From: Clostridia bacterium
GTDB taxonomy: Bacteria > Bacillota > Clostridia > Christensenellales > Aristaeellaceae
Assembly (NCBI GenBank): GCA_017552535.1
Contig: JAFZPV010000013.1
Coordinates: forward strand, 1 to 51,353
Length of the DNA: 51,353 nt
Direction: 5' to 3'
Each line of letters begins with the position of its first letter. Position 1 is the stretch's first letter. Below, piece after piece: positions 1 to 51,353 of this stretch. Under the pieces are notes generated by a model. It did no database searches and had not been told where the DNA came from. It worked only from the letters and a program-made list of their open reading frames with translations. Position numbers and translations under genes: made by a program.

Positions 1-1
1 C

Positions 2-937
2 CTGATGTTCAAGACCCACCAGGGCGTGAACGAGGACTCCGCGGCGGAGATCTACCTGCGCCCCGAAACGGCCCAGGGCATTTTCGTGAACTTCCAGAAC
101 GTTATGCGCACCACCCGCAAAAAGCTGCCCGCGGGCATCGCGCAGATCGGAAAATCCTTCCGCAACGAAATCACGCCCGGCAACTTCATCTTCCGCGTGC
201 GCGAGTTCGAGCAGATGGAGCTGGAATTCTTCTGTGTGCCCGGCACTGATCTGGAGTGGTTCGACTACTGGCGCTCCTTCTGCCGCGACTGGCTGCTGAG
301 CCTGGGCATCAAGGAAGAAAATCTGCGCCTGCGCGACCACGAGAAGGACAAGCTGGCCTTCTATTCCAAGGCCACCACGGACTTCGAGTTCCTGTTCCCC
401 TTCGGCTGGGGCGAACTGTGGGGCGTTGCAGACCGCACGGATTACGACCTGAAACAGCATCAGGAACATTCCGGCAAGTCCCTGGAATACATGGACCCCA
501 CCACGGGCGAAAAGTTCATTCCCTACTGCGTGGAACCCTCCCTGGGCGTGGACCGCGCGGTGCTGGCTTTCCTGTGCAACGCATACGACGAGGAAGAGCT
601 GAAGGACGGCGACGTGCGCACGGTGCTGCACCTGCATCCCGCCCTGGCCCCCATCAAGTGCGCCGTACTGCCGCTGCAGAAGAACAAGCTGGGCGACAAG
701 GCGAAGGAAGTGTACGCAAAGCTCGCAAAGAAGTTCATGTGCGAATACGACGAGACCGGCTCCATCGGCAAGCGCTACCGCCGCCAGGACGAGGCCGGAA
801 CGCCCTTCTGCGTGACCGTGGACTTTGACACGCTGGAAACCAACAAGGTCACCGTGCGCGAGCGCGACAGCATGGAGCAGACGCTGGTGGATATCGACGA
901 GCTGCCCGCCTGGATCGAGGAAAAACTGGACTTCTGA
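2..937 (+). CDS. glyS: Glycyl-tRNA synthetase, single-chain type (5' end missing)
   Basis: This enzyme charges tRNA-Gly with glycine in the cytoplasm. Only the C-terminal part is present: the reading frame is open to the window edge, so the ATG at 5 is internal. Class II catalytic motifs are visible: [11 protein letters not shown] and RNEITPGN (motif 2 region, about residues 17-60 of the visible part) and EPSLGVDR (motif 3, about 177-184). An anticodon-binding domain follows from about residue 207, including the family-typical stretch around [18 protein letters not shown]. The layout matches the eukaryote/archaeal-like homodimeric GlyRS rather than the GlyQ/GlyS two-subunit enzyme. It ends in TGA. 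glyA follows 78 bases later, so the two glycine-linked genes are neighbours and may be co-transcribed. Confidence 0.95.
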
Positions 938-1015
938 TGTTTTCGCCGCCCTGGCTTCTGCCCCGGCGGCGCAAATGCATATTTCACAAAAAGACGCCCA
1001 TCAAGGAGAAAAGCT

Positions 1016-2251
1016 ATGGATTTTGATCTGATCCGGTCTTTCGACCCGGAACTTGCCGCCGGCATGGACGCTGAACTCAAACGCCAGAAAGAAAACATCG
1101 AACTGATCGCCTCCGAAAACTATGTGAGCCCTGCCGTGATGCAGGCAATGGGCAGCATCCTCACCAACAAATACGCCGAGGGATATCCGGGAAAACGCTA
1201 TTACGGCGGCTGCGAGTGCGTGGACGTGGCGGAAGAACTGGCCCGCGAGCGCGCGAAAAAACTCTTTGGCGCCGAGCACGCCAACGTGCAGCCTCATTCC
1301 GGCGCGCAGGCCAACACCGCCGTGTATTTCGCCTTGCTCAAGCCCGGCGACACGGTGCTTGGCATGAGCCTTGACAACGGCGGGCACCTTACCCACGGCA
1401 GCCGCGCCAATATCTCCGGCAGCTATTACAACTTTGTTTCCTACGGCGTTTCTCCCGAGACCGGCCGCATCGACTACGACGAAGTGCGTGCCCTGGCCCT
1501 CGAGAGCAAACCCCGCCTGATCGTAGCCGGCGCCAGCGCCTATCCCCGCGCCATCGACTTTGCCGCCTTTCGCGACATCGCAGATGCCTGCGGCGCGATG
1601 CTGATGGTGGACATGGCCCACATCGCCGGCCTCGTAGCGGCGGGCGAGCACGAAAGCCCGGTGCCCTATGCCGACATCGTGACCACTACCACCCACAAGA
1701 CCCTGCGCGGCCCCCGCGGGGGCATGATCCTGTGCCGCGAAAAATACGCGAAGGCCATCGACAAGGCCATCTTCCCCGGCACGCAGGGCGGCCCGCTGAT
1801 GCATATCGTAGCCGCCAAGGCCCTGTGCTTTAAAGAAGCGCTGTCTGACGATTTCAAGCGCTACCAGCACAATATCGTTTTGAACGCGAAGGCTCTGGCC
1901 GGAAGGCTTATGGAGCGCGGCATCCGCCTGGTATCCGGCGGCACCGACAACCACCTGATGCTGATCGACCTGCGCGACCGTGAAATGACCGGCAAGGAAC
2001 TGGAAAAGCTATTGGACCGGGCCCACATCACCGCCAACAAAAACACGGTGCCCGGCGAGACCCGCTCCCCCTTTATTACCAGCGGCCTGCGCGTGGGCAC
2101 GCCCGCGGTGACCACCCGCGGCATGGGCGAAAAGGAAATGGTGCTGATCGCGGACATGATCGCTGACACCATCGACAAGGGCGAAGAAGTCCTGGAGGAC
2201 GTGAGCTGCAGAGCGACTGCCCTCACCTCCGCGTTCCCCCTGTACGAATAA
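1016..2251 (+). CDS. glyA: Serine hydroxymethyltransferase
   Basis: A PLP enzyme that interconverts serine and glycine while loading one-carbon units onto tetrahydrofolate. The 411 residues match the usual bacterial length. The N-terminal motif [11 protein letters not shown], the substrate region [11 protein letters not shown], and the PLP-lysine motif [14 protein letters not shown] with K228 are all visible. The ATG at 1016 is preceded by AAGGAG at 1003-1008 with a 7-base gap, which fixes the start. It follows glyS closely. A 5-formyl-THF cyclo-ligase gene lies further down on the same strand, so two folate one-carbon steps are encoded within 6 kb. Confidence 0.97.
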
Positions 2252-2260
2252 ACATTTGCG

Positions 2261-4312
2261 ATGAAAAAGCTATTCGCGGCGCTAGCAGCCCTTGTGTGCG
2301 CTCTTATGGTTTGCGCGCACGCGCAGAACCCGTCCTGGCAGGCATATCTTCTGCCGGACGGGACTGTTTGCGTTACGGATAAAGCTCTGGACGCCCAGGC
2401 GATCACATCCCTCACGCTGGGGCGCGGCGAAACACGCTTCGTGCAGGTATTGGGAACGCCGGATTACTCTTTCCGCTCCTCCGGCTTTTACGTGGCGCAC
2501 GTGGATGCTGACGGCACGCTCATCGCCGGCGATTCCGGCAAAGCGAAGGTGCAGATATACTACACCTCCACGGATTATGTGGAGCTGCAGGTGACGGTGA
2601 ACAAAGCGCCCTCCTCCATTAAGCTCAGCAGAAAGACCGTGGAGATGCTGCCGGACAGCGAGTTCGTCCTTTCCTGCACTTTGTCCAAGGGCAGTTCCGG
2701 ACAGGTCACCTTTTATTCCGCCAACGAAGACGTGGTGACCGTGGATGACAGCGGAAAACTGAAAGCCGTCGCTCCCGGTACAGCGCAGGTATTCGCGGAG
2801 ACGTACAACGGCAAAAGCGACCGCGTGGACGTGACAGTACTCACCCCTCCGCCCGCCGTCATTTCCGTAAACAGCACCTTTACGGGCTACGCTCATGAGA
2901 GCTTCATGCTTTCCGCTTACCTTACCGGCGGCTTTCGGGAAACGCTTTCGTATCTTTCCGCCGATCCTTCTGTCTGCACGGTTTCGCAGGACGGAAAGGT
3001 TGACTGTCTGAAAGAAGGCACCGCCCTTGTGCGCCTCTCCGCTTCCGGCGGCGCCGTTGCGGACGTCGCGGTGACGGTCAAACCAGCGGCGACGGCGGTG
3101 TTCCCCGCGTCGGACCGTTTCTTCGCCTACGCAGGCGGAGAGATCGACACAGATGCCTCCACAGACGGAGGAAGCGGTGCCCTTGCCGTGGAAAGCCTCG
3201 ATCCTTCTGTCGCATGGGCTGATGAAGAGAACAACCTGCACGCGCTTACATCCGGCACCGCCCGCATCCGCTTTACCGCTCCCGGCGGCGCGTCTGCCGA
3301 AGCGAAACTGATCGTTTATCCTTTCCCGGAGGGCTGCTCATTTGACGTGCCCGAAGAAGCGCTGGCCATAAGCGAAGGCTTTCAGATCAACCTGAGTTCC
3401 GTTAACGGACCGTTTCTGCCACTGCGGTTCGAAACTGACGATCCGCAAGTGGTAAGCATTTCCCGCGGCGGTTATGTGCGCGCCGTTTCTGTAGGAGAAG
3501 CCGAGATCCGGGCTGTTTTCGGCGGCGTTTCACTGGCGGAGACGATCAGCGTCGTGCCCTACGCCAGCGCGCTTGTGTTTGACGAAGAATCCCTGGATAT
3601 GGGCGCGGGCGATACCGTTAATATCAAAGCGCGGCACCTGGACGGCGGCGGGCACATCCGCTACGAGTCGCTCGACCCCGCGTTTGCAAGCGTGGACGAA
3701 GACGGCGCCGTTACGGCCATCTCCCCAGGCAGCGCGCGCATACGCGCCTTCATCGCCAACGGCGCAGAAACATTTTTGACCGTGTATGTTTATCCCGCGG
3801 CGGTGAACATCTATCCCGAGGCGGAAGAAGCCGTGATCGGCCAGGGCGACTATGTGGACCTGCACTGCAGCTTCGATTCCGGCACCCGCGCCGTTCTGAG
3901 CTGGTCCAGCGAGGATGAAGGCCTGTTGAAAGCGGACAGTTCCGGGCGCGTAACGTCCGTCGGCGGCACCGGCGAAGCATACGCGGTGGCGTCCGCCTCC
4001 TCCGGCGCACGCGTACGCATCCGAATCCAGGTGATTCCGGCGCCGGATGAAATGTCTCTGAACGCGCAGCCGCTCACCCAGCAGGGCCTCTTTACGGATT
4101 ATATACAGCTGAAGACCGGCGAAGAGTGGGATCTGGATGTGCGCTTTTCCGGGATCTCGCATGCGCACTATGTATGTTCCACCGCGGACGATAAGACCGT
4201 TTCCGTATCGGAAGACGGACACGTTACCGCGCTTGCGAAAGGCACCGCCCGCGTGACTGTGCGTTCCTACAACGGCCTCACCCGCGAAGTGCTGGTGGAG
4301 GTAATCGATTAG
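2261..4312 (+). CDS. Secreted protein of eight Ig-like (BIG2-type) repeats
   Basis: The protein has 683 residues. It starts with a signal peptide (MKKLF, a hydrophobic run to about residue 20, then AHAQ) and is otherwise almost entirely tandem Ig-like modules of about 75-85 residues. I count eight by the recurring pattern of a paired-residue position such as SxDPSV, then a VxxDGxV turn, then an xPGTAxV strand. This is the bacterial Ig-like group 2 style found in surface and adhesion proteins. No LPxTG motif, C-terminal membrane helix, S-layer homology domain or catalytic domain is visible, so its anchoring is unknown. It begins only 9 bases after glyA and has no clear Shine-Dalgarno sequence, which suggests translational coupling. 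It ends in TAG at a natural domain end. The binding partner is unknown. Confidence 0.85.
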   Translation: MKKLFAALAALVCALMVCAHAQNPSWQAYLLPDGTVCVTDKALDAQAITSLTLGRGETRFVQVLGTPDYSFRSSGFYVAHVDADGTLIAGDSGKAKVQIYYTSTDYVELQVTVNKAPSSIKLSRKTVEMLPDSEFVLSCTLSKGSSGQVTFYSANEDVVTVDDSGKLKAVAPGTAQVFAETYNGKSDRVDVTVLTPPPAVISVNSTFTGYAHESFMLSAYLTGGFRETLSYLSADPSVCTVSQDGKVDCLKEGTALVRLSASGGAVADVAVTVKPAATAVFPASDRFFAYAGGEIDTDASTDGGSGALAVESLDPSVAWADEENNLHALTSGTARIRFTAPGGASAEAKLIVYPFPEGCSFDVPEEALAISEGFQINLSSVNGPFLPLRFETDDPQVVSISRGGYVRAVSVGEAEIRAVFGGVSLAETISVVPYASALVFDEESLDMGAGDTVNIKARHLDGGGHIRYESLDPAFASVDEDGAVTAISPGSARIRAFIANGAETFLTVYVYPAAVNIYPEAEEAVIGQGDYVDLHCSFDSGTRAVLSWSSEDEGLLKADSSGRVTSVGGTGEAYAVASASSGARVRIRIQVIPAPDEMSLNAQPLTQQGLFTDYIQLKTGEEWDLDVRFSGISHAHYVCSTADDKTVSVSEDGHVTALAKGTARVTVRSYNGLTREVLVEVID

Positions 4313-4362
4313 ATCATTAGCGCCTCAGGGCGCCGAAATATGAACATAAGGGGATCATGCGT

Positions 4363-5523
4363 ATGAAAGCAATCGTCAACGGACGCGTCGTGCTTCCGGG
4401 CGCGACCGTCAGCGGAATGACCGTGCTGTTCGACAACAAGATACGCGGCCTGGAGACCACATACACGCCCAAAAGCTCCGACACCGTGATCGACGCGGGC
4501 GGACGGTACGTTCTGCCGGGACTGGTGGATATGCACATTCACGGCTATCTCGGCGAGGACGCCAGCGACGGCAAGGCGGAAGGCATCCGCACCATGGCCC
4601 GAGGCATCGCTAAGAACGGTGTTACCAGTTGGCTGCCCACCACGATGACCGTTAGCTATGATGAGCTTGAAGCTGCCTTCGAAGCGATCCGTATCGTGAA
4701 GAAGGAAAGCGAGAAGAAGGGCTTTGATGGCGCGCAGATCATGGGCATCAACGCCGAAGGCCCGTTCATCAATCCCTCGAAGAAGGGAGCGCAGGCGGGC
4801 GAGCACATCCGTCCCTGCGATCCGGAGTTCATCTCCCGTTACGCAGATCTCATCCGCGTTTTCACGGTAGCGCCTGAAATGAAGGGCAATATGGCCGCGA
4901 TCCGGCGCATACACAAAGAGCATCCGGAGATCCTGATCTCCATGGGCCATACCTCCGCCACCTTCACGGAAGCGCAAAAAGCGGTGCGCGCCGGCGTTCG
5001 TCACGTGACCCACCTGTTCAACGCACAGACCGGCCTGCTTCACCGCGATCCCGGCGTGGTGGGCTGCGCTCTCGGCGATTCGAAGGTCTCTGCCGAGCTG
5101 ATCGCTGACACCTTCCACGTGAACAAGGCGCTGTTCAAGATCGTGAGCGAGCTTAAGAAGGACAAGCTCGTTCTGATCACGGACTGCACCCGCGCCGGCG
5201 GAATGCCGGACGGCGAGTATACCCTGGGCGGCCAGCCCATATTCGTAAAGGGCATCGAGTGCAGGCTTGAAGACGGCACCATCGCCGGCAGCGTGCTTAA
5301 GCTCAACGAGGCCGTTCGCAACATGCTCAAAAACGTCAGCCGCATGCCGCTGCACAGGGCGGTGCGCATGGCGTCGCTGAATCCCGCGAAAGCGCTGGGC
5401 ATAGACGGCGCAAAGGGCTCCATTGACCTGGGCAAGGACGCCGATTTCTGCTTTGCCGACGAGAACATGAACATTTCCCGCACGATCCTGCGCGGTGAGA
5501 CCATATATCAGGCGGAGGTGTAA
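4363..5523 (+). CDS. nagA: N-acetylglucosamine-6-phosphate deacetylase
   Basis: Removes acetate from GlcNAc-6-P to give glucosamine-6-P in amino-sugar and cell-wall recycling. Amidohydrolase-fold motifs are clear: GLVDMHIHG (metal-binding HxH), GINAEGPFINP (metal-ligand Glu), MGHTSA and HVTHLFNA (metal and substrate His), and ITDCTRAGGMPDG with the catalytic Asp. The length of about 386 residues is normal. AAGGGG at 4348-4353 lies 9 bases from the ATG at 4363 but only 3 from the in-frame ATG at 4357, so I prefer 4363; 4357 remains possible. The gene is followed after 3 bases by a ROK-family gene, a common amino-sugar pairing. Confidence 0.93.
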   Translation: MKAIVNGRVVLPGATVSGMTVLFDNKIRGLETTYTPKSSDTVIDAGGRYVLPGLVDMHIHGYLGEDASDGKAEGIRTMARGIAKNGVTSWLPTTMTVSYDELEAAFEAIRIVKKESEKKGFDGAQIMGINAEGPFINPSKKGAQAGEHIRPCDPEFISRYADLIRVFTVAPEMKGNMAAIRRIHKEHPEILISMGHTSATFTEAQKAVRAGVRHVTHLFNAQTGLLHRDPGVVGCALGDSKVSAELIADTFHVNKALFKIVSELKKDKLVLITDCTRAGGMPDGEYTLGGQPIFVKGIECRLEDGTIAGSVLKLNEAVRNMLKNVSRMPLHRAVRMASLNPAKALGIDGAKGSIDLGKDADFCFADENMNISRTILRGETIYQAEV

Positions 5524-5526
5524 AAG

Positions 5527-6900
5527 ATGGATCTGAAGATTCGTCCCGTTTACGATCCCGGTTTTCAGCCGATCGTGAAATATGTGGAGGCTTTCGAGCG
5601 CGACGTGAAGAATGCGCCACACAAGCCAATAGCCATTTCGGTGGAACGCAACAAGGGCTACATCCACACGCTCAACATGGACGTATTCGCCGACGGCGTT
5701 TCAGACGACAGGAACAACCGCGTGGTGGAGCGCATCGTAAAAACCTTCCTGTGGATCTACGGCGGCTGGAAGATCATCATTTCCGGCTCCCGGCCGATCT
5801 ACGAGCACATCGCCGCCAGCTACGCCAAGGACGGCACCCGGGCTTTTGACAACGACTTTATGTCGGGCGTGTACGAGACCGAGTTCAAAGTGGAATACCG
5901 CGAAAACGCCTTGGACGCTCCCGAAACGAACGAGTCCTCCGCGCCGGTCGGAAAGCATCTGGACGGCTGCCGCATCGGCTTTGACGCGGGCGGAAGCGAC
6001 GTGAAGGTGTCCGCCGTCGTGGACGGCGAAAGCATCTACTCCGAAGAGATCGTGTGGCAGCCCAAGATCCAGAAGGACCCCAGATACCACTTTGACGGCA
6101 TCAAAAACGCCATGCTGAAGGCCAAGGCGAAAATGCCCCGCCTCGACGCTATCGGCGTTTCCTCCGCCGGCGTGTACATCGACAACCGCGCCATGGTGGC
6201 TTCCCTCTTTATGAGCCTGAGCCCCGAAGACAAGAAAAAGTGCCAGCGCATCTATCTGGACGTGGCCAAAGAAGTAGGCGACGTGCCCATCGAAGTGGCA
6301 AACGACGGCGACGTCACAGCCCTGGCAGGCGCTATGGACTTAAACGACAACAATGTGCTGGGCATTGCCATGGGTACCAGCGAAGCCGGCGGATACGTTG
6401 ACCAGAACGGCTACATCACCGGCTGGCTCAACGAGCTGGCCTTCGTGCCCGTGGATATGAACCCGGACGCCCTGGTGGACGAGTGGAGCGGCGACGTGGG
6501 CTGCGGCGTGAAGTATTTCTCCCAGGACGCCGTGATCAAGCTCTGCCCCGCCGCGGGCATCGAACTGGACGACAGCCTGACCCTCGCGGAAAAGCTGAAG
6601 TACGTGCAGCAGCTGCACGCTTCCGGCGATAAGCGCACCGAGGGCATCTACCAGACCATCGGCGTATATTTCGGCTACGAGATCGCTTACTATGCCCGCT
6701 ATTACGACATCCGCCACGTGCTCATCATGGGCCGCGTCACCAGCGGAAACGGCGGACAGACGCTTTTGAAGACCGCGCAGGACGTACTTTCGGCCGAGTA
6801 TCCCGAGCTTGCAAGCAAGATCTGCCTGCACATCCCGGACGAATCCAGCCGCCGCGTGGGACAGAGCGTCGCCGCAGCAAGCCTGCCTGCGATTTCCTGA
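5527..6900 (+). CDS. ROK-family sugar kinase-like protein
   Basis: A 457-residue protein of the actin-like ROK superfamily. The phosphate-1 loop RIGFDAGGSDVKVSAV is near residue 150, VANDGDVTAL carries the family Asp, and GIAMGTSEAGGY is the next nucleotide/sugar-binding segment. About 145 residues precede the first ATPase motif, much more than in standard ROK glucokinases, and the usual CxCGxxGC zinc motif is absent. It could phosphorylate GlcNAc or another sugar, since it directly follows nagA with a ribosome binding site (GGAGGTG) inside the nagA end. The substrate cannot be read from sequence, and the extra N-terminal domain leaves a regulatory role possible. Confidence 0.8.
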   Translation: MDLKIRPVYDPGFQPIVKYVEAFERDVKNAPHKPIAISVERNKGYIHTLNMDVFADGVSDDRNNRVVERIVKTFLWIYGGWKIIISGSRPIYEHIAASYAKDGTRAFDNDFMSGVYETEFKVEYRENALDAPETNESSAPVGKHLDGCRIGFDAGGSDVKVSAVVDGESIYSEEIVWQPKIQKDPRYHFDGIKNAMLKAKAKMPRLDAIGVSSAGVYIDNRAMVASLFMSLSPEDKKKCQRIYLDVAKEVGDVPIEVANDGDVTALAGAMDLNDNNVLGIAMGTSEAGGYVDQNGYITGWLNELAFVPVDMNPDALVDEWSGDVGCGVKYFSQDAVIKLCPAAGIELDDSLTLAEKLKYVQQLHASGDKRTEGIYQTIGVYFGYEIAYYARYYDIRHVLIMGRVTSGNGGQTLLKTAQDVLSAEYPELASKICLHIPDESSRRVGQSVAAASLPAIS

Positions 6901-6915
6901 ATCTGAAAACGAATA

Positions 6916-6954
6916 CGCGGCGGGGCTTTATGGCTGCCCCGCCGCGCAGCTTTT
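6916..6954 (+). terminator. Rho-independent terminator after the nagA-ROK genes
   Basis: An 11-bp GC-rich stem (CGCGGCGGGGC at 6916-6926 with GCCCCGCCGCG at 6936-6946) and a 9-base loop are followed by CAGCTTTT. It separates the ROK gene from the cyclo-ligase gene that starts 10 bases after the T run. Confidence 0.75.
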
Positions 6955-6963
6955 GGAGCGTTC

Positions 6964-7500
6964 ATGAACGAAAAAACGATCTTCCGCGCTTCGCTTGAGA
7001 GAAAAGAAGTACCTGGCAGCGTCAGCACCCGGATACGGGAAAACCTGTTCTCATATGAGCCTTTCTTAAAAGCGGACAACGTCTTTATATACGTTTCGCT
7101 TCCCACCGAGCCGGATACGCTTTGCATCATTCAGGCCCTTTTACGGAAAGGAAAGCGCGTGGCCGTTCCAAGGTGCGGACCCCGCCCGCAGATGGAGGCG
7201 CGGCTGATCAGCGATTTAATGGAACTCAAGCCTGGAAAACTTGGCATTCCGGAGCCACCGGACACAGCGCCTGAAATGCCGAAGCCGGATATCGCCGTGA
7301 TCCCCTGCCTGGCCTGCGACCGTCTTTTTCACCGCATCGGCCACGGCGCGGGCTATTACGACGCGTATCTTTCCCGCACAGGGTGTTTAAGCGTATGCCT
7401 TTGCCCATCGGACTGCCTTTTCGCCGAAATCCCCAACGACGAATACGACATAAAGCCGGAGGCCGTCATCACGGAAAACGGGATACTGCTGCGTTCATGA
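6964..7500 (+). CDS. 5-formyltetrahydrofolate cyclo-ligase
   Basis: ATP-dependent enzyme that turns 5-formyl-THF into 5,10-methenyl-THF, returning a folate storage form to the one-carbon pool. The 178 residues match the family. Visible hallmarks are the basic N-terminal segment ending in the R-x-R area, the central LKPGKLGIPEPP substrate segment, and the C-terminal nucleotide motif HRIGHGAGYYDAYL. It is isolated between two terminators, so it probably has its own weak promoter or depends on readthrough. SHMT (glyA upstream) makes 5-formyl-THF as a side product, which gives the neighbourhood a metabolic logic. Confidence 0.93.
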   Translation: MNEKTIFRASLERKEVPGSVSTRIRENLFSYEPFLKADNVFIYVSLPTEPDTLCIIQALLRKGKRVAVPRCGPRPQMEARLISDLMELKPGKLGIPEPPDTAPEMPKPDIAVIPCLACDRLFHRIGHGAGYYDAYLSRTGCLSVCLCPSDCLFAEIPNDEYDIKPEAVITENGILLRS

Positions 7501-7518
7501 TATACGCCAAAAACAGTA

Positions 7519-7555
7519 CGGCCGGGGTTTCGCCCCGGCCGCTCCGTTTTGTTTT
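7519..7555. terminator. Bidirectional terminator between convergent genes
   Basis: A 9-bp stem (CGGCCGGGG at 7519-7527, CCCCGGCCG at 7533-7541) with a 5-base loop. On the + strand it is followed by CTCCGTTTTGTTTT. On the - strand the stem is followed by TACTGTTTTT. It ends both the cyclo-ligase and the htrA transcripts. Confidence 0.85.
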
Positions 7556-7556
7556 G

Positions 7557-8849
7557 TCAGGCTTTGGTGTTGAACTCGAATAGCGTCACGTCAAAGTCGA
7601 TATATTCGCCTTCGCCCACATCGGTGGCGCTCTGCGCGTCCTTCAGACCTTCACAGCGGTATACCTTCACTTTGATGATATCGCCGTAGGCATGAGCGTC
7701 CAGCGCGTTGCGGATCACCGTAACGGAGGAAGCGATCTGTCCGTCCACTTCCACGATCACGTCGTAGGGCTGGATACCCGCCGCTGCCGCGGGGCTGTTT
7801 TCGGATACTTCATCGATCAGCATGCCGCCCGGCAGCAGTCCCATGTACACGTAGTAGGAATTCTGCGTATTGATGGCGCTGCCCGTCACGCCCAGCATGG
7901 GCTTGTCGCCGCTCTTGGCCGTCGCACTGCTGTCCGTGCCGGATACATCGTCTGCTTTGACCACTTCGCCCGTGAGCACCTTGACGATGGCTTCCTGGAT
8001 GATGGGTTTGGCCGTGTTGACCGGGATGGCCATGCCGATGCCTTCGATCATCGCGGAGTTCGAAGAGCTCTGTCCGGAGTACTTCAGCGACGGGATGCCC
8101 ATCAGCTGACCCAGGACGTTGAACAGACCGCCGCCGGAGTTGCCGTTGTTGATGGCAGCGTCCGTCTGGATCATCACGTTCTTGCTCTTGGTCTTGAGGC
8201 CGTATTTATCCGTAGAAGACGTGGAACTGATCTCCCTGTCCAGGGCCGAAACGATGCCTACCGTAACGGTGCCCTTCAGTTCGTCCATCAGGGGGTTGCC
8301 GATAATGATGGCCCACTCACCCACCTGCAGCTGGTCGCTGTCTCCAAGAGGCACGGGCGATACCTGAAGCTTGGGCGCGTAGATGACGGCGATATCTTTG
8401 GCCTCGTCGTAGCTCACGAGGGTGCCTTCATACTCGTTTTCGTCGCCCAGCACGCTGATGGTGAGGCGCGTGGCGTCTTCCACCACGTGGTAGTTGGTGA
8501 GCACCAGTCCGTCGTAAACCACAACGCCGCTGCCGGTGGCCGCCAGGCGCTCCACAGTTTCAGTGGAGCGGTTGCCGTATCCGCCGTAACCGCCCCAGCC
8601 GCCGAAACCGCCGAAGCCGGGCGTGTTGTAAGACGAATAGGTATAGTTCTGATAGTTGTTCACGCCGACCACGCTGCCCTGCAGCTTGCCGATCACCTCA
8701 GTGAACGGAGTGGACACGAGAGAGCGGTCCGTGGTGGTGTCTGTGACCTGGGAAGCGATCTGGCTCGCTTCATCTTTGGTCACTGCATAGACCGTGCATG
8801 CGCAAATCGCCATGACCAGGGCCAATGCGAGAGCGATCATCTTTTTCAT
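7557..8849 (-). CDS. HtrA/DegP-type serine protease with PDZ domain
   Basis: An envelope protease that degrades or refolds damaged secreted proteins. It has 430 residues: a signal peptide or N-terminal anchor (residues 1-22), a short Gly/Tyr/Trp-rich linker (residues 78-93), a trypsin-like domain with H121 (LTNYHVV), D152 (AKDIAVI) and S238 (NGNSGGGLFN), then a C-terminal PDZ domain from about residue 320 (PGGMLIDEVSENSPAAAAGI). The start is fixed by AAGGAGG upstream. It lies 30 bases downstream of a foldase gene on the same strand, consistent with a protein-quality-control operon. The aromatic Gly-rich linker is unusual and may be flexible or matrix-interacting. Confidence 0.93.
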   Translation of the reverse strand: MKKMIALALALVMAICACTVYAVTKDEASQIASQVTDTTTDRSLVSTPFTEVIGKLQGSVVGVNNYQNYTYSSYNTPGFGGFGGWGGYGGYGNRSTETVERLAATGSGVVVYDGLVLTNYHVVEDATRLTISVLGDENEYEGTLVSYDEAKDIAVIYAPKLQVSPVPLGDSDQLQVGEWAIIIGNPLMDELKGTVTVGIVSALDREISSTSSTDKYGLKTKSKNVMIQTDAAINNGNSGGGLFNVLGQLMGIPSLKYSGQSSSNSAMIEGIGMAIPVNTAKPIIQEAIVKVLTGEVVKADDVSGTDSSATAKSGDKPMLGVTGSAINTQNSYYVYMGLLPGGMLIDEVSENSPAAAAGIQPYDVIVEVDGQIASSVTVIRNALDAHAYGDIIKVKVYRCEGLKDAQSATDVGEGEYIDFDVTLFEFNTKA

Positions 8850-8879
8850 ATAGTTTTCCTCCTTGCCTATATATGCTTT

Positions 8880-9818
8880 TTACGGTTTGAGCGCGTCCCA
8901 GTATGCCTGATTCAATTGGTATTCGCATTCATGGAACATTCGCTCGTATTGGGTGCTGAAGGCCTTTTCCCGGGCATTCCACAGGGCTTCTTCCACTTTT
9001 GCGTCGTACAGTTCGGAACACTCGCTCTGGGCGATGCGGAAAACGAAGAGGCCCGTCTGGGTCTCGATCACCCGGGAGACCTGTCCGTCTGATAGATCAC
9101 TGAGCTGCTGCAAAGACGCATCCGATCCGATCTCTTCGCAGCTGAGCACCAGATAGCCGGAATCGAAGCTGCCTGAGCCTTTCGCGGCGTCGCTCCAGGG
9201 GCCTTCAAAGTCAGAAAGCATCTGAAGCGCCTGCGTCAATTCGTCCTTCGCCGCGTCGTTTTCTTCGTACAGGTAATACGGAGCGCACAAGTATTCGGCG
9301 CGCAGGGCCCGGCAGGCAGAAGCGTCCACCCGGGCTTTCACAGCCTCTTCGTCCACTTCGGTCATGCTGACCAGCAGGCTGTACGCCTTGCGGGAAAGCA
9401 GGTTCTTTTCGAACACGCCGCACATGTCTTCCAGCGCGAAGGATGCTCCTTCGATTTCGGCGTACAGCCGGGACGCCTGTTCTTTAAGTGAGGCAGCCTC
9501 CGCTTCTTCCAGCTTGATGCCCTGCTTATCCGCTTCCGCGCACATCAGGTCCATCATGACCAGCTGCTTGAAGGCGTCGGATTTCACGCTCGTCCATACG
9601 CTCAAGCCGTTGGGATAGATCAGGCTCCAGAAGTCGATGCCCAGGCATCTTTGATAGTAATCGCAGATGTCCTTGTACTCCAAACGTACCATGTACATGT
9701 ACGCGTCGGCTTCGCCGGTGCTGATCTCCTTTCCGCCCGCGCTCAGAGCGCTTTCGGAAAAGCCTGCAGGAAGCATGAGCGAAAGGATCACCAGCAGAAA
9801 AGCACTGAACCTTTTCAT
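8880..9818 (-). CDS. Secreted parvulin-like peptidyl-prolyl isomerase / foldase
   Basis: About 312 residues. The N-terminus MKRFSAFLLVILSLMLPAG is a signal peptide without a lipobox Cys, so it is not an obvious PrsA lipoprotein. Residues 40-200 are helical and charged like the SurA/PrsA N-terminal chaperone domain. The segment around SFDSGYLVLSCEEIG and LSDGQVSRVIETQTGLFVFRI resembles the second half of a parvulin domain. The start at 9818 is chosen because GGAGG precedes it and the signal peptide begins there; a longer frame to 9956 lacks such support. It precedes htrA in the same operon. Isomerase activity is inferred, since the active-site residues are poorly conserved. Confidence 0.75.
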   Translation of the reverse strand: MKRFSAFLLVILSLMLPAGFSESALSAGGKEISTGEADAYMYMVRLEYKDICDYYQRCLGIDFWSLIYPNGLSVWTSVKSDAFKQLVMMDLMCAEADKQGIKLEEAEAASLKEQASRLYAEIEGASFALEDMCGVFEKNLLSRKAYSLLVSMTEVDEEAVKARVDASACRALRAEYLCAPYYLYEENDAAKDELTQALQMLSDFEGPWSDAAKGSGSFDSGYLVLSCEEIGSDASLQQLSDLSDGQVSRVIETQTGLFVFRIAQSECSELYDAKVEEALWNAREKAFSTQYERMFHECEYQLNQAYWDALKP

Positions 9819-9851
9819 CGCTCCCGCCTCCTTTTTCCTGCTTACGGCTTT

Positions 9852-9857
9852 ATTATA
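9852..9857 (-). promoter_or_regulatory. Candidate -10 box for the foldase-htrA operon
   Basis: The - strand reads GGCTATAATAAAG, a perfect TATAAT, 34 bases upstream of the foldase start. No good -35 box is visible at 16-18 bases, so the promoter may be activator-dependent. Confidence 0.45.
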
Positions 9858-9920
9858 GCCGGAAACTTCTGAAGATACCATCCGCAAATTCTTAGGATTT
9901 CTTAAGACCGGCATACAGAG

Positions 9921-9941
9921 GGACAGGCCGCCGGCCTGTCC
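9921..9941. repeat. Perfect inverted repeat between GH35 and foldase genes
   Basis: A 9-bp stem GGACAGGCC / GGCCTGTCC with a 3-base loop, 28 bases after the GH35 stop. There is no T run on either side, so it is a poor intrinsic terminator. It may be an RNA-stability hairpin or a binding site. Confidence 0.5.
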
Positions 9942-9968
9942 CCCACTTGATTTCAAAACCTGTCTGTT

Positions 9969-11723
9969 TTATCCAATGTCCATTTCATCCGTAAGCACCG
10001 CTTCGGCCTTTTCAAAGCCGTCCAGCTCCAAGACGGCAAGCTCGTTCAGCCCCGGGCGCATGAATGGCGCGGGGAGATACGCCGTTCGCTGGGGGCCGAT
10101 GTGCCAGTGGCGGGACAGGGGCTTTCCGTTTATAAAGATGACGCCCTTCCTGAATCCCGGCAGGCTCACAAAGCAGTCGCAGGGGTTATCTCCGGCGTCA
10201 AACGTGCCCCTGAGCAGCACGGGCCGTCCGTCGAAGCTTTTGGGGCCGCTTTGGAAGCGCAGCTTCGAAAGATCGTCCATCGGCAGGGTGAACACTTCCC
10301 AGCCGTACAGGAACTGCTGCCCCAGGCGCACGCCCTGGGTGATGCCCTTGGGATCGCTCAGGTACGGCCCGTAGTTTACGCGCCCCATGTTTTCCACCAG
10401 GATACTCAGGTAAAGGCCTTTCTCGGGAACCCGTATCCGGATATCGGACTTTTCGTCGTTGCGGTACATCGTTCCAACGAAGCGTCCGTCGGCGAACACG
10501 TGGGCCCGGTCATGAAGGTCCTGGATATGCAGGGTGTTTTCCTCCCTCGGCCCCCGGACGAAAGCGGAATACAGGATAAAGCCGCAGCCCTGGTCAAGTT
10601 TTTCCATCGGTTTTGGGGCCGCCAGAGCATGCGATCTGCCGAGAGCAGGCGCATTGTCGATCAGATCGGCCCATTCGTTCAGTTCTACCTTTCCGTACGC
10701 TTTTCTGGGGATCGGGGCGGGCAGCGGGGTATCGTTTGCAGCGGCATAAGGTTTTAGGGCTTTCTGGAACAGGCTGTACTTGGGCGTTATATCGCCGCAC
10801 TCATTCAACAGTGCGTCGTCATCGTAGCTGTTCACGGTGGGCTGGTAGTTGCCGGGCGCGGGGCAGTTCGCGCCGTTCATGAAGCCGAAATTGGTGCCGC
10901 CGTGAAACATGTATACGGACACTGACGCGCCCGTCCTGAGCAGGCGGGCAAAATGCTCCGCGGAATCTTTCGGGTCGCGCGCATGGTGGTTTTCGCCCCA
11001 ATGGTCGAACCAGCCGTTCCAGTACTCCGAGCACATTTTCGGGCCTGTCGATTGAAAGCGATCAAGGGCTTCGAAGCGCTTTTCCGGGTCGGAGCCGAAA
11101 TTCACGGTGGCAAGCGTACCAGGCAGTGTTCCGCCCGTCAACATCCAGTCGCAGTCGCCGTCTGAGGTGAACAGCGGAATGCTGATGCCCCTTTTTTGGT
11201 ATGCATCCCTCAGATATTCCAGGTAGTCCCGGTCGTCGCCGTAGCTGCCGTATTCGTTCTCCACCTGCATCAAAAGAATATTCCCGCCGCGGCTCAGCTG
11301 CCTGGGTACCAGGATGGGCAGAAGGCGGTCCAGGTATTCGTCTACGCGGCGAATGAACGCTTTGTCCATGCAGCGCAGGGACATATCCTCCTTCAAAAGC
11401 CACCAGGGCAGGCCGCCGAATTCCCATTCAGAGCAAATATACGGACCCGGGCGCACGATGGCGTACAGGCCGAGTTCCGCTGCCGTGTCCAGGAAAGCGC
11501 CGATGTCCAGCATGCCGTCCGTTATGAAGCTGTTTTCGTCGGGCATATGCGCGTTCCAGGCAACGTAGGTCTCAACAGTGTTGAAGCCGCAGGCTTTGAG
11601 CTTGATGAGCCGGTCTGACCAGTATTCCCGCGGCACTCTGAAGTAATGGATGGCGCCCGCCAGGATGCGGAAGGGTTTTCCGTCCAGCTCGAAGCGGCCG
11701 GGGCGTACCGAAAACAGGGGCAT
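9969..11723 (-). CDS. Glycoside hydrolase family 35 beta-galactosidase
   Basis: Hydrolyses terminal beta-galactose from glycans or oligosaccharides. The 584 residues show GH35 signatures: GAIHYFRVPREYW at the N-terminus, RPGPYICSEWEFGGLP (residues 91-106), the acid/base motif QVENEYGSYG with E157, and the nucleophile motif CSEYWNGWFDHWG with E233. A jelly-roll-like C-terminal part follows from about residue 400. There is no signal peptide, so it acts inside the cell on imported sugars. It is divergent from the oxidoreductase genes and has its own promoter with an embedded LacI-type palindrome. A GGAG about 11 bases upstream supports the start at 11723. Confidence 0.93.
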   Translation of the reverse strand: MPLFSVRPGRFELDGKPFRILAGAIHYFRVPREYWSDRLIKLKACGFNTVETYVAWNAHMPDENSFITDGMLDIGAFLDTAAELGLYAIVRPGPYICSEWEFGGLPWWLLKEDMSLRCMDKAFIRRVDEYLDRLLPILVPRQLSRGGNILLMQVENEYGSYGDDRDYLEYLRDAYQKRGISIPLFTSDGDCDWMLTGGTLPGTLATVNFGSDPEKRFEALDRFQSTGPKMCSEYWNGWFDHWGENHHARDPKDSAEHFARLLRTGASVSVYMFHGGTNFGFMNGANCPAPGNYQPTVNSYDDDALLNECGDITPKYSLFQKALKPYAAANDTPLPAPIPRKAYGKVELNEWADLIDNAPALGRSHALAAPKPMEKLDQGCGFILYSAFVRGPREENTLHIQDLHDRAHVFADGRFVGTMYRNDEKSDIRIRVPEKGLYLSILVENMGRVNYGPYLSDPKGITQGVRLGQQFLYGWEVFTLPMDDLSKLRFQSGPKSFDGRPVLLRGTFDAGDNPCDCFVSLPGFRKGVIFINGKPLSRHWHIGPQRTAYLPAPFMRPGLNELAVLELDGFEKAEAVLTDEMDIG

Positions 11724-11754
11724 GCGCGATCATCTCCATCTTTGTTATACTGCC

Positions 11755-11783
11755 ATTATAGCAAAAACGTTTTCCGCGCACAA
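11755..11783 (-). promoter_or_regulatory. Promoter of the GH35 gene
   Basis: The - strand reads TTGTGC (11778-11783), a 17-base spacer, then TATAAT (11755-11760). The spacer contains the palindrome AAAACGTTTT. Confidence 0.65.
11764..11773. promoter_or_regulatory. LacI-family-type operator palindrome
   Basis: AAAACGTTTT is a perfect palindrome fitting the AAnCGnTT core of LacI/CcpA-family operators. It lies between the -35 and -10 boxes of the GH35 promoter, where a bound repressor would block RNA polymerase. Confidence 0.45.
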
Positions 11784-11826
11784 GATGCGCCCGGGCGAAA
11801 TTCCATGTCGAAAACCCGCCCGCCAC

Positions 11827-11855
11827 TTTACAGCGGATGCCGCGTGTGATAAAAT
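11827..11855 (+). promoter_or_regulatory. Promoter of the Gfo/Idh/MocA operon
   Basis: TTTACA (11827-11832), a 17-base spacer and TAAAAT (11850-11855) with a TGTGA extension before the -10. It drives the three-gene + strand operon starting at 11914. Confidence 0.7.
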
Positions 11856-11886
11856 ACGCTTGTCAACAAAGGACCAAACCATTGAT

Positions 11887-11894
11887 AAGCGCTT
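11887..11894. promoter_or_regulatory. Second LacI/cre-type palindrome in the divergent region
   Basis: AAGCGCTT matches the AAnCGnTT core and lies about 30 bases after the predicted + strand start point, just before the ribosome binding site. Flanking bases match a cre site only in part. Confidence 0.35.
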
Positions 11895-11913
11895 CGGCGC
11901 GGGGAGGAAAGAA

Positions 11914-12978
11914 ATGAACAAGCTGAACGTGGCTATCATCGGTCAGGGCCGCAGCGGCCGCGACATCCACGGCAGGTTCTTCCGTTCGGAAGCCAACGAC
12001 AAGTTCCGCGTGGCCGCCGTAGTGGACGCGCTGGAGGACAGGCGCGAGCGGGCAAAAGAAGAGTATGGCTGTGACGTGTACGCCGATTACCGTGACCTGT
12101 TCGGGCGCACGGATATCGACCTTGTGGTCAACAGCACCTTTTCCCACATGCACACGCCCGTGACCATCGACCTGCTGGAGCACGGCTTTAACGTGATCTG
12201 CGAAAAGCCCTTCGCCAAGACCTATGAAGACGGAAGCCGCTCGATCGCCGCCGCGAAAAAGAACGGAAAGCTTTTGAACGTGTTTCAGCAGTCCCGCTTC
12301 GCCCCGTATTACCGGGAGATCAAAAAGGTGCTGGCCAGCGGCGTACTGGGCAGCATCGCGCAGATCAGCATTTCCTTCTCCGGCTTCGCCCGCCGCTGGG
12401 ACTGGCAGACCAGCCAGCTGTATGCCGGAGGCAACGTGCGCAACACCGGTCCCCATCCCCTGGACCAGGCTATGGACCTGCTGGGCTTCCCGGAGGAAGT
12501 AAACGTGCTGAGCCGGCTGGGCCGCTTCGACACCTTCGGCGACGCGGACGATTACGCCAAGATCATCCTGATGGTGCCCGGAAAGCCCTGGATCGACATC
12601 GAGATCTCTTCCTGTGACTGCTACGCGCCCTATCTGTATAAGATCATGGGCAGCGAGGGCTGCCTGCGGGCAACGCTGGGCTGCGTGGAATACAAATATG
12701 TGGATAAATCCAAGTTGACACCCCGCTCCCAGATCATGGAGCCGCTGTGCAAGCCAGACGGCACGCCCTCGTACTGCACGGAGAAGCTGGAATTCATCGA
12801 AGAAAAGATCGAGGTGGAGTCCGGCGCCTTCAACAGGGCCGTAAAGGATTATTATGACATGATCTATTATGCCCTCACCGAAAGCCGGCCCATGGAGATC
12901 ACGCCCGAGCAGGTGCTCACGCAGCTCAAGGTGATCGACAAGATCCACGCCCAGACCCCGCTGACCGTATTTGCGTAA
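11914..12978 (+). CDS. Gfo/Idh/MocA family NAD(P)-dependent oxidoreductase
   Basis: About 354 residues with an N-terminal Rossmann fold: VAIIGQGRSGRDIHG is the dinucleotide loop, and CEKPFAKT holds the conserved Lys of the EKP motif. A C-terminal GFO_IDH_MocA-type alpha/beta domain follows. The family oxidises or reduces sugars, inositols or their derivatives; the substrate is not readable here. The start at 11914 has GGGGAGG (11901-11907) 6 bases upstream, so the longer open frame back to 11650, antisense to GH35, is not the gene. A related but shorter paralogue follows immediately, with its ribosome binding site over this stop codon. Confidence 0.92.
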   Translation: MNKLNVAIIGQGRSGRDIHGRFFRSEANDKFRVAAVVDALEDRRERAKEEYGCDVYADYRDLFGRTDIDLVVNSTFSHMHTPVTIDLLEHGFNVICEKPFAKTYEDGSRSIAAAKKNGKLLNVFQQSRFAPYYREIKKVLASGVLGSIAQISISFSGFARRWDWQTSQLYAGGNVRNTGPHPLDQAMDLLGFPEEVNVLSRLGRFDTFGDADDYAKIILMVPGKPWIDIEISSCDCYAPYLYKIMGSEGCLRATLGCVEYKYVDKSKLTPRSQIMEPLCKPDGTPSYCTEKLEFIEEKIEVESGAFNRAVKDYYDMIYYALTESRPMEITPEQVLTQLKVIDKIHAQTPLTVFA

Positions 12979-12991
12979 AGGAGGAGCGCAT

Positions 12992-13852
12992 ATGAAGCTT
13001 GCCATACTCGGCACCGAGAATTCCCACGCCTTCGCGTTTGCGAAGTTCATCAACACCGATCCGGATTTTTCCGACATGGAGCTGGTGGGCGTATACGGTT
13101 ACGACGCCGTTTCCAACGACAGGCTCGTGCGGGCCGGCTACGTTCAGCGCGTGGCGAACGATCCCCACGAATTCCTGGGACAGGTGGACGGCGTGCTGGT
13201 GACGACGCGCCACGGCGACCACCACTGGGAATACGCCCTGCCCTACGTAAAAAGCGGCGCCGCCGCGTTTATCGACAAACCCTTCACCGTGAAGGAAGCC
13301 TACGCCAGGGAGCTGATCAGCGAAGCGGAGAAGAGCGGCGCGCTTCTGTGCGGCGGCTCCTGCTTAAAGTTTCTTCGGGACCTTGGGCCGATCAGGGAAT
13401 TTGCGCAGCAAAACAATATCGTGGGCGGCTATGTGGGCGCGCCCATCAACATGGTAAACGATTACGCCGGATTTTTCTTCTACAGCCAGCACCTGCTGGA
13501 GATGATGCTTACGGTATTCGGTTTTGACGTAAAGGCTGTCACGGCATACTGCCCGGACGAAAGCAAAAACCGCGTGAGCGCCATTTTCGACTACGGCGAA
13601 TTTGACGTTCTGGCCCAGTATACCTCCTCCTACGGATACACCATCACCGCCTACGGCGACAAAGCCTGCCAAAGCGCCTACACCCACGACCTGGGCGACT
13701 GCTTCAAGCAGGAGCTTCTGGAGTTCAAAAACATGGTACTGAGCGGCCAGCGCCCCCACCCCTACAAAGATCTGCTCAAACCTGTGCTGATCCTGAACGC
13801 CGTACACGAATCCTACCGTACCGGCAAAAAAGTGGAGATCCCTGCAGAATAA
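12992..13852 (+). CDS. Second Gfo/Idh/MocA family oxidoreductase
   Basis: About 286 residues, shorter than its neighbour. MKLAILGTENSHAFAFAKF is a modified Rossmann loop in which the usual second and third Gly are replaced by E-N-S-H, as in the subgroup acting on odd sugar acids or glycosyl groups. The EKP motif is present as DKPFTVKEA. The C-terminal domain is reduced. AAAGGAGGAGC just before the ATG at 12992 fixes the start; a TTG at 12971 in the same frame is not supported. The pair probably work in one oxidation-reduction or epimerisation route with the GH35 sugar product. This is inference from neighbourhood. Confidence 0.88.
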   Translation: MKLAILGTENSHAFAFAKFINTDPDFSDMELVGVYGYDAVSNDRLVRAGYVQRVANDPHEFLGQVDGVLVTTRHGDHHWEYALPYVKSGAAAFIDKPFTVKEAYARELISEAEKSGALLCGGSCLKFLRDLGPIREFAQQNNIVGGYVGAPINMVNDYAGFFFYSQHLLEMMLTVFGFDVKAVTAYCPDESKNRVSAIFDYGEFDVLAQYTSSYGYTITAYGDKACQSAYTHDLGDCFKQELLEFKNMVLSGQRPHPYKDLLKPVLILNAVHESYRTGKKVEIPAE

Positions 13853-13882
13853 GCTGTGCAAGGCATAAACAGCAGAAAGCCG

Positions 13883-14920
13883 ATGAAATACCGATATAAC
13901 GGCCAGGAGATCTTTCCCGTGGTGGAGATCTACCACGATCTGATCCCCTATATCGCCGGGATCACGGAAAAAGAATTCTATATGGACGCCGAAAAGTGCG
14001 CTTTGGCCTGGCAGGCGTCCGAAGACGCCTTGCGCGCTTATTTCGGTGAATACTGCCCTGTCCGCGTTCCCGGGGCCGCTCCGCTGTCCTACGGGCATCT
14101 GGTGAGCCTGGGCGCGAAGTATACGCTTTTGGAAGATTCCGAGCCTAACGTGAAGCCGTTTGCCGAAGACCTGGACGAGGCTGTCCGCATCCTGAAGGAC
14201 GCCCGCGGGATCGATTTCGGCGCATGCTATATGTGCCGGCATTATCTTGAGATGAACCGCTTTCTGAAGAGCCGCTTTCCGGAAGCGAAGATCGCGCCGC
14301 TCAGCGGCTACGGCTTTGAGGGCGTGATCACTTCCGCCGTGCTGATGCGGGGGCAGGACGTGTTCGTAGACATGTACGAAGAGCCGGAAAAGACACAGGA
14401 GTTCTTATCCCTCCTCAACGAAAGCATCATCGAGTTCTGCTTCTGGCAGAGCCGCATAAACGGGCAGGAGCCGGTATCCTCCTTTGGTTCATACCTTTGC
14501 GACGACTTTGCCGCGCTGGTACCGCCAAAGCTCTGGGAGGAATTCGTGACCCCGTACTGGGACAGATACTACGGGGCGCGGTCTACGGGCAGCTACCGTT
14601 TTCTGCACTGTGAGGGGCTGTCAAAGGCGCATCTTTCCCATCTTCAGTATGCGCACATCACGCGCTTTCAGCCTTCCGTTTCCGAAAAGCTTACGCTGAA
14701 GGACGTGAAGGAAAGCTTGGATATCCCCTTCGACTGGCTTTTGTACGCATGGAAGGTGACCGAAATGACGGATGCCCAGCTGCAGAAATGGGTGGATGAA
14801 GCCGTGGAGGCAGGTATATTCAAGATCAGGACGCAGATCGGCAAATTCGCATGGATGAACAATAAGCAGGACCGCATCCTGGCGTTCATGAAGGCTTTTG
14901 AGAAATACAGGACGGAATAA
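13883..14920 (+). CDS. Uroporphyrinogen decarboxylase (URO-D) superfamily protein
   Basis: About 345 residues with a TIM-barrel URO-D/MtaA-like layout: an N-terminal aromatic segment, central GFEGVITSAVLMRGQD and FVDMYEEPEKTQEFL (the helical region common to this group), GSYLCDDFAALVPPKLWEEFV, and FLHCEGLSKAHL (the Cys-bearing C-terminal strand). In anaerobes, many such proteins are methyltransferases or of unknown function and not haem enzymes. No haem genes are nearby, and it follows two sugar oxidoreductases. The start is uncertain: ATG at 13883 gives a natural N-terminus, while a GTG at 13856 is also open, and neither has a strong ribosome binding site. A terminator follows. Confidence 0.82.
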   Translation: MKYRYNGQEIFPVVEIYHDLIPYIAGITEKEFYMDAEKCALAWQASEDALRAYFGEYCPVRVPGAAPLSYGHLVSLGAKYTLLEDSEPNVKPFAEDLDEAVRILKDARGIDFGACYMCRHYLEMNRFLKSRFPEAKIAPLSGYGFEGVITSAVLMRGQDVFVDMYEEPEKTQEFLSLLNESIIEFCFWQSRINGQEPVSSFGSYLCDDFAALVPPKLWEEFVTPYWDRYYGARSTGSYRFLHCEGLSKAHLSHLQYAHITRFQPSVSEKLTLKDVKESLDIPFDWLLYAWKVTEMTDAQLQKWVDEAVEAGIFKIRTQIGKFAWMNNKQDRILAFMKAFEKYRTE

Positions 14921-14935
14921 AACCTTTCAGACAGC

Positions 14936-14966
14936 AAATGCATCCGCATTCGGCGGATGCATTTTT
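14936..14966. terminator. Bidirectional terminator
   Basis: A 12-bp stem AAATGCATCCGC (14936-14947) / GCGGATGCATTT (14953-14964), loop ATTCG, with T's continuing on the + strand. It separates the convergent URO-D-like and lipase-like genes and overlaps the last bases before the lipase stop codon. Confidence 0.8.
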
Positions 14967-15753
14967 ACAGTCCGGATTTTGCCAGTTCCTCGCAGAGCGA
15001 AGAATAGAAGGCGTATATCTTTTCACGCTTGCCGCTGCGCACCATAAAATCCACGATCTCGGTATGGGAAACCGAATCGTCCAGGCAGTCGCCCCGGTAG
15101 GCGCCGAAGATCGCGGAATCCCGGGGCACGAGCCCGTCGGTAACGGTGTTTTTCTCGATAAAGCGGGAAAAGGCCAGCGGGATCGCCATCACAAAGTCCG
15201 CCTTTCCCCTGCCCTTGCGGACGGAGGTCGAAAAGCTCTGGCAGAACACGCCGTCCGCGAGGTTAACGGTTTCGGTCTCCAGATGACTAACACGCTTCAA
15301 GTCCTCGCACGCGGCGAAGCTGTCGGGCTGCTTGTCACCGAGAATCCTGTATGCCGCGTTTACCCAGAACGCCACGTACTTTACAGCGAACCTCGGAAAG
15401 CGCATGATGAACGATGCGATGGGCGAACCGCGGTGCGGGGTGCACAGCGTGGTGAGCGAGGCTATGCGGGGTGCCATATCAAAGTGCCGGATCATATGCT
15501 CTGCGTCCAGGCCGCCCTTGGAATGCGCGACGATGTTCACCTTATCCGCGCCGGAATCTTTGAGGATCTGCAGGATCTCCTCCTTCAGCTGATCGGCGTT
15601 GGTTTTTACCGAACCGAAGGCGTCGATTTTGCTTTTGTACACCTCGTATCCCTGCTGGCGCAGCTTGCGGTCGATCCTGCCCCAGGACTTCATAAAGAAG
15701 GTGTCCTTCATGCCCAGCCCGTGCACGAGAAGGATAGGATAGCGTGTCTTCAT
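14965..15753 (-). CDS. Alpha/beta hydrolase, lipase-like
   Basis: About 262 residues. YPILLVHGLGMKD is the oxyanion-hole strand. NIVAHSKGGLDAEHMI carries the nucleophile elbow as AHSKG with S78, as in bacterial triacylglycerol lipases and related esterases. TDGLVPRDSA and SHTEIVDFM supply likely Asp and His. There is no signal peptide. It is the last gene of the DegT-amidohydrolase operon, starting 6 bases after the amidohydrolase TAG stop and in the same frame. Its substrate is unknown; a deacylase for a sugar ester would fit the setting, but this is a guess. Confidence 0.85.
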   Translation of the reverse strand: MKTRYPILLVHGLGMKDTFFMKSWGRIDRKLRQQGYEVYKSKIDAFGSVKTNADQLKEEILQILKDSGADKVNIVAHSKGGLDAEHMIRHFDMAPRIASLTTLCTPHRGSPIASFIMRFPRFAVKYVAFWVNAAYRILGDKQPDSFAACEDLKRVSHLETETVNLADGVFCQSFSTSVRKGRGKADFVMAIPLAFSRFIEKNTVTDGLVPRDSAIFGAYRGDCLDDSVSHTEIVDFMVRSGKREKIYAFYSSLCEELAKSGL

Positions 15754-15759
15754 GGGACT

Positions 15760-16626
15760 CTATTCATCCTCGTGTATCAGCCTTAAAGCGTTGCGGCAGT
15801 AGATATCCTCGAGCACATCCGGCGCAAGGCCAAGGGAATCCAGCAGTTCCCGGTGCTTATTGTCGTAATAGTCCCTGCCGTACAGCACGCGGCTGCGGAA
15901 GCGCGTAAGGAACGCGCGGGTATACTCCAGGTCTCTGGAAAGCGCGCGGCGTCCGGAATTGGCAGAGATATCGCAGTACAGATTCGGGTATTTTTCCAGC
16001 AGCTTTTCGATCTTTCCGCCCGGCACCACGGGCCCTTCGGGATACGCCTGTGTAAGATACTTATCGTCATTGGATATGTGGGCCCAGAAGCCCGGCGCAT
16101 GGCCGATGAAGTTTGTATCCGGACAGGCTATCAGCACGCGCTCCAGGCAGTCGATCCCGCCGCCGTACCACCAGTTCGGGCGCGGGAACTGCTTGCCTGT
16201 AGGATATTCATAATCGAAGTGCAGAAGCACCGGCAGCCCCATCTCGCCCGCCGCGCGGAAGAGCCTGAGGGCGTCCGGGTTATCGTACATCATGCGCAGC
16301 TTCACTTCGCCGCAGATCTTTACATCGAAGGAGTTCACGGCGGCCCTCAGCCTGTTGACGGCATAGGGGTCGCGGGGATCGGGAGCGTATCCCAGGGCAA
16401 AGCGATCCGGGGCTTCCCGTATATACTCAAGCGTCGCGTCCAGTGGCACAGCGGCGCTGGGCGTGGAACGGCTCACACACCAGCTGACCTCGGGGTTGCA
16501 TTCGCTTTCGGGCGTTTCCCAGGTGAGCAGCCAGGTTTTGTCGATGCCGCACTCGTCCATGTTCTTTACGAGCTTCTGGCAGTTGTAGCCGTGATAGTAC
16601 GCGTGGTTGTGTACGTCTATGATCAT
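15760..16626 (-). CDS. Amidohydrolase family (Amidohydro_2-like) metal-dependent hydrolase
   Basis: About 288 residues of TIM-barrel metallohydrolase: MIIDVHNHAYY at the start (HxH metal site), VLLHFDYEYP (metal His), NFIGHAPGFW (second His), LYCDISANSG, and a late RVLYGRDYY where the catalytic Asp sits. The family includes decarboxylases and lactonases for small aromatic or sugar acids; no substrate is evident. GGAGGCC upstream and an 11-base gap after the DegT gene support the start and co-transcription. It ends in TAG. Confidence 0.85.
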   Translation of the reverse strand: MIIDVHNHAYYHGYNCQKLVKNMDECGIDKTWLLTWETPESECNPEVSWCVSRSTPSAAVPLDATLEYIREAPDRFALGYAPDPRDPYAVNRLRAAVNSFDVKICGEVKLRMMYDNPDALRLFRAAGEMGLPVLLHFDYEYPTGKQFPRPNWWYGGGIDCLERVLIACPDTNFIGHAPGFWAHISNDDKYLTQAYPEGPVVPGGKIEKLLEKYPNLYCDISANSGRRALSRDLEYTRAFLTRFRSRVLYGRDYYDNKHRELLDSLGLAPDVLEDIYCRNALRLIHEDE

Positions 16627-16637
16627 GCCGGCCTCCG

Positions 16638-17963
16638 TTACTTGTTTTCCGAACCGTACCAGCGCCCGCCGTTCAGCTGGTCGTTCTCGGTGATCAGCTG
16701 CTCGTAGTTCTCCGCCACGGTGCGGTACGCCTCGATATAGCGGTCGATGTGCTCGGGCATATACTTTTTGAAGGGCGGCAGGCTCACGCAGTACATCTTT
16801 TCGGAAGGCGCGCAGGCAGCGTCCATTTCGCGCACGTCCCTGTCGGCAAAGGCGATGCGGGAAGGTTTGCCGATGCCGTAAAAGTCGAAGCTTTTAAAGA
16901 ATTCGTGGGTGTGCAAACAGAAGTTGCCGCCCTCCCAGCAGTGCAGCCCGTTGGTCTCGGCGCGCACTGCCTCTGCAAAACGTCCGGAAGACAGCCCGCC
17001 CAGCTCTCCGGGCCTGTACGTGCCCTGGGGCAGGTACCAGGCGCCCATCGTGGAACCGCTGCCCTTCTCCGGGCGGATCGGATGCAGGCCCTGTATGTCC
17101 TCTATGCCGTCGCAGAAATACTGCATGGCTTTGTTCACCTCCGCCATGCGCTCGTCAAAATGATGCAGTTGGCCCAGGGCGAGGGTGCAGCAAAGCTGAT
17201 TGGCGCGGCCCTTTACGCCGCCCAGCGCGATATGAGGATACTTTGACAGCTTCGGATCGGTGATGTTTTTGGGGTTGTTCCTTTCGTAGTGGCCGTAGGC
17301 CAGCGCGCGCTCGTATATTTTCTGATCGTCCGTTACCAGCATGCCCAGTTCACCCGCTGCGAAGGCCTTCCAGCTCATCATGCTCATGGCGGCGCAGTCT
17401 CCGAACGTTCCCACTTTGCGGCCTTTGTACAGCGCCCCGTGGGCGTGGGACACGTCCTCGATCACCTTGAGGCCGTGCTTCCGGGCGATAGGCATAATGG
17501 CGTCCATGTCCGCGGGATAGCCGAAATAGTGCACCACCATGATAGCCTTGGTCCTTGGGCCGATGCAGCGCTCCAGGTCGTCCGGGTCCATGCTGAGTCG
17601 CTCGTTGATGTTGCAGAACACGGCGGAAGCGCCGAAATTGATGGCCTGCGAAACGGTGCCCCAGTAGGTCTTGGTGGGACAGATGATCTCGTCGCCCATT
17701 CCGACGCCCACGGCGAACATGGCCGCCGAAAGCGACATGGTGCCGTTCGTAAAGGCCAGCGCGTATTTGCGTCCCTGCCAGGCGGCGAATTCCTCCTGGA
17801 AGGCCAGGGTGATGTCCGTGCCGGAAAACTTATTGCGCCTTATCACGTCCAGACAGTTCTGTTCGTCTTCCTCCGTGATGATCGGCCAGTGGAAAAGCTC
17901 GTCCGGTTCCGACTGATGATCGAATATGGGTTTTCCGCCCAGCAGCGCAAGCTGTTTCTTCAT
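16638..17963 (-). CDS. DegT/DnrJ/EryC1/StrS family PLP aminotransferase
   Basis: A fold-type I PLP enzyme of 441 residues that usually transaminates a keto-sugar. NKFSGTDITLAFQEEFAAW, FTNGTMSLSAAM (PLP phosphate binding), EDVSHAHGALYKGRKVGTFGD (Asp and His of the cofactor pocket), and the lysine motif MSMMSWKAFAAGELG with K199 are all visible. No nucleotide-sugar genes are adjacent, so it may act on a free or cyclitol sugar such as scyllo-inosose, which also fits the nearby Gfo/Idh oxidoreductases; this is inference. GGGAGGCGG upstream supports the start. It heads the minus-strand operon. Confidence 0.92.
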   Translation of the reverse strand: MKKQLALLGGKPIFDHQSEPDELFHWPIITEEDEQNCLDVIRRNKFSGTDITLAFQEEFAAWQGRKYALAFTNGTMSLSAAMFAVGVGMGDEIICPTKTYWGTVSQAINFGASAVFCNINERLSMDPDDLERCIGPRTKAIMVVHYFGYPADMDAIMPIARKHGLKVIEDVSHAHGALYKGRKVGTFGDCAAMSMMSWKAFAAGELGMLVTDDQKIYERALAYGHYERNNPKNITDPKLSKYPHIALGGVKGRANQLCCTLALGQLHHFDERMAEVNKAMQYFCDGIEDIQGLHPIRPEKGSGSTMGAWYLPQGTYRPGELGGLSSGRFAEAVRAETNGLHCWEGGNFCLHTHEFFKSFDFYGIGKPSRIAFADRDVREMDAACAPSEKMYCVSLPPFKKYMPEHIDRYIEAYRTVAENYEQLITENDQLNGGRWYGSENK

Positions 17964-18169
17964 ATTTACCGCCTCCCGCAGTGAGATTCTTCTGCCAATA
18001 GAGTATCACGCCCGGACAAGTAAAGCAAGCGCGGGCGTGGATTGTTCATAAATTCGTAATGAACGAGGAGCCGGGAGTGGGCTGGCAGCTATGTGAAAAA
18101 AATGAAGACTTTGTTTTGGTAGACTTTCTGTAGACATTTGGACGGCATTTGGGCAGCAAACGGGTAGCA

Positions 18170-18194
18170 TTGGACACCAATTGGACACCATTTT
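18170..18194 (+). repeat. Direct repeat, left copy
   Basis: Two tandem TTGGACACCA units ending in TTTT. It matches 24 of 25 bases with the copy at 24544-24568 and is a candidate attL or integrase arm-site cluster. Degenerate versions (TTGGACGGCA, TTGGGCAGCA) lie just before it. Confidence 0.65.
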
Positions 18195-18320
18195 ATGGTT
18201 AATGTCATGTCTGCCTTGCCTGTCAAAATGATATCTGCTAAAACAAAAAAACGTATGTTTTGTAGAATTTGGGCGGCGAAAATGAAGGATGAAGGCTTAA
18301 AAATGTAGAATGAATGATAC

Positions 18321-18361
18321 AAAACAAGCTCCTTACGGCTTTGCCGGCGGGAGCTTGTTTT
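18321..18361. terminator. Terminator-like hairpin before the recombinase remnant
   Basis: A 12-bp stem AAAACAAGCTCC / GGAGCTTGTTTT with a 17-base loop, which would work in either direction. It may belong to a gene lost when the element decayed. Confidence 0.6.
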
Positions 18362-18401
18362 GGCAAAGGACGTGAATTTTGATACAATGTTACTTTTTGT
18401 T

Positions 18402-19451
18402 ACCATAACCAAGAGCGTCAGCCGCTTTGCCCGAAATACCGTCGATTCCCTGACAACGATCCGGAAATTGAAGGAGCATGGGGTCGAATGCTATTTTGAA
18501 AAAGAAAACATCTGGACATTCGACGGCAAGGGCGAGCTGCTGATCACCATCATGTCTTCCCTGGCCCAGGAGGAGAGCCGGAGCATTTCGGAAAACGTCA
18601 CCTGGGGCCACCGCAAGCGCATAGCCGACGGAAAGGTCTCGCTTGCCTTCAGTTCTTTCCTGGGATATGATCGCGGGGAAGACGGCGGCTTAGTCGTGAA
18701 CAAGGAAGAAGCAAACACTGTCCGCCTGATCTACCGCTCCTTCATGGATGGCATGACGCCCATCGGCATCTGCCACATGCTGGAAGAAAAGGGTATCCCG
18801 ACACCCATGAAGAAAAAGAAGTGGTCAGAATCCACGGTTCTGAGCATTTTGTCAAATGAAAAGTACAAGGGCGACGCGCTGTTGCAAAAAACCTTCACGG
18901 TGGACTTTCTGACGAAAAAGCACAAAGTGAACGAGGGCGAAGTGCCGCAATTTTATGTGGAAGGCAATCACGACGCCATTATCCCGCCGCCGGAGTTTGA
19001 CAAGGTGCAAGCTGAACTGGCGCGGAGAAAATCCATCGGACGCGGATACAGCGGCGGGAGCATTTTCGCTTCCAGGCTTGTTTGCGGGGATTGCGGAGGT
19101 TACTTTGGCCAGAAGGTCTGGCACTCCAACGATCCCTACCGCAAGGTGATCTGGCGCTGCAACCGGAAGTACGGCAGCGGCGAAAAGTGCAAAACGCCTA
19201 CCCTGACCGAGGAGACCATCAAGGCGCTGTTTCTGAAAGCCTACAATCTCCTGATGGCAGACCGGGAAAGCATCGCGGAAGACTGCCGGGTTGTTGTTGA
19301 TTTGCTGGGGGATACGAAGGCGCTGGATGCGAGAATTGACGCAGCCCAGAAAGAGATTGACGAAGTGGTAGCCCTAAACAGTGCCCTCATTCGAACCTGC
19401 GCAGCCACAAGCGCGGACAGAGAGGTGTTTGAGCAAAAGACAGCTGAGTAG
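18402..19451 (+). pseudogene. Large serine recombinase, internal fragment
   Basis: The homologous part begins abruptly at ITKSVSRFARNTVDSL, which in intact enzymes is in the middle of the resolvase domain. The first 70 or so residues, including the catalytic Ser, are missing. What remains is the rest of the resolvase domain (SLAQEESRSISENVTWG), the recombinase domain (YRSFMDGMTPIGICHMLEEKG), and the zinc-ribbon domain (LVCGDCGGYFGQKV, then WRCNRK). The reading frame stops at 19449 with a TAG formed where the sequence joins the truncated primase gene, and the usual coiled-coil C-terminus is cut short. It cannot catalyse recombination. Confidence 0.85.
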
Positions 19452-20035
19452 CCGAACAGCGTCTGGAGATATTCGATCTTAGCCAGGTCGCCTTGCATAA
19501 TCTCGTTCATAAAGCCCTCGAAGACGGTGCTGCTGGCGTCCGGGTCGTAACTGACATTTGCAACCTTAGACAGAAGCAGATCGGGATCGTGATTCATAAC
19601 GGTATGGTTCTTTAGATTCAAAACACAGTTCTGGCAGTTAAACAGATATGGGTCGGTATCAAAATCCGTCTGGAGTACCGGCAGAAGATCACGCGCATCG
19701 TCTATCATCGTCCGGCGTCGCCTTCTCTGCTGAAGCTGGCAAACATAATTCTGAAACTCACGCGATTGGATGTCCGCTGAATACAACCAGAGCGACCGGG
19801 AAAGCTGCTTTGCGTATCGTTCAACGGTCATGTCGCCGGGATCGGGCTTCCACCTTACCCCGTCATAAACATACCACGTTTTCGCCGTTGCGTTGTATCT
19901 GAGACACTTTCCGAACACGGCCTTGAATAACTGAGCCGATGAAATATCGTCCGCTGTGTTGTACATCGGGGAGTTCGCGGGATCAAGCTCGGTGATCTTC
20001 GCCTTGACGTCAATTCTATAGGTAGAGGTCTTCAA
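19446..20035 (-). pseudogene. D5_N-type phage/plasmid primase-helicase, 3' part deleted
   Basis: About 197 residues resemble the N-terminal region of D5/P4-type primase-helicases: FKAVFGKCLRYNATAKTWYVYDG (with the family's YxxxxxxWYVYDGxxW feature) and FNCQNCVLNLKNHTVMNHD. The match ends at EYLQTLFGYS, just before the helicase Walker A domain should begin. From there the frame runs into antisense serine-recombinase sequence. The start codon overlaps the Prim-Pol gene end by 20 bases, so it was translated with it. The ATPase is gone, so replication by this gene is lost. Confidence 0.8.
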
Positions 20036-20945
20036 GGGACGCGTTCCCCCTTTCTGTTATTTGCCTCCGTGTCCATTCAAAGAACGTTTCATCGTTATGA
20101 GCGATTGCCTTGCGTATTGTCGTATCTCTGTAATTCGCTCGTTCCCACTTGGCACGGTATAGCCCCGACCGGCGGAATAATCTGTCTATTGCTGCGGGAT
20201 CGTTATTCGTCCAGAAGGCCAGCAAACAACATAGGGCAATATCCGCTTCAGATTGTGAGCCATATGCCGTCCAGTTACCCGAAAACAAAGCGGAAAACTT
20301 GCTCCCGTTGCGCTCCGTCGCATGGCGGATGATCCATTCGTCATCATTCCGCATTGATGGGCTAACTGGAACCGGGACGCTCTCTGACAGCTTGCACTCT
20401 GTTTTGTACCGTTCAAAAACGTATCGCACACCGTCGTCACATTCGACCGGCTCACGGGGAGAAACGGCCCTCCCTGTCATGGCGACAAACCGCCCATCGG
20501 CATACATCTCGACGTTTGCTTTGCTGTTCTTGAAGGAACGCGGGATGTCCCCGGTCACGATCAGGTGAAGGCCCGTCCCTGATTGGCTGACCTCGACAAA
20601 GGTCATCAGGCTGCCGTTGTCATCTGTGAAGGCTTCCAGAATATCAACGGCCCGTTTGTCATAGCTGCCCGCCGGGTCGATGCAGTGATCGATGTCAATG
20701 AATATCGTTCTATACTGCTTTGACATCACAGTTCCCAGACCATTGAAGGCATCCGGCTTTTGTTTCCATGCAGCAACGGCCTCCGCGTATGTCGTCCATG
20801 TTCCCGGATCGGTTGCTGACGCCCTTCGCCCAGATGCCTGATAAGGAACTTTCGTCATCCGGCTTTTCTGCATCTCATGTTTCCATAAGACCCAGATCGG
20901 AAGTGCCTTCAGGGTTTCCGGATAGAAATCCACTATCTCGATCAC
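20016..20945 (-). CDS. Prim-Pol type primase/polymerase (NrS-1-like)
   Basis: About 309 residues. The N-terminus (LPIWVLWKHE) and the FIDIDHC motif with D84 and D86 match archaeo-eukaryotic-type primase-polymerases of phages and plasmids. QSGTGLHLIVTGD supplies the conserved His strand. The C-terminal part, EADIALCCLLAFW to DRLFRRSGLYRAKWERANYRDTTIRKAI, matches the helix-bundle domain of NrS-1-type enzymes. The start is a GTG at 20945 with GGGAGG 9 bases upstream. It overlaps the upstream ORF by 71 bases and the truncated D5 gene by 20. It looks intact and is the element's own DNA replication initiator. Confidence 0.85.
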   Translation of the reverse strand: MIEIVDFYPETLKALPIWVLWKHEMQKSRMTKVPYQASGRRASATDPGTWTTYAEAVAAWKQKPDAFNGLGTVMSKQYRTIFIDIDHCIDPAGSYDKRAVDILEAFTDDNGSLMTFVEVSQSGTGLHLIVTGDIPRSFKNSKANVEMYADGRFVAMTGRAVSPREPVECDDGVRYVFERYKTECKLSESVPVPVSPSMRNDDEWIIRHATERNGSKFSALFSGNWTAYGSQSEADIALCCLLAFWTNNDPAAIDRLFRRSGLYRAKWERANYRDTTIRKAIAHNDETFFEWTRRQITERGNASLEDLYL

Positions 20946-21228
20946 GGTCAGCCGCCTCCCATCTGTGTTTTAAATACCCGTCTGCCATCCAGATATACCG
21001 GGCGTCCCGCTTTATGGCGTCCTGCCCCCTGAAACGATCGCGGAAGGTATTGCATATCCTGTGCGCCTCGTCACAAGAATCTGCAACTGCAAACGGGATG
21101 AAGTCCGCCGGGCGTCCGTCAAGAAGTGCTCTCAGGTTTCCCCAGACAGCATCTTCCAGCCTCTCTACGTGGAAGGCCCGCTGTGACGGTGAGTATTCAC
21201 ACACATAAGAATTATCTATCTGAAGCAT
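20875..21228 (-). CDS. Hypothetical protein of the element's early operon
   Basis: About 117 residues, unrecognised. It is acidic in its middle (DAVWGNLRALLDG, AVADSCDEAHRICNTF) and charged at the end. No motif is clear. The ATG at 21228 has AGAGGTGA 9 bases upstream and overlaps the end of the HTH gene by 17 bases. The 3' end overlaps the Prim-Pol start by 71 bases, an unusually long overlap that could reflect a regulated handover or a small 3' extension after mutation. Confidence 0.55.
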   Translation of the reverse strand: MLQIDNSYVCEYSPSQRAFHVERLEDAVWGNLRALLDGRPADFIPFAVADSCDEAHRICNTFRDRFRGQDAIKRDARYIWMADGYLKHRWEAADRDRDSGFLSGNPEGTSDLGLMET

Positions 21229-21418
21229 CGTCCGGTTCACCTCTCGATGTATTGAGGAACTCAATCAGCTTATCAAAATTCACAAGGAATTTGCCGTTAC
21301 CGATTCGGACGTGTACGATTTTGCCGGTCAAACACCACTTACGGATGCAATCGTATGACAGCCCCGTCGCTTTTGTGATTGCCCGGATCGGGCGCATATC
21401 AGGTATTTTCTCTATCAT
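21212..21418 (-). CDS. Small helix-turn-helix protein, excisionase-like
   Basis: About 68 residues. The segment IRAITKATGLSYDCIRKWCLTG followed by the wing-like KIVHVRIGNGKFLVN has the layout of MerR/excisionase-type winged-helix proteins encoded next to integrases. An ATG at 21418 with GAGGTGG just upstream is the likely start; a GTG at 21427 is less likely. It could be the element's Xis or a DNA-binding co-regulator. It overlaps both neighbours in the early operon. Confidence 0.65.
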   Translation of the reverse strand: MIEKIPDMRPIRAITKATGLSYDCIRKWCLTGKIVHVRIGNGKFLVNFDKLIEFLNTSRGEPDDASDR

Positions 21419-21605
21419 GTTCCCCACCTCGCACCGTCTTTGAATGCTGGCGGATCAGTTCGATGATTTTGTCTTGTTCTTCCGCCGGGAGTTCATCCCG
21501 CATTCGCCTTGAGAAATAGACCTCATGGACACCCAGAAGACGAGCGAGTTCCCATTGGCGAAGACCGTTTTCTGTTAAAGCAATTCTTATTCTCAGGTTT
21601 GACAT
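21399..21605 (-). CDS. Small Cro/XRE-type HTH protein
   Basis: About 67 residues. RIALTENGLRQWELARLLGVHEVYFSRRM is a helix-turn-helix of the Cro/C1 type, with only a short tail behind it. AGAGGGG lies about 9 bases before the ATG at 21605. It is the first gene of the leftward early operon and faces the repressor-like gene across a divergent promoter region, which is the position of Cro in temperate phages. Confidence 0.7.
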   Translation of the reverse strand: MSNLRIRIALTENGLRQWELARLLGVHEVYFSRRMRDELPAEEQDKIIELIRQHSKTVRGGEHDRENT

Positions 21606-21666
21606 TTTCTTAGCCCCTCTCATTTCGATGAACGTTTGCAACCGCCCATCTTTTCAATTTTGGCTC

Positions 21667-21695
21667 TTGACTTTGTATGGCCGACCGGCTATAAT
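21667..21695 (+). promoter_or_regulatory. Rightward promoter of the element switch
   Basis: TTGACT (21667-21672), a 17-base spacer and a perfect TATAAT (21690-21695). It drives the repressor-like gene and the integrase. Confidence 0.8.
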
Positions 21696-21696
21696 G

Positions 21697-21725
21697 AGTA
21701 TACTACGAATTGTTGATATTATCAA
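21697..21725 (-). promoter_or_regulatory. Leftward promoter of the element switch
   Basis: On the - strand TTGATA (21720-21725), a 17-base spacer and TATACT (21697-21702). Its -10 is one base away from the -10 of the rightward promoter. It drives the small HTH genes and primase. Confidence 0.75.
21713..21725. promoter_or_regulatory. Operator candidate
   Basis: TTGATA-T-TATCAA is a perfect 13-base palindrome. It covers the -35 box of the leftward promoter and lies about 20 bases downstream of the rightward -10. A protein bound here would block the leftward promoter and could also affect the rightward one. Confidence 0.6.
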
Positions 21726-21783
21726 GGTAATCGAGTTTTCCAATGCGAATTTTCTCCGGCCACATTTTTTGGAGGTGTGAATA

Positions 21784-22662
21784 ATGAGCGACATCGTCTT
21801 CAGCAAAAAATACGCAGCACAAAAATTCGATGAATTATACCGCGCAAGATGGAAAAGCCAGGGCAAGACCGCAGAAGACTTCATCAAAGCTATTAAAGCC
21901 TGTCTGCCAGATGCCAAATGCGATCATAGGTATGTAACCAGATGGCGTTATGGTTCTTTGACTCTTGACGGGATGTATCTTGAACACATCTCCCGAATTC
22001 TCGGTGTGGATTCTTCAGTATTCTATATGAGGATGCCTGAACATGATGAAAAATACGAGTATTTAGAAAAATACGCGGACGGTCTTGAAGGCAGCCTTGA
22101 AAACATAGCCATGGAGAATTTCGGAATTGATCTTACATTACTAAAAGGCCTCCGAAACATTATCCCGGACTTTGACAAACAATTCCCGCTGTTTGCACCA
22201 TTACATTACTATGGCGCTGAAGACCCTAACCACAAACCATATCAGCGTTCAGTTCCTGCCGAAGCAGTAGAAACCAGTAAAGGCAAAGGTTTATTTCAAA
22301 TTACCAAAGACGGAAAAACATACTTCCTGACAAAATATGATATGAAGGTTATTCGAGCAGCTCAAATAAGTATCAGGGAAAACATCATAAAATTCTTTGA
22401 GAAACGTCGCGCTGAGTATGATGAAGCGGAAGCAAAAGCAAACGCGACGTTCTGGGAAAAGAACATTGAAATCAACCCGGATTACGATGAAGATAAAACA
22501 TTATGGAAAACATATGTATTAAGTGACGACGAGTTACAAGCAATAGACAAAGCTGGCATCTATACAAGGAAAGAAGAAAAGCGTTTCAGACTTCCACCAG
22601 AGGGAACACCGTTATACACCGACGACACAGAAACGGAGGATCAAGAGAATGGCAACCATTGA
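21784..22662 (+). CDS. Repressor-like protein, novel, AT-rich
   Basis: 292 residues. The N-terminal segment GKTAEDFIKAIKACLPD to YVTRWRYGSLTLDGMYLEHISRILGVD has the spacing of a helix-turn-helix of the XRE type. The rest (residues 90-292) is charged and rich in Lys and Glu, with no recognised domain and no obvious LexA-type protease Ser-Lys pair. GC is clearly lower than the surroundings, about 42 percent by eye, which suggests recent transfer. GGAGG about 8 bases before the ATG supports the start. It overlaps the integrase start by 14 bases and is expressed from the strong rightward promoter. A C1-like master regulator is the best inference from position. Confidence 0.7.
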   Translation: MSDIVFSKKYAAQKFDELYRARWKSQGKTAEDFIKAIKACLPDAKCDHRYVTRWRYGSLTLDGMYLEHISRILGVDSSVFYMRMPEHDEKYEYLEKYADGLEGSLENIAMENFGIDLTLLKGLRNIIPDFDKQFPLFAPLHYYGAEDPNHKPYQRSVPAEAVETSKGKGLFQITKDGKTYFLTKYDMKVIRAAQISIRENIIKFFEKRRAEYDEAEAKANATFWEKNIEINPDYDEDKTLWKTYVLSDDELQAIDKAGIYTRKEEKRFRLPPEGTPLYTDDTETEDQENGNH

Positions 22663-23980
22663 AGAGAGGCCGAACAAAAAAGACGGAACGATCAGTTATC
22701 GTATTTCTGTTACCCTTGGGCGTGACGATACCGGGAAAAGAATCAGGGAAACAACCACATTCACCCCCACGTCGAAAGCCCCGACAAAGGCCCGGAAAGA
22801 AGCAGAGATATACGCTGCCGAATTTGAACGTCAGGTTTTAACTGGTGACGTGGTGTCCGGCGACAAAGTGACCTTTGCTCAGTTCGTGGAAATCTGGAAA
22901 CAAAACTGGCTGCCGGCAAAGACCCCGACGGTGCAATGGCGTTACGATGACGTGCTCCGTCTTCGTGTCTTGCCAATAATCGGGAATCTGAAAATCACCT
23001 CGATCCGGGCGACGCACATCGACAAAATCCTGAAAGCAGAGCAGGAAGCTGGCAAAGCACCCGCCACGGTCCGGATGACGTTCACCGTGATCAACTCCGT
23101 TATGCGGTATGCTCTGAAAAAGCAGTACATCCGGGAGAATCCATGCACCCGCTGTGATGACCTTCCGCCCGTGAGCATGAAGACGGGGAACGATCTGTGT
23201 TTCTTCACTCTTGATCAAGCTAAAACGTTCCTGCGCGACGCTCTGACCCGTGAATACACCTTTGAATTCAAGGGGCACACTCGGACGCTGAAAAAGACCG
23301 GCGCGAGCTATGAAGTACCCGCATATACAGAACGTCACACGATCCCGCTGCAATGGCGCGTATACTTTAACATCGCGGTCATGGGCGGTTTGAGACGCGG
23401 AGAAATGTGCGCTTTGACGTGGAAGGATGTCGACTTCGACAAAGAGACCGTGTCCATCACAAAAGCCGTTGCTGTCACCAAAGACGCGCCGGTGATCAAA
23501 GGGCCAAAGACCGACGCTGGAATCAGGGACATCGTGTTACCCGCTGAGTGTTTCGCATTGCTGAAGGAATGGAAGACAGAGCAGCATCTTTTGTGCCTGA
23601 AGATGGGGACGGCATGGAAGGGCCATCGCGATACTATCCACGGCGGAAAGCTGATAGACAGCTTCGACGATAACGCGCTCTTCATTCAACTGGATAACGG
23701 GCTGCCGGTGCACGTCACCACACCGGGTCACAAGTTCGCTGAAATAATTGATCTGTATAACGGGACGGTTGAGCATGAAGAAAACAAGCTGCCGAAGATA
23801 AGGCTGCATGACCTCAGGCACACATCAGCGACCTTGCTCCTATCAAAGAATACAGACATCGAAACGGTTGCCCGGCGTCTTGGGCACAGCAAAGCATCCG
23901 TGACACTCGACATATACGGTCACGCGCTGCCGGAGAATGACCGTCAGGCGTCCGATATTCTGGGGTCTATGCTCGGCTAA
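22649..23980 (+). CDS. Tyrosine-type integrase
   Basis: 443 residues, looks intact. The N-terminus (residues 1-60, SYRISVTLGRDD) is an AP2-like arm-binding domain. Residues 75-165 form the SAM-like core-binding domain (TFAQFVEIWKQNW). The catalytic domain shows R249 in GLRRGEM, the HxxR box H387-D-L-R390, H413 in LGHSKAS and the nucleophile Y423 in DIYGH. About 60 residues longer than many, with inserts at 205-235 and 330-375. It overlaps the repressor-like gene and points toward the right repeat and the tRNA-Val gene, the usual arrangement for an element integrating at this side. Confidence 0.94.
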   Translation: MATIEERPNKKDGTISYRISVTLGRDDTGKRIRETTTFTPTSKAPTKARKEAEIYAAEFERQVLTGDVVSGDKVTFAQFVEIWKQNWLPAKTPTVQWRYDDVLRLRVLPIIGNLKITSIRATHIDKILKAEQEAGKAPATVRMTFTVINSVMRYALKKQYIRENPCTRCDDLPPVSMKTGNDLCFFTLDQAKTFLRDALTREYTFEFKGHTRTLKKTGASYEVPAYTERHTIPLQWRVYFNIAVMGGLRRGEMCALTWKDVDFDKETVSITKAVAVTKDAPVIKGPKTDAGIRDIVLPAECFALLKEWKTEQHLLCLKMGTAWKGHRDTIHGGKLIDSFDDNALFIQLDNGLPVHVTTPGHKFAEIIDLYNGTVEHEENKLPKIRLHDLRHTSATLLLSKNTDIETVARRLGHSKASVTLDIYGHALPENDRQASDILGSMLG

Positions 23981-24011
23981 CACAGGCTATCACCCATCAG
24001 GGGATAAGCAT

Positions 24012-24059
24012 AAAAAAGAGGCCTCAGCACTCTACCGCAAATAGAAATCTGCTGAGACC
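24012..24059 (-). terminator. Hairpin with T run on the minus strand
   Basis: CTCAGCA (24023-24029) pairs with TGCTGAG (24050-24056), with two more pairs beyond one mismatch. On the - strand the stem is followed by CTCTTTTTT. No minus-strand gene is visible upstream, so it could end a short antisense RNA or simply protect the integrase mRNA 3' end. Confidence 0.4.
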
Positions 24060-24125
24060 CCACCACACAAGGCGGCGAGAATATTATACACTCTCCGCCA
24101 GCAAAACACAAGGAGGGTATGAACA

Positions 24126-24356
24126 ATGGTAGCAAGAATCACACGCGCACAACTGGAGGCCATATGCGGAACCGTGACAGACGCCGAGTATAACTTTGCC
24201 TGTCAATTCAGAAACGCGATGGAGGCAGAAGTAACCGCCATGCGCGCCGCAAGACCAGAACTCACGGAGAGGGAATGCGTCGAGACATTCCGCTGCTGGT
24301 GCGAGAGCTTGTTTGAAGATCACGATCAACAAAGCACGGTTCAATCAAACGCCTGA
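24126..24356 (+). CDS. Small ORF, 76 residues, between integrase and right repeat
   Basis: Unrecognised protein with two Cys-rich places (AICGTVTDAEYNFACQF and RECVETFRCWCESLF) and an acidic C-terminus. AGGAGGG at 24111-24117 lies 8 bases before the ATG, and an AT-rich TATTATACA around 24082 could be a -10. A terminator hairpin follows, so it looks like a complete transcription unit. Its place between integrase and attachment end is typical of accessory or excision-control genes. Confidence 0.55.
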   Translation: MVARITRAQLEAICGTVTDAEYNFACQFRNAMEAEVTAMRAARPELTERECVETFRCWCESLFEDHDQQSTVQSNA

Positions 24357-24377
24357 TTGATTCGTACCACCACAACG

Positions 24378-24410
24378 GCGGGGGCTATTTTGCGGATAGT
24401 CCCCGCTTTA
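24378..24410 (+). terminator. Terminator after the 76-residue ORF
   Basis: A 10-bp stem GCGGGGGCTA (24378-24387) / TAGTCCCCGC (24397-24406) with one wobble pair, followed by TTTATC. Confidence 0.65.
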
Positions 24411-24543
24411 TCTATGATGCAAGCAGCAAATTCATTTGATACATTTTAGACGGTTCATCACAAAAAAAGTGGCGAGGGCGTCAACGGTGCGTCCTCCCCG
24501 CTTTGTAATTTGGTCGATATTCGTCTGGACACCACGACCAAAT

Positions 24544-24568
24544 TTGGACACCATTTGGACACCATTTT
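24544..24568 (+). repeat. Direct repeat, right copy
   Basis: Two TTGGACACCA-type units ending in TTTT, with one difference from the left copy at 18170-18194. A further partial unit (TGGACACCA) lies at 24526. Candidate attR or arm-site cluster. Confidence 0.65.
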
Positions 24569-24610
24569 TGGATTTTGAGCACTTACACCCGTTTGACCCG
24601 TGAATATACG

Positions 24611-24655
24611 AAAGCCCGGAAACGCCTATATTGCAAGGGTTTCCGGGCTTTTTTT
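24611..24655. terminator. Terminator between element and tRNA-Val
   Basis: A 13-bp stem AAAGCCCGGAAAC (24611-24623) / GTTTCCGGGCTTT (24639-24651) with a 15-base loop and seven T's on the + strand. On the - strand it follows the tRNA gene by about 6 bases and would end its transcript, though with a weaker T run. Confidence 0.75.
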
Positions 24656-24660
24656 GTTCG

Positions 24661-24734
24661 TGGGGTTAGTAGGGCTCGAACCTATGACCTTCACGATGTC
24701 AACGTGACGCTCTAACCAACTGAGCTATAACCCC
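24661..24734 (-). tRNA. tRNA-Val, anticodon GAC
   Basis: Read on the - strand, 74 bases fold into a cloverleaf: acceptor GGGGTTA / TAACCCC with discriminator A, D-arm GCTC / GAGC, anticodon stem TCACG / CGTGA around the loop TTGACAT (anticodon GAC), and T-loop TTCGAGC. The T-stem ATAGG / CCTAC has an A-C mismatch at its outer pair. The 3' CCA is not encoded. Its own consensus promoter lies directly upstream. The gene is intact next to the mobile element. Confidence 0.95.
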
Positions 24735-24746
24735 AAGCACCAGACT

Positions 24747-24775
24747 ATTTTACACACAGCGCGTGTCTTTGTCAA
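24747..24775 (-). promoter_or_regulatory. Promoter of tRNA-Val
   Basis: On the - strand a perfect TTGACA (24770-24775), a 17-base spacer and TAAAAT (24747-24752), ending 13 bases before the tRNA 5' end. Confidence 0.85.
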
Positions 24776-24856
24776 TATCCGAAGCTGAAATTAACACGGG
24801 GTTTTCATCGCGGAGAGCGCGTTTCGTGTACTGTCAAACACAGGAAAGGTGCTTCC

Positions 24857-26227
24857 TCACGGCGCGGCGGCGAGGCCGTGATCGGGCCAGAGCTGGCTGT
24901 CGATGCGGATATGGCCGGCAAAAGTCTCGCCCTGCAGGCCCGTTACGCTGATGCGCACGTTTGCGGCGGTGGTATTTTCGCACAGGGCGTTCACCATCCT
25001 GAATACCAGGTCGTGTTCCCCGCGCTCGTCCAGAGACTGGCAGGCGGCGTAAAAGGACGCGGAAACGTCTATCCAGCCGGTATTGCCGATCACGCGGGCA
25101 GCCGTAATATCTCCGGGTTTCAGCACGTCCGGAAGGCATCTTAGCAGAACAGAAACGGGATCAGAGGCATCCGATACCGGAACAGCGGCGTAAGAATGAA
25201 CAAATGTACCGTTATCGTCCGTCCGGACACAGCTGAGCCTGGCGGCGATCCAGACGGAAAAGCTGCTGCGGGAAGCGACGCCGTTTTCAAGCGCCATGCC
25301 CGTTCCGTCAGGGCCGGTAAACTCGTAGATCGGTTTGCCGTACAGGCAGAACTGCACCCGGTTTATATCCGGAATACCCGTGAGCAGCGTAATCGACAAA
25401 GAGGCGATGAACTGCCAGTTCTGCATGCGCGTGGCGGCAAAGGCCTCGCGGAAGGACAGGCCTTCCTTCTCTGTATCGTCTATGTCCAGCACCAGGACGC
25501 GCCTGGCAGAGTCGTCAAATTCGAAACGGCAGGATATCGTTTCGCCCAGTCTGAAGTCTTCCGGCCAGACGCACAGAAGGCCGTACGCGCTGTCCCCCTC
25601 CGCCGCCCGGGAGATAAGATCGCGGGGATCTGCGCTGTCCGGCTTTTCGGTCAGTACCGGGATCAGGTATCTGCCGGAGGTCTCCGCCCGGTATACGGTG
25701 GCAAGCCGCGTATCCCTCGCGTTCGCCGCAAGAGCTTCAAATGTGAGTTCCTCCCCCGTCACGCGGCCAAGGGTGTTGAGCGCTTCGCCGTCCCATGCGG
25801 GGCAGCAGCCGTCGATCAGCACGTTCACGCCGTTTGCGGAGGTATTCTCCATCACGGTGCGCCAGATCGAAAACGCGCACAGCGCCTTCATCTTTTTGCT
25901 CGTTCCGACGGCGGTCTCGACCCCTGCCGTCACCACGTCCAGCGTGTTTTCAATCAGCGTAATGCGTCCGCCTGCGCCTGCGGCAGGTAAGGCGCCGGAA
26001 ACGCGGGGAGATTGCATGAGCAAAAGCACGAGCTCCTCCGCAAGGGAACGGTTCTCCGGCACAGAGACCGTGATCTCCATCCTTGCAAGGCCGCTTTCGT
26101 CGCTGAGGGGATAAAACAGAGCGCAAAAGCGCGTATCCGAAGACGGAACCCCCGATAAAACGGACGGCTCCGACAGAGCAGTAAACAGGACGCACAGCGT
26201 CAGGAAAAAGCAGAAAGACCGTTTCAT
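24857..26227 (-). CDS. Secreted GerMN-domain protein
   Basis: 456 residues with a signal peptide (MKRSFCFFLTLCVLFTALS) and no lipobox. The end (residues 375-450, IGNTGWIDVSASFYAAC to IRISVTGLQGETFAGHI) has the GerMN pattern: a strand with a small-residue DVS turn, a helix counting Leu/Val (VFRMVNALCEN), and a final VxIxVxGxxxETFAG strand. An earlier stretch at 60-140 (LAEELVLLLMQSPRVSGALP) probably forms a second GerMN copy. Its start overlaps the kinase stop as ATGA, so it is translationally coupled to the two-component system. In this seat Bacillus places YycH/YycI, so a kinase-control or cell-wall role is the best guess. Confidence 0.75.
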   Translation of the reverse strand: MKRSFCFFLTLCVLFTALSEPSVLSGVPSSDTRFCALFYPLSDESGLARMEITVSVPENRSLAEELVLLLMQSPRVSGALPAAGAGGRITLIENTLDVVTAGVETAVGTSKKMKALCAFSIWRTVMENTSANGVNVLIDGCCPAWDGEALNTLGRVTGEELTFEALAANARDTRLATVYRAETSGRYLIPVLTEKPDSADPRDLISRAAEGDSAYGLLCVWPEDFRLGETISCRFEFDDSARRVLVLDIDDTEKEGLSFREAFAATRMQNWQFIASLSITLLTGIPDINRVQFCLYGKPIYEFTGPDGTGMALENGVASRSSFSVWIAARLSCVRTDDNGTFVHSYAAVPVSDASDPVSVLLRCLPDVLKPGDITAARVIGNTGWIDVSASFYAACQSLDERGEHDLVFRMVNALCENTTAANVRISVTGLQGETFAGHIRIDSQLWPDHGLAAAP

Positions 26228-27690
26228 CCGTTGCGGCCTCCCGGCGCTTTGGTGTTCAGCGGAAGGCTGACCGTAAAGGTGGAACCGACGTTTTCGCGGG
26301 AATCCACTTCGATGTTGCCGCCGTGGGCCAGAACAATCTGCTTTACGATGGACAGGCCCAGGCCCGTGCCGCCGGTCTCGCGGGAGCGGGCTTTGTCCAC
26401 GCGGTAGAAACGGTCGAAGATATGCTCGCAGTCTTCCTTGGGGATGCCGATGCCGTTATCGCGCACGTACACGTAGCCCTGGCCGTTTTTGCGGGCCACT
26501 TCCACCCTGACGTGCTCCCCGCGGGGCGTATATTTTACGGCGTTGTCGATCAGGTTGTAGAACACCTGGCCGAGCTTGATGGGATCGCCCTGCATCTCCA
26601 CCTTGTCGCCGTCGATCATCTCAAGCTCAATGCCGCGCTCCCGGGCTTTGGGCTGGAGCCTGTGGGCTTCCGTGGCCACCAGGGCGTTTAGGTCCACTTC
26701 TTCGAGATTCAGCTTGGTCTCGCCGCTGTCCATGCCCACCAGGGTGAGCAGGTCGCTTACGATGGCCGTCATGCGATCCACTTCTTTGCAGGCGTCGCCC
26801 AGGAATTCCTGCGTCATTTTGGGGTCGGGCGTCTGCTGGAGCATCACGCTTTCCACCATGACCTTGATGGTGGTAAGCGGCGTTCTCAGCTCGTGGGAGG
26901 CGTTGGAGACGAACTGGTTGCGGCTTCTGTCCAGAAGCTCCATGCGCCGCGTCATATCGTTGAAGGCGCGGCTCAGATCGCCAAGCTCGTCTTTGCCTTC
27001 GTCCTGCACGCGCACGGTGAAATCTCCCTTGGAGAGCTGGCCGATCGCGCTTTTGATCACCGTGACACGCTTGGTGAAGCGCCTGGTGAGCAGTATGCCC
27101 AGCAGCAGCGTGACCGCCGCTACGGCCAGCATCACCGTGGCCAGCTGCTTCCACAGCTGGGAAAGACTGTAAGTAACGTCTCCCGCCGGATAGGCAGCGA
27201 TCAGCGTGCCGCCACTAATGTTCACGGCGCACAGGATCACGCGGCTCTGTCCATTGAGGTCAAAAGAATCCAGAAGCGCCGTCTTTAAAGCGCGGAAGCA
27301 GCCGTCCGCTTCGCCCAGTTCAGGCAGCAGCGCCTGTACGGAAAGGGCATGGCCGTTCAGTTCGGAAGCCGAATCGCATATGACGGTCCCGTTTTCGTCC
27401 AGCACGGCGGCCCTGCCCGTGCCTTCGTCCGCCAGGCCTGTTACAACGCTGTACAGCCTGCGGGATTCACCTGCAAGCAGGGCCTCCTGCGCCTGGCCGG
27501 CAACGCCTTCCACCCGGCGAAGATACTCGTCGCCCGAACGCGCAAACACATATTCGCCTACCAGCCTGATCATCGCGGCGCTTATGGCCGTGAATGCGAT
27601 GATGACGATCAGCAGGTAGGCGAAAAGAAGTTTGAAGCGGATGGTATGGACCGCGCTTTTAATCCTTGTCAGTAAAGTAATACCCCACAC
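26224..27690 (-). CDS. Sensor histidine kinase, WalK/PhoR-like
   Basis: About 488 residues: membrane helix 1 at about 19-44, an outside sensor domain at about 45-180, helix 2 at about 182-203, a HAMP linker, the dimerisation domain with phospho-His H266 in SNASHELRTPLT, then the ATPase domain with the N box NLIDNAVKYTP, DNGIGIP and GTGLGLSI. A PAS domain, present in Bacillus WalK between HAMP and HisKA, is absent. The likely start is a GTG at 27690 overlapping the response-regulator end; its ribosome binding site is weak. It is predicted to sense the envelope and phosphorylate the adjacent regulator. Confidence 0.92.
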   Translation of the reverse strand: MWGITLLTRIKSAVHTIRFKLLFAYLLIVIIAFTAISAAMIRLVGEYVFARSGDEYLRRVEGVAGQAQEALLAGESRRLYSVVTGLADEGTGRAAVLDENGTVICDSASELNGHALSVQALLPELGEADGCFRALKTALLDSFDLNGQSRVILCAVNISGGTLIAAYPAGDVTYSLSQLWKQLATVMLAVAAVTLLLGILLTRRFTKRVTVIKSAIGQLSKGDFTVRVQDEGKDELGDLSRAFNDMTRRMELLDRSRNQFVSNASHELRTPLTTIKVMVESVMLQQTPDPKMTQEFLGDACKEVDRMTAIVSDLLTLVGMDSGETKLNLEEVDLNALVATEAHRLQPKARERGIELEMIDGDKVEMQGDPIKLGQVFYNLIDNAVKYTPRGEHVRVEVARKNGQGYVYVRDNGIGIPKEDCEHIFDRFYRVDKARSRETGGTGLGLSIVKQIVLAHGGNIEVDSRENVGSTFTVSLPLNTKAPGGRNG

Positions 27691-28351
27691 CCCATTTGGT
27701 GAAGATGAACTCGGGCTGCGCCGGATTCTTCTCTATCTTTTCTCTCAGGCGGCGGATGTGCACGTCGACGGTGCGCAGGTCGCCCAGATAATCGTATTTC
27801 CAGATGGTCTCCAGCAGGTTCTCACGGCTGAACACCTTGCCGCGGTTTGCAACGAAAAGCTGCAAAAGATCGAATTCCTTTGCGGTCAGGTTGATCTCCT
27901 TGGAACCGATGGTCACGGAGCGGTTGTTCAGATTGATCTTCATATCGCGCACCGTGAGGACGGACTGGGTATTTTCCTTTGCGAGCATGGCCGTGCGGCG
28001 GAAGATGGTTTTGATGCGGGCCTTGACCTCCAGGATGTTGAAGGGTTTGGTCATATAATCGTCCGCGCCGTACTCAAGGCCCAGGATCTTATCCATGTCT
28101 TCGCCTTTGGCGGTGAGCATGATGATGGGCACCGTGCTCTTTTCGCGGATGCGCTGGCAGACCTCGATGCCGTCGATCTTGGGCAGCATCACGTCCAGAA
28201 GCACCAGGTCGTACCGGCCCTGAAAGAACTTTTCAAGCGCTTCTTCGCCGTCCTGGGCATAGTCTGTTTCATATGAGTCCTGCTCTAAAGAATACCTCAG
28301 ACCTTTGACGATCAACGGTTCGTCGTCTACGATCAGGATCCTGCTCGCCAT
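27659..28351 (-). CDS. OmpR-family response regulator, WalR/PhoP-like
   Basis: About 230 residues. The receiver domain has the acidic pair D9-D10, phosphoacceptor D53 (LVLLDVMLPKID), T80 and K102 (YMTKPF). The C-terminal winged helix (NLTAKEFDLLQLFVANRGKVFSRENLLETIW to RTVDVHIRRLREKIE) is typical OmpR type. The start at 28351 (MASRILIVDDE) is preferred because a G-rich site lies before it; an ATG six codons earlier is also open. It has a near-consensus promoter at 28420-28448 and heads the RR-kinase-GerMN operon, divergent from dac1. Confidence 0.95.
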   Translation of the reverse strand: MASRILIVDDEPLIVKGLRYSLEQDSYETDYAQDGEEALEKFFQGRYDLVLLDVMLPKIDGIEVCQRIREKSTVPIIMLTAKGEDMDKILGLEYGADDYMTKPFNILEVKARIKTIFRRTAMLAKENTQSVLTVRDMKINLNNRSVTIGSKEINLTAKEFDLLQLFVANRGKVFSRENLLETIWKYDYLGDLRTVDVHIRRLREKIEKNPAQPEFIFTKWGVGYYFTDKD

Positions 28352-28419
28352 TCTGTTTCCCCCATCCATCCGACTTTGGTCGGTAAATGTTGCCTAATTG
28401 ATAAGCCAAGTTTGCATTT

Positions 28420-28448
28420 ATTATAATGCATATACTTGAATTTTGCAA
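28420..28448 (-). promoter_or_regulatory. Promoter of the two-component operon
   Basis: On the - strand TTGCAA (28443-28448), a 17-base spacer and a perfect TATAAT (28420-28425). It lies 69 bases before the response-regulator start. Confidence 0.75.
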
Positions 28449-28496
28449 CAAAAACTTTTTCTCCTGAAACAATTTTACATTGATTGCGTCAAATTG

Positions 28497-28526
28497 CTGT
28501 TCAAATGCAAGTTTTTGTGATATGAT
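28497..28526 (+). promoter_or_regulatory. dac1 promoter with the shared CTGTTCAAA box
   Basis: CTGTTCAAA (28497-28505), 11 bases, then GTGATATGAT (-10 TATGAT at 28521-28526). The same box with the same spacing occurs before dac2 and before the gene at 41524. Confidence 0.65.
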
Positions 28527-28555
28527 ATACTAAAACTTACGTAACGGAGACGTCC

Positions 28556-29431
28556 ATGAGAAAGCTGATACTTGTTTTTTTGATCATGACCGCGATGGTT
28601 TTATCCCTATGCGGGGCGGAGAACGCCGCGCCTGCCCCTCCCGCAGAGCTTATCAGCCGCTCCTGCGTGCTGATGGACGCCCATACCGGGGAGATCCTGT
28701 TTGAAAAATATCCCGATTATAAGCGCTATCCCGCCAGCACCACGAAGATCATGACACTGCTTGTGTCCATCCAGAAGATGGACGGTCGCAAGACGGTAAC
28801 AGTACCCGCCTGCGCTGCGGATATCAGCCTGGATTCGACGCGCGTGCCCGTATATCAGGGAGAAAAGATGCCCCTGCAGGATCTGTGGTACGGACTGATC
28901 TACAAATCCGGCAACGACGCCGCCAACGCCATCGCCTATCTTACCAGCGGCTCCGTTTCCGCTTTCGTGAAGGACATGAACGCCAAAGCGCAGGAACTGG
29001 GCATGGTCAACACCCATTTTGCCAACGCCCATGGTCTTCACAACCCCGAGCACTACACCACCGCCCGGGACATGGCGATTCTGACCCGCTACGCCCTGGA
29101 CAACGACCTGTTCAGGGAGATCACGCTGTCCACCGCCTACACCATGCAGGCCACGTCCCTGAGGGACGAACTGCCTATCGACCATCACTACCCCATCACC
29201 GATTTCACCAGCAAATACTACTATCCCTACGCCATGGGCATCAAGACCGGCTACACGCAGATGGCGGGCCAGTGCTACGTAGGCGCGGCGGACAAGGACG
29301 GGCACGAGCTGATCGTGGTGCTGATGTTCTGCGGCACCACAAAGAACGAAAAATGGACGGAAGCCAAGCGGCTCTACGAGTATGGCTTCGCGGTTCTGGC
29401 CCAGCGGGACAAAGCCGCTTCCGGCTCCTGA
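28556..29431 (+). CDS. D-alanyl-D-alanine carboxypeptidase (DacA/DacF-like), first copy
   Basis: A penicillin-binding protein family serine peptidase that trims the last D-Ala from peptidoglycan stem peptides outside the membrane. 291 residues: signal peptide (1-20), then the S11 peptidase domain with SxxK as S61-TT-K64 (PASTTKIMT), SxN at S118-G-N (YKSGNDAAN), and KTG at K230 (GIKTGYT). It lacks the usual C-terminal beta domain and amphipathic anchor, so it is a compact form. It is divergent from the two-component operon and followed after about 90 bases by a larger paralogue. Confidence 0.94.
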   Translation: MRKLILVFLIMTAMVLSLCGAENAAPAPPAELISRSCVLMDAHTGEILFEKYPDYKRYPASTTKIMTLLVSIQKMDGRKTVTVPACAADISLDSTRVPVYQGEKMPLQDLWYGLIYKSGNDAANAIAYLTSGSVSAFVKDMNAKAQELGMVNTHFANAHGLHNPEHYTTARDMAILTRYALDNDLFREITLSTAYTMQATSLRDELPIDHHYPITDFTSKYYYPYAMGIKTGYTQMAGQCYVGAADKDGHELIVVLMFCGTTKNEKWTEAKRLYEYGFAVLAQRDKAASGS

Positions 29432-29450
29432 CGCGTTTAACCTAAGCGCG

Positions 29451-29480
29451 CTGTTCAAAGGCGCGAAACCGTGATATAAT
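29451..29480 (+). promoter_or_regulatory. dac2 promoter with the shared CTGTTCAAA box
   Basis: CTGTTCAAA (29451-29459), 11 bases, then GTGATATAAT with a perfect TATAAT at 29475-29480. Element spacing is identical to the dac1 promoter. Confidence 0.7.
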
Positions 29481-29521
29481 ATATAAATGCATATCAACAG
29501 CAATCCTCGGAGGTAACACTC

Positions 29522-31099
29522 TTGCAAAGGTCTTTACGGGGCTTTACAGCCGCTTTCATGATACTGGCGATCCTTATATCCCAGGCCTGCTTCGCCGCGA
29601 CGCCTGCAGACTATTCCGTGCAGACGCCCGAAAAACTGGTAGCCGGACATCTGTACGGCTCCAGCTGCATCGTGATCAACGCGGACGACGGCACGGTCCT
29701 GTTTGAGAAGGACGCCGACGCGCGGCGCTATCCCGCCAGCACCACCAAGATCATGACCTGCATACTGGGCATCGAATGGGCTGAAAGCCAGGGCATACTG
29801 GACAGTCTCGTAACGATACCCGGCAATATCGCCGTGTCCAGTGATTCGTCGAAGATGGGCATCACCACAGGCGACCGCATGACGTTTTCGGATCTTCTGT
29901 ACGGCATGATGCTGTCCTCCGGCAACGATGCCGCGCTGGCCGTTGCCATGCTGGTGAGCGGCAGCACCCAGCGCTTTGTAATCCTGATGAACGACAAGCT
30001 GGACGCACTGGGCATTTCTTCCTCCACCACCCATTTCGTGAACGTGCACGGCCTGCACGAGGTAAACCACTACACCACCGCCCGCGATCTGGCGAAGATC
30101 ATGGCCTACGCCATGAAAAACGAAACATTCCGCTCCATCATCGGCGCGACGGAGCATACCGTGGTATCCGACTTCTGGCCGGCCCCAGAAGGCAAGGTAT
30201 TTACCACAAAGTACGACCTGATCAATCCCTCTTCCGTGCTGTACTACGCCCCCTGCATCGGCGGTAAGACCGGCTACACAAAGGCGGCAGGCCGTTCCTT
30301 CGTAGGCGCGGCGGAGCAAAGCGGACTTACGCTTGTATCCGTCTGCCTGAATCCCAAAAAGATCGACGAGGCGGACAAAAGCTGGGTGGAAGCGTACACC
30401 GACACCATCCGCATGTTCAAGTACGGCTTTTTGCAGTACGATTTCAAAAGCTTCAAGGACATGTGCGCGCTGTGCGATTCTTCCCTTTTGTCCCTGCGCG
30501 TTCCGAACGCTTCCAACGACGACCCCAACGGCGGCTACCTGGAGCTGAGCGTAACGGACATCCCCGGAAGCTACGCGGAAGGGTATCTGAAGAGCGAGCT
30601 GGACGATCCCACCCGCCTGGACGAGATCACAAAGGATTTTTCCGGGCGCATCCGCATCGAGCTGAACAACAACGAAGTCAAGGCCCCCCTTCTTGCCGGG
30701 GACGTGATCGGCAAAGCGTATTTTACGGGCCGAGATTCCGCCGTTTATGAAGGCCACGTGGTCGCCTCCCGCGACGTGGCGGAGCAGCCCCCCACCATGG
30801 ACGAAGTGATGGACGAGTGGCTTGAGAACAACGCGCCCTGGCTCAAGGTGCTCAGCCCCCGCCACAACCGCGCCGCATGGTTCATCTATATCGCCCTTCT
30901 CGGCGGGATCGTGTTCCTGATCGTGTGGAGCACCCGCAAGCGCCGCCGGCGCAACAAGGCCCGCCGGGCTGCCTACGAACGCAGGAAGCGCGAATACATG
31001 CGCCGCATGCAGCGCGAGGAATACCTGCGCAGGCATCCCGAAGCCCGCAAGGCACAGGCAGAAAAGAAAACGGTGAGCAAAGCACCGAAAAAGCAGTAA
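29522..31099 (+). CDS. D-alanyl-D-alanine carboxypeptidase, second copy with membrane anchor
   Basis: 525 residues with a TTG start; GGAGGT 9 bases upstream and the signal peptide right after it decide this. S11 motifs: PASTTKIMT (S73-K76), SSGNDAA (S133-G-N135), GGKTGYT (K249). A beta-rich C-terminal domain (residues 330-430) is followed by a transmembrane helix near residue 452-475 (FIYIALLGGIVFLIVW). The last 50 residues are cytoplasmic and very rich in Arg and Lys (STRKRRRRNKARRAAYERR). So unlike dac1 it is membrane-held, with a basic inner tail that may bind nucleic acid, lipid or a partner. Confidence 0.94.
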   Translation: MQRSLRGFTAAFMILAILISQACFAATPADYSVQTPEKLVAGHLYGSSCIVINADDGTVLFEKDADARRYPASTTKIMTCILGIEWAESQGILDSLVTIPGNIAVSSDSSKMGITTGDRMTFSDLLYGMMLSSGNDAALAVAMLVSGSTQRFVILMNDKLDALGISSSTTHFVNVHGLHEVNHYTTARDLAKIMAYAMKNETFRSIIGATEHTVVSDFWPAPEGKVFTTKYDLINPSSVLYYAPCIGGKTGYTKAAGRSFVGAAEQSGLTLVSVCLNPKKIDEADKSWVEAYTDTIRMFKYGFLQYDFKSFKDMCALCDSSLLSLRVPNASNDDPNGGYLELSVTDIPGSYAEGYLKSELDDPTRLDEITKDFSGRIRIELNNNEVKAPLLAGDVIGKAYFTGRDSAVYEGHVVASRDVAEQPPTMDEVMDEWLENNAPWLKVLSPRHNRAAWFIYIALLGGIVFLIVWSTRKRRRRNKARRAAYERRKREYMRRMQREEYLRRHPEARKAQAEKKTVSKAPKKQ

Positions 31100-31110
31100 C
31101 TGGGCAAACG

Positions 31111-31152
31111 AAAAATACGGGAGAGCTTCTCGGCTCTCCCGTATCTTTTTTT
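31111..31152. terminator. Bidirectional terminator
   Basis: A 12-bp stem ATACGGGAGAGC (31115-31126) / GCTCTCCCGTAT (31133-31144), then seven T's on + and a T-rich end (ATTTTTCG) on -. It separates convergent dac2 and the hypothetical gene at 31162. Confidence 0.9.
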
Positions 31153-31161
31153 CTCTTACTG

Positions 31162-32016
31162 TCAGTATTCCGTCTTTTCGAAAATGCACTGGCGGCAGTG
31201 TTCGTCGGAGGCGCCGTCCCACAGGAGCGTATTGCCTGAAACCGTGAAATAGCCCTGTCCCTTGTCGTATACAGTCGCTGCGGATTCATTTCCGTTATCG
31301 TCGTATGAGATCACGCGTTCCGCGCAGTCTTCGTAGAAAATGCGTCCGTCTTCCAATAAGGAAGCGCTCATCGTCCAGCGCACGAGCTCAAAGGCGGAAT
31401 CCGCCCAGTCGACTTCGATCACGAGAACTCCGTCATCGTTGACTACCGCCGTAAGCCTCGCGCGTCCGGACCAGGCGTCCATGTATTCTCCCGCCAGGGC
31501 GGAAAGATCGGCGTCCGCCGGAACGTCATCGTCCATTCGGGAGACTTCCATCATCTCCTCCGCGATGAGGCGGAAGGTCTCGGAGTCGATCACGCTGTCC
31601 GGGTCTTCCAGGCTCAGGGTGTACTGGATCTGTGCGTTGAACCAGCGGGCGGCCTTTATGCCCTCGCCTTCCGCGAAGGAGATCGTTTCCGTGCGTCCTG
31701 CCGGAAAAGCGGTTTGCCCATCGGTCCATATGCCGGAGATGTCCTCTTCCGTTTTTGCCGCGCGGAAGCAGTACCGGTAGCCGTTAACCTGAAACAGGTA
31801 CTGGGCGATCAGGTAAGATGTGCAGTCGATGATGCCGAAGGCTTCATCTGTAACGCCCATCACAGGCGGATGGCAGAGAAACGAGCCCACCGGCTCATTG
31901 ATCTCAGCGAGGCTCTGCTTTTCCTGAACCGGATTGGGTATGCCCGCCATAGGCTCCGCGAACACGGCGCAGGCGAAAAGCGCGAAAACAAGAAGAAACA
32001 GTATCGTATGCTTCAT
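31162..32016 (-). CDS. Secreted protein of unknown function
   Basis: 284 residues with a signal peptide (MKHTILFLLVFALFACAVFAEP). Four Cys occur in the mature part, with two late ones as CRQC, so a disulphide is possible. The second half (residues 175-280) is beta-rich with DDGVLVIEVDWADS, ISYDDNGNES and GYFTVSGNTLLWDG, a lipocalin-like or calycin-like rhythm, but I do not recognise a family. GGAGGG 8 bases upstream supports the start. It follows dapF by 103 bases and may be read from the arginine operon or its own promoter. Confidence 0.7.
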   Translation of the reverse strand: MKHTILFLLVFALFACAVFAEPMAGIPNPVQEKQSLAEINEPVGSFLCHPPVMGVTDEAFGIIDCTSYLIAQYLFQVNGYRYCFRAAKTEEDISGIWTDGQTAFPAGRTETISFAEGEGIKAARWFNAQIQYTLSLEDPDSVIDSETFRLIAEEMMEVSRMDDDVPADADLSALAGEYMDAWSGRARLTAVVNDDGVLVIEVDWADSAFELVRWTMSASLLEDGRIFYEDCAERVISYDDNGNESAATVYDKGQGYFTVSGNTLLWDGASDEHCRQCIFEKTEY

Positions 32017-32119
32017 TTAAGGTCCCTCCGTATAGTCAGCCTTTCTGCGGCTTTATACGCGTTAGACCCGGGGCAGGACGATACGGTTCCTTCTTTTGGC
32101 GATTTTAACATTTGGTCTG

Positions 32120-32974
32120 TCAGTATTCGAACTCGCCCTCGAACACCATCACGGCGTTGCCCGTGAGGGTGATCCTGTCGTTTTTCACGTTGACCGTCAG
32201 GTCTCCGCCCGGGAGCTTCACGTTGATGTCCCGTCCCTCGTCGCACAGGCCAAGCCGCACCGCAGCGGCTGCCGCCGCGCAGGCGCCGGTGCCGCAGGCG
32301 AGGGTCTCGCCGCTGCCGCGCTCCCACACCCGCAGGCGCAGGGCGGAGCGGTTGATCACGCGCACCCATTCGATGTTGGCCCTTTCCGGGAAGATGGGCG
32401 CAAACTCGTACTTCGGGCCAAGGTCGGATATATCCAGCGCGTCGATGGCGTCCATAAAGATCACGCAGTGCGGATTGCCCACGTTCACGCAGGTGATGTT
32501 CAGGCTTTCACCCGCCAGGGTCGCGGGCATATCGATCACTTCAGCTGCGTCAAGCGTTACCGGAACGGCGGAGGATGCGAACGCCGCCTTTCCCATATCC
32601 GCGGAAACGGTGGTCACTTTTCCGTCCCGCAAGTACAGCCTTAGGTGATAGATGCCCGAAGCCGTTTCCACGCTCATCACCTGGGCGCGCACGAAGCCCT
32701 TATCGTAAACATACTTCGCCACGCAGCGCAGGTTGTTGCCGGCCATGCGGCCTTCGGAGCCGTCTCGGTTGAAATACCGCATGCGCACGTCCGCCACGCG
32801 GGATTTTTCGATCAGCACGATGCCGTCGCCGCCGATGCCGTAGTGCAGGCGGCAGAGCTCCACACACAGGGATTCCGGGCAGGTGATGGCGCCGTCGAAG
32901 TTCTCCACGAAGATGCAGTCATTTCCGCAGGACTGCATTTTGGCGAAGCGGATCTTCTGCCGCCAGGCGCGCAT
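32120..32974 (-). CDS. dapF: Diaminopimelate epimerase
   Basis: Converts LL-DAP to meso-DAP for peptidoglycan and lysine. From the ATG at 32974 the protein has 284 residues, normal for DapF. Catalytic Cys C84 (AGNNLRCVAKY) and C227 (LACGTGACA), the active-site MQSCGND and the GNPHC segment are all present. The open frame continues upstream, without a stop, through the last part of the CarB coding sequence to a GTG at 33103 and on to the carB amber codon. The ATG is inside that stretch, with only a weak GGTGGA before it. Expression probably depends on coupling to carB translation. Confidence 0.9.
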   Translation of the reverse strand: MRAWRQKIRFAKMQSCGNDCIFVENFDGAITCPESLCVELCRLHYGIGGDGIVLIEKSRVADVRMRYFNRDGSEGRMAGNNLRCVAKYVYDKGFVRAQVMSVETASGIYHLRLYLRDGKVTTVSADMGKAAFASSAVPVTLDAAEVIDMPATLAGESLNITCVNVGNPHCVIFMDAIDALDISDLGPKYEFAPIFPERANIEWVRVINRSALRLRVWERGSGETLACGTGACAAAAAAVRLGLCDEGRDINVKLPGGDLTVNVKNDRITLTGNAVMVFEGEFEY

Positions 32975-33127
32975 GGCGTTGATGTCCACCAGCTCCGTGT
33001 TGCCTTCGTTGAAACGGCTTTCGATGATATCCGCCAGGGCGTTGGCAGTATCAAGAGAAGTGAGGCACGGAATGCCCAGCAGCATGGCTTTTCTGTGCAG
33101 CACGGTGTAATCGCCGATGGTGGCGTC
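32975..33127 (-). pseudogene. Orphaned 3' end of carB, in frame with carB and dapF
   Basis: The 51 codons after the carB amber stop read DATIGDYTVLHRKAMLLGIP, then CLTSLDTANALADIIESRF and NTELVDINA. CLTSLDTANAL is the hallmark of the MGS allosteric domain at the CarB C-terminus. The stretch is uninterrupted and in the same frame as both carB and dapF. It is therefore either the product of a recent nonsense mutation, read through, or a base error in the sequence. Confidence 0.8.
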
Positions 33128-36100
33128 CTACACCGCGCCCGTGTATACGATGTAGCTGAGGTCGCCTTCCGCCATCAGGTGCGGGATGTCGTCGCTCTCG
33201 CCGGCGTTTTTCACGCTGATCACGTCGATGCCAAGGGTGGAGATCGCCTGCGCGGTACCCGTAGTGGCGTACAAGGCGATGCCCAGATCGTAAAACCTCT
33301 TGGCCAGGGAGATGATCTCCTGATAGTCGCTCTCCTCCACGCTGATCAGCACGCCGGGCTTTTTGTGGCTGCGGGGCGACGGCACTTTGAAGCCCGCGGC
33401 AGTGAGGCCCTTGAACAGCGCCTCCGGCATGGTCTTGCCGATGCCCAGCACTTCGCCGGTGGACTTCATTTCCGGTCCCAGGATGGAGTTGGCGTCTGAC
33501 AGCTTTTCAAAGGAGAACACCGGCACCTTCACCGCGTAATAAGGCGGCGTGCGGTACAGCCCCGTGCCGCAGCCCAGGTCCTTGAGTTTCGCGCCAAGCA
33601 TCACCTGCGCGGCGATATCCACCATAGGCACGCGCGTGACCTTGCTGATGTAGGGCACGGTGCGGGAGGCCCTGGGGTTGACCTCGATCACGTACAGCTC
33701 TTCCTGATATATAAGGTACTGTATGTTCACGAGACCTTTCGTGCCAAGCGCGAGCGCAAGTTTTTTGGAGCACTCGCAGATCTTTTCGATGTAGCGGTCG
33801 TCCAGGTTGTAGGGCGGATAGACGGCGATGGAATCTCCGCTGTGCACGCCAGCGCGCTCAATGTGCTCCATGATGCCGGGGATCAGCACGTCGTCTCCGT
33901 CGGAAATCACGTCCACTTCCAGCTCCACGCCGGGCATGTATTTGTCCACCAGCACCGGGTTTTCGATGCCGCCCGCCAGGATGCGGCGCATGTAATCCTC
34001 GGTATGCTCGCGGGAACGGCTGATGGTCATGTTCTGCCCGCCGATCACATAGGAGGGCCTGAGCAGTACGGGATAACCCAGCTCCTGCGCGGCCTGGACC
34101 GCTTCTTCCAGGGTGTTCACGCCCCTTCCGCTGGGACGGCGGATGCCGAAGTTCTCCAGCAGCGCGTCAAAGCGGGCCCTGTCCTCGGCGATGTCGATGC
34201 CTTCCGCGGAAGTGCCCAGGATCGGGATGTTGTTCTCATCCAGGAATTTGGTGAGCTTGATGGCGGTCTGTCCGCCGAATGCCACCACCACGCCTACGGG
34301 TTTTTCCACGCGGATGATGTTCATCACGTCTTCCGGCGTGAGAGGCTCAAAGTACAGGCGGTCCGCCGTGTCGTAATCGGTGGATACGGTCTCCGGGTTG
34401 TTGTTCACGATCACCACGTCGTAGCCCAGTTCCCGCAGCGTCCACACGCAGTGCACGGAAGAATAGTCAAATTCTATGCCCTGACCGATGCGGATCGGGC
34501 CGGAGCCCAGCACCATGATGCAGGGCTTGGAAGAGCGTTTGAAAGAGCGCGAATCGCAGACCGAATCGTAGGTAGAATAGAAATACGGCGTCTCGGCTGC
34601 AAACTCGGCAGCGCAGGTATCCACCATCTTGTATACGGCTTCTGAGTAAGGCAGGTCTTTTCTGCCGGAGAGGCGCGAAAGCGCCTTGTCGGTATAGCCC
34701 AGGCGCTTGCCCCTGAAATAATCCTCGTCGCTCAGGCTGTTTTCGATCTTCTTTTCAAAATCCGCAAGGTTCTTCAGCCTGAAGAGGAACCAGGGGTCGA
34801 TGCGGGTGACGGAAGTCACTTCTTCCACGCTCATGCCGCTCTTCAGGGCTTCAAAGCAGGTGAAGATGCGCACGTCGTCCATATCCGCCAGGCGCTCACG
34901 CACCGGCCTGTCGTCGACAGGCACCTTGTTCAGGGTGTCTGCGCCGATCTCGGCGCCGCGTACGGCTTTCAGAAGGCCCATTTCGAAATTGGGCGCAATG
35001 GCCATCACCTCGCCCGTGGCCTTCATCTGGGTGCCCAGGCGCCTTCTGGCGGTGTTGAACTTATCGAAAGGCCACTTGGGGAACTTGACCACAACGTAGT
35101 CCACGGTGGGTTCGAAGCACGCGCAGGTCTTTCCTGTGATCTCGTTTTTGATCTCGTCCAGCGTATAGCCCAGGGCGATCTGCGTGGTCACCTTGGCGAT
35201 GGGATAGCCCGTCGCCTTGCTGGCCAACGCCGAAGAACGGCTCACGCGGGGATTGACCTCGATGACCGCGTATTTCATGCTGTACGGGTCCAGCGCGAAC
35301 TGGCAGTTGCAGCCGCCCATGATGCCCAGCGCGTTTATGATGTTCAGGGCCGCGGAGCGCAGCATCTGGTATTCCTTATTGGAAAGGGTAAGCGCCGGGG
35401 CCACCACGATGCTGTCGCCGGTGTGCACGCCCACGGGGTCCACGTTTTCCATGCTGCACACGGCGATCACGTTGCCGATGCCGTCCCGCATGACTTCGAA
35501 CTCGATCTCTTTCCAGCCGGCGATGTATTTTTCCACCAGGATCTGGTTGATTGGCGAAGCGTCCAGGCCGCTTTGCGCCGCCTGGCGCATTTCTTCAGGC
35601 GTGTAGGCAACGCCGCCGCCCGTGCCGCCCAGCGTGAAGGCAGGCCGGATGATGACCGGGTAGCCGATCTCGGAAGCGATCCTGAGAGCTGTGTCCACGT
35701 CCTCGGCGATATCCGAGGGGATCACGGGCTCGCCGATGGACAGCATGGTGTCCTTGAACATCTGCCGGTCTTCGGCTTTGTCTATGGCCTCGGCGTTGGT
35801 GCCGATCAGCTTTACGCCGTGGGCTTCCAGAAAGCCTTCGCGGCTTAGCTGCATGGCGAGGGTCAGGCCGGTCTGGCCGCCCAGGCCCGCCAGCATGCTG
35901 TCCGGCTTTTCCTTGATGATGATCCGCTTGACTGTCTCCGCCGTGAGGGGTTCAAGATATATCTCGTCCGCCAGGGCCTTGTCCGTCATGATGGTGGCGG
36001 GGTTGGAATTGACAAGCACCACGTTGACGCCTGCCTTTTTGAGCACGCGGCAGGCCTGGGCGCCGGCATAGTCGAATTCCGCCGCCTGGCCGATCACGAT

Positions 36101-36151
36101 GGGGCCGGAGCCGATCATCAAAACCTTTTTGATATCTTTATTCAGCGGCAA
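33128..36151 (-). CDS. carB: Carbamoyl-phosphate synthase large subunit, ended by an amber codon
   Basis: Makes carbamoyl phosphate from ammonia (supplied by CarA), bicarbonate and two ATP for arginine and pyrimidine synthesis. 1007 residues: two homologous ATP-grasp halves (KKVLMIGSGPIVIGQAAEFDY near the start, and MVLGSGPIRIGQGIEFDYS near residue 545) with metal-binding VIEVNPR in each. The C-terminal MGS domain begins about residue 930 but is cut by a TAG at 33128-33130 after SYIVYTGAV. Intact homologues are about 1060 residues, and the missing 51 codons follow in frame. The catalytic halves are complete. The start overlaps the carA end by 14 bases. Confidence 0.93.
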   Translation of the reverse strand: MPLNKDIKKVLMIGSGPIVIGQAAEFDYAGAQACRVLKKAGVNVVLVNSNPATIMTDKALADEIYLEPLTAETVKRIIIKEKPDSMLAGLGGQTGLTLAMQLSREGFLEAHGVKLIGTNAEAIDKAEDRQMFKDTMLSIGEPVIPSDIAEDVDTALRIASEIGYPVIIRPAFTLGGTGGGVAYTPEEMRQAAQSGLDASPINQILVEKYIAGWKEIEFEVMRDGIGNVIAVCSMENVDPVGVHTGDSIVVAPALTLSNKEYQMLRSAALNIINALGIMGGCNCQFALDPYSMKYAVIEVNPRVSRSSALASKATGYPIAKVTTQIALGYTLDEIKNEITGKTCACFEPTVDYVVVKFPKWPFDKFNTARRRLGTQMKATGEVMAIAPNFEMGLLKAVRGAEIGADTLNKVPVDDRPVRERLADMDDVRIFTCFEALKSGMSVEEVTSVTRIDPWFLFRLKNLADFEKKIENSLSDEDYFRGKRLGYTDKALSRLSGRKDLPYSEAVYKMVDTCAAEFAAETPYFYSTYDSVCDSRSFKRSSKPCIMVLGSGPIRIGQGIEFDYSSVHCVWTLRELGYDVVIVNNNPETVSTDYDTADRLYFEPLTPEDVMNIIRVEKPVGVVVAFGGQTAIKLTKFLDENNIPILGTSAEGIDIAEDRARFDALLENFGIRRPSGRGVNTLEEAVQAAQELGYPVLLRPSYVIGGQNMTISRSREHTEDYMRRILAGGIENPVLVDKYMPGVELEVDVISDGDDVLIPGIMEHIERAGVHSGDSIAVYPPYNLDDRYIEKICECSKKLALALGTKGLVNIQYLIYQEELYVIEVNPRASRTVPYISKVTRVPMVDIAAQVMLGAKLKDLGCGTGLYRTPPYYAVKVPVFSFEKLSDANSILGPEMKSTGEVLGIGKTMPEALFKGLTAAGFKVPSPRSHKKPGVLISVEESDYQEIISLAKRFYDLGIALYATTGTAQAISTLGIDVISVKNAGESDDIPHLMAEGDLSYIVYTGAV

Positions 36152-37211
36152 AGCTCTTCCCTCCCATCATGCGCGCAAAGCGGTCGAACAGCGCCGACGT
36201 ATCGCGGGGCCCAGCGCAGGCTTCCGGATGGAACTGTACGCTGAAAGCGCAGTATTCCGGGTAGTCGATGCCTTCACAGGTCTGATCGTTGGCGTTCACG
36301 TATCGCAGCTGTCCTGCCGCGATGCCGTTCACATCCACGGCGTAGCCGTGATTCTGGCTGGTGATATAGGTATGTCCGGTCCTCAGGTCCGTTACAGGCT
36401 GGTTTCCGCCGCGGTGGCCGTATTTGAGTTTTATGGTCTTACCGCCCGTCGCCAGCGCCATCATCTGATGGCCCAGGCACAGGCCGAATACGGGCACCCT
36501 GCCCATGAGCTTTCTGATCTCGGCGATACAGGCGGTATTCTCCGCCGGATCTCCGGGGCCGTTTGACAGCATCACGCCGTCCGGAGAAGCGGAAAGGATC
36601 TCTTCCGCAGTCGTTTCAGGCGGCACCACGGTGACTTCGCAGCCCCTCTGGCAGAGTTCGCGTATGATGCCCTGTTTGGTGCCGTAGTCCACCAGCGTGA
36701 CGAAGTATTTCTTTTCGCCCAGCGCCGGGAATACGCTCACTTTTTCCGCCGAGGCGCGTCGCACGGCGTCCTTTACGCGGTAGGAAACGATATCGTCCAG
36801 GGACGAGGGCACCTGGTCCGCGATCAGTGCGTTCATCACGCCCTTGTCCCGGATGTGCTGGGTGATAGCGCGGGTATCCACGCCATATATGCCGGGAACG
36901 CCCTGCTTTTTCAGGAATTCATCGATATCATACTGGCTGCGGAAGTTGCTGGGCGTGCGGCACCACTCGCGCACCACGTAGCCTTTCACCAGGCAGCGGC
37001 CCTCGAAGTCGTCTTCGATGATGCCGTAATTGCCGATGAGCGGGAAGGTCTGCATGACGATCTGCCCGTAGTAGCTGGGATCGGTGAGGGTCTCGATATA
37101 TCCAACCACACCGGTGTTGAACACCAGTTCGCCCAGTCCGTTCTTGTCGGCGCCGAAGCCTTCCCCCTCGTATACGCTGCCGTCCGCAAGGATCAGATAG
37201 CGTTTTGCCAT
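36138..37211 (-). CDS. carA: Carbamoyl-phosphate synthase small subunit
   Basis: The glutaminase subunit, which supplies ammonia to CarB. 357 residues: CPSase small-chain domain (YLILADGSVYEGEGFG, GVVGYIETLTDPSY) and class I amidotransferase domain with nucleophile C245 (FGLCLGHQ) and the pair H328/E330 (QFHPEA). The ATG at 37211 has GAGGTG 5 bases upstream; a longer frame to 37274 is not supported. It lies between argF and carB in the arginine operon, so this copy serves arginine supply and is likely arginine-regulated. Confidence 0.96.
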   Translation of the reverse strand: MAKRYLILADGSVYEGEGFGADKNGLGELVFNTGVVGYIETLTDPSYYGQIVMQTFPLIGNYGIIEDDFEGRCLVKGYVVREWCRTPSNFRSQYDIDEFLKKQGVPGIYGVDTRAITQHIRDKGVMNALIADQVPSSLDDIVSYRVKDAVRRASAEKVSVFPALGEKKYFVTLVDYGTKQGIIRELCQRGCEVTVVPPETTAEEILSASPDGVMLSNGPGDPAENTACIAEIRKLMGRVPVFGLCLGHQMMALATGGKTIKLKYGHRGGNQPVTDLRTGHTYITSQNHGYAVDVNGIAAGQLRYVNANDQTCEGIDYPEYCAFSVQFHPEACAGPRDTSALFDRFARMMGGKSFAAE

Positions 37212-37239
37212 ATGCTCACCTCTAGTGAAAGAATCGGTT

Positions 37240-38253
37240 TTATGCCTGGATCGCTGCCTGCAGCCCTTCGGCAAGCGTTGCGGCCATGACCGCCTTGATG
37301 GTATGCATGCGGTTTTCCGCTTCGTCGAAAACGATGGAGCTTTCGCCCTCGAACACTTCGTTTTCGACCTCCATGCAGGTCAGGCCGAATTTTTGGTAGA
37401 TGTCCAGCCCGATGCCGGTCTCCAGGTCGTGAAACGCCGGCAGGCAGTGCATGAAACGGCACTGCACGCCCGCTATGGCCATGATCTCACGCGTCACCCG
37501 GTAGGGCTCAAGGTCGTTTATGCGCGTCTTCCATACGCTTTCGTCCTCCCCCATAGACACCCACACGTCTGTATAGATCACGTGCGCCCCCTGAACGGCG
37601 GCAGAAGGATCGGTCTCAAAGCACAGATGCGCGCCGGAAACGGCGGCGATCGCTTCACATTTCGCGATCAGATCTTTGGGCGGAAAGTACTTTTGGGGCG
37701 CGCAGGCCGTAAAGTCCATGCCGAGCTTTGCGCAGCCGATCATGAGCGAGGACGCCATATTATAGCGCGCGTCGCCCATGAATACAAGCTTTTTCCCGCG
37801 CACAGAGCCAAAATGTTCCCGCACGGTGAGCATGTCCGCCAGCACCTGGGTGGGATGGTATTCGTTGGTGAGGCCGTTCCACACCGGCACCCCGGAATAC
37901 TTCGCCAGCGCCTCCACGCGCTCCTGGCCGTAGCCCCGGTATTCGATGCCGTCGAACATGCGTCCCAGAACCCGTGCAGTATCGGCAATGGATTCCTTCT
38001 TGCCGATCTGAGATGCGGAAGGATCGAGATAGACCGGGTGCATGCCCAGGTCCGCCGCCGCAACCTCGAAAGCGCAGCGCGTTCGGGTGGAGGTCTTTTC
38101 AAAGATCAGCGCCACGTTTTTGCCTTCGCATACGCGGTGCGGTATGCCGGCCTTCTTCTGGGCTTTGAGCGCCGCGGCCAGGTCCAGCAGGTATTCGATC
38201 TCCTCAGCTGAATAGTCCAGCAGGGTCAGAAAGCTTCCGTTTTTAAGCGTCAT
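37240..38253 (-). CDS. argF: Ornithine carbamoyltransferase
   Basis: Joins carbamoyl phosphate and ornithine to give citrulline. 337 residues with the carbamoyl-phosphate motif FEKTSTRTRC, the HPTQ segment, the domain linker MGDARYNMASSLM, and the ornithine-binding FMHCLPAFHD. The start overlaps the argB stop by 11 bases. OTC assignment over aspartate carbamoyltransferase rests on HCLP and on operon position. Confidence 0.96.
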   Translation of the reverse strand: MTLKNGSFLTLLDYSAEEIEYLLDLAAALKAQKKAGIPHRVCEGKNVALIFEKTSTRTRCAFEVAAADLGMHPVYLDPSASQIGKKESIADTARVLGRMFDGIEYRGYGQERVEALAKYSGVPVWNGLTNEYHPTQVLADMLTVREHFGSVRGKKLVFMGDARYNMASSLMIGCAKLGMDFTACAPQKYFPPKDLIAKCEAIAAVSGAHLCFETDPSAAVQGAHVIYTDVWVSMGEDESVWKTRINDLEPYRVTREIMAIAGVQCRFMHCLPAFHDLETGIGLDIYQKFGLTCMEVENEVFEGESSIVFDEAENRMHTIKAVMAATLAEGLQAAIQA

Positions 38254-39127
38254 AGGTATATCCGTCTCCTTTTACCATCGTTCCGGCGCCTTCGTCGGTC
38301 AAGAGTTCCATGAGCACCGCGTGAGGCACGCGCCCGTCCATGATGACAACCTGCTTTACGCCCTCGTTGATCGCCCGTATGCAGCAGTCCACCTTGGGTA
38401 TCATTCCGCCGGAGATGACGCCCGAGCGCTGCAGGTCTGCGATCTGGGATATGGTGACCTCCGGGATCAGCGTGGAAGGGTCGTCCCTGTTCAGCAGGAT
38501 GCCGGCGATGTCCGTCATCAGGATCATGCGCTCGGCGCCCAGCGCCCCCGCGATGCGGGCAGCGGCGGTGTCGCCGTTGATGTTGAATATGTTGCCCCGG
38601 CTGTCGCAGCCCACGGTGGAGATCACCGGGATATAGCCGTTTTGCAAAAGATCATTGACGGGCTGGATGTTGATGCGGGTGATGCAGCCCACGTAGCCCA
38701 GCTGCTCGTCCTGAAAATCCGCCTCGATCAGTCGCCCGTCCATGCCCGAAATGCCGATGGCTCTGCCTCCCTTCATTTCAAGCAGGTTTACCAGCGTTTT
38801 GTTCACTTTGCCCGCCAAAACCATCTGCACCACGTCCGCGGTCTCCTTGTCCGTCACGCGCAGGCCGTTCACAAACCGCGGCTGCATGCCCAGGCGGTTC
38901 ATCAGCTCGCTGATGTCCGGCCCGCCGCCGTGAACGAGCACCACGTGCACGCCTATCAGCCACAGAAGCACGATGTCTTCCATCACCTGCTGCTTCAGGT
39001 TTTCGTTCACCATGGCGTTTCCGCCGTATTTGACCACCACGATCTTGCCCGTGTAGCGCTTTATGTAGGGAAGCGCCTGGGTGAGCACCTCGGCGCGCTG
39101 GGCGTTTGACAATAAAGTGCTCATCAT
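38243..39127 (-). CDS. argB: Acetylglutamate kinase
   Basis: Phosphorylates N-acetylglutamate in the second arginine step. About 294 residues: VVKYGGNAM (ATP-binding Lys), VLVHGGGPDI (glycine loop), the NAG-binding segment around GLRVTDKETADVVQMVLAGKVNK, and the late GMIPKVDCCIRAI. The N-terminal helix (residues 1-25) before the core is the extension typical of arginine-inhibited hexameric enzymes, so feedback control by arginine is likely. The true start may be the second ATG at 39124. Confidence 0.96.
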   Translation of the reverse strand: MMSTLLSNAQRAEVLTQALPYIKRYTGKIVVVKYGGNAMVNENLKQQVMEDIVLLWLIGVHVVLVHGGGPDISELMNRLGMQPRFVNGLRVTDKETADVVQMVLAGKVNKTLVNLLEMKGGRAIGISGMDGRLIEADFQDEQLGYVGCITRINIQPVNDLLQNGYIPVISTVGCDSRGNIFNINGDTAAARIAGALGAERMILMTDIAGILLNRDDPSTLIPEVTISQIADLQRSGVISGGMIPKVDCCIRAINEGVKQVVIMDGRVPHAVLMELLTDEGAGTMVKGDGYTYDA

Positions 39128-39134
39128 TCTTTCC

Positions 39135-40349
39135 TCAGGTGCGGTAATCGCCGTTGATCTTGACGTATTCGTATGTGAGGTCGCAGCCCCAGGCCGTGGA
39201 GGATGCCTCCCCCATGTTCAGGCCGATCAGGATCTCGATCTCGTGTTCGCTCAGGATGCGCTTGGCCTTGTCCTCGTCAAAGTCCACGCCAGCGCCCCCG
39301 CGGCACACTTCGATACTGCCCGCGCGGCTTTGGAAGGAAACGTCTATCTTTTCCACGTCCACGTCCGCGCCGCTGTAGCCGATGGCGCACAGTACGCGGC
39401 CCCAGTTGGCGTCCGCGCCGAACATAGCGGCCTTGAGTAAGCTAGAGCAGATCACGCTCTTGGCCACGGTGCGGGCAGCTGAAAGATCCTTCGCGCCGGA
39501 CACCTTGCATTCCAGAAGCTTCGTGGCGCCTTCGCCGTCGGAAGCGATCATGCGGCACAGCGCAACGGTGACGGTGTTTAGCGCCTTCATGAAAGTATCA
39601 AAATCTTCGCCCTCTTTGTCGACGCATGGATTCCCGGCCTGGCCGTTTGCCATCACCACCACCATGTCGTTGGTGGAGGTGTCTCCGTCCACGCTCACCA
39701 TATTGAAGGTGCCCTTTACGTCGCCGGACAGCGCCTTTTGGAGCATATCCGGTGCGATCGCCGCGTCCGTGGTGATGAACACCAGCATGGTGGCCATGTT
39801 AGGATGGATCATGCCGCTGCCTTTGGCGATGCCTCCCATGCGGCATGTCTTTCCGCCCAGATCGAACTCCACAGCCGCTTCCTTGCGCACGGTGTCGGTG
39901 GTCATTATGCCTTCCGCCGCCCGGTCGCTGCCGTCTTCGCTCAGGGAGGCGATGAGCTCGTCCATGCCGTTTTGGATAGGCAAAAGGCTCATAGGCTGGC
40001 CGATCACGCCGGTGGAGGCCACCACCACGTCATCGGGCCGTATATTCAGCTTTTGAGCTGCCAGCAGGCTCATGCCCTCGGCGATCTCGATGCCGTTTGC
40101 GTTGCAGGTGTTTGCGTTGCCGCTGTTGCAGATCACGGCCTGGGCGTATCCGTCGGCAAGGTGCATTTTGTTTACCTTGAGGGGCGCGCCTTTTACCAGA
40201 TTGGTGGTATACACCGCTGCGCAGCTGGCGCGGGAAGAAGATACAATGAGCGCAAGGTCGCGCTTGGAACGGTTTTTGCGGATGCCGCAGTGGATGCCCC
40301 CGGCGGTAAAGCCTTTTGCCGCGCACACGCCGCCCGAAATCTGTTTCAT
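39135..40349 (-). CDS. argJ: Glutamate N-acetyltransferase / ornithine acetyltransferase
   Basis: Moves acetyl from acetylornithine to glutamate, recycling the acetyl group. 404 residues. The self-cleavage site at the conserved ATML is present (HPNMATML, A186-T187), giving alpha and beta chains. GIMTTDT and AKGSGMIHPN are also clear. AAAGGAG 8 bases before the ATG at 40349 fixes the start; the longer frame to 40394 is not needed. With argJ present, argE is not required. argD, argG and argH must lie elsewhere. Confidence 0.96.
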   Translation of the reverse strand: MKQISGGVCAAKGFTAGGIHCGIRKNRSKRDLALIVSSSRASCAAVYTTNLVKGAPLKVNKMHLADGYAQAVICNSGNANTCNANGIEIAEGMSLLAAQKLNIRPDDVVVASTGVIGQPMSLLPIQNGMDELIASLSEDGSDRAAEGIMTTDTVRKEAAVEFDLGGKTCRMGGIAKGSGMIHPNMATMLVFITTDAAIAPDMLQKALSGDVKGTFNMVSVDGDTSTNDMVVVMANGQAGNPCVDKEGEDFDTFMKALNTVTVALCRMIASDGEGATKLLECKVSGAKDLSAARTVAKSVICSSLLKAAMFGADANWGRVLCAIGYSGADVDVEKIDVSFQSRAGSIEVCRGGAGVDFDEDKAKRILSEHEIEILIGLNMGEASSTAWGCDLTYEYVKINGDYRT

Positions 40350-40362
40350 ACGTTTTCTCCTT

Positions 40363-41277
40363 TTAGTCTGTAACAAGGCCCAGGCTTTCTTCAAGGCCGA
40401 GTATAAGGTTCATATTCTGTATCGCCGCGCCGGAGGCGCCTTTGCCAAGATTGTCGAAGCGGGCGGAAAGGATCAGGCGCTCGCCGCTTCCAAACACACT
40501 CACGGTCATATCGTCGCGCCCTGCCATCGCGGAAGCGGACAGAAAGCCTTCTTCGCTTTCATCCGCGCGGAACCGGATCAGGCCGCTTCGGTAATACTCA
40601 CGGTACGCGTCCTCCGCATCCATTTTCCGGATGCCCGTAACGGGCACCGTGACCTCCATGCCCGCGTAATACGGAGCGACCACCGGGCAGAAGACGGGTG
40701 CGTTTTGAAGGCCGCACAGAAGCTTCATTTCGGGAAGGTGCTTGTGGTTCTGGTTCAGGCCGTACATGCGCGGCGCGTTCAGGAGCGGGTCTTTGTTTTC
40801 GTCCTCGTACTGGGCGATCATCTTTTTGCCGCCGCCGGAATAGCCTGTGAGGGAAAAACAGCTGAGAAAAGCGTCCGGTGCGATCAGGCCTGCCTGCACC
40901 AGCGGCGCGACGAGGGCGATAAAGCCGCTGGCGTGGCAGCCTGGATTGGCCACGCGTTTGGAGGACATGATCTTCTTACTTTGCCCTTTCAGTTCAGGAA
41001 GACCGTATACCCATCCTTTGCTTACCCTGTGAGCGGTGGAGGTGTCTATCACCGCGGTCAATGGGTTTTCGACGAGGAGAGCGCTTTCCCGCGCCGCGTC
41101 ATCCGGCAGGCAGAGAAAAGCCACATCCGCTGAATTGAGCGCGTCTTTGCGTGCCCCGGGGTCCTTGCGCCTGTTTTCGTCCAGGCGTATCAGTTCGATA
41201 TCCTTTCTTTCCTCCAGGCGGCTCACGATGCGCAGCCCCGTGGTGCCAGACCCGCCGTCCACAAAAACCTTATGCAT
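40363..41277 (-). CDS. argC: N-acetyl-gamma-glutamyl-phosphate reductase, type 2
   Basis: NADPH-dependent reduction of acetylglutamyl phosphate. 304 residues, the shorter type-2 form: GGSGTTGLRI (Rossmann loop), VIDTSTAHRV, catalytic Cys in NPGCHASGF, and SGGGKKMIAQYE in the catalytic domain. It heads the operon and is the nearest gene to the ARG-box promoter. The ribosome binding site is weak (GGTGA). Confidence 0.95.
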   Translation of the reverse strand: MHKVFVDGGSGTTGLRIVSRLEERKDIELIRLDENRRKDPGARKDALNSADVAFLCLPDDAARESALLVENPLTAVIDTSTAHRVSKGWVYGLPELKGQSKKIMSSKRVANPGCHASGFIALVAPLVQAGLIAPDAFLSCFSLTGYSGGGKKMIAQYEDENKDPLLNAPRMYGLNQNHKHLPEMKLLCGLQNAPVFCPVVAPYYAGMEVTVPVTGIRKMDAEDAYREYYRSGLIRFRADESEEGFLSASAMAGRDDMTVSVFGSGERLILSARFDNLGKGASGAAIQNMNLILGLEESLGLVTD

Positions 41278-41293
41278 TTCTTATTCACCGTTA

Positions 41294-41307
41294 TGTATAT
41301 TTATGCA
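41294..41307. promoter_or_regulatory. ARG box 1
   Basis: TGTATATTTATGCA matches the ArgR/AhrC half-operator TGAATWWWWATTCA at 12 of 14 bases. It lies just after the -10 box, over the likely transcription start of the argC operon. Confidence 0.65.
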
Positions 41308-41311
41308 CGTA

Positions 41312-41340
41312 ATCATACCATATATCAGTTTGTAAGTCAA
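41312..41340 (-). promoter_or_regulatory. Promoter of the argCJBF-carAB-dapF operon
   Basis: On the - strand TTGACT (41335-41340), a 17-base spacer and TATGAT (41312-41317) preceded by TGG. It is bracketed by ARG boxes on both sides. Confidence 0.8.
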
Positions 41341-41345
41341 TTCTT

Positions 41346-41359
41346 GTAATATTTATTCA
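41346..41359. promoter_or_regulatory. ARG box 2
   Basis: GTAATATTTATTCA matches the ARG-box consensus at 12 of 14 bases. Its centre is 52 bases from that of box 1, about five helical turns, which suits a hexameric ArgR spanning the promoter. Confidence 0.6.
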
Positions 41360-41448
41360 TTGTTAAACATGAAAGCGTATCGTTTTGAGCTGAAGATGTT
41401 CAACAGCCCAAAAGATGATCAAAAAAGAAACAGTTTGATAAATTTCCT

Positions 41449-41478
41449 CTGTTCAAACCGTGAAGAACGTGTTATAAT
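41449..41478 (+). promoter_or_regulatory. Promoter with the shared CTGTTCAAA box
   Basis: CTGTTCAAA (41449-41457), 11 bases, then GTGTTATAAT with a perfect TATAAT at 41473-41478. Geometry is identical to the dac1 and dac2 promoters. Confidence 0.7.
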
Positions 41479-41523
41479 ATATCTGTCAGGTTTGATCTGT
41501 ATCCAATTAAAGGAGGAGAGCGC

Positions 41524-42039
41524 ATGGCACATTACGTTTTTCAGAGAAACAACGGGTTCGGCGACTTCGACTACATCCGCAATTTTGAAACGATGGAGAT
41601 CACGGATTACAAGGAGTTTGCCGCCCAGGTAGACGACCGGTTTATGGCGTACCTTGACATCCCGTATCTCAACAGCCTGGGATTCTTCCCCATCGGCATC
41701 ACGTCCCTGGCGCTGCGCATCGAGCCGCTGCTTCTGTTCACGCCCCTGGTGCGCGGCTTCCGCCCCGCCGCAAAGCCCCGCGCGCCCAGGCTCAGAGGTG
41801 CCGCACCCGGCCCGCGTCCCCTGACCGGCCCCATGCCCGGATTGCGCCCCGCCCCCGTACAGCGCCGCGCCAGCACGCCCAGGCCCGCACCGAGACCCGC
41901 TCAGCCGGGACGCCCCGTTTCGCCGCTTCGCCCCGGACAGCCCGCCCCCACCGTGCGCAGCCCGAAGCCCGCATCCCGCGGCCAGGTGGGCAAGCCCGTT
42001 CCCGGCCCGCTGGACAAGGGCCCCAAGGGCAGGAGATAA
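41524..42039 (+). CDS. Hypothetical protein with a long Pro/Arg/Ala-rich tail
   Basis: 171 residues. Residues 1-78 look folded (YVFQRNNGFGDFDYI, ITDYKEFAAQVDDRF, and the hydrophobic GFFPIGITSLALRIEPLLLF). Residues 79-171 are low-complexity, mostly Pro, Arg, Ala, Gly and Lys with no acidic residue except one Asp, for example RPAPRPAQPGRPVSPLRP. No signal peptide. AAAGGAGGAGAGC sits ideally before the ATG, and it has a strong promoter of the shared dac type. The basic disordered tail suggests binding to RNA, anionic polymer or another protein. No family recognised. Confidence 0.75.
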   Translation: MAHYVFQRNNGFGDFDYIRNFETMEITDYKEFAAQVDDRFMAYLDIPYLNSLGFFPIGITSLALRIEPLLLFTPLVRGFRPAAKPRAPRLRGAAPGPRPLTGPMPGLRPAPVQRRASTPRPAPRPAQPGRPVSPLRPGQPAPTVRSPKPASRGQVGKPVPGPLDKGPKGRR

Positions 42040-42187
42040 GATATCCTGAAACAAGGCAGTTTTCATGCCCGCATACGATCCCATCACGGCCACGGGCGCA
42101 GACCCGCGGCCGTGATGTTTGCACAATGACCTGCCTTTATTTTCACTGCGAATATTAATTTGTTCTGTGACACCGGAGGAAGCGGAT

Positions 42188-43276
42188 ATGGATTTTCGAT
42201 ATCTCGAAAAAGATCTTAACGAGCTGAGCGCGCTTGGCATCCCTTACTTGGGCGTAAAAGTTCAAAAAGGCCACAAAGAGCTCTTTTCCGGGACGCGGGG
42301 TTCGGAGGGCAACGGCAAAAGGTTTTTCATCTACAGCTGCTCCAAGGTAATGACCGTCTCCGCCGCGCTGCGCCTGTTTGAGCAGGGCAGGATCGACCTG
42401 GACGCGCCGGTAAAGGAATACCTTCCCGCGTTCGGCAAGGCGTACATCCTGAAGGACGGCGTTCCCTGCCCGCCGGATACCGTGATGACCGTACGGCACC
42501 TGTTCACCATGAGCGCGGGCCTCAACTACAAGCTCTGGCTCGATCCCATCCAGAAGGCTGCTTCTCAGCCGGGGGCGGACACCGTATCCGTCGTAAACTC
42601 TTTCGCAGAGTCCCCGCTGGACTTCTCCCCGGGCGAGCGCTTTCAGTACAGCCTCTGCCACGACGTGCTGGGCGCCGTTATCCAGGCGGTAACGGGACAG
42701 CGCTTTGACCGGTACATGGAGGAGAACGTGTTTTCGCCTTTGGGCATGACGCACACTTCGTTTGTATTCGCTCCGGACGAACTCGCGCCGAAATACACAT
42801 TTGAAAACGGCGCCTTCCGGCCCGACAGCCTGACAAACGGTTATGTGCTGGCGCCCGGATATTTTTCAGGCGGCGCTGGCGTGGTGAGCACGCTTGAGGA
42901 TATGTCCCTCTTCGCAGACTGCCTGGCCTGCGGAGGCGAAGGCGCAGGCGGCTACCGGCTTTTGAAGCCCGGGACAGTGGAGCTCATGCGGACCGAGCAG
43001 GTCTCAAAAGTGTACCGGGACAAGAGCTTCTCCTGCGCGGCAGGCGAGGAATTCACCTACGCGCTGGGCGTTCACGTGCTGAAGTATCCCCTGCCCACCA
43101 CACGTGCTCCCCTGGGCGTGTTCGGCTGGGACGGCGCCGCCGGCGCGTATCTGATGAGCGACCCGGAAAACAAAGTATCCATCGCCTTTATCACGCACGT
43201 TCACGGCTGGACGGGCATACGCCCCTGCTTCCACAGGCCCCTGCGGAACGCCGTTTACGCATCCCTCGAAGCATAA
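42188..43276 (+). CDS. Serine hydrolase of the beta-lactamase class C-like family
   Basis: About 362 residues. The nucleophile motif SxxK is SCSKVMTV near residue 55, and the second motif is YSLCHDV in place of the usual YxN. GWDGAAGAYLMSDPENKVSIAF near residue 320 takes the place of the HxG/KTG strand. Related proteins are esterases or D-Ala peptidases more often than drug-degrading enzymes. There is no signal peptide, so it probably works in the cytoplasm. GGAGG before the ATG at 42188 fixes the start. A long terminator hairpin follows. Confidence 0.88.
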   Translation: MDFRYLEKDLNELSALGIPYLGVKVQKGHKELFSGTRGSEGNGKRFFIYSCSKVMTVSAALRLFEQGRIDLDAPVKEYLPAFGKAYILKDGVPCPPDTVMTVRHLFTMSAGLNYKLWLDPIQKAASQPGADTVSVVNSFAESPLDFSPGERFQYSLCHDVLGAVIQAVTGQRFDRYMEENVFSPLGMTHTSFVFAPDELAPKYTFENGAFRPDSLTNGYVLAPGYFSGGAGVVSTLEDMSLFADCLACGGEGAGGYRLLKPGTVELMRTEQVSKVYRDKSFSCAAGEEFTYALGVHVLKYPLPTTRAPLGVFGWDGAAGAYLMSDPENKVSIAFITHVHGWTGIRPCFHRPLRNAVYASLEA

Positions 43277-43286
43277 CTGTTTAACG

Positions 43287-43329
43287 CAAGAACAAAACGG
43301 CGGTCATCACGGCCGCCGTTTTGTTCTTG
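43287..43329. terminator. Long bidirectional terminator hairpin
   Basis: A perfect 17-bp stem (CAAGAACAAAACGGCGG at 43287-43303 with its complement at 43313-43329) and a 9-base loop. It ends the serine hydrolase gene on + and the exporter operon on -. Confidence 0.85.
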
Positions 43330-43388
43330 TTCAATTCTTTTACGGCTTTCTCCTGGCGAATGCAGGAACAGTACGCATTACCTGCAAT

Positions 43389-43520
43389 TCAGTTGGAACA
43401 AAGAAAATCTATTATGGCGCTGATGATCGTGCCAAGCATAGCCAAAGCATCATCCAGCCACAAAGAGACCTTCTTTTTCTTTGGAGGCCGCTTTTCCATT
43501 GCCGACAATCTCGCGCGCAT
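43389..43520 (-). CDS. Small membrane protein downstream of the exporter ATPase
   Basis: A 43-residue ORF starting 5 bases after the ATPase stop. The N-terminus is basic (EKRPPKKKK) and the rest is a hydrophobic helix (LAMLGTIISAIIDFLC). AGGAGAG lies inside the ATPase end, about 11 bases upstream. The operon terminator is 60 bases downstream. It is short, so coding is not certain, but position and composition fit a small membrane accessory. Confidence 0.45.
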   Translation of the reverse strand: MRARLSAMEKRPPKKKKVSLWLDDALAMLGTIISAIIDFLCSN

Positions 43521-43525
43521 ACCTA

Positions 43526-44797
43526 TCAGCTCTCCTGTTCCCTTTTGAGTCCGCCTTCTTCCATGTCAGGCAGGCGGAAGATTCCGTGGCGCTTTTCGTT
43601 CCAGAGCATGCCTTCGTTCATATCCAGGTTCTGGCCCACGCTGAAGCGGAAGGCATTGGGCACCACGTCGTATGAGACCATGCGTCCGATGGGGTCGATA
43701 AAGCAGAGCCACAGGGCCGCGTCGTATTCGCCGGGGCCAAGCCCGCCCAGGGGCAGGCGAAGCGAAAGGGCGTCTTTCTGCCCAGCATTTGCCGTATATA
43801 CCGGGCCGCTGAAAGACGAGGCGACCACGCCGGAACCGGGGCGCGAGATGAGCGCGCTCACGCGCAAGTTCTTCACGTCCTCCACTGCTTCAAGGCCCAG
43901 CGTCATATCGATGCCGCCGCCCATTTCGTATTCGTTGGAGGTCACATTGTTAAGGTCCAGATACGTCATGCGGGCCAGCTTGCCCATGTTGCCTTCATGC
44001 TTCACGCCGGAAAAATCCCGGTGCGTATCGGTGAGGCGGGAAGATCCTGCGTATCTGCCGATGGCGCCTTCCAGCTCTCCCGCGTAGGTCAGGCGGCCTT
44101 CCTCCAGGTATAGGGCCGTATTGCAGAGCTGGCGCAGGGTATGCATGTTGTGGCTCACGTAGATCACGGTATGCTCCCCGGCCAGGTCGCCCATTTTGCG
44201 GATGCACTTTTCCTGAAAGCGCGTGTCTCCCACCGCCAGCACTTCGTCGCAGATCAGGATATCCGGGTCCAGATGCGCCGCCACGGCAAAGCCCAGCTTT
44301 ACGTACATGCCGCTGGAATAGCGCTTGACGGGGGTATCGATAAACCTTTCCACCTCTGAAAACTCGATGATCTCATCCAGCCTGCGGGATATCTCTGCGC
44401 GGGTAAGGCCCATGATGGCGCCGTTCAGAAAGATGTTCTCGCGGCCTGTAAGGTGCTGGTTGAAGCCCGTGCCCACTTCCAGCAGGCTCGCCACACGGCC
44501 CTTGTAGCGGATGCGGCCTTCGGTGGGTGCGGTGATGCGGCTGATGAGCTTGAGCAGCGTGCTTTTGCCGGCGCCGTTTCGCCCGATCAGGGCAACGGCG
44601 CTGCCCTTCTCAACCTCGAAGGATACGTCCTTCAGGGCATAGAAAGTCTCCTGTCCGGCGGGACGGCCGATGCGCTCGTCCTTTCCGCGCAGGCGGGAAA
44701 CGAAACCGTCTATGTCGTCCCTCAGCGTGCTTAAGCCGATCTGGCCCAGGCGGTAGCGCTTGGAGACGTTTTCGGCCTTTAATACGATATCGTTCAT
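43526..44797 (-). CDS. Polysaccharide ABC exporter ATPase, Wzt/TagH-like
   Basis: 423 residues: an ATPase domain with Walker A GRNGAGKS (72-79), signature YSSGMYVKLGF, Walker B ILICDEVLAVGD (180-191), and a C-terminal domain (about 255-423) of the Wzt-C type that in known exporters recognises the finished glycan chain. It energises export of a lipid-linked polysaccharide or teichoic acid with the permease just upstream; the permease stop and this start are adjacent. No glycosyltransferase genes are in the window. Confidence 0.94.
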   Translation of the reverse strand: MNDIVLKAENVSKRYRLGQIGLSTLRDDIDGFVSRLRGKDERIGRPAGQETFYALKDVSFEVEKGSAVALIGRNGAGKSTLLKLISRITAPTEGRIRYKGRVASLLEVGTGFNQHLTGRENIFLNGAIMGLTRAEISRRLDEIIEFSEVERFIDTPVKRYSSGMYVKLGFAVAAHLDPDILICDEVLAVGDTRFQEKCIRKMGDLAGEHTVIYVSHNMHTLRQLCNTALYLEEGRLTYAGELEGAIGRYAGSSRLTDTHRDFSGVKHEGNMGKLARMTYLDLNNVTSNEYEMGGGIDMTLGLEAVEDVKNLRVSALISRPGSGVVASSFSGPVYTANAGQKDALSLRLPLGGLGPGEYDAALWLCFIDPIGRMVSYDVVPNAFRFSVGQNLDMNEGMLWNEKRHGIFRLPDMEEGGLKREQES

Positions 44798-44798
44798 T

Positions 44799-45659
44799 TT
44801 ATATCACGTCCGCAAAGGTCTTTTCCACGCGTCCAAACAGCATCAGTCCCACGGCGAAGATGACCGCCGTCATGCCAGCGGAGGCGAGCAGCCATATAGG
44901 ATCAAACGAGCCCGTACCCAGGAAGGCCGCGCGGAAAAATTCGATCACCGGCGTCATGGGGTTCAGCATGAACAGGGTCCTGAGCGCGGGATACTTGTCC
45001 GACAAAGCCGAAGCCGGATAGGCTACCGGTGAAATGTACATCCACAGCGATACGCCAAAGCTCACCAGCAGGCTTAAGTCCTTATAGCGCACGGTGAGCG
45101 CGGATACGGCTATGCCTGCGCCGAGGCCCAGGCAGCCCATCAGGAGCACCACCAGGGGCGTAAGCGCCACGAGCGTCCAGGCCGGCGTGACCGTGAACGC
45201 GCCGAAAAGCTGCCCGCCTGACAGGATGAGCAGGAAAAACGCGCCCTGGATGGCGAAATTGATCAGCGTGACCAGCACCGTGGCGATGGGCGCGCAGAGC
45301 CGCGGAAAGTAAACCTTGCCGAACAGGCGCTCGTTATCCCGGAAGGTCTGGGAGGTCTTTTCCAGGCATCTGGCGAAGAAGTTCCACGGCACGCTTCCGC
45401 ACATATAAAACAGGAACGCGCTGGGGCCTTCGGTCTTGATGCCCACCAGCATGCCGAACACCACGGTGAAGATGCCCGTGGTGAGAAGCGGCTGCAGGAT
45501 GGCCCAGGCAGGTCCCAGCACCGTCTGCTTGTACACTGCAACGAAAGTGCGCCTTGCCAGCAGATAGATGAGATCCCGGTACCGCCAAAGCTCCTTAAAA
45601 TCGATATGAACGCCCCTGCCCCGGGGCTTGATGTCCACAGACCAGTTTTCGTCAGGCAT
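44799..45659 (-). CDS. Polysaccharide ABC exporter permease, Wzm/TagG-like
   Basis: About 286 residues with six predicted membrane segments and the ABC-2 motif region SVPWNFFARCLEKTSQTFRDN. A cytoplasmic N-terminal helix (LWRYRDLIYLLARRTFVAVYKQT) precedes the first membrane span, typical of Wzm. AGAAGG 7 bases before the ATG at 45659 fixes the start inside the PAP2 gene end, so the genes overlap. Confidence 0.93.
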   Translation of the reverse strand: MPDENWSVDIKPRGRGVHIDFKELWRYRDLIYLLARRTFVAVYKQTVLGPAWAILQPLLTTGIFTVVFGMLVGIKTEGPSAFLFYMCGSVPWNFFARCLEKTSQTFRDNERLFGKVYFPRLCAPIATVLVTLINFAIQGAFFLLILSGGQLFGAFTVTPAWTLVALTPLVVLLMGCLGLGAGIAVSALTVRYKDLSLLVSFGVSLWMYISPVAYPASALSDKYPALRTLFMLNPMTPVIEFFRAAFLGTGSFDPIWLLASAGMTAVIFAVGLMLFGRVEKTFADVI

Positions 45660-46599
45660 GCTCATCCTTCTTTTTGCCGGTAATCCTTTCCAGGGCCGTA
45701 AACAGCAAGGGCCACAGATACAAAGCCGCAAAGCATGTTACCATATAGCGCACCGTTCCGCCCCAGGTCTCCCCCAGCAGCGAAACGAACAGAGGCTTCG
45801 TTCCCTTCAGGATGCCCACCACCAGCACGATGCCAAGCACAAAGCGGATAAGGCCCGTCAGGAAGGTACGGGGCTTTTCGAAGCGCACAAGGCGGCGTTC
45901 CAGCAGCCAGCCGCCCGTCATGCCCGCCACCGCGCCTACGAGCTTGAAGATGTCGTTGGTGTTGCGGGCGATGTCTTCCGCGCTGTCTCCTGCGGGATAG
46001 CTGCGCAGGAGCGTGACCGCGAGCGTGAGCGCGCCAGCCGCCAGGATGGAAAGGCTCACGGGAATGTCCAGGTTCGGCTTTTCTTCAAGCTTTGCACTCA
46101 GTTTGTCCATCAGCCAGATCAGCGCGATGCCGAGCACCAGCGACACCAGCACGTCCTGGGGCGTATGCACGCCCAGGTACATGCGGCTGAAGCCCACAAG
46201 CAGCACCAGCGCCCAGGCCAAAGCCTTCAGCCAGGGCTTTGCCTTTTTGCCGTGGGCAAGGCCGCCGTAAGCCGCGGCGGCGTTCGCCGTGTGTCCGCTG
46301 GGAAAGGAATAGCCTGTGGCGTCGTCCAGCGCGCTTTCTACAGGTTTAACATCACTGGAGCGTACCCAGGGCCTGTGCGCCACGAACAGGATCTTCAGCA
46401 GCTGGTTGAGCATCAGGCCGGAGAGCATGGTAAGCAGCATGCGCGTGCCCGTGCGGCGGCTCATGCACCAGTACACCAGGCAGATCACGGCGATGGCCGC
46501 GATCTCACTGCCCGCGTGAGTCAAGACGGACATGATCTTTGTGAGCGCATCCGTGCGGTGCTCACCGAGCCATACGAGTACGGAAATATCCATGTGCAT
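45652..46599 (-). CDS. PAP2-family membrane phosphatase
   Basis: 315 residues, multi-pass. The three acid-phosphatase motifs are KILFVAHRP (K69, R76-P77), PSGH (100-103) and SRMYLGVHTPQDV (R139, H145, D149). Such enzymes remove phosphate from undecaprenyl diphosphate or lipid phosphates. Located before the polysaccharide exporter genes, it may recycle the lipid carrier; this is inferred. Residues 170-300 add extra membrane helices beyond the core domain. Confidence 0.92.
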   Translation of the reverse strand: MHMDISVLVWLGEHRTDALTKIMSVLTHAGSEIAAIAVICLVYWCMSRRTGTRMLLTMLSGLMLNQLLKILFVAHRPWVRSSDVKPVESALDDATGYSFPSGHTANAAAAYGGLAHGKKAKPWLKALAWALVLLVGFSRMYLGVHTPQDVLVSLVLGIALIWLMDKLSAKLEEKPNLDIPVSLSILAAGALTLAVTLLRSYPAGDSAEDIARNTNDIFKLVGAVAGMTGGWLLERRLVRFEKPRTFLTGLIRFVLGIVLVVGILKGTKPLFVSLLGETWGGTVRYMVTCFAALYLWPLLFTALERITGKKKDEHA

Positions 46600-46633
46600 T
46601 CTTCTTTCAGTGCGTTTTATTTCATCAGACAGG

Positions 46634-47266
46634 TCAGATGAAATCCAGATAGCTTTGAATGTAATCGTCCGCGAGGGAGCGGTTTTCGTCCAGGGAGTCC
46701 CGGTTGTGGCTGTCGTATACCAGCACCGCCTTCATGCCGGCTGCCTTGGCGCCCAGCAGGCCCTCAGTGATGTCTTCATATACCGTGCAGTCTTCTGGTT
46801 CGGCGCCCATCCTGTTGGCCGCCAGCAGGTATACCGCGCCGCTTTTTTTGTCAAGGCCGGTCTCGTCGGTGGTGGCGAAGACGTCGAACAAACTGTACAC
46901 GCCGTTTCGTTTTAGCACAGGCTCGTACAGCTGCTCTGTGAGGGTGGTCACCACCGCAAGGCCAGCGCCCAGGCTTTTGAGCTTCTGCAGATACTCCTTC
47001 GCGCCGGGCTTCAGCTTTACGCGGTGCGTATATGCTTCCCGGCACATTTCGTGCCATATTTCGGCGATGCGCCCGGCACTTTCTTTCAGATGGAAGCGCT
47101 CTTTGGTATACTGCGCCGTCTGCAGGAAGGAAAGCCCGCGGATCGAGGAAACGTAGTCCGCCGGGATCTCAAAACCGCGCTGAGCGAGGAACGCACGGTC
47201 GATATCCGCCCATACGCCCAGACTGTCCAACAGCGTTCCGTCCAGGTCAAAAAGCGCCGCTTTCAT
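46634..47266 (-). CDS. HAD-superfamily phosphatase, beta-phosphoglucomutase-like
   Basis: 210 residues. FDLDGTLLDS (D7 nucleophile and D9 acid), VVTTLTEQ (motif II Thr), the Lys of motif III (LDKKSG) and YEDITEGLLGAKAAG (motif IV). A helical cap lies between residues 15 and 85. It could dephosphorylate a sugar phosphate. It stands 34 bases before the PAP2 gene, likely in one operon. Confidence 0.9.
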   Translation of the reverse strand: MKAALFDLDGTLLDSLGVWADIDRAFLAQRGFEIPADYVSSIRGLSFLQTAQYTKERFHLKESAGRIAEIWHEMCREAYTHRVKLKPGAKEYLQKLKSLGAGLAVVTTLTEQLYEPVLKRNGVYSLFDVFATTDETGLDKKSGAVYLLAANRMGAEPEDCTVYEDITEGLLGAKAAGMKAVLVYDSHNRDSLDENRSLADDYIQSYLDFI

Positions 47267-47348
47267 ACAGCCGTCCTTCCACGGATTTTTGCTGATTCTA
47301 ACACGCGTAAAGACGGTTTGTCAAGCGCGCCGTGGCACAGCTGAGGCC

Positions 47349-48347
47349 TTATCTGTTTTCCCACAGGGCGGTAAGCAGGTCGCGGCCGGGGTCGCTGCCG
47401 TGCTCCCAGTACATGATGCCCAGCAGGCCTTCGCGCCTGGCAAATTCGCACTTCGCTTTGAGGGAAGCGGGATCATCGTAGCTGATGAGGGTGGAGCCGT
47501 TGAACAGATACGGCGCCTGCGCGTCTTCGTCCCAGTAGCGGACGTAGCCGTTTTTGTTTATAAAGTGTTCCTTTAGGCCGGTATAGCCCTCGGAATACTG
47601 GCCGACGGTAGCGGCCTTCTGAAACAGCCCGTGGTTTACATCCGGCACGCCCTCCCACTTTCTGGCATAGAACGCGGCGCCGATCACGATCTTTTCCTTC
47701 GGCACGCCCGCGTTTTCGAACATGCGGGTGACGGATTCGGTATCAAAACCTTCGGGCGCGCCCTTGGAGCCGTACGGCGCGGTATGGTGGCCGGCCTCTG
47801 AGCAGAAGCCGGAGCGCATGTCGTAGGTCATCAGCTGCACCCAGTCGCATATTTCGGCCACCTTGTCCATCTGAGTATCCCGCACGAAATACGAACCGGC
47901 GCCCGCGGCGATGGAAACGATCTTGTCCCTGCCCAATGCGCGGCGGAGCTCCGCCAGAAGCAAAGTGAAATTCTCCTTGTCCGAGGGATCATAGTCAATG
48001 CCCGCGGAGCCGTTGCAGGGATACTCCCAGTCGATATCGATGCCGTCGAGACAGGCGCTCTTCACGTATCGGGCACAGCTTTCGGCGAAGCGCCTGCGGC
48101 CCTCCTCCGTGCGGGACATGAGCGAAAAGCCGCCAGCCGTCCAGCCGCCGACGCTCAGGACGAATCGGATATCCGGTTTCCAGGCACGGATGCGCTGAAG
48201 GCAATCGTTGTGCTTAAGCTCCCACGTGCCCAGCGTAAAGTGCTCGTCCACCTTTCCGAAGGCAATGTTGATGACGTCCAGCATCTGCGCGTCCCGTTCG
48301 GTTACCGTAGGCAGATTGTGATCGCAAACATATCCCAGTATCTTCAT
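47349..48347 (-). CDS. Glycoside hydrolase family 18 protein
   Basis: About 332 residues of TIM barrel. FVLSVGGWTAGGFS (substrate strand) and the catalytic DGIDIDWEYP with D102, D105, D107 and E109 are intact, and QLMTYDM and the late Trp strand (GIMYWEHGSD) complete the active site. The family cuts beta-1,4 GlcNAc bonds in chitin, peptidoglycan-related or glycan chains. There is no signal peptide, so it seems to act inside the cell. GGGAGGG 6 bases before the ATG at 48347 supports the start; a longer frame back to 48590 is not coding. A good promoter lies upstream. Confidence 0.92.
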   Translation of the reverse strand: MKILGYVCDHNLPTVTERDAQMLDVINIAFGKVDEHFTLGTWELKHNDCLQRIRAWKPDIRFVLSVGGWTAGGFSLMSRTEEGRRRFAESCARYVKSACLDGIDIDWEYPCNGSAGIDYDPSDKENFTLLLAELRRALGRDKIVSIAAGAGSYFVRDTQMDKVAEICDWVQLMTYDMRSGFCSEAGHHTAPYGSKGAPEGFDTESVTRMFENAGVPKEKIVIGAAFYARKWEGVPDVNHGLFQKAATVGQYSEGYTGLKEHFINKNGYVRYWDEDAQAPYLFNGSTLISYDDPASLKAKCEFARREGLLGIMYWEHGSDPGRDLLTALWENR

Positions 48348-48393
48348 GTGCGCCCTCCCGTTCAGCAGCCCTGCGGCCTGTTTCTGTGGATTC

Positions 48394-48422
48394 ATTATAG
48401 CATCTGCGCCCGTTTTTGGCAA
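48394..48422 (-). promoter_or_regulatory. Promoter of the GH18 gene
   Basis: On the - strand TTGCCA (48417-48422), a 17-base spacer and a perfect TATAAT (48394-48399), 47 bases before the GH18 start. Confidence 0.8.
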
Positions 48423-48481
48423 GCGCGCGCCCGTTGCAGGCATGGGTCTAATAAAGCAAACGGATATACCATATAATGAGC

Positions 48482-48510
48482 TTGCGCCGAATGCAGGACT
48501 AAAGTATAAT
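48482..48510 (+). promoter_or_regulatory. Promoter of the secreted esterase gene
   Basis: TTGCGC (48482-48487), a 17-base spacer and a perfect TATAAT (48505-48510), 28 bases before the start. Confidence 0.7.
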
Positions 48511-48538
48511 ATAAAAAGATTCCATCCGGGAGGCTGGT

Positions 48539-49801
48539 ATGATGAAGATACTTTTATCCATCGTTCTGATACTATGCATGGGGCTTGCATGCGTTCGTGC
48601 GGAACAGGCCGCGCCGGCGGACGCCCTCAGTTCAAAGCTTGAAAATGAGCGCCGGGAGGTTTGGGAAGAATACGTCCGCCGGCGCCTCGATGACGAAACG
48701 CTGAAAACCGAGACCGCCGGGCAGGCGCTTGCGTTCGGCGGCGTGACCATGCGCTACACCGTGGAAGTGATCGGCGAAAAGCCCGAAGGCGGATACCCCC
48801 TGTACATCGCCCTGCACGGCGGCGGACAGTCTGACACGCCGGATATCAACGACCAGCAGTGGGGTCATATGCAGGTGTATTACCGCAGATGGCTAAAGTG
48901 CGGCGTATACGTGGCGGTGCGCGGCGTGCGCGACACCTGGGACACGCACTTCAATCCCGAGAGCTATCCTCTGTACGACCGGCTGATCGAATACATGATC
49001 CTCACGCAGGACGTCGATCCCAACCGCGTGTATCTAGAAGGCTTTTCCGCGGGCGGAGACGGCGTTTACGCGGTGGCGCCCCGCATGGCGGATAGGTTCG
49101 CGGCAGCGAATATGTCTTCCGGCCATCCGAACAGCGTAAATCTGACCAATCTTTACAACCTGCCGATGCAGCTGCAGGCGGGCGAATTCGACACCGCATA
49201 CGACCGCAATACCGTGACCGCGGAGTACGGCATATACCTGGACCGCCTTGCCGAAGAAGCAGGAGGCGGCTATGAGCATCGCACGCTGATCCATTTCGGT
49301 GCCGGCCACAACTATGCCGATTACTCCCCCATGCCCCTGCCCGTAATGAAGGACAGCCGCGCCTGGCTCGAAAACGGCAAGCGCGTGATCGAGCGCATCG
49401 ACAGCTTCCCGCCGGACTGGATGAACGGCTTCGTGCGCGAACCCCTGCCGAAAACTGTCGTATGGGATCTTTCCACCCGCGCCGGTCAGCGGGAAGTGAC
49501 GAGCTTTTACTACCTGCGCGCTCCCTTCAGCGCAAAAGGCACGATCCGCGCGGACATTCAGGACAACGTGGTAAAAATCGGGACCACAGATTTCGAAGGA
49601 GATTTCGATATCCTGTTTAACGAAGCAATGGTCGATTTTTCGCGTCCGGTCACGTTCATTCTGAACGGCAGGGAGATAAGCCTGATGCTCGAACCGGATC
49701 ATGAGCTTCTGGTTGAGACCACCTTCGAGCGCGGCGACCCGAATTATCAGTTCGAAGCAGCGGTGAGCTATTCACAGCTTTTGCAGGCAGCCGCAGAATA
49801 A
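48539..49801 (+). CDS. Secreted alpha/beta hydrolase, esterase-like
   Basis: 420 residues. Signal peptide: MMKILLSIVLILCMGLACVRA. The alpha/beta hydrolase fold has oxyanion strand YIALHGGGQSD, nucleophile S170 in LEGFSAGGDGVY and catalytic His H257 in HFGAGHNYADYSP. The C-terminus (from residue 330) is an added beta domain. The layout resembles polymer esterases of the feruloyl/PHB-depolymerase group. It may take acyl groups off extracellular glycans. GGGAGG precedes tandem ATGs at 48539 and 48542. It is divergent from the GH18 gene. Confidence 0.85.
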   Translation: MMKILLSIVLILCMGLACVRAEQAAPADALSSKLENERREVWEEYVRRRLDDETLKTETAGQALAFGGVTMRYTVEVIGEKPEGGYPLYIALHGGGQSDTPDINDQQWGHMQVYYRRWLKCGVYVAVRGVRDTWDTHFNPESYPLYDRLIEYMILTQDVDPNRVYLEGFSAGGDGVYAVAPRMADRFAAANMSSGHPNSVNLTNLYNLPMQLQAGEFDTAYDRNTVTAEYGIYLDRLAEEAGGGYEHRTLIHFGAGHNYADYSPMPLPVMKDSRAWLENGKRVIERIDSFPPDWMNGFVREPLPKTVVWDLSTRAGQREVTSFYYLRAPFSAKGTIRADIQDNVVKIGTTDFEGDFDILFNEAMVDFSRPVTFILNGREISLMLEPDHELLVETTFERGDPNYQFEAAVSYSQLLQAAAE

Positions 49802-49853
49802 GCTGGGCGTTTGATTTAACGCATCCGTTACCCACGCCCGCCCGGTCCTATGT

Positions 49854-49859
49854 TATAAT
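49854..49859 (+). promoter_or_regulatory. Candidate -10 box for the NifU-like / GGGtGRT genes
   Basis: TGTTATAAT, a perfect TATAAT with a TGT extension, 66 bases before the NifU-like start. The -35 region is GC-rich and has no recognisable box. Confidence 0.55.
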
Positions 49860-49925
49860 ATATTCTGGTAATCGATGGGACGCTGCACAAACGGCGTCCG
49901 GCGCACGATGAAAAGGAGGAAGACC

Positions 49926-50627
49926 ATGCAGTATACCCGCGAAGTAGAAGAAATGGTATGCGTTGCGAAGGGACCCAACCACGGCCCCGCCCCCATCCCC
50001 GAGGAAGGCAAATGGATTCAGGCCAAAGAGATCAAGGACATCTCCGGCTACACTCACGGCATCGGCTGGTGCGCGCCTCAGCAGGGCACCTGCAAGCTGA
50101 GCCTCAACGTAAAAAACGGCGTCATCGAGGAAGCCCTCGTTGAGACCATCGGCTGCTCCGGCATGACCCACTCCGCCGCCATGGCCAGTGAGATCCTGCC
50201 CGGCAAGACCATCCTGGAAGCGCTGAACACCGACCTGGTGTGCGACGCCATCAACACCGCCATGCGCGAGCTGTTCCTTCAGATCGTGTACGGCAGGACC
50301 CAGAGCGCTTTCTCCGACGACGGCCTCAAGGTAGGCGCCGGCCTGGAAGACCTGGGCAAGGGCCTGAGGAGCATGGTAGGCACCATGTACGGCACCAAAG
50401 CCAAGGGCACCCGGTATCTGGAGATGACCGAAGGCTACGTGCTCAAGTGCGCACTGGACAAGGACGATCAGGTCTGCGGATATCAGTATCTGTCCCTGGG
50501 CAAGATGATGGACGCCATCAAGAAGGGCATGAGCCCCAACGAGGCGTATGAAAAGAACATCGGCACCTACGGCCGTTTCAAGGCTGAGGACGGCGCAGTC
50601 AAGTGGATTGACCCCCGCAAGGAATAA
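49926..50627 (+). CDS. NifU/IscU-like iron-sulfur scaffold-family protein
   Basis: About 233 residues. The first 120 residues have the NifU N-terminal (IscU) fold pattern: GWCAPQQGTCKLSLNVKNGVIEEALVET followed by IGCSGMTHSAAMASEILPGKTILEAL, with the Cys in place for cluster ligation. The rest, with GYVLKCALDKDDQ, is an added domain not found in IscU. AAAAGGAGGA 5 bases before the ATG is an excellent ribosome binding site. It is followed 15 bases later by the GGGtGRT gene, a pairing conserved in anaerobes whose function is not established. Confidence 0.85.
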   Translation: MQYTREVEEMVCVAKGPNHGPAPIPEEGKWIQAKEIKDISGYTHGIGWCAPQQGTCKLSLNVKNGVIEEALVETIGCSGMTHSAAMASEILPGKTILEALNTDLVCDAINTAMRELFLQIVYGRTQSAFSDDGLKVGAGLEDLGKGLRSMVGTMYGTKAKGTRYLEMTEGYVLKCALDKDDQVCGYQYLSLGKMMDAIKKGMSPNEAYEKNIGTYGRFKAEDGAVKWIDPRKE

Positions 50628-50642
50628 GGAGGTATACGGATA

Positions 50643-51353
50643 ATGGCATTGTTTGAGAATTATGAAGGCCGCATGCCCCAGCTTCAGCCCGTGCTCGACA
50701 AGTACGGCTTCAAGAGCTTCGAAGACGTAAAAGCCTACAACAACGCCAAGGGCGTTGACGCTTACAAGATCGTTGAGAGCACCCAGCCCATCTGCTTTGA
50801 AAACGCCAAGTGGGCCTATGAGCTCGGCGCCGCCATCGCCATGAAGGAAAACGCCAAAAACGCCGCCGAAGCCGCCAAGTGGATCGGCGTGGGCCTGCAG
50901 GCGTTCTGCATCCCCGGTTCCGTCGCCGACCAGCGCCAGGTAGGCATCGGCCACGGCAATCTGGGCGCGATGCTGCTGGATGAGGAGACCGAGTGCTTCG
51001 CGTTCCTCGCCGGCCACGAGTCCTTCGCCGCCGCTGAAGGCGCCATCAAGATCGCACTGAACGCCAACAAGGTTCGCACCAAGCCCCTGCGCGTCATCCT
51101 GAACGGCCTGGGCAAGGACGCCGCCATGATCATTTCCCGCATCAATGGCTTCACCTACGTGCAGACCAAGTACGACTACCTCTCTGCCGACGTCAAGGAA
51201 GACCACGCGCTGACCATCGTCAGCAAGACCGCCTACTCCACCGGCGACCGCGCCAAGGTCAACTGCTACGGCGCCGACGACGTGCGCGAGGGCGTAGCCA
51301 TCATGTGGCACGAGGGCGCTGACGTTTCCATCACCGGCAACTCCACCAACCCC
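50643..51353 (+). CDS. GGGtGRT protein (3' end missing)
   Basis: The frame is open to the window edge after 237 codons: MALFENYEGRMPQLQPVLDK and so on, with PICFENAKWAYELGAAIA, IGVGLQAFCIPGSVADQRQVGIGHGNLG and CFAFLAGHESFAAAEGAIKIAL. These match the GGGtGRT family as I know it; its name-giving motif would lie just beyond the cut. A ribosome binding site (AGGAGG at about 50627-50632) precedes the ATG. It is very likely co-translated with the NifU-like gene. No signal peptide. The function is unknown; a role with iron-sulfur or redox metabolism is a guess from the partner gene. Confidence 0.88.
   Translation, partial: MALFENYEGRMPQLQPVLDKYGFKSFEDVKAYNNAKGVDAYKIVESTQPICFENAKWAYELGAAIAMKENAKNAAEAAKWIGVGLQAFCIPGSVADQRQVGIGHGNLGAMLLDEETECFAFLAGHESFAAAEGAIKIALNANKVRTKPLRVILNGLGKDAAMIISRINGFTYVQTKYDYLSADVKEDHALTIVSKTAYSTGDRAKVNCYGADDVREGVAIMWHEGADVSITGNSTNP

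Follow-up and report, generated by a model that had tools for sequence, protein, structure and literature searches.

The window analysed here, a stretch of 51,353 nucleotides from a Clostridia bacterium, carries on its minus strand a row of genes in the order argC-argJ-argB-argF-carA that is closed by carB. The row comprises argC, of the argC_other type (40363..41277; TIGR01851, 341.8 bits), argJ (39135..40394; TIGR00120, 461.7 bits), argB, encoding acetylglutamate kinase (38243..39127; TIGR00761, 270.7 bits), argF, encoding ornithine carbamoyltransferase (37240..38253; TIGR00658, 403.8 bits), carA (36138..37274; TIGR01368, 428 bits) and carB itself (33128..36151). As found, CarB is a protein of 1007 amino acids with a TTG start, which scores 1368.5 bits against TIGR01369 and possesses the CPSase domains. 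Its frame is closed within the MGS domain, at the position of residue 1008 and directly after ...SYIVYTGAV, by a TAG codon (33128..33130). Beyond this codon the same frame continues for 50 conserved codons (32978..33127) up to VDIN, the end of the MGS domain, and then enters a DapF-like domain without a break, terminating at a TGA (32120..32122) 335 codons past the TAG. The Pfam MGS profile is thus covered over positions 1-66 of 94 in carB as found and over 1-94 of 94 if the TAG is read through. The DAP_epimerase profile match sits downstream of the TAG in the same frame, and the fused domain (32120..32977, including the TGA stop) scores 271.8 bits against TIGR00652, for which the cut-off is 114.65. 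Within it, an alanine codon (32741..32743, in MAGNN) occupies the place at which canonical DapF has its first catalytic cysteine, whilst alignment places the second catalytic cysteine, which is retained, at 32294..32296 (ACGTGAC). A preliminary description of this DNA was correct in reporting that carB ends at an in-frame TAG from which the frame runs on into DapF; its clean continuation of the MGS end also stands, although the length given, 51 codons, does not, as we count 50. Intact relatives match this continuation from end to end, and it is therefore not due to chance.

Compared with E. coli CarB (TIGR01369; PDB 1jdb), the protein is alike in its CPSase and MGS domains and differs in the DapF-like domain that follows the MGS domain and in the TAG interruption. 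The MGS loop of the window type reads YTGAVxDATIGDY, as opposed to STSxKGRxP in Ruminococcus-type relatives. Truncation of the E. coli CarB allosteric domain was reportedly studied by Czerwinski et al. in 1995. According to excerpted text of PMC6245113, this domain spans residues 933-1073 in E. coli and Thr1042 touches ornithine. As the stop lies at residue 1008, and residue 1038 of the window's CarB pairs with E. coli residue 1049 in the alignment, the ornithine-contact region should fall beyond the TAG.

The fusion of CarB to DapF, already claimed in the preliminary description, is real. Among seven genomes of the genus, the MGS-DapF region is found as one match in four, namely the source genome (G000), with its single TAG, and three relatives (G003, G006 and G001) with none, in which the two halves form one unbroken frame of 1348-1350 codons. 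Alignment of carB from the relatives, a check that had been proposed, places a lysine codon at the TAG site in all three genus genomes with the junction covered, and carB and dapF are fused in each. Separate carB and dapF genes, named beforehand as evidence against a fusion, were therefore seen in none of these three, although four CarB proteins of the wider family do lack the tail (L073-L076, three from genus g27 and one from g4, amongst 120 family genomes and inspected by hand). Of the remaining genus genomes, one (G002) has a fragment of the fused DapF lying at a contig edge, whilst two (G004 and G005, from assemblies that are 75% and 77% complete) yielded a stand-alone DapF alone. Across the same even sample of 120 family genomes the fusion is present in 62, a count that leaves out G098, with contig-edge pieces only. 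Sixty of these fusions are uninterrupted over the matched stretch, one is that of G000 with its TAG and one (G081) is split into two overlapping frames. At the level of the order, a match spanning both halves occurs in 86 of 297 genomes, G000 included, belonging by hand count to 16 family codes; G326 (contig edge) and G245 (partial match) are further cases outside this number. Amongst all of the order's fused frames a stop is present in G000 alone. A sample of the phylum yielded the fusion in 19 of 398 genomes, again including G000, with the first cysteine kept in 5 of the 18 others. Two of these genomes (G618 and G643) are single-contig assemblies whose fused domains have lost both cysteines, and the catalytically dead fusion is therefore no artefact of draft assembly; Ruminococcus sp. 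FC2018, a strain record not marked as a MAG, carries a fusion with both cysteines (L102). No CarB-DapF fusion was named in the titles and abstract openings found in the open-licence literature searched.

The TAG is private to the source genome and shows no sign of decay behind it. For pairs of genomes that include G000, w past the stop is 0.008-0.076 in the MGS end and 0.18-0.26 in the DapF part, compared with 0.046-0.163 and 0.18-0.31, respectively, for pairs without G000. With dS at 0.8-2.2 in these pairs, the w values are rough and the absence of relaxation rules out an old stop only. A decayed pseudogene end was considered and rejected, as no frameshift is present and w is not raised past the stop. 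The earlier suggestion that the stop is either very recent or an error is consistent with this lack of decay. Because selection is not relaxed, a suppressor-like tRNA pattern does not exceed its control (see below) and TAG serves as a natural stop elsewhere, we conclude that the codon either arose recently by mutation or is a base error.

In our judgement an error is somewhat more likely than a real mutation, and we give slightly better than an even chance to a base or assembly error in an organism that carries the intact fusion. The source assembly is a draft MAG, 76.7% complete and in 62 contigs, no other fused frame seen contains a stop, relaxed selection past the codon is absent, and the only CarB found in the assembly, which the cell needs, is the interrupted one. 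Nevertheless, a very recent true mutation would look alike, and a strain polymorphism is possible. A genuine nonsense mutation, trimming the MGS end together with the DapF-like domain, is accordingly a serious contender to which we assign rather less than an even chance. Loss of the tail does occur, as the unfused CarB proteins L073-L076 and the split frame of G081 illustrate, and a canonical stand-alone DapF (L013) is encoded elsewhere in the genome. However, the unfused relatives retain a whole MGS domain, whereas here the loss would extend to 50 conserved MGS codons, and the assembly yielded no further CarB that could compensate.

Read-through of the UAG by a suppressor tRNA or by recoding, which would restore the full-length fusion and which the preliminary description had entertained, found support in no result, and we regard it as most improbable. 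The downstream frame is clean, as it predicts, but the site is an ordinary sense codon in three relatives, and a recoding signal is hence not conserved. In the incomplete assembly, two matches to a narrow tRNA-CUA-like pattern compare with five in reversed controls, and ARAGORN, run on the window, identified no tRNA other than a tRNA-Val. General recoding of UAG, which had been doubted from the outset, is rejected: an amidohydrolase in the window covers its profile up to position 286 of 289 and then ends at a TAG (15760..15762). The gene that follows this TAG lies in the same frame. In all, TAG ends 7 of the 41 long open reading frames listed in the window, carB counted, some of these frames being spurious. 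There is a similarly slim chance that DapF is translated separately from an internal start past the stop. Candidate starts are available in an ATG where CarB ends (VDINAM) and a GTG (33103). However, a search of 32960-33140 for six purine-rich motifs found none spaced 4-10 bases ahead of a start codon, and the relatives have one frame, in contrast to G320, in which separate genes are arranged as carB-TAA-GGAG-dapF. The stop itself is probably trivial, and the object of interest is instead the conserved, catalytically crippled DapF domain that is attached to CarB.

Although it is homologous to DapF (TIGR00652; PDB 2otn, 1bwz and 2gke) over its whole length, above the cut-off, and shares the binding residues and the second cysteine, the fused domain differs in that its first cysteine is replaced, it is joined to CarB and a canonical stand-alone DapF is present in the same genome. 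In place of the catalytic cysteine pair of DapF it has alanine at the first position and cysteine at the second; the motif reads AGN, as against CGN in the five solved DapFs with alignments listed, out of 17 sequences matched. The replacement extends throughout the family. In 61 fused rows, comprising that of the source genome and 60 others of the family, the first position is Ala in 48, Ser in 7, Gly in 5, Pro in 1 and Cys in none, and the second catalytic cysteine is retained in 60. Neither L048 nor L052 has a cysteine at this position. A stand-alone DapF with the first cysteine (MCGNGIRC) was found in 7/7 genus genomes, that of the source genome being L013. The possibility that a new cysteine at CGTGAC compensates for the loss was rejected, as the same cysteine is present in fusions and in stand-alone relatives with MCGNG.

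The ligand-binding residues have been kept. Ten positions were scored in H. influenzae numbering, placed by motif (N11, N64, G74, N75, N157, N190, E208, R209, G218 and S/T219), amongst which E208 is presumably a DAP-binding residue of the H. influenzae enzyme. These DAP-binding residues are 90-100% conserved in the 61 fused rows, and conservation at 11 site residues, with the second cysteine included and C73 left out, exceeds that of the remaining positions in the domain (Mann-Whitney p 2.8e-6). Most of the DAP-binding residues of H. influenzae DapF are as named in an excerpt of PMC8225329. Constraint on the fused and stand-alone DapF is similar, with w at 0.18-0.31 for the former and 0.27-0.33 for the latter in the same genomes, the fused domain being lower in four of six pairs and higher in two.

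Epimerase activity of the fused domain is nonetheless very unlikely, judging by related proteins: in the text of PMC4227774 drawn upon here, E. coli DapF lacking both cysteines does not convert LL-DAP, and in that of PMC8225329 a Cys-to-Ser change in PddB leaves <0.1% of activity. The preliminary description had linked the fusion to DAP supply; this link is not supported, given the missing first catalytic cysteine and the presence of L013 in the same genome. An alternative scenario is that the domain catalyses another reaction, applying one-base chemistry to a DAP-like amino acid with the cysteine that remains. Single-Cys DapF mutants can perform half reactions, and the retention of the second cysteine in 60 of 61 family rows, together with the binding residues, would fit such a role. 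We consider it unlikely, however, since no identified neighbour gene hints at such a reaction and both cysteines have been lost in other lineages, both within the order (G210, G315, G413, G403 and G167) and in the phylum sample (G618, G643 and G692). In those lineages the loss of the second cysteine points to structure rather than residual catalysis.

The catalytic state of the fused domain varies beyond the family of the source genome (f1) and can be compared with the other routes to DAP in each genome. A set of 82 genomes of the order was assembled from 80 full-span genomes outside f1 plus G326 and G245. Both cysteines are present in 38 of these fused domains, including L245, whose second position was not read, and at least one has been lost in 44. 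Another DapF accompanies 35 of the 44 lost-Cys domains but only one of the 38 with both cysteines, the other 37 genomes having no other TIGR00652 match (Fisher p 1.5e-13, with kinship ignored). The 35 consist of 27 genomes with a second DapF-like match in the order search and 8 of the 17 others in a follow-up search; at least 17 of the 27 are listed as separate frames, one of which is the separate carB-dapF pair of G320, the only case in which the catalytic residues were read. Six of the nine lost-Cys genomes without another DapF have a DAP dehydrogenase (G240, G410, G371, G351, G196 and G167, the last of which also has a DapF piece), one (G344) has only part of a DapF, at the end of a contig, and in G336 and G419 neither another DapF nor a DAP dehydrogenase was found. 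As DAP dehydrogenase is also found in 11 of the 38 both-Cys genomes, it is by itself no predictor of cysteine loss. In a further comparison of 41 named genomes, another DapF is present in 14 of 22 that have lost the cysteine, as against 3 of 18 in which the first cysteine is kept (L092 was not read). The other eight lost-Cys named genomes include four with DAP dehydrogenase, G161, which has a match below the cut-off only and stands outside that dehydrogenase count, and three (G146, G147 and G160) in which no DAP route was found. Independent pairs on a tree were too few, with four on supported branches, for the association between cysteine loss and another DapF to reach significance (p 0.25-1). 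This tree of 95 rows, built by a quick method, with family f1 represented by 13 of its 61 rows, and carrying a long-branch warning, contains six changes of catalytic state, four of which are forced by supported branches, and places the window's domain within an all-dead clade of 41 rows.

Gene order supports an origin of the fusion from neighbouring genes. G320 possesses both a fused copy with serine at the first position (L194) and a separate carB-TAA-dapF-dapL arrangement, in which dapF is preceded by GGAG before its ATG and has the canonical MCGNG, and the frame that follows encodes an LL-diaminopimelate aminotransferase (TIGR03542, 481 bits). The TAA of G320 belongs to this second locus, in which carB and dapF are separate genes, rather than to a fused frame. 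In Ruminococcus sp. FC2018 the order is carA-carB::dapF-dapL. Together, these two genomes show carB and dapF as neighbours with dapL in both the separate and the fused state. The surroundings of the fused genes also differ with catalytic state: amongst loci with >=600 bases upstream of carA, an argF-like frame lies beside carA in 22 of 40 with the cysteine lost and in 0 of 17 with the first cysteine kept (L109, in which argF is present, is a further locus outside this count). Neighbours of Cys-kept loci include dapL (L102), purF and guaA (L248), and purF and pyrG (L250); at L247, also with the cysteine kept, one neighbour was scanned and no family matched.

We consider it likely that the window holds a private stop in a CarB-DapF fusion whose non-epimerase DapF domain persists as an accessory domain of CarB. 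The most likely sequence of events would begin with a working epimerase fused to CarB, a state that is still seen in Ruminococcus-type relatives. Judging by the co-occurrence described above, the presence of another DapF or of a DAP dehydrogenase may then have rendered the fused epimerase dispensable. The domain could subsequently have been kept in an accessory role, binding a DAP-like ligand and acting on, or propping up, the allosteric domain of CarB, so that an enzyme fusion would repeatedly have been turned into a non-epimerase accessory domain. In the source genome, the nonsense codon, be it a base error or a mutation of recent date, interrupts this fusion inside the MGS domain. A precedent for a non-catalytic role of DapF is provided by the E. 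coli protein, which regulates RppH; in the text of PMC4227774 drawn upon here, DapF(C73&217A) retains both the binding and the stimulation of RppH, and this regulation is independent of epimerase activity. The analogy is one of principle, as DapF and RppH are separate proteins and the cysteine loss there was engineered, whereas the loss described here is natural and the fusion to CarB covalent. PddB, a cofactor-independent, DapF-like diaminobutyrate racemase, offers a second case of changed function, and the excerpt of PMC8225329 indicates the reverse pattern: it keeps the cysteine pair and has changed distal binding residues. A more specific proposal, which we advance tentatively and hold to be possible though doubtful, is that the Cys-less domain serves as an allosteric module of carbamoyl-phosphate synthase that senses DAP or a DAP-like ligand, having been freed from catalysis in several lineages by another DapF or DAP dehydrogenase.

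Should the stop be genuine, the strain makes a CarB lacking both the MGS end and the accessory domain, and DAP supply should not suffer, since the genome has a canonical DapF gene at another locus. The fusion is found in numerous genomes of gut Clostridia and their relatives, in which the catalytic state varies and the domain is conserved even where it is dead. These genomes provide a natural series, from active domains through the loss of one and then both cysteines to the loss of the domain, in which the change from a catalytic to an accessory domain can be followed. They also carry a warning for annotation, as dead domains lie far above the DapF cut-off and would be labelled as the cell's DAP epimerase, which is probably wrong for the dead type. 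Were the sensor reading true, the synthesis of arginine and pyrimidine precursors would be coupled to the cell-wall and lysine pathway.

One of the genomes compared, G320, encodes separate genes in the order carB-TAA-GGAG-dapF-dapL (contig C13, positions 2823-7501, minus strand), with a dapF product containing MCGNG, in addition to a fused CarB-DapF in which Ser replaces Cys. The separate locus may resemble the gene order that existed before fusion.

Within the window's family, a second genome with a broken fusion is G081, where CarB-DapF' is split between two overlapping frames (2066-6177), a result of frameshift or error. Four further family genomes (three of genus g27 and one of g4; loci L073-L076) encode a CarB that has no DapF domain and terminates in VDIN-x-MR plus one residue, such that the tail has been lost and the MGS allosteric domain is intact; other genomes of both genera possess the fusion.

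Both catalytic cysteines are absent from the fused domain in G692, G618 and G643 (L258-L260; MSGNA and AAGTS), the remainder of which is DapF-like throughout, and the latter two are single-contig assemblies. Fusions lacking the first Cys also occur in three records labelled Treponema or Spirochaetaceae MAGs (L106, L128 and L148), reflecting either transfer or misbinned contigs.

Elsewhere in the window, at 14965-16626 on the minus strand, TAG terminates an amidohydrolase gene, and an alpha/beta-hydrolase-like gene lies downstream of it without a change of frame; the pair resembles a fusion made by read-through but is interpreted as two separate genes. Separately, a serine recombinase (Resolvase, Recombinase and Zn ribbon domains) and a nearby NrS-1 polymerase HBD domain protein (18360-20945) represent a possible mobile element.

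In the alignment, the MGS loop (window 33100-33180) is YTGAVxDATIGDY in the window's family, whereas Ruminococcus-type fusions carry STSxKGRxP. Judged from this sequence difference, effector binding may have changed in the family.
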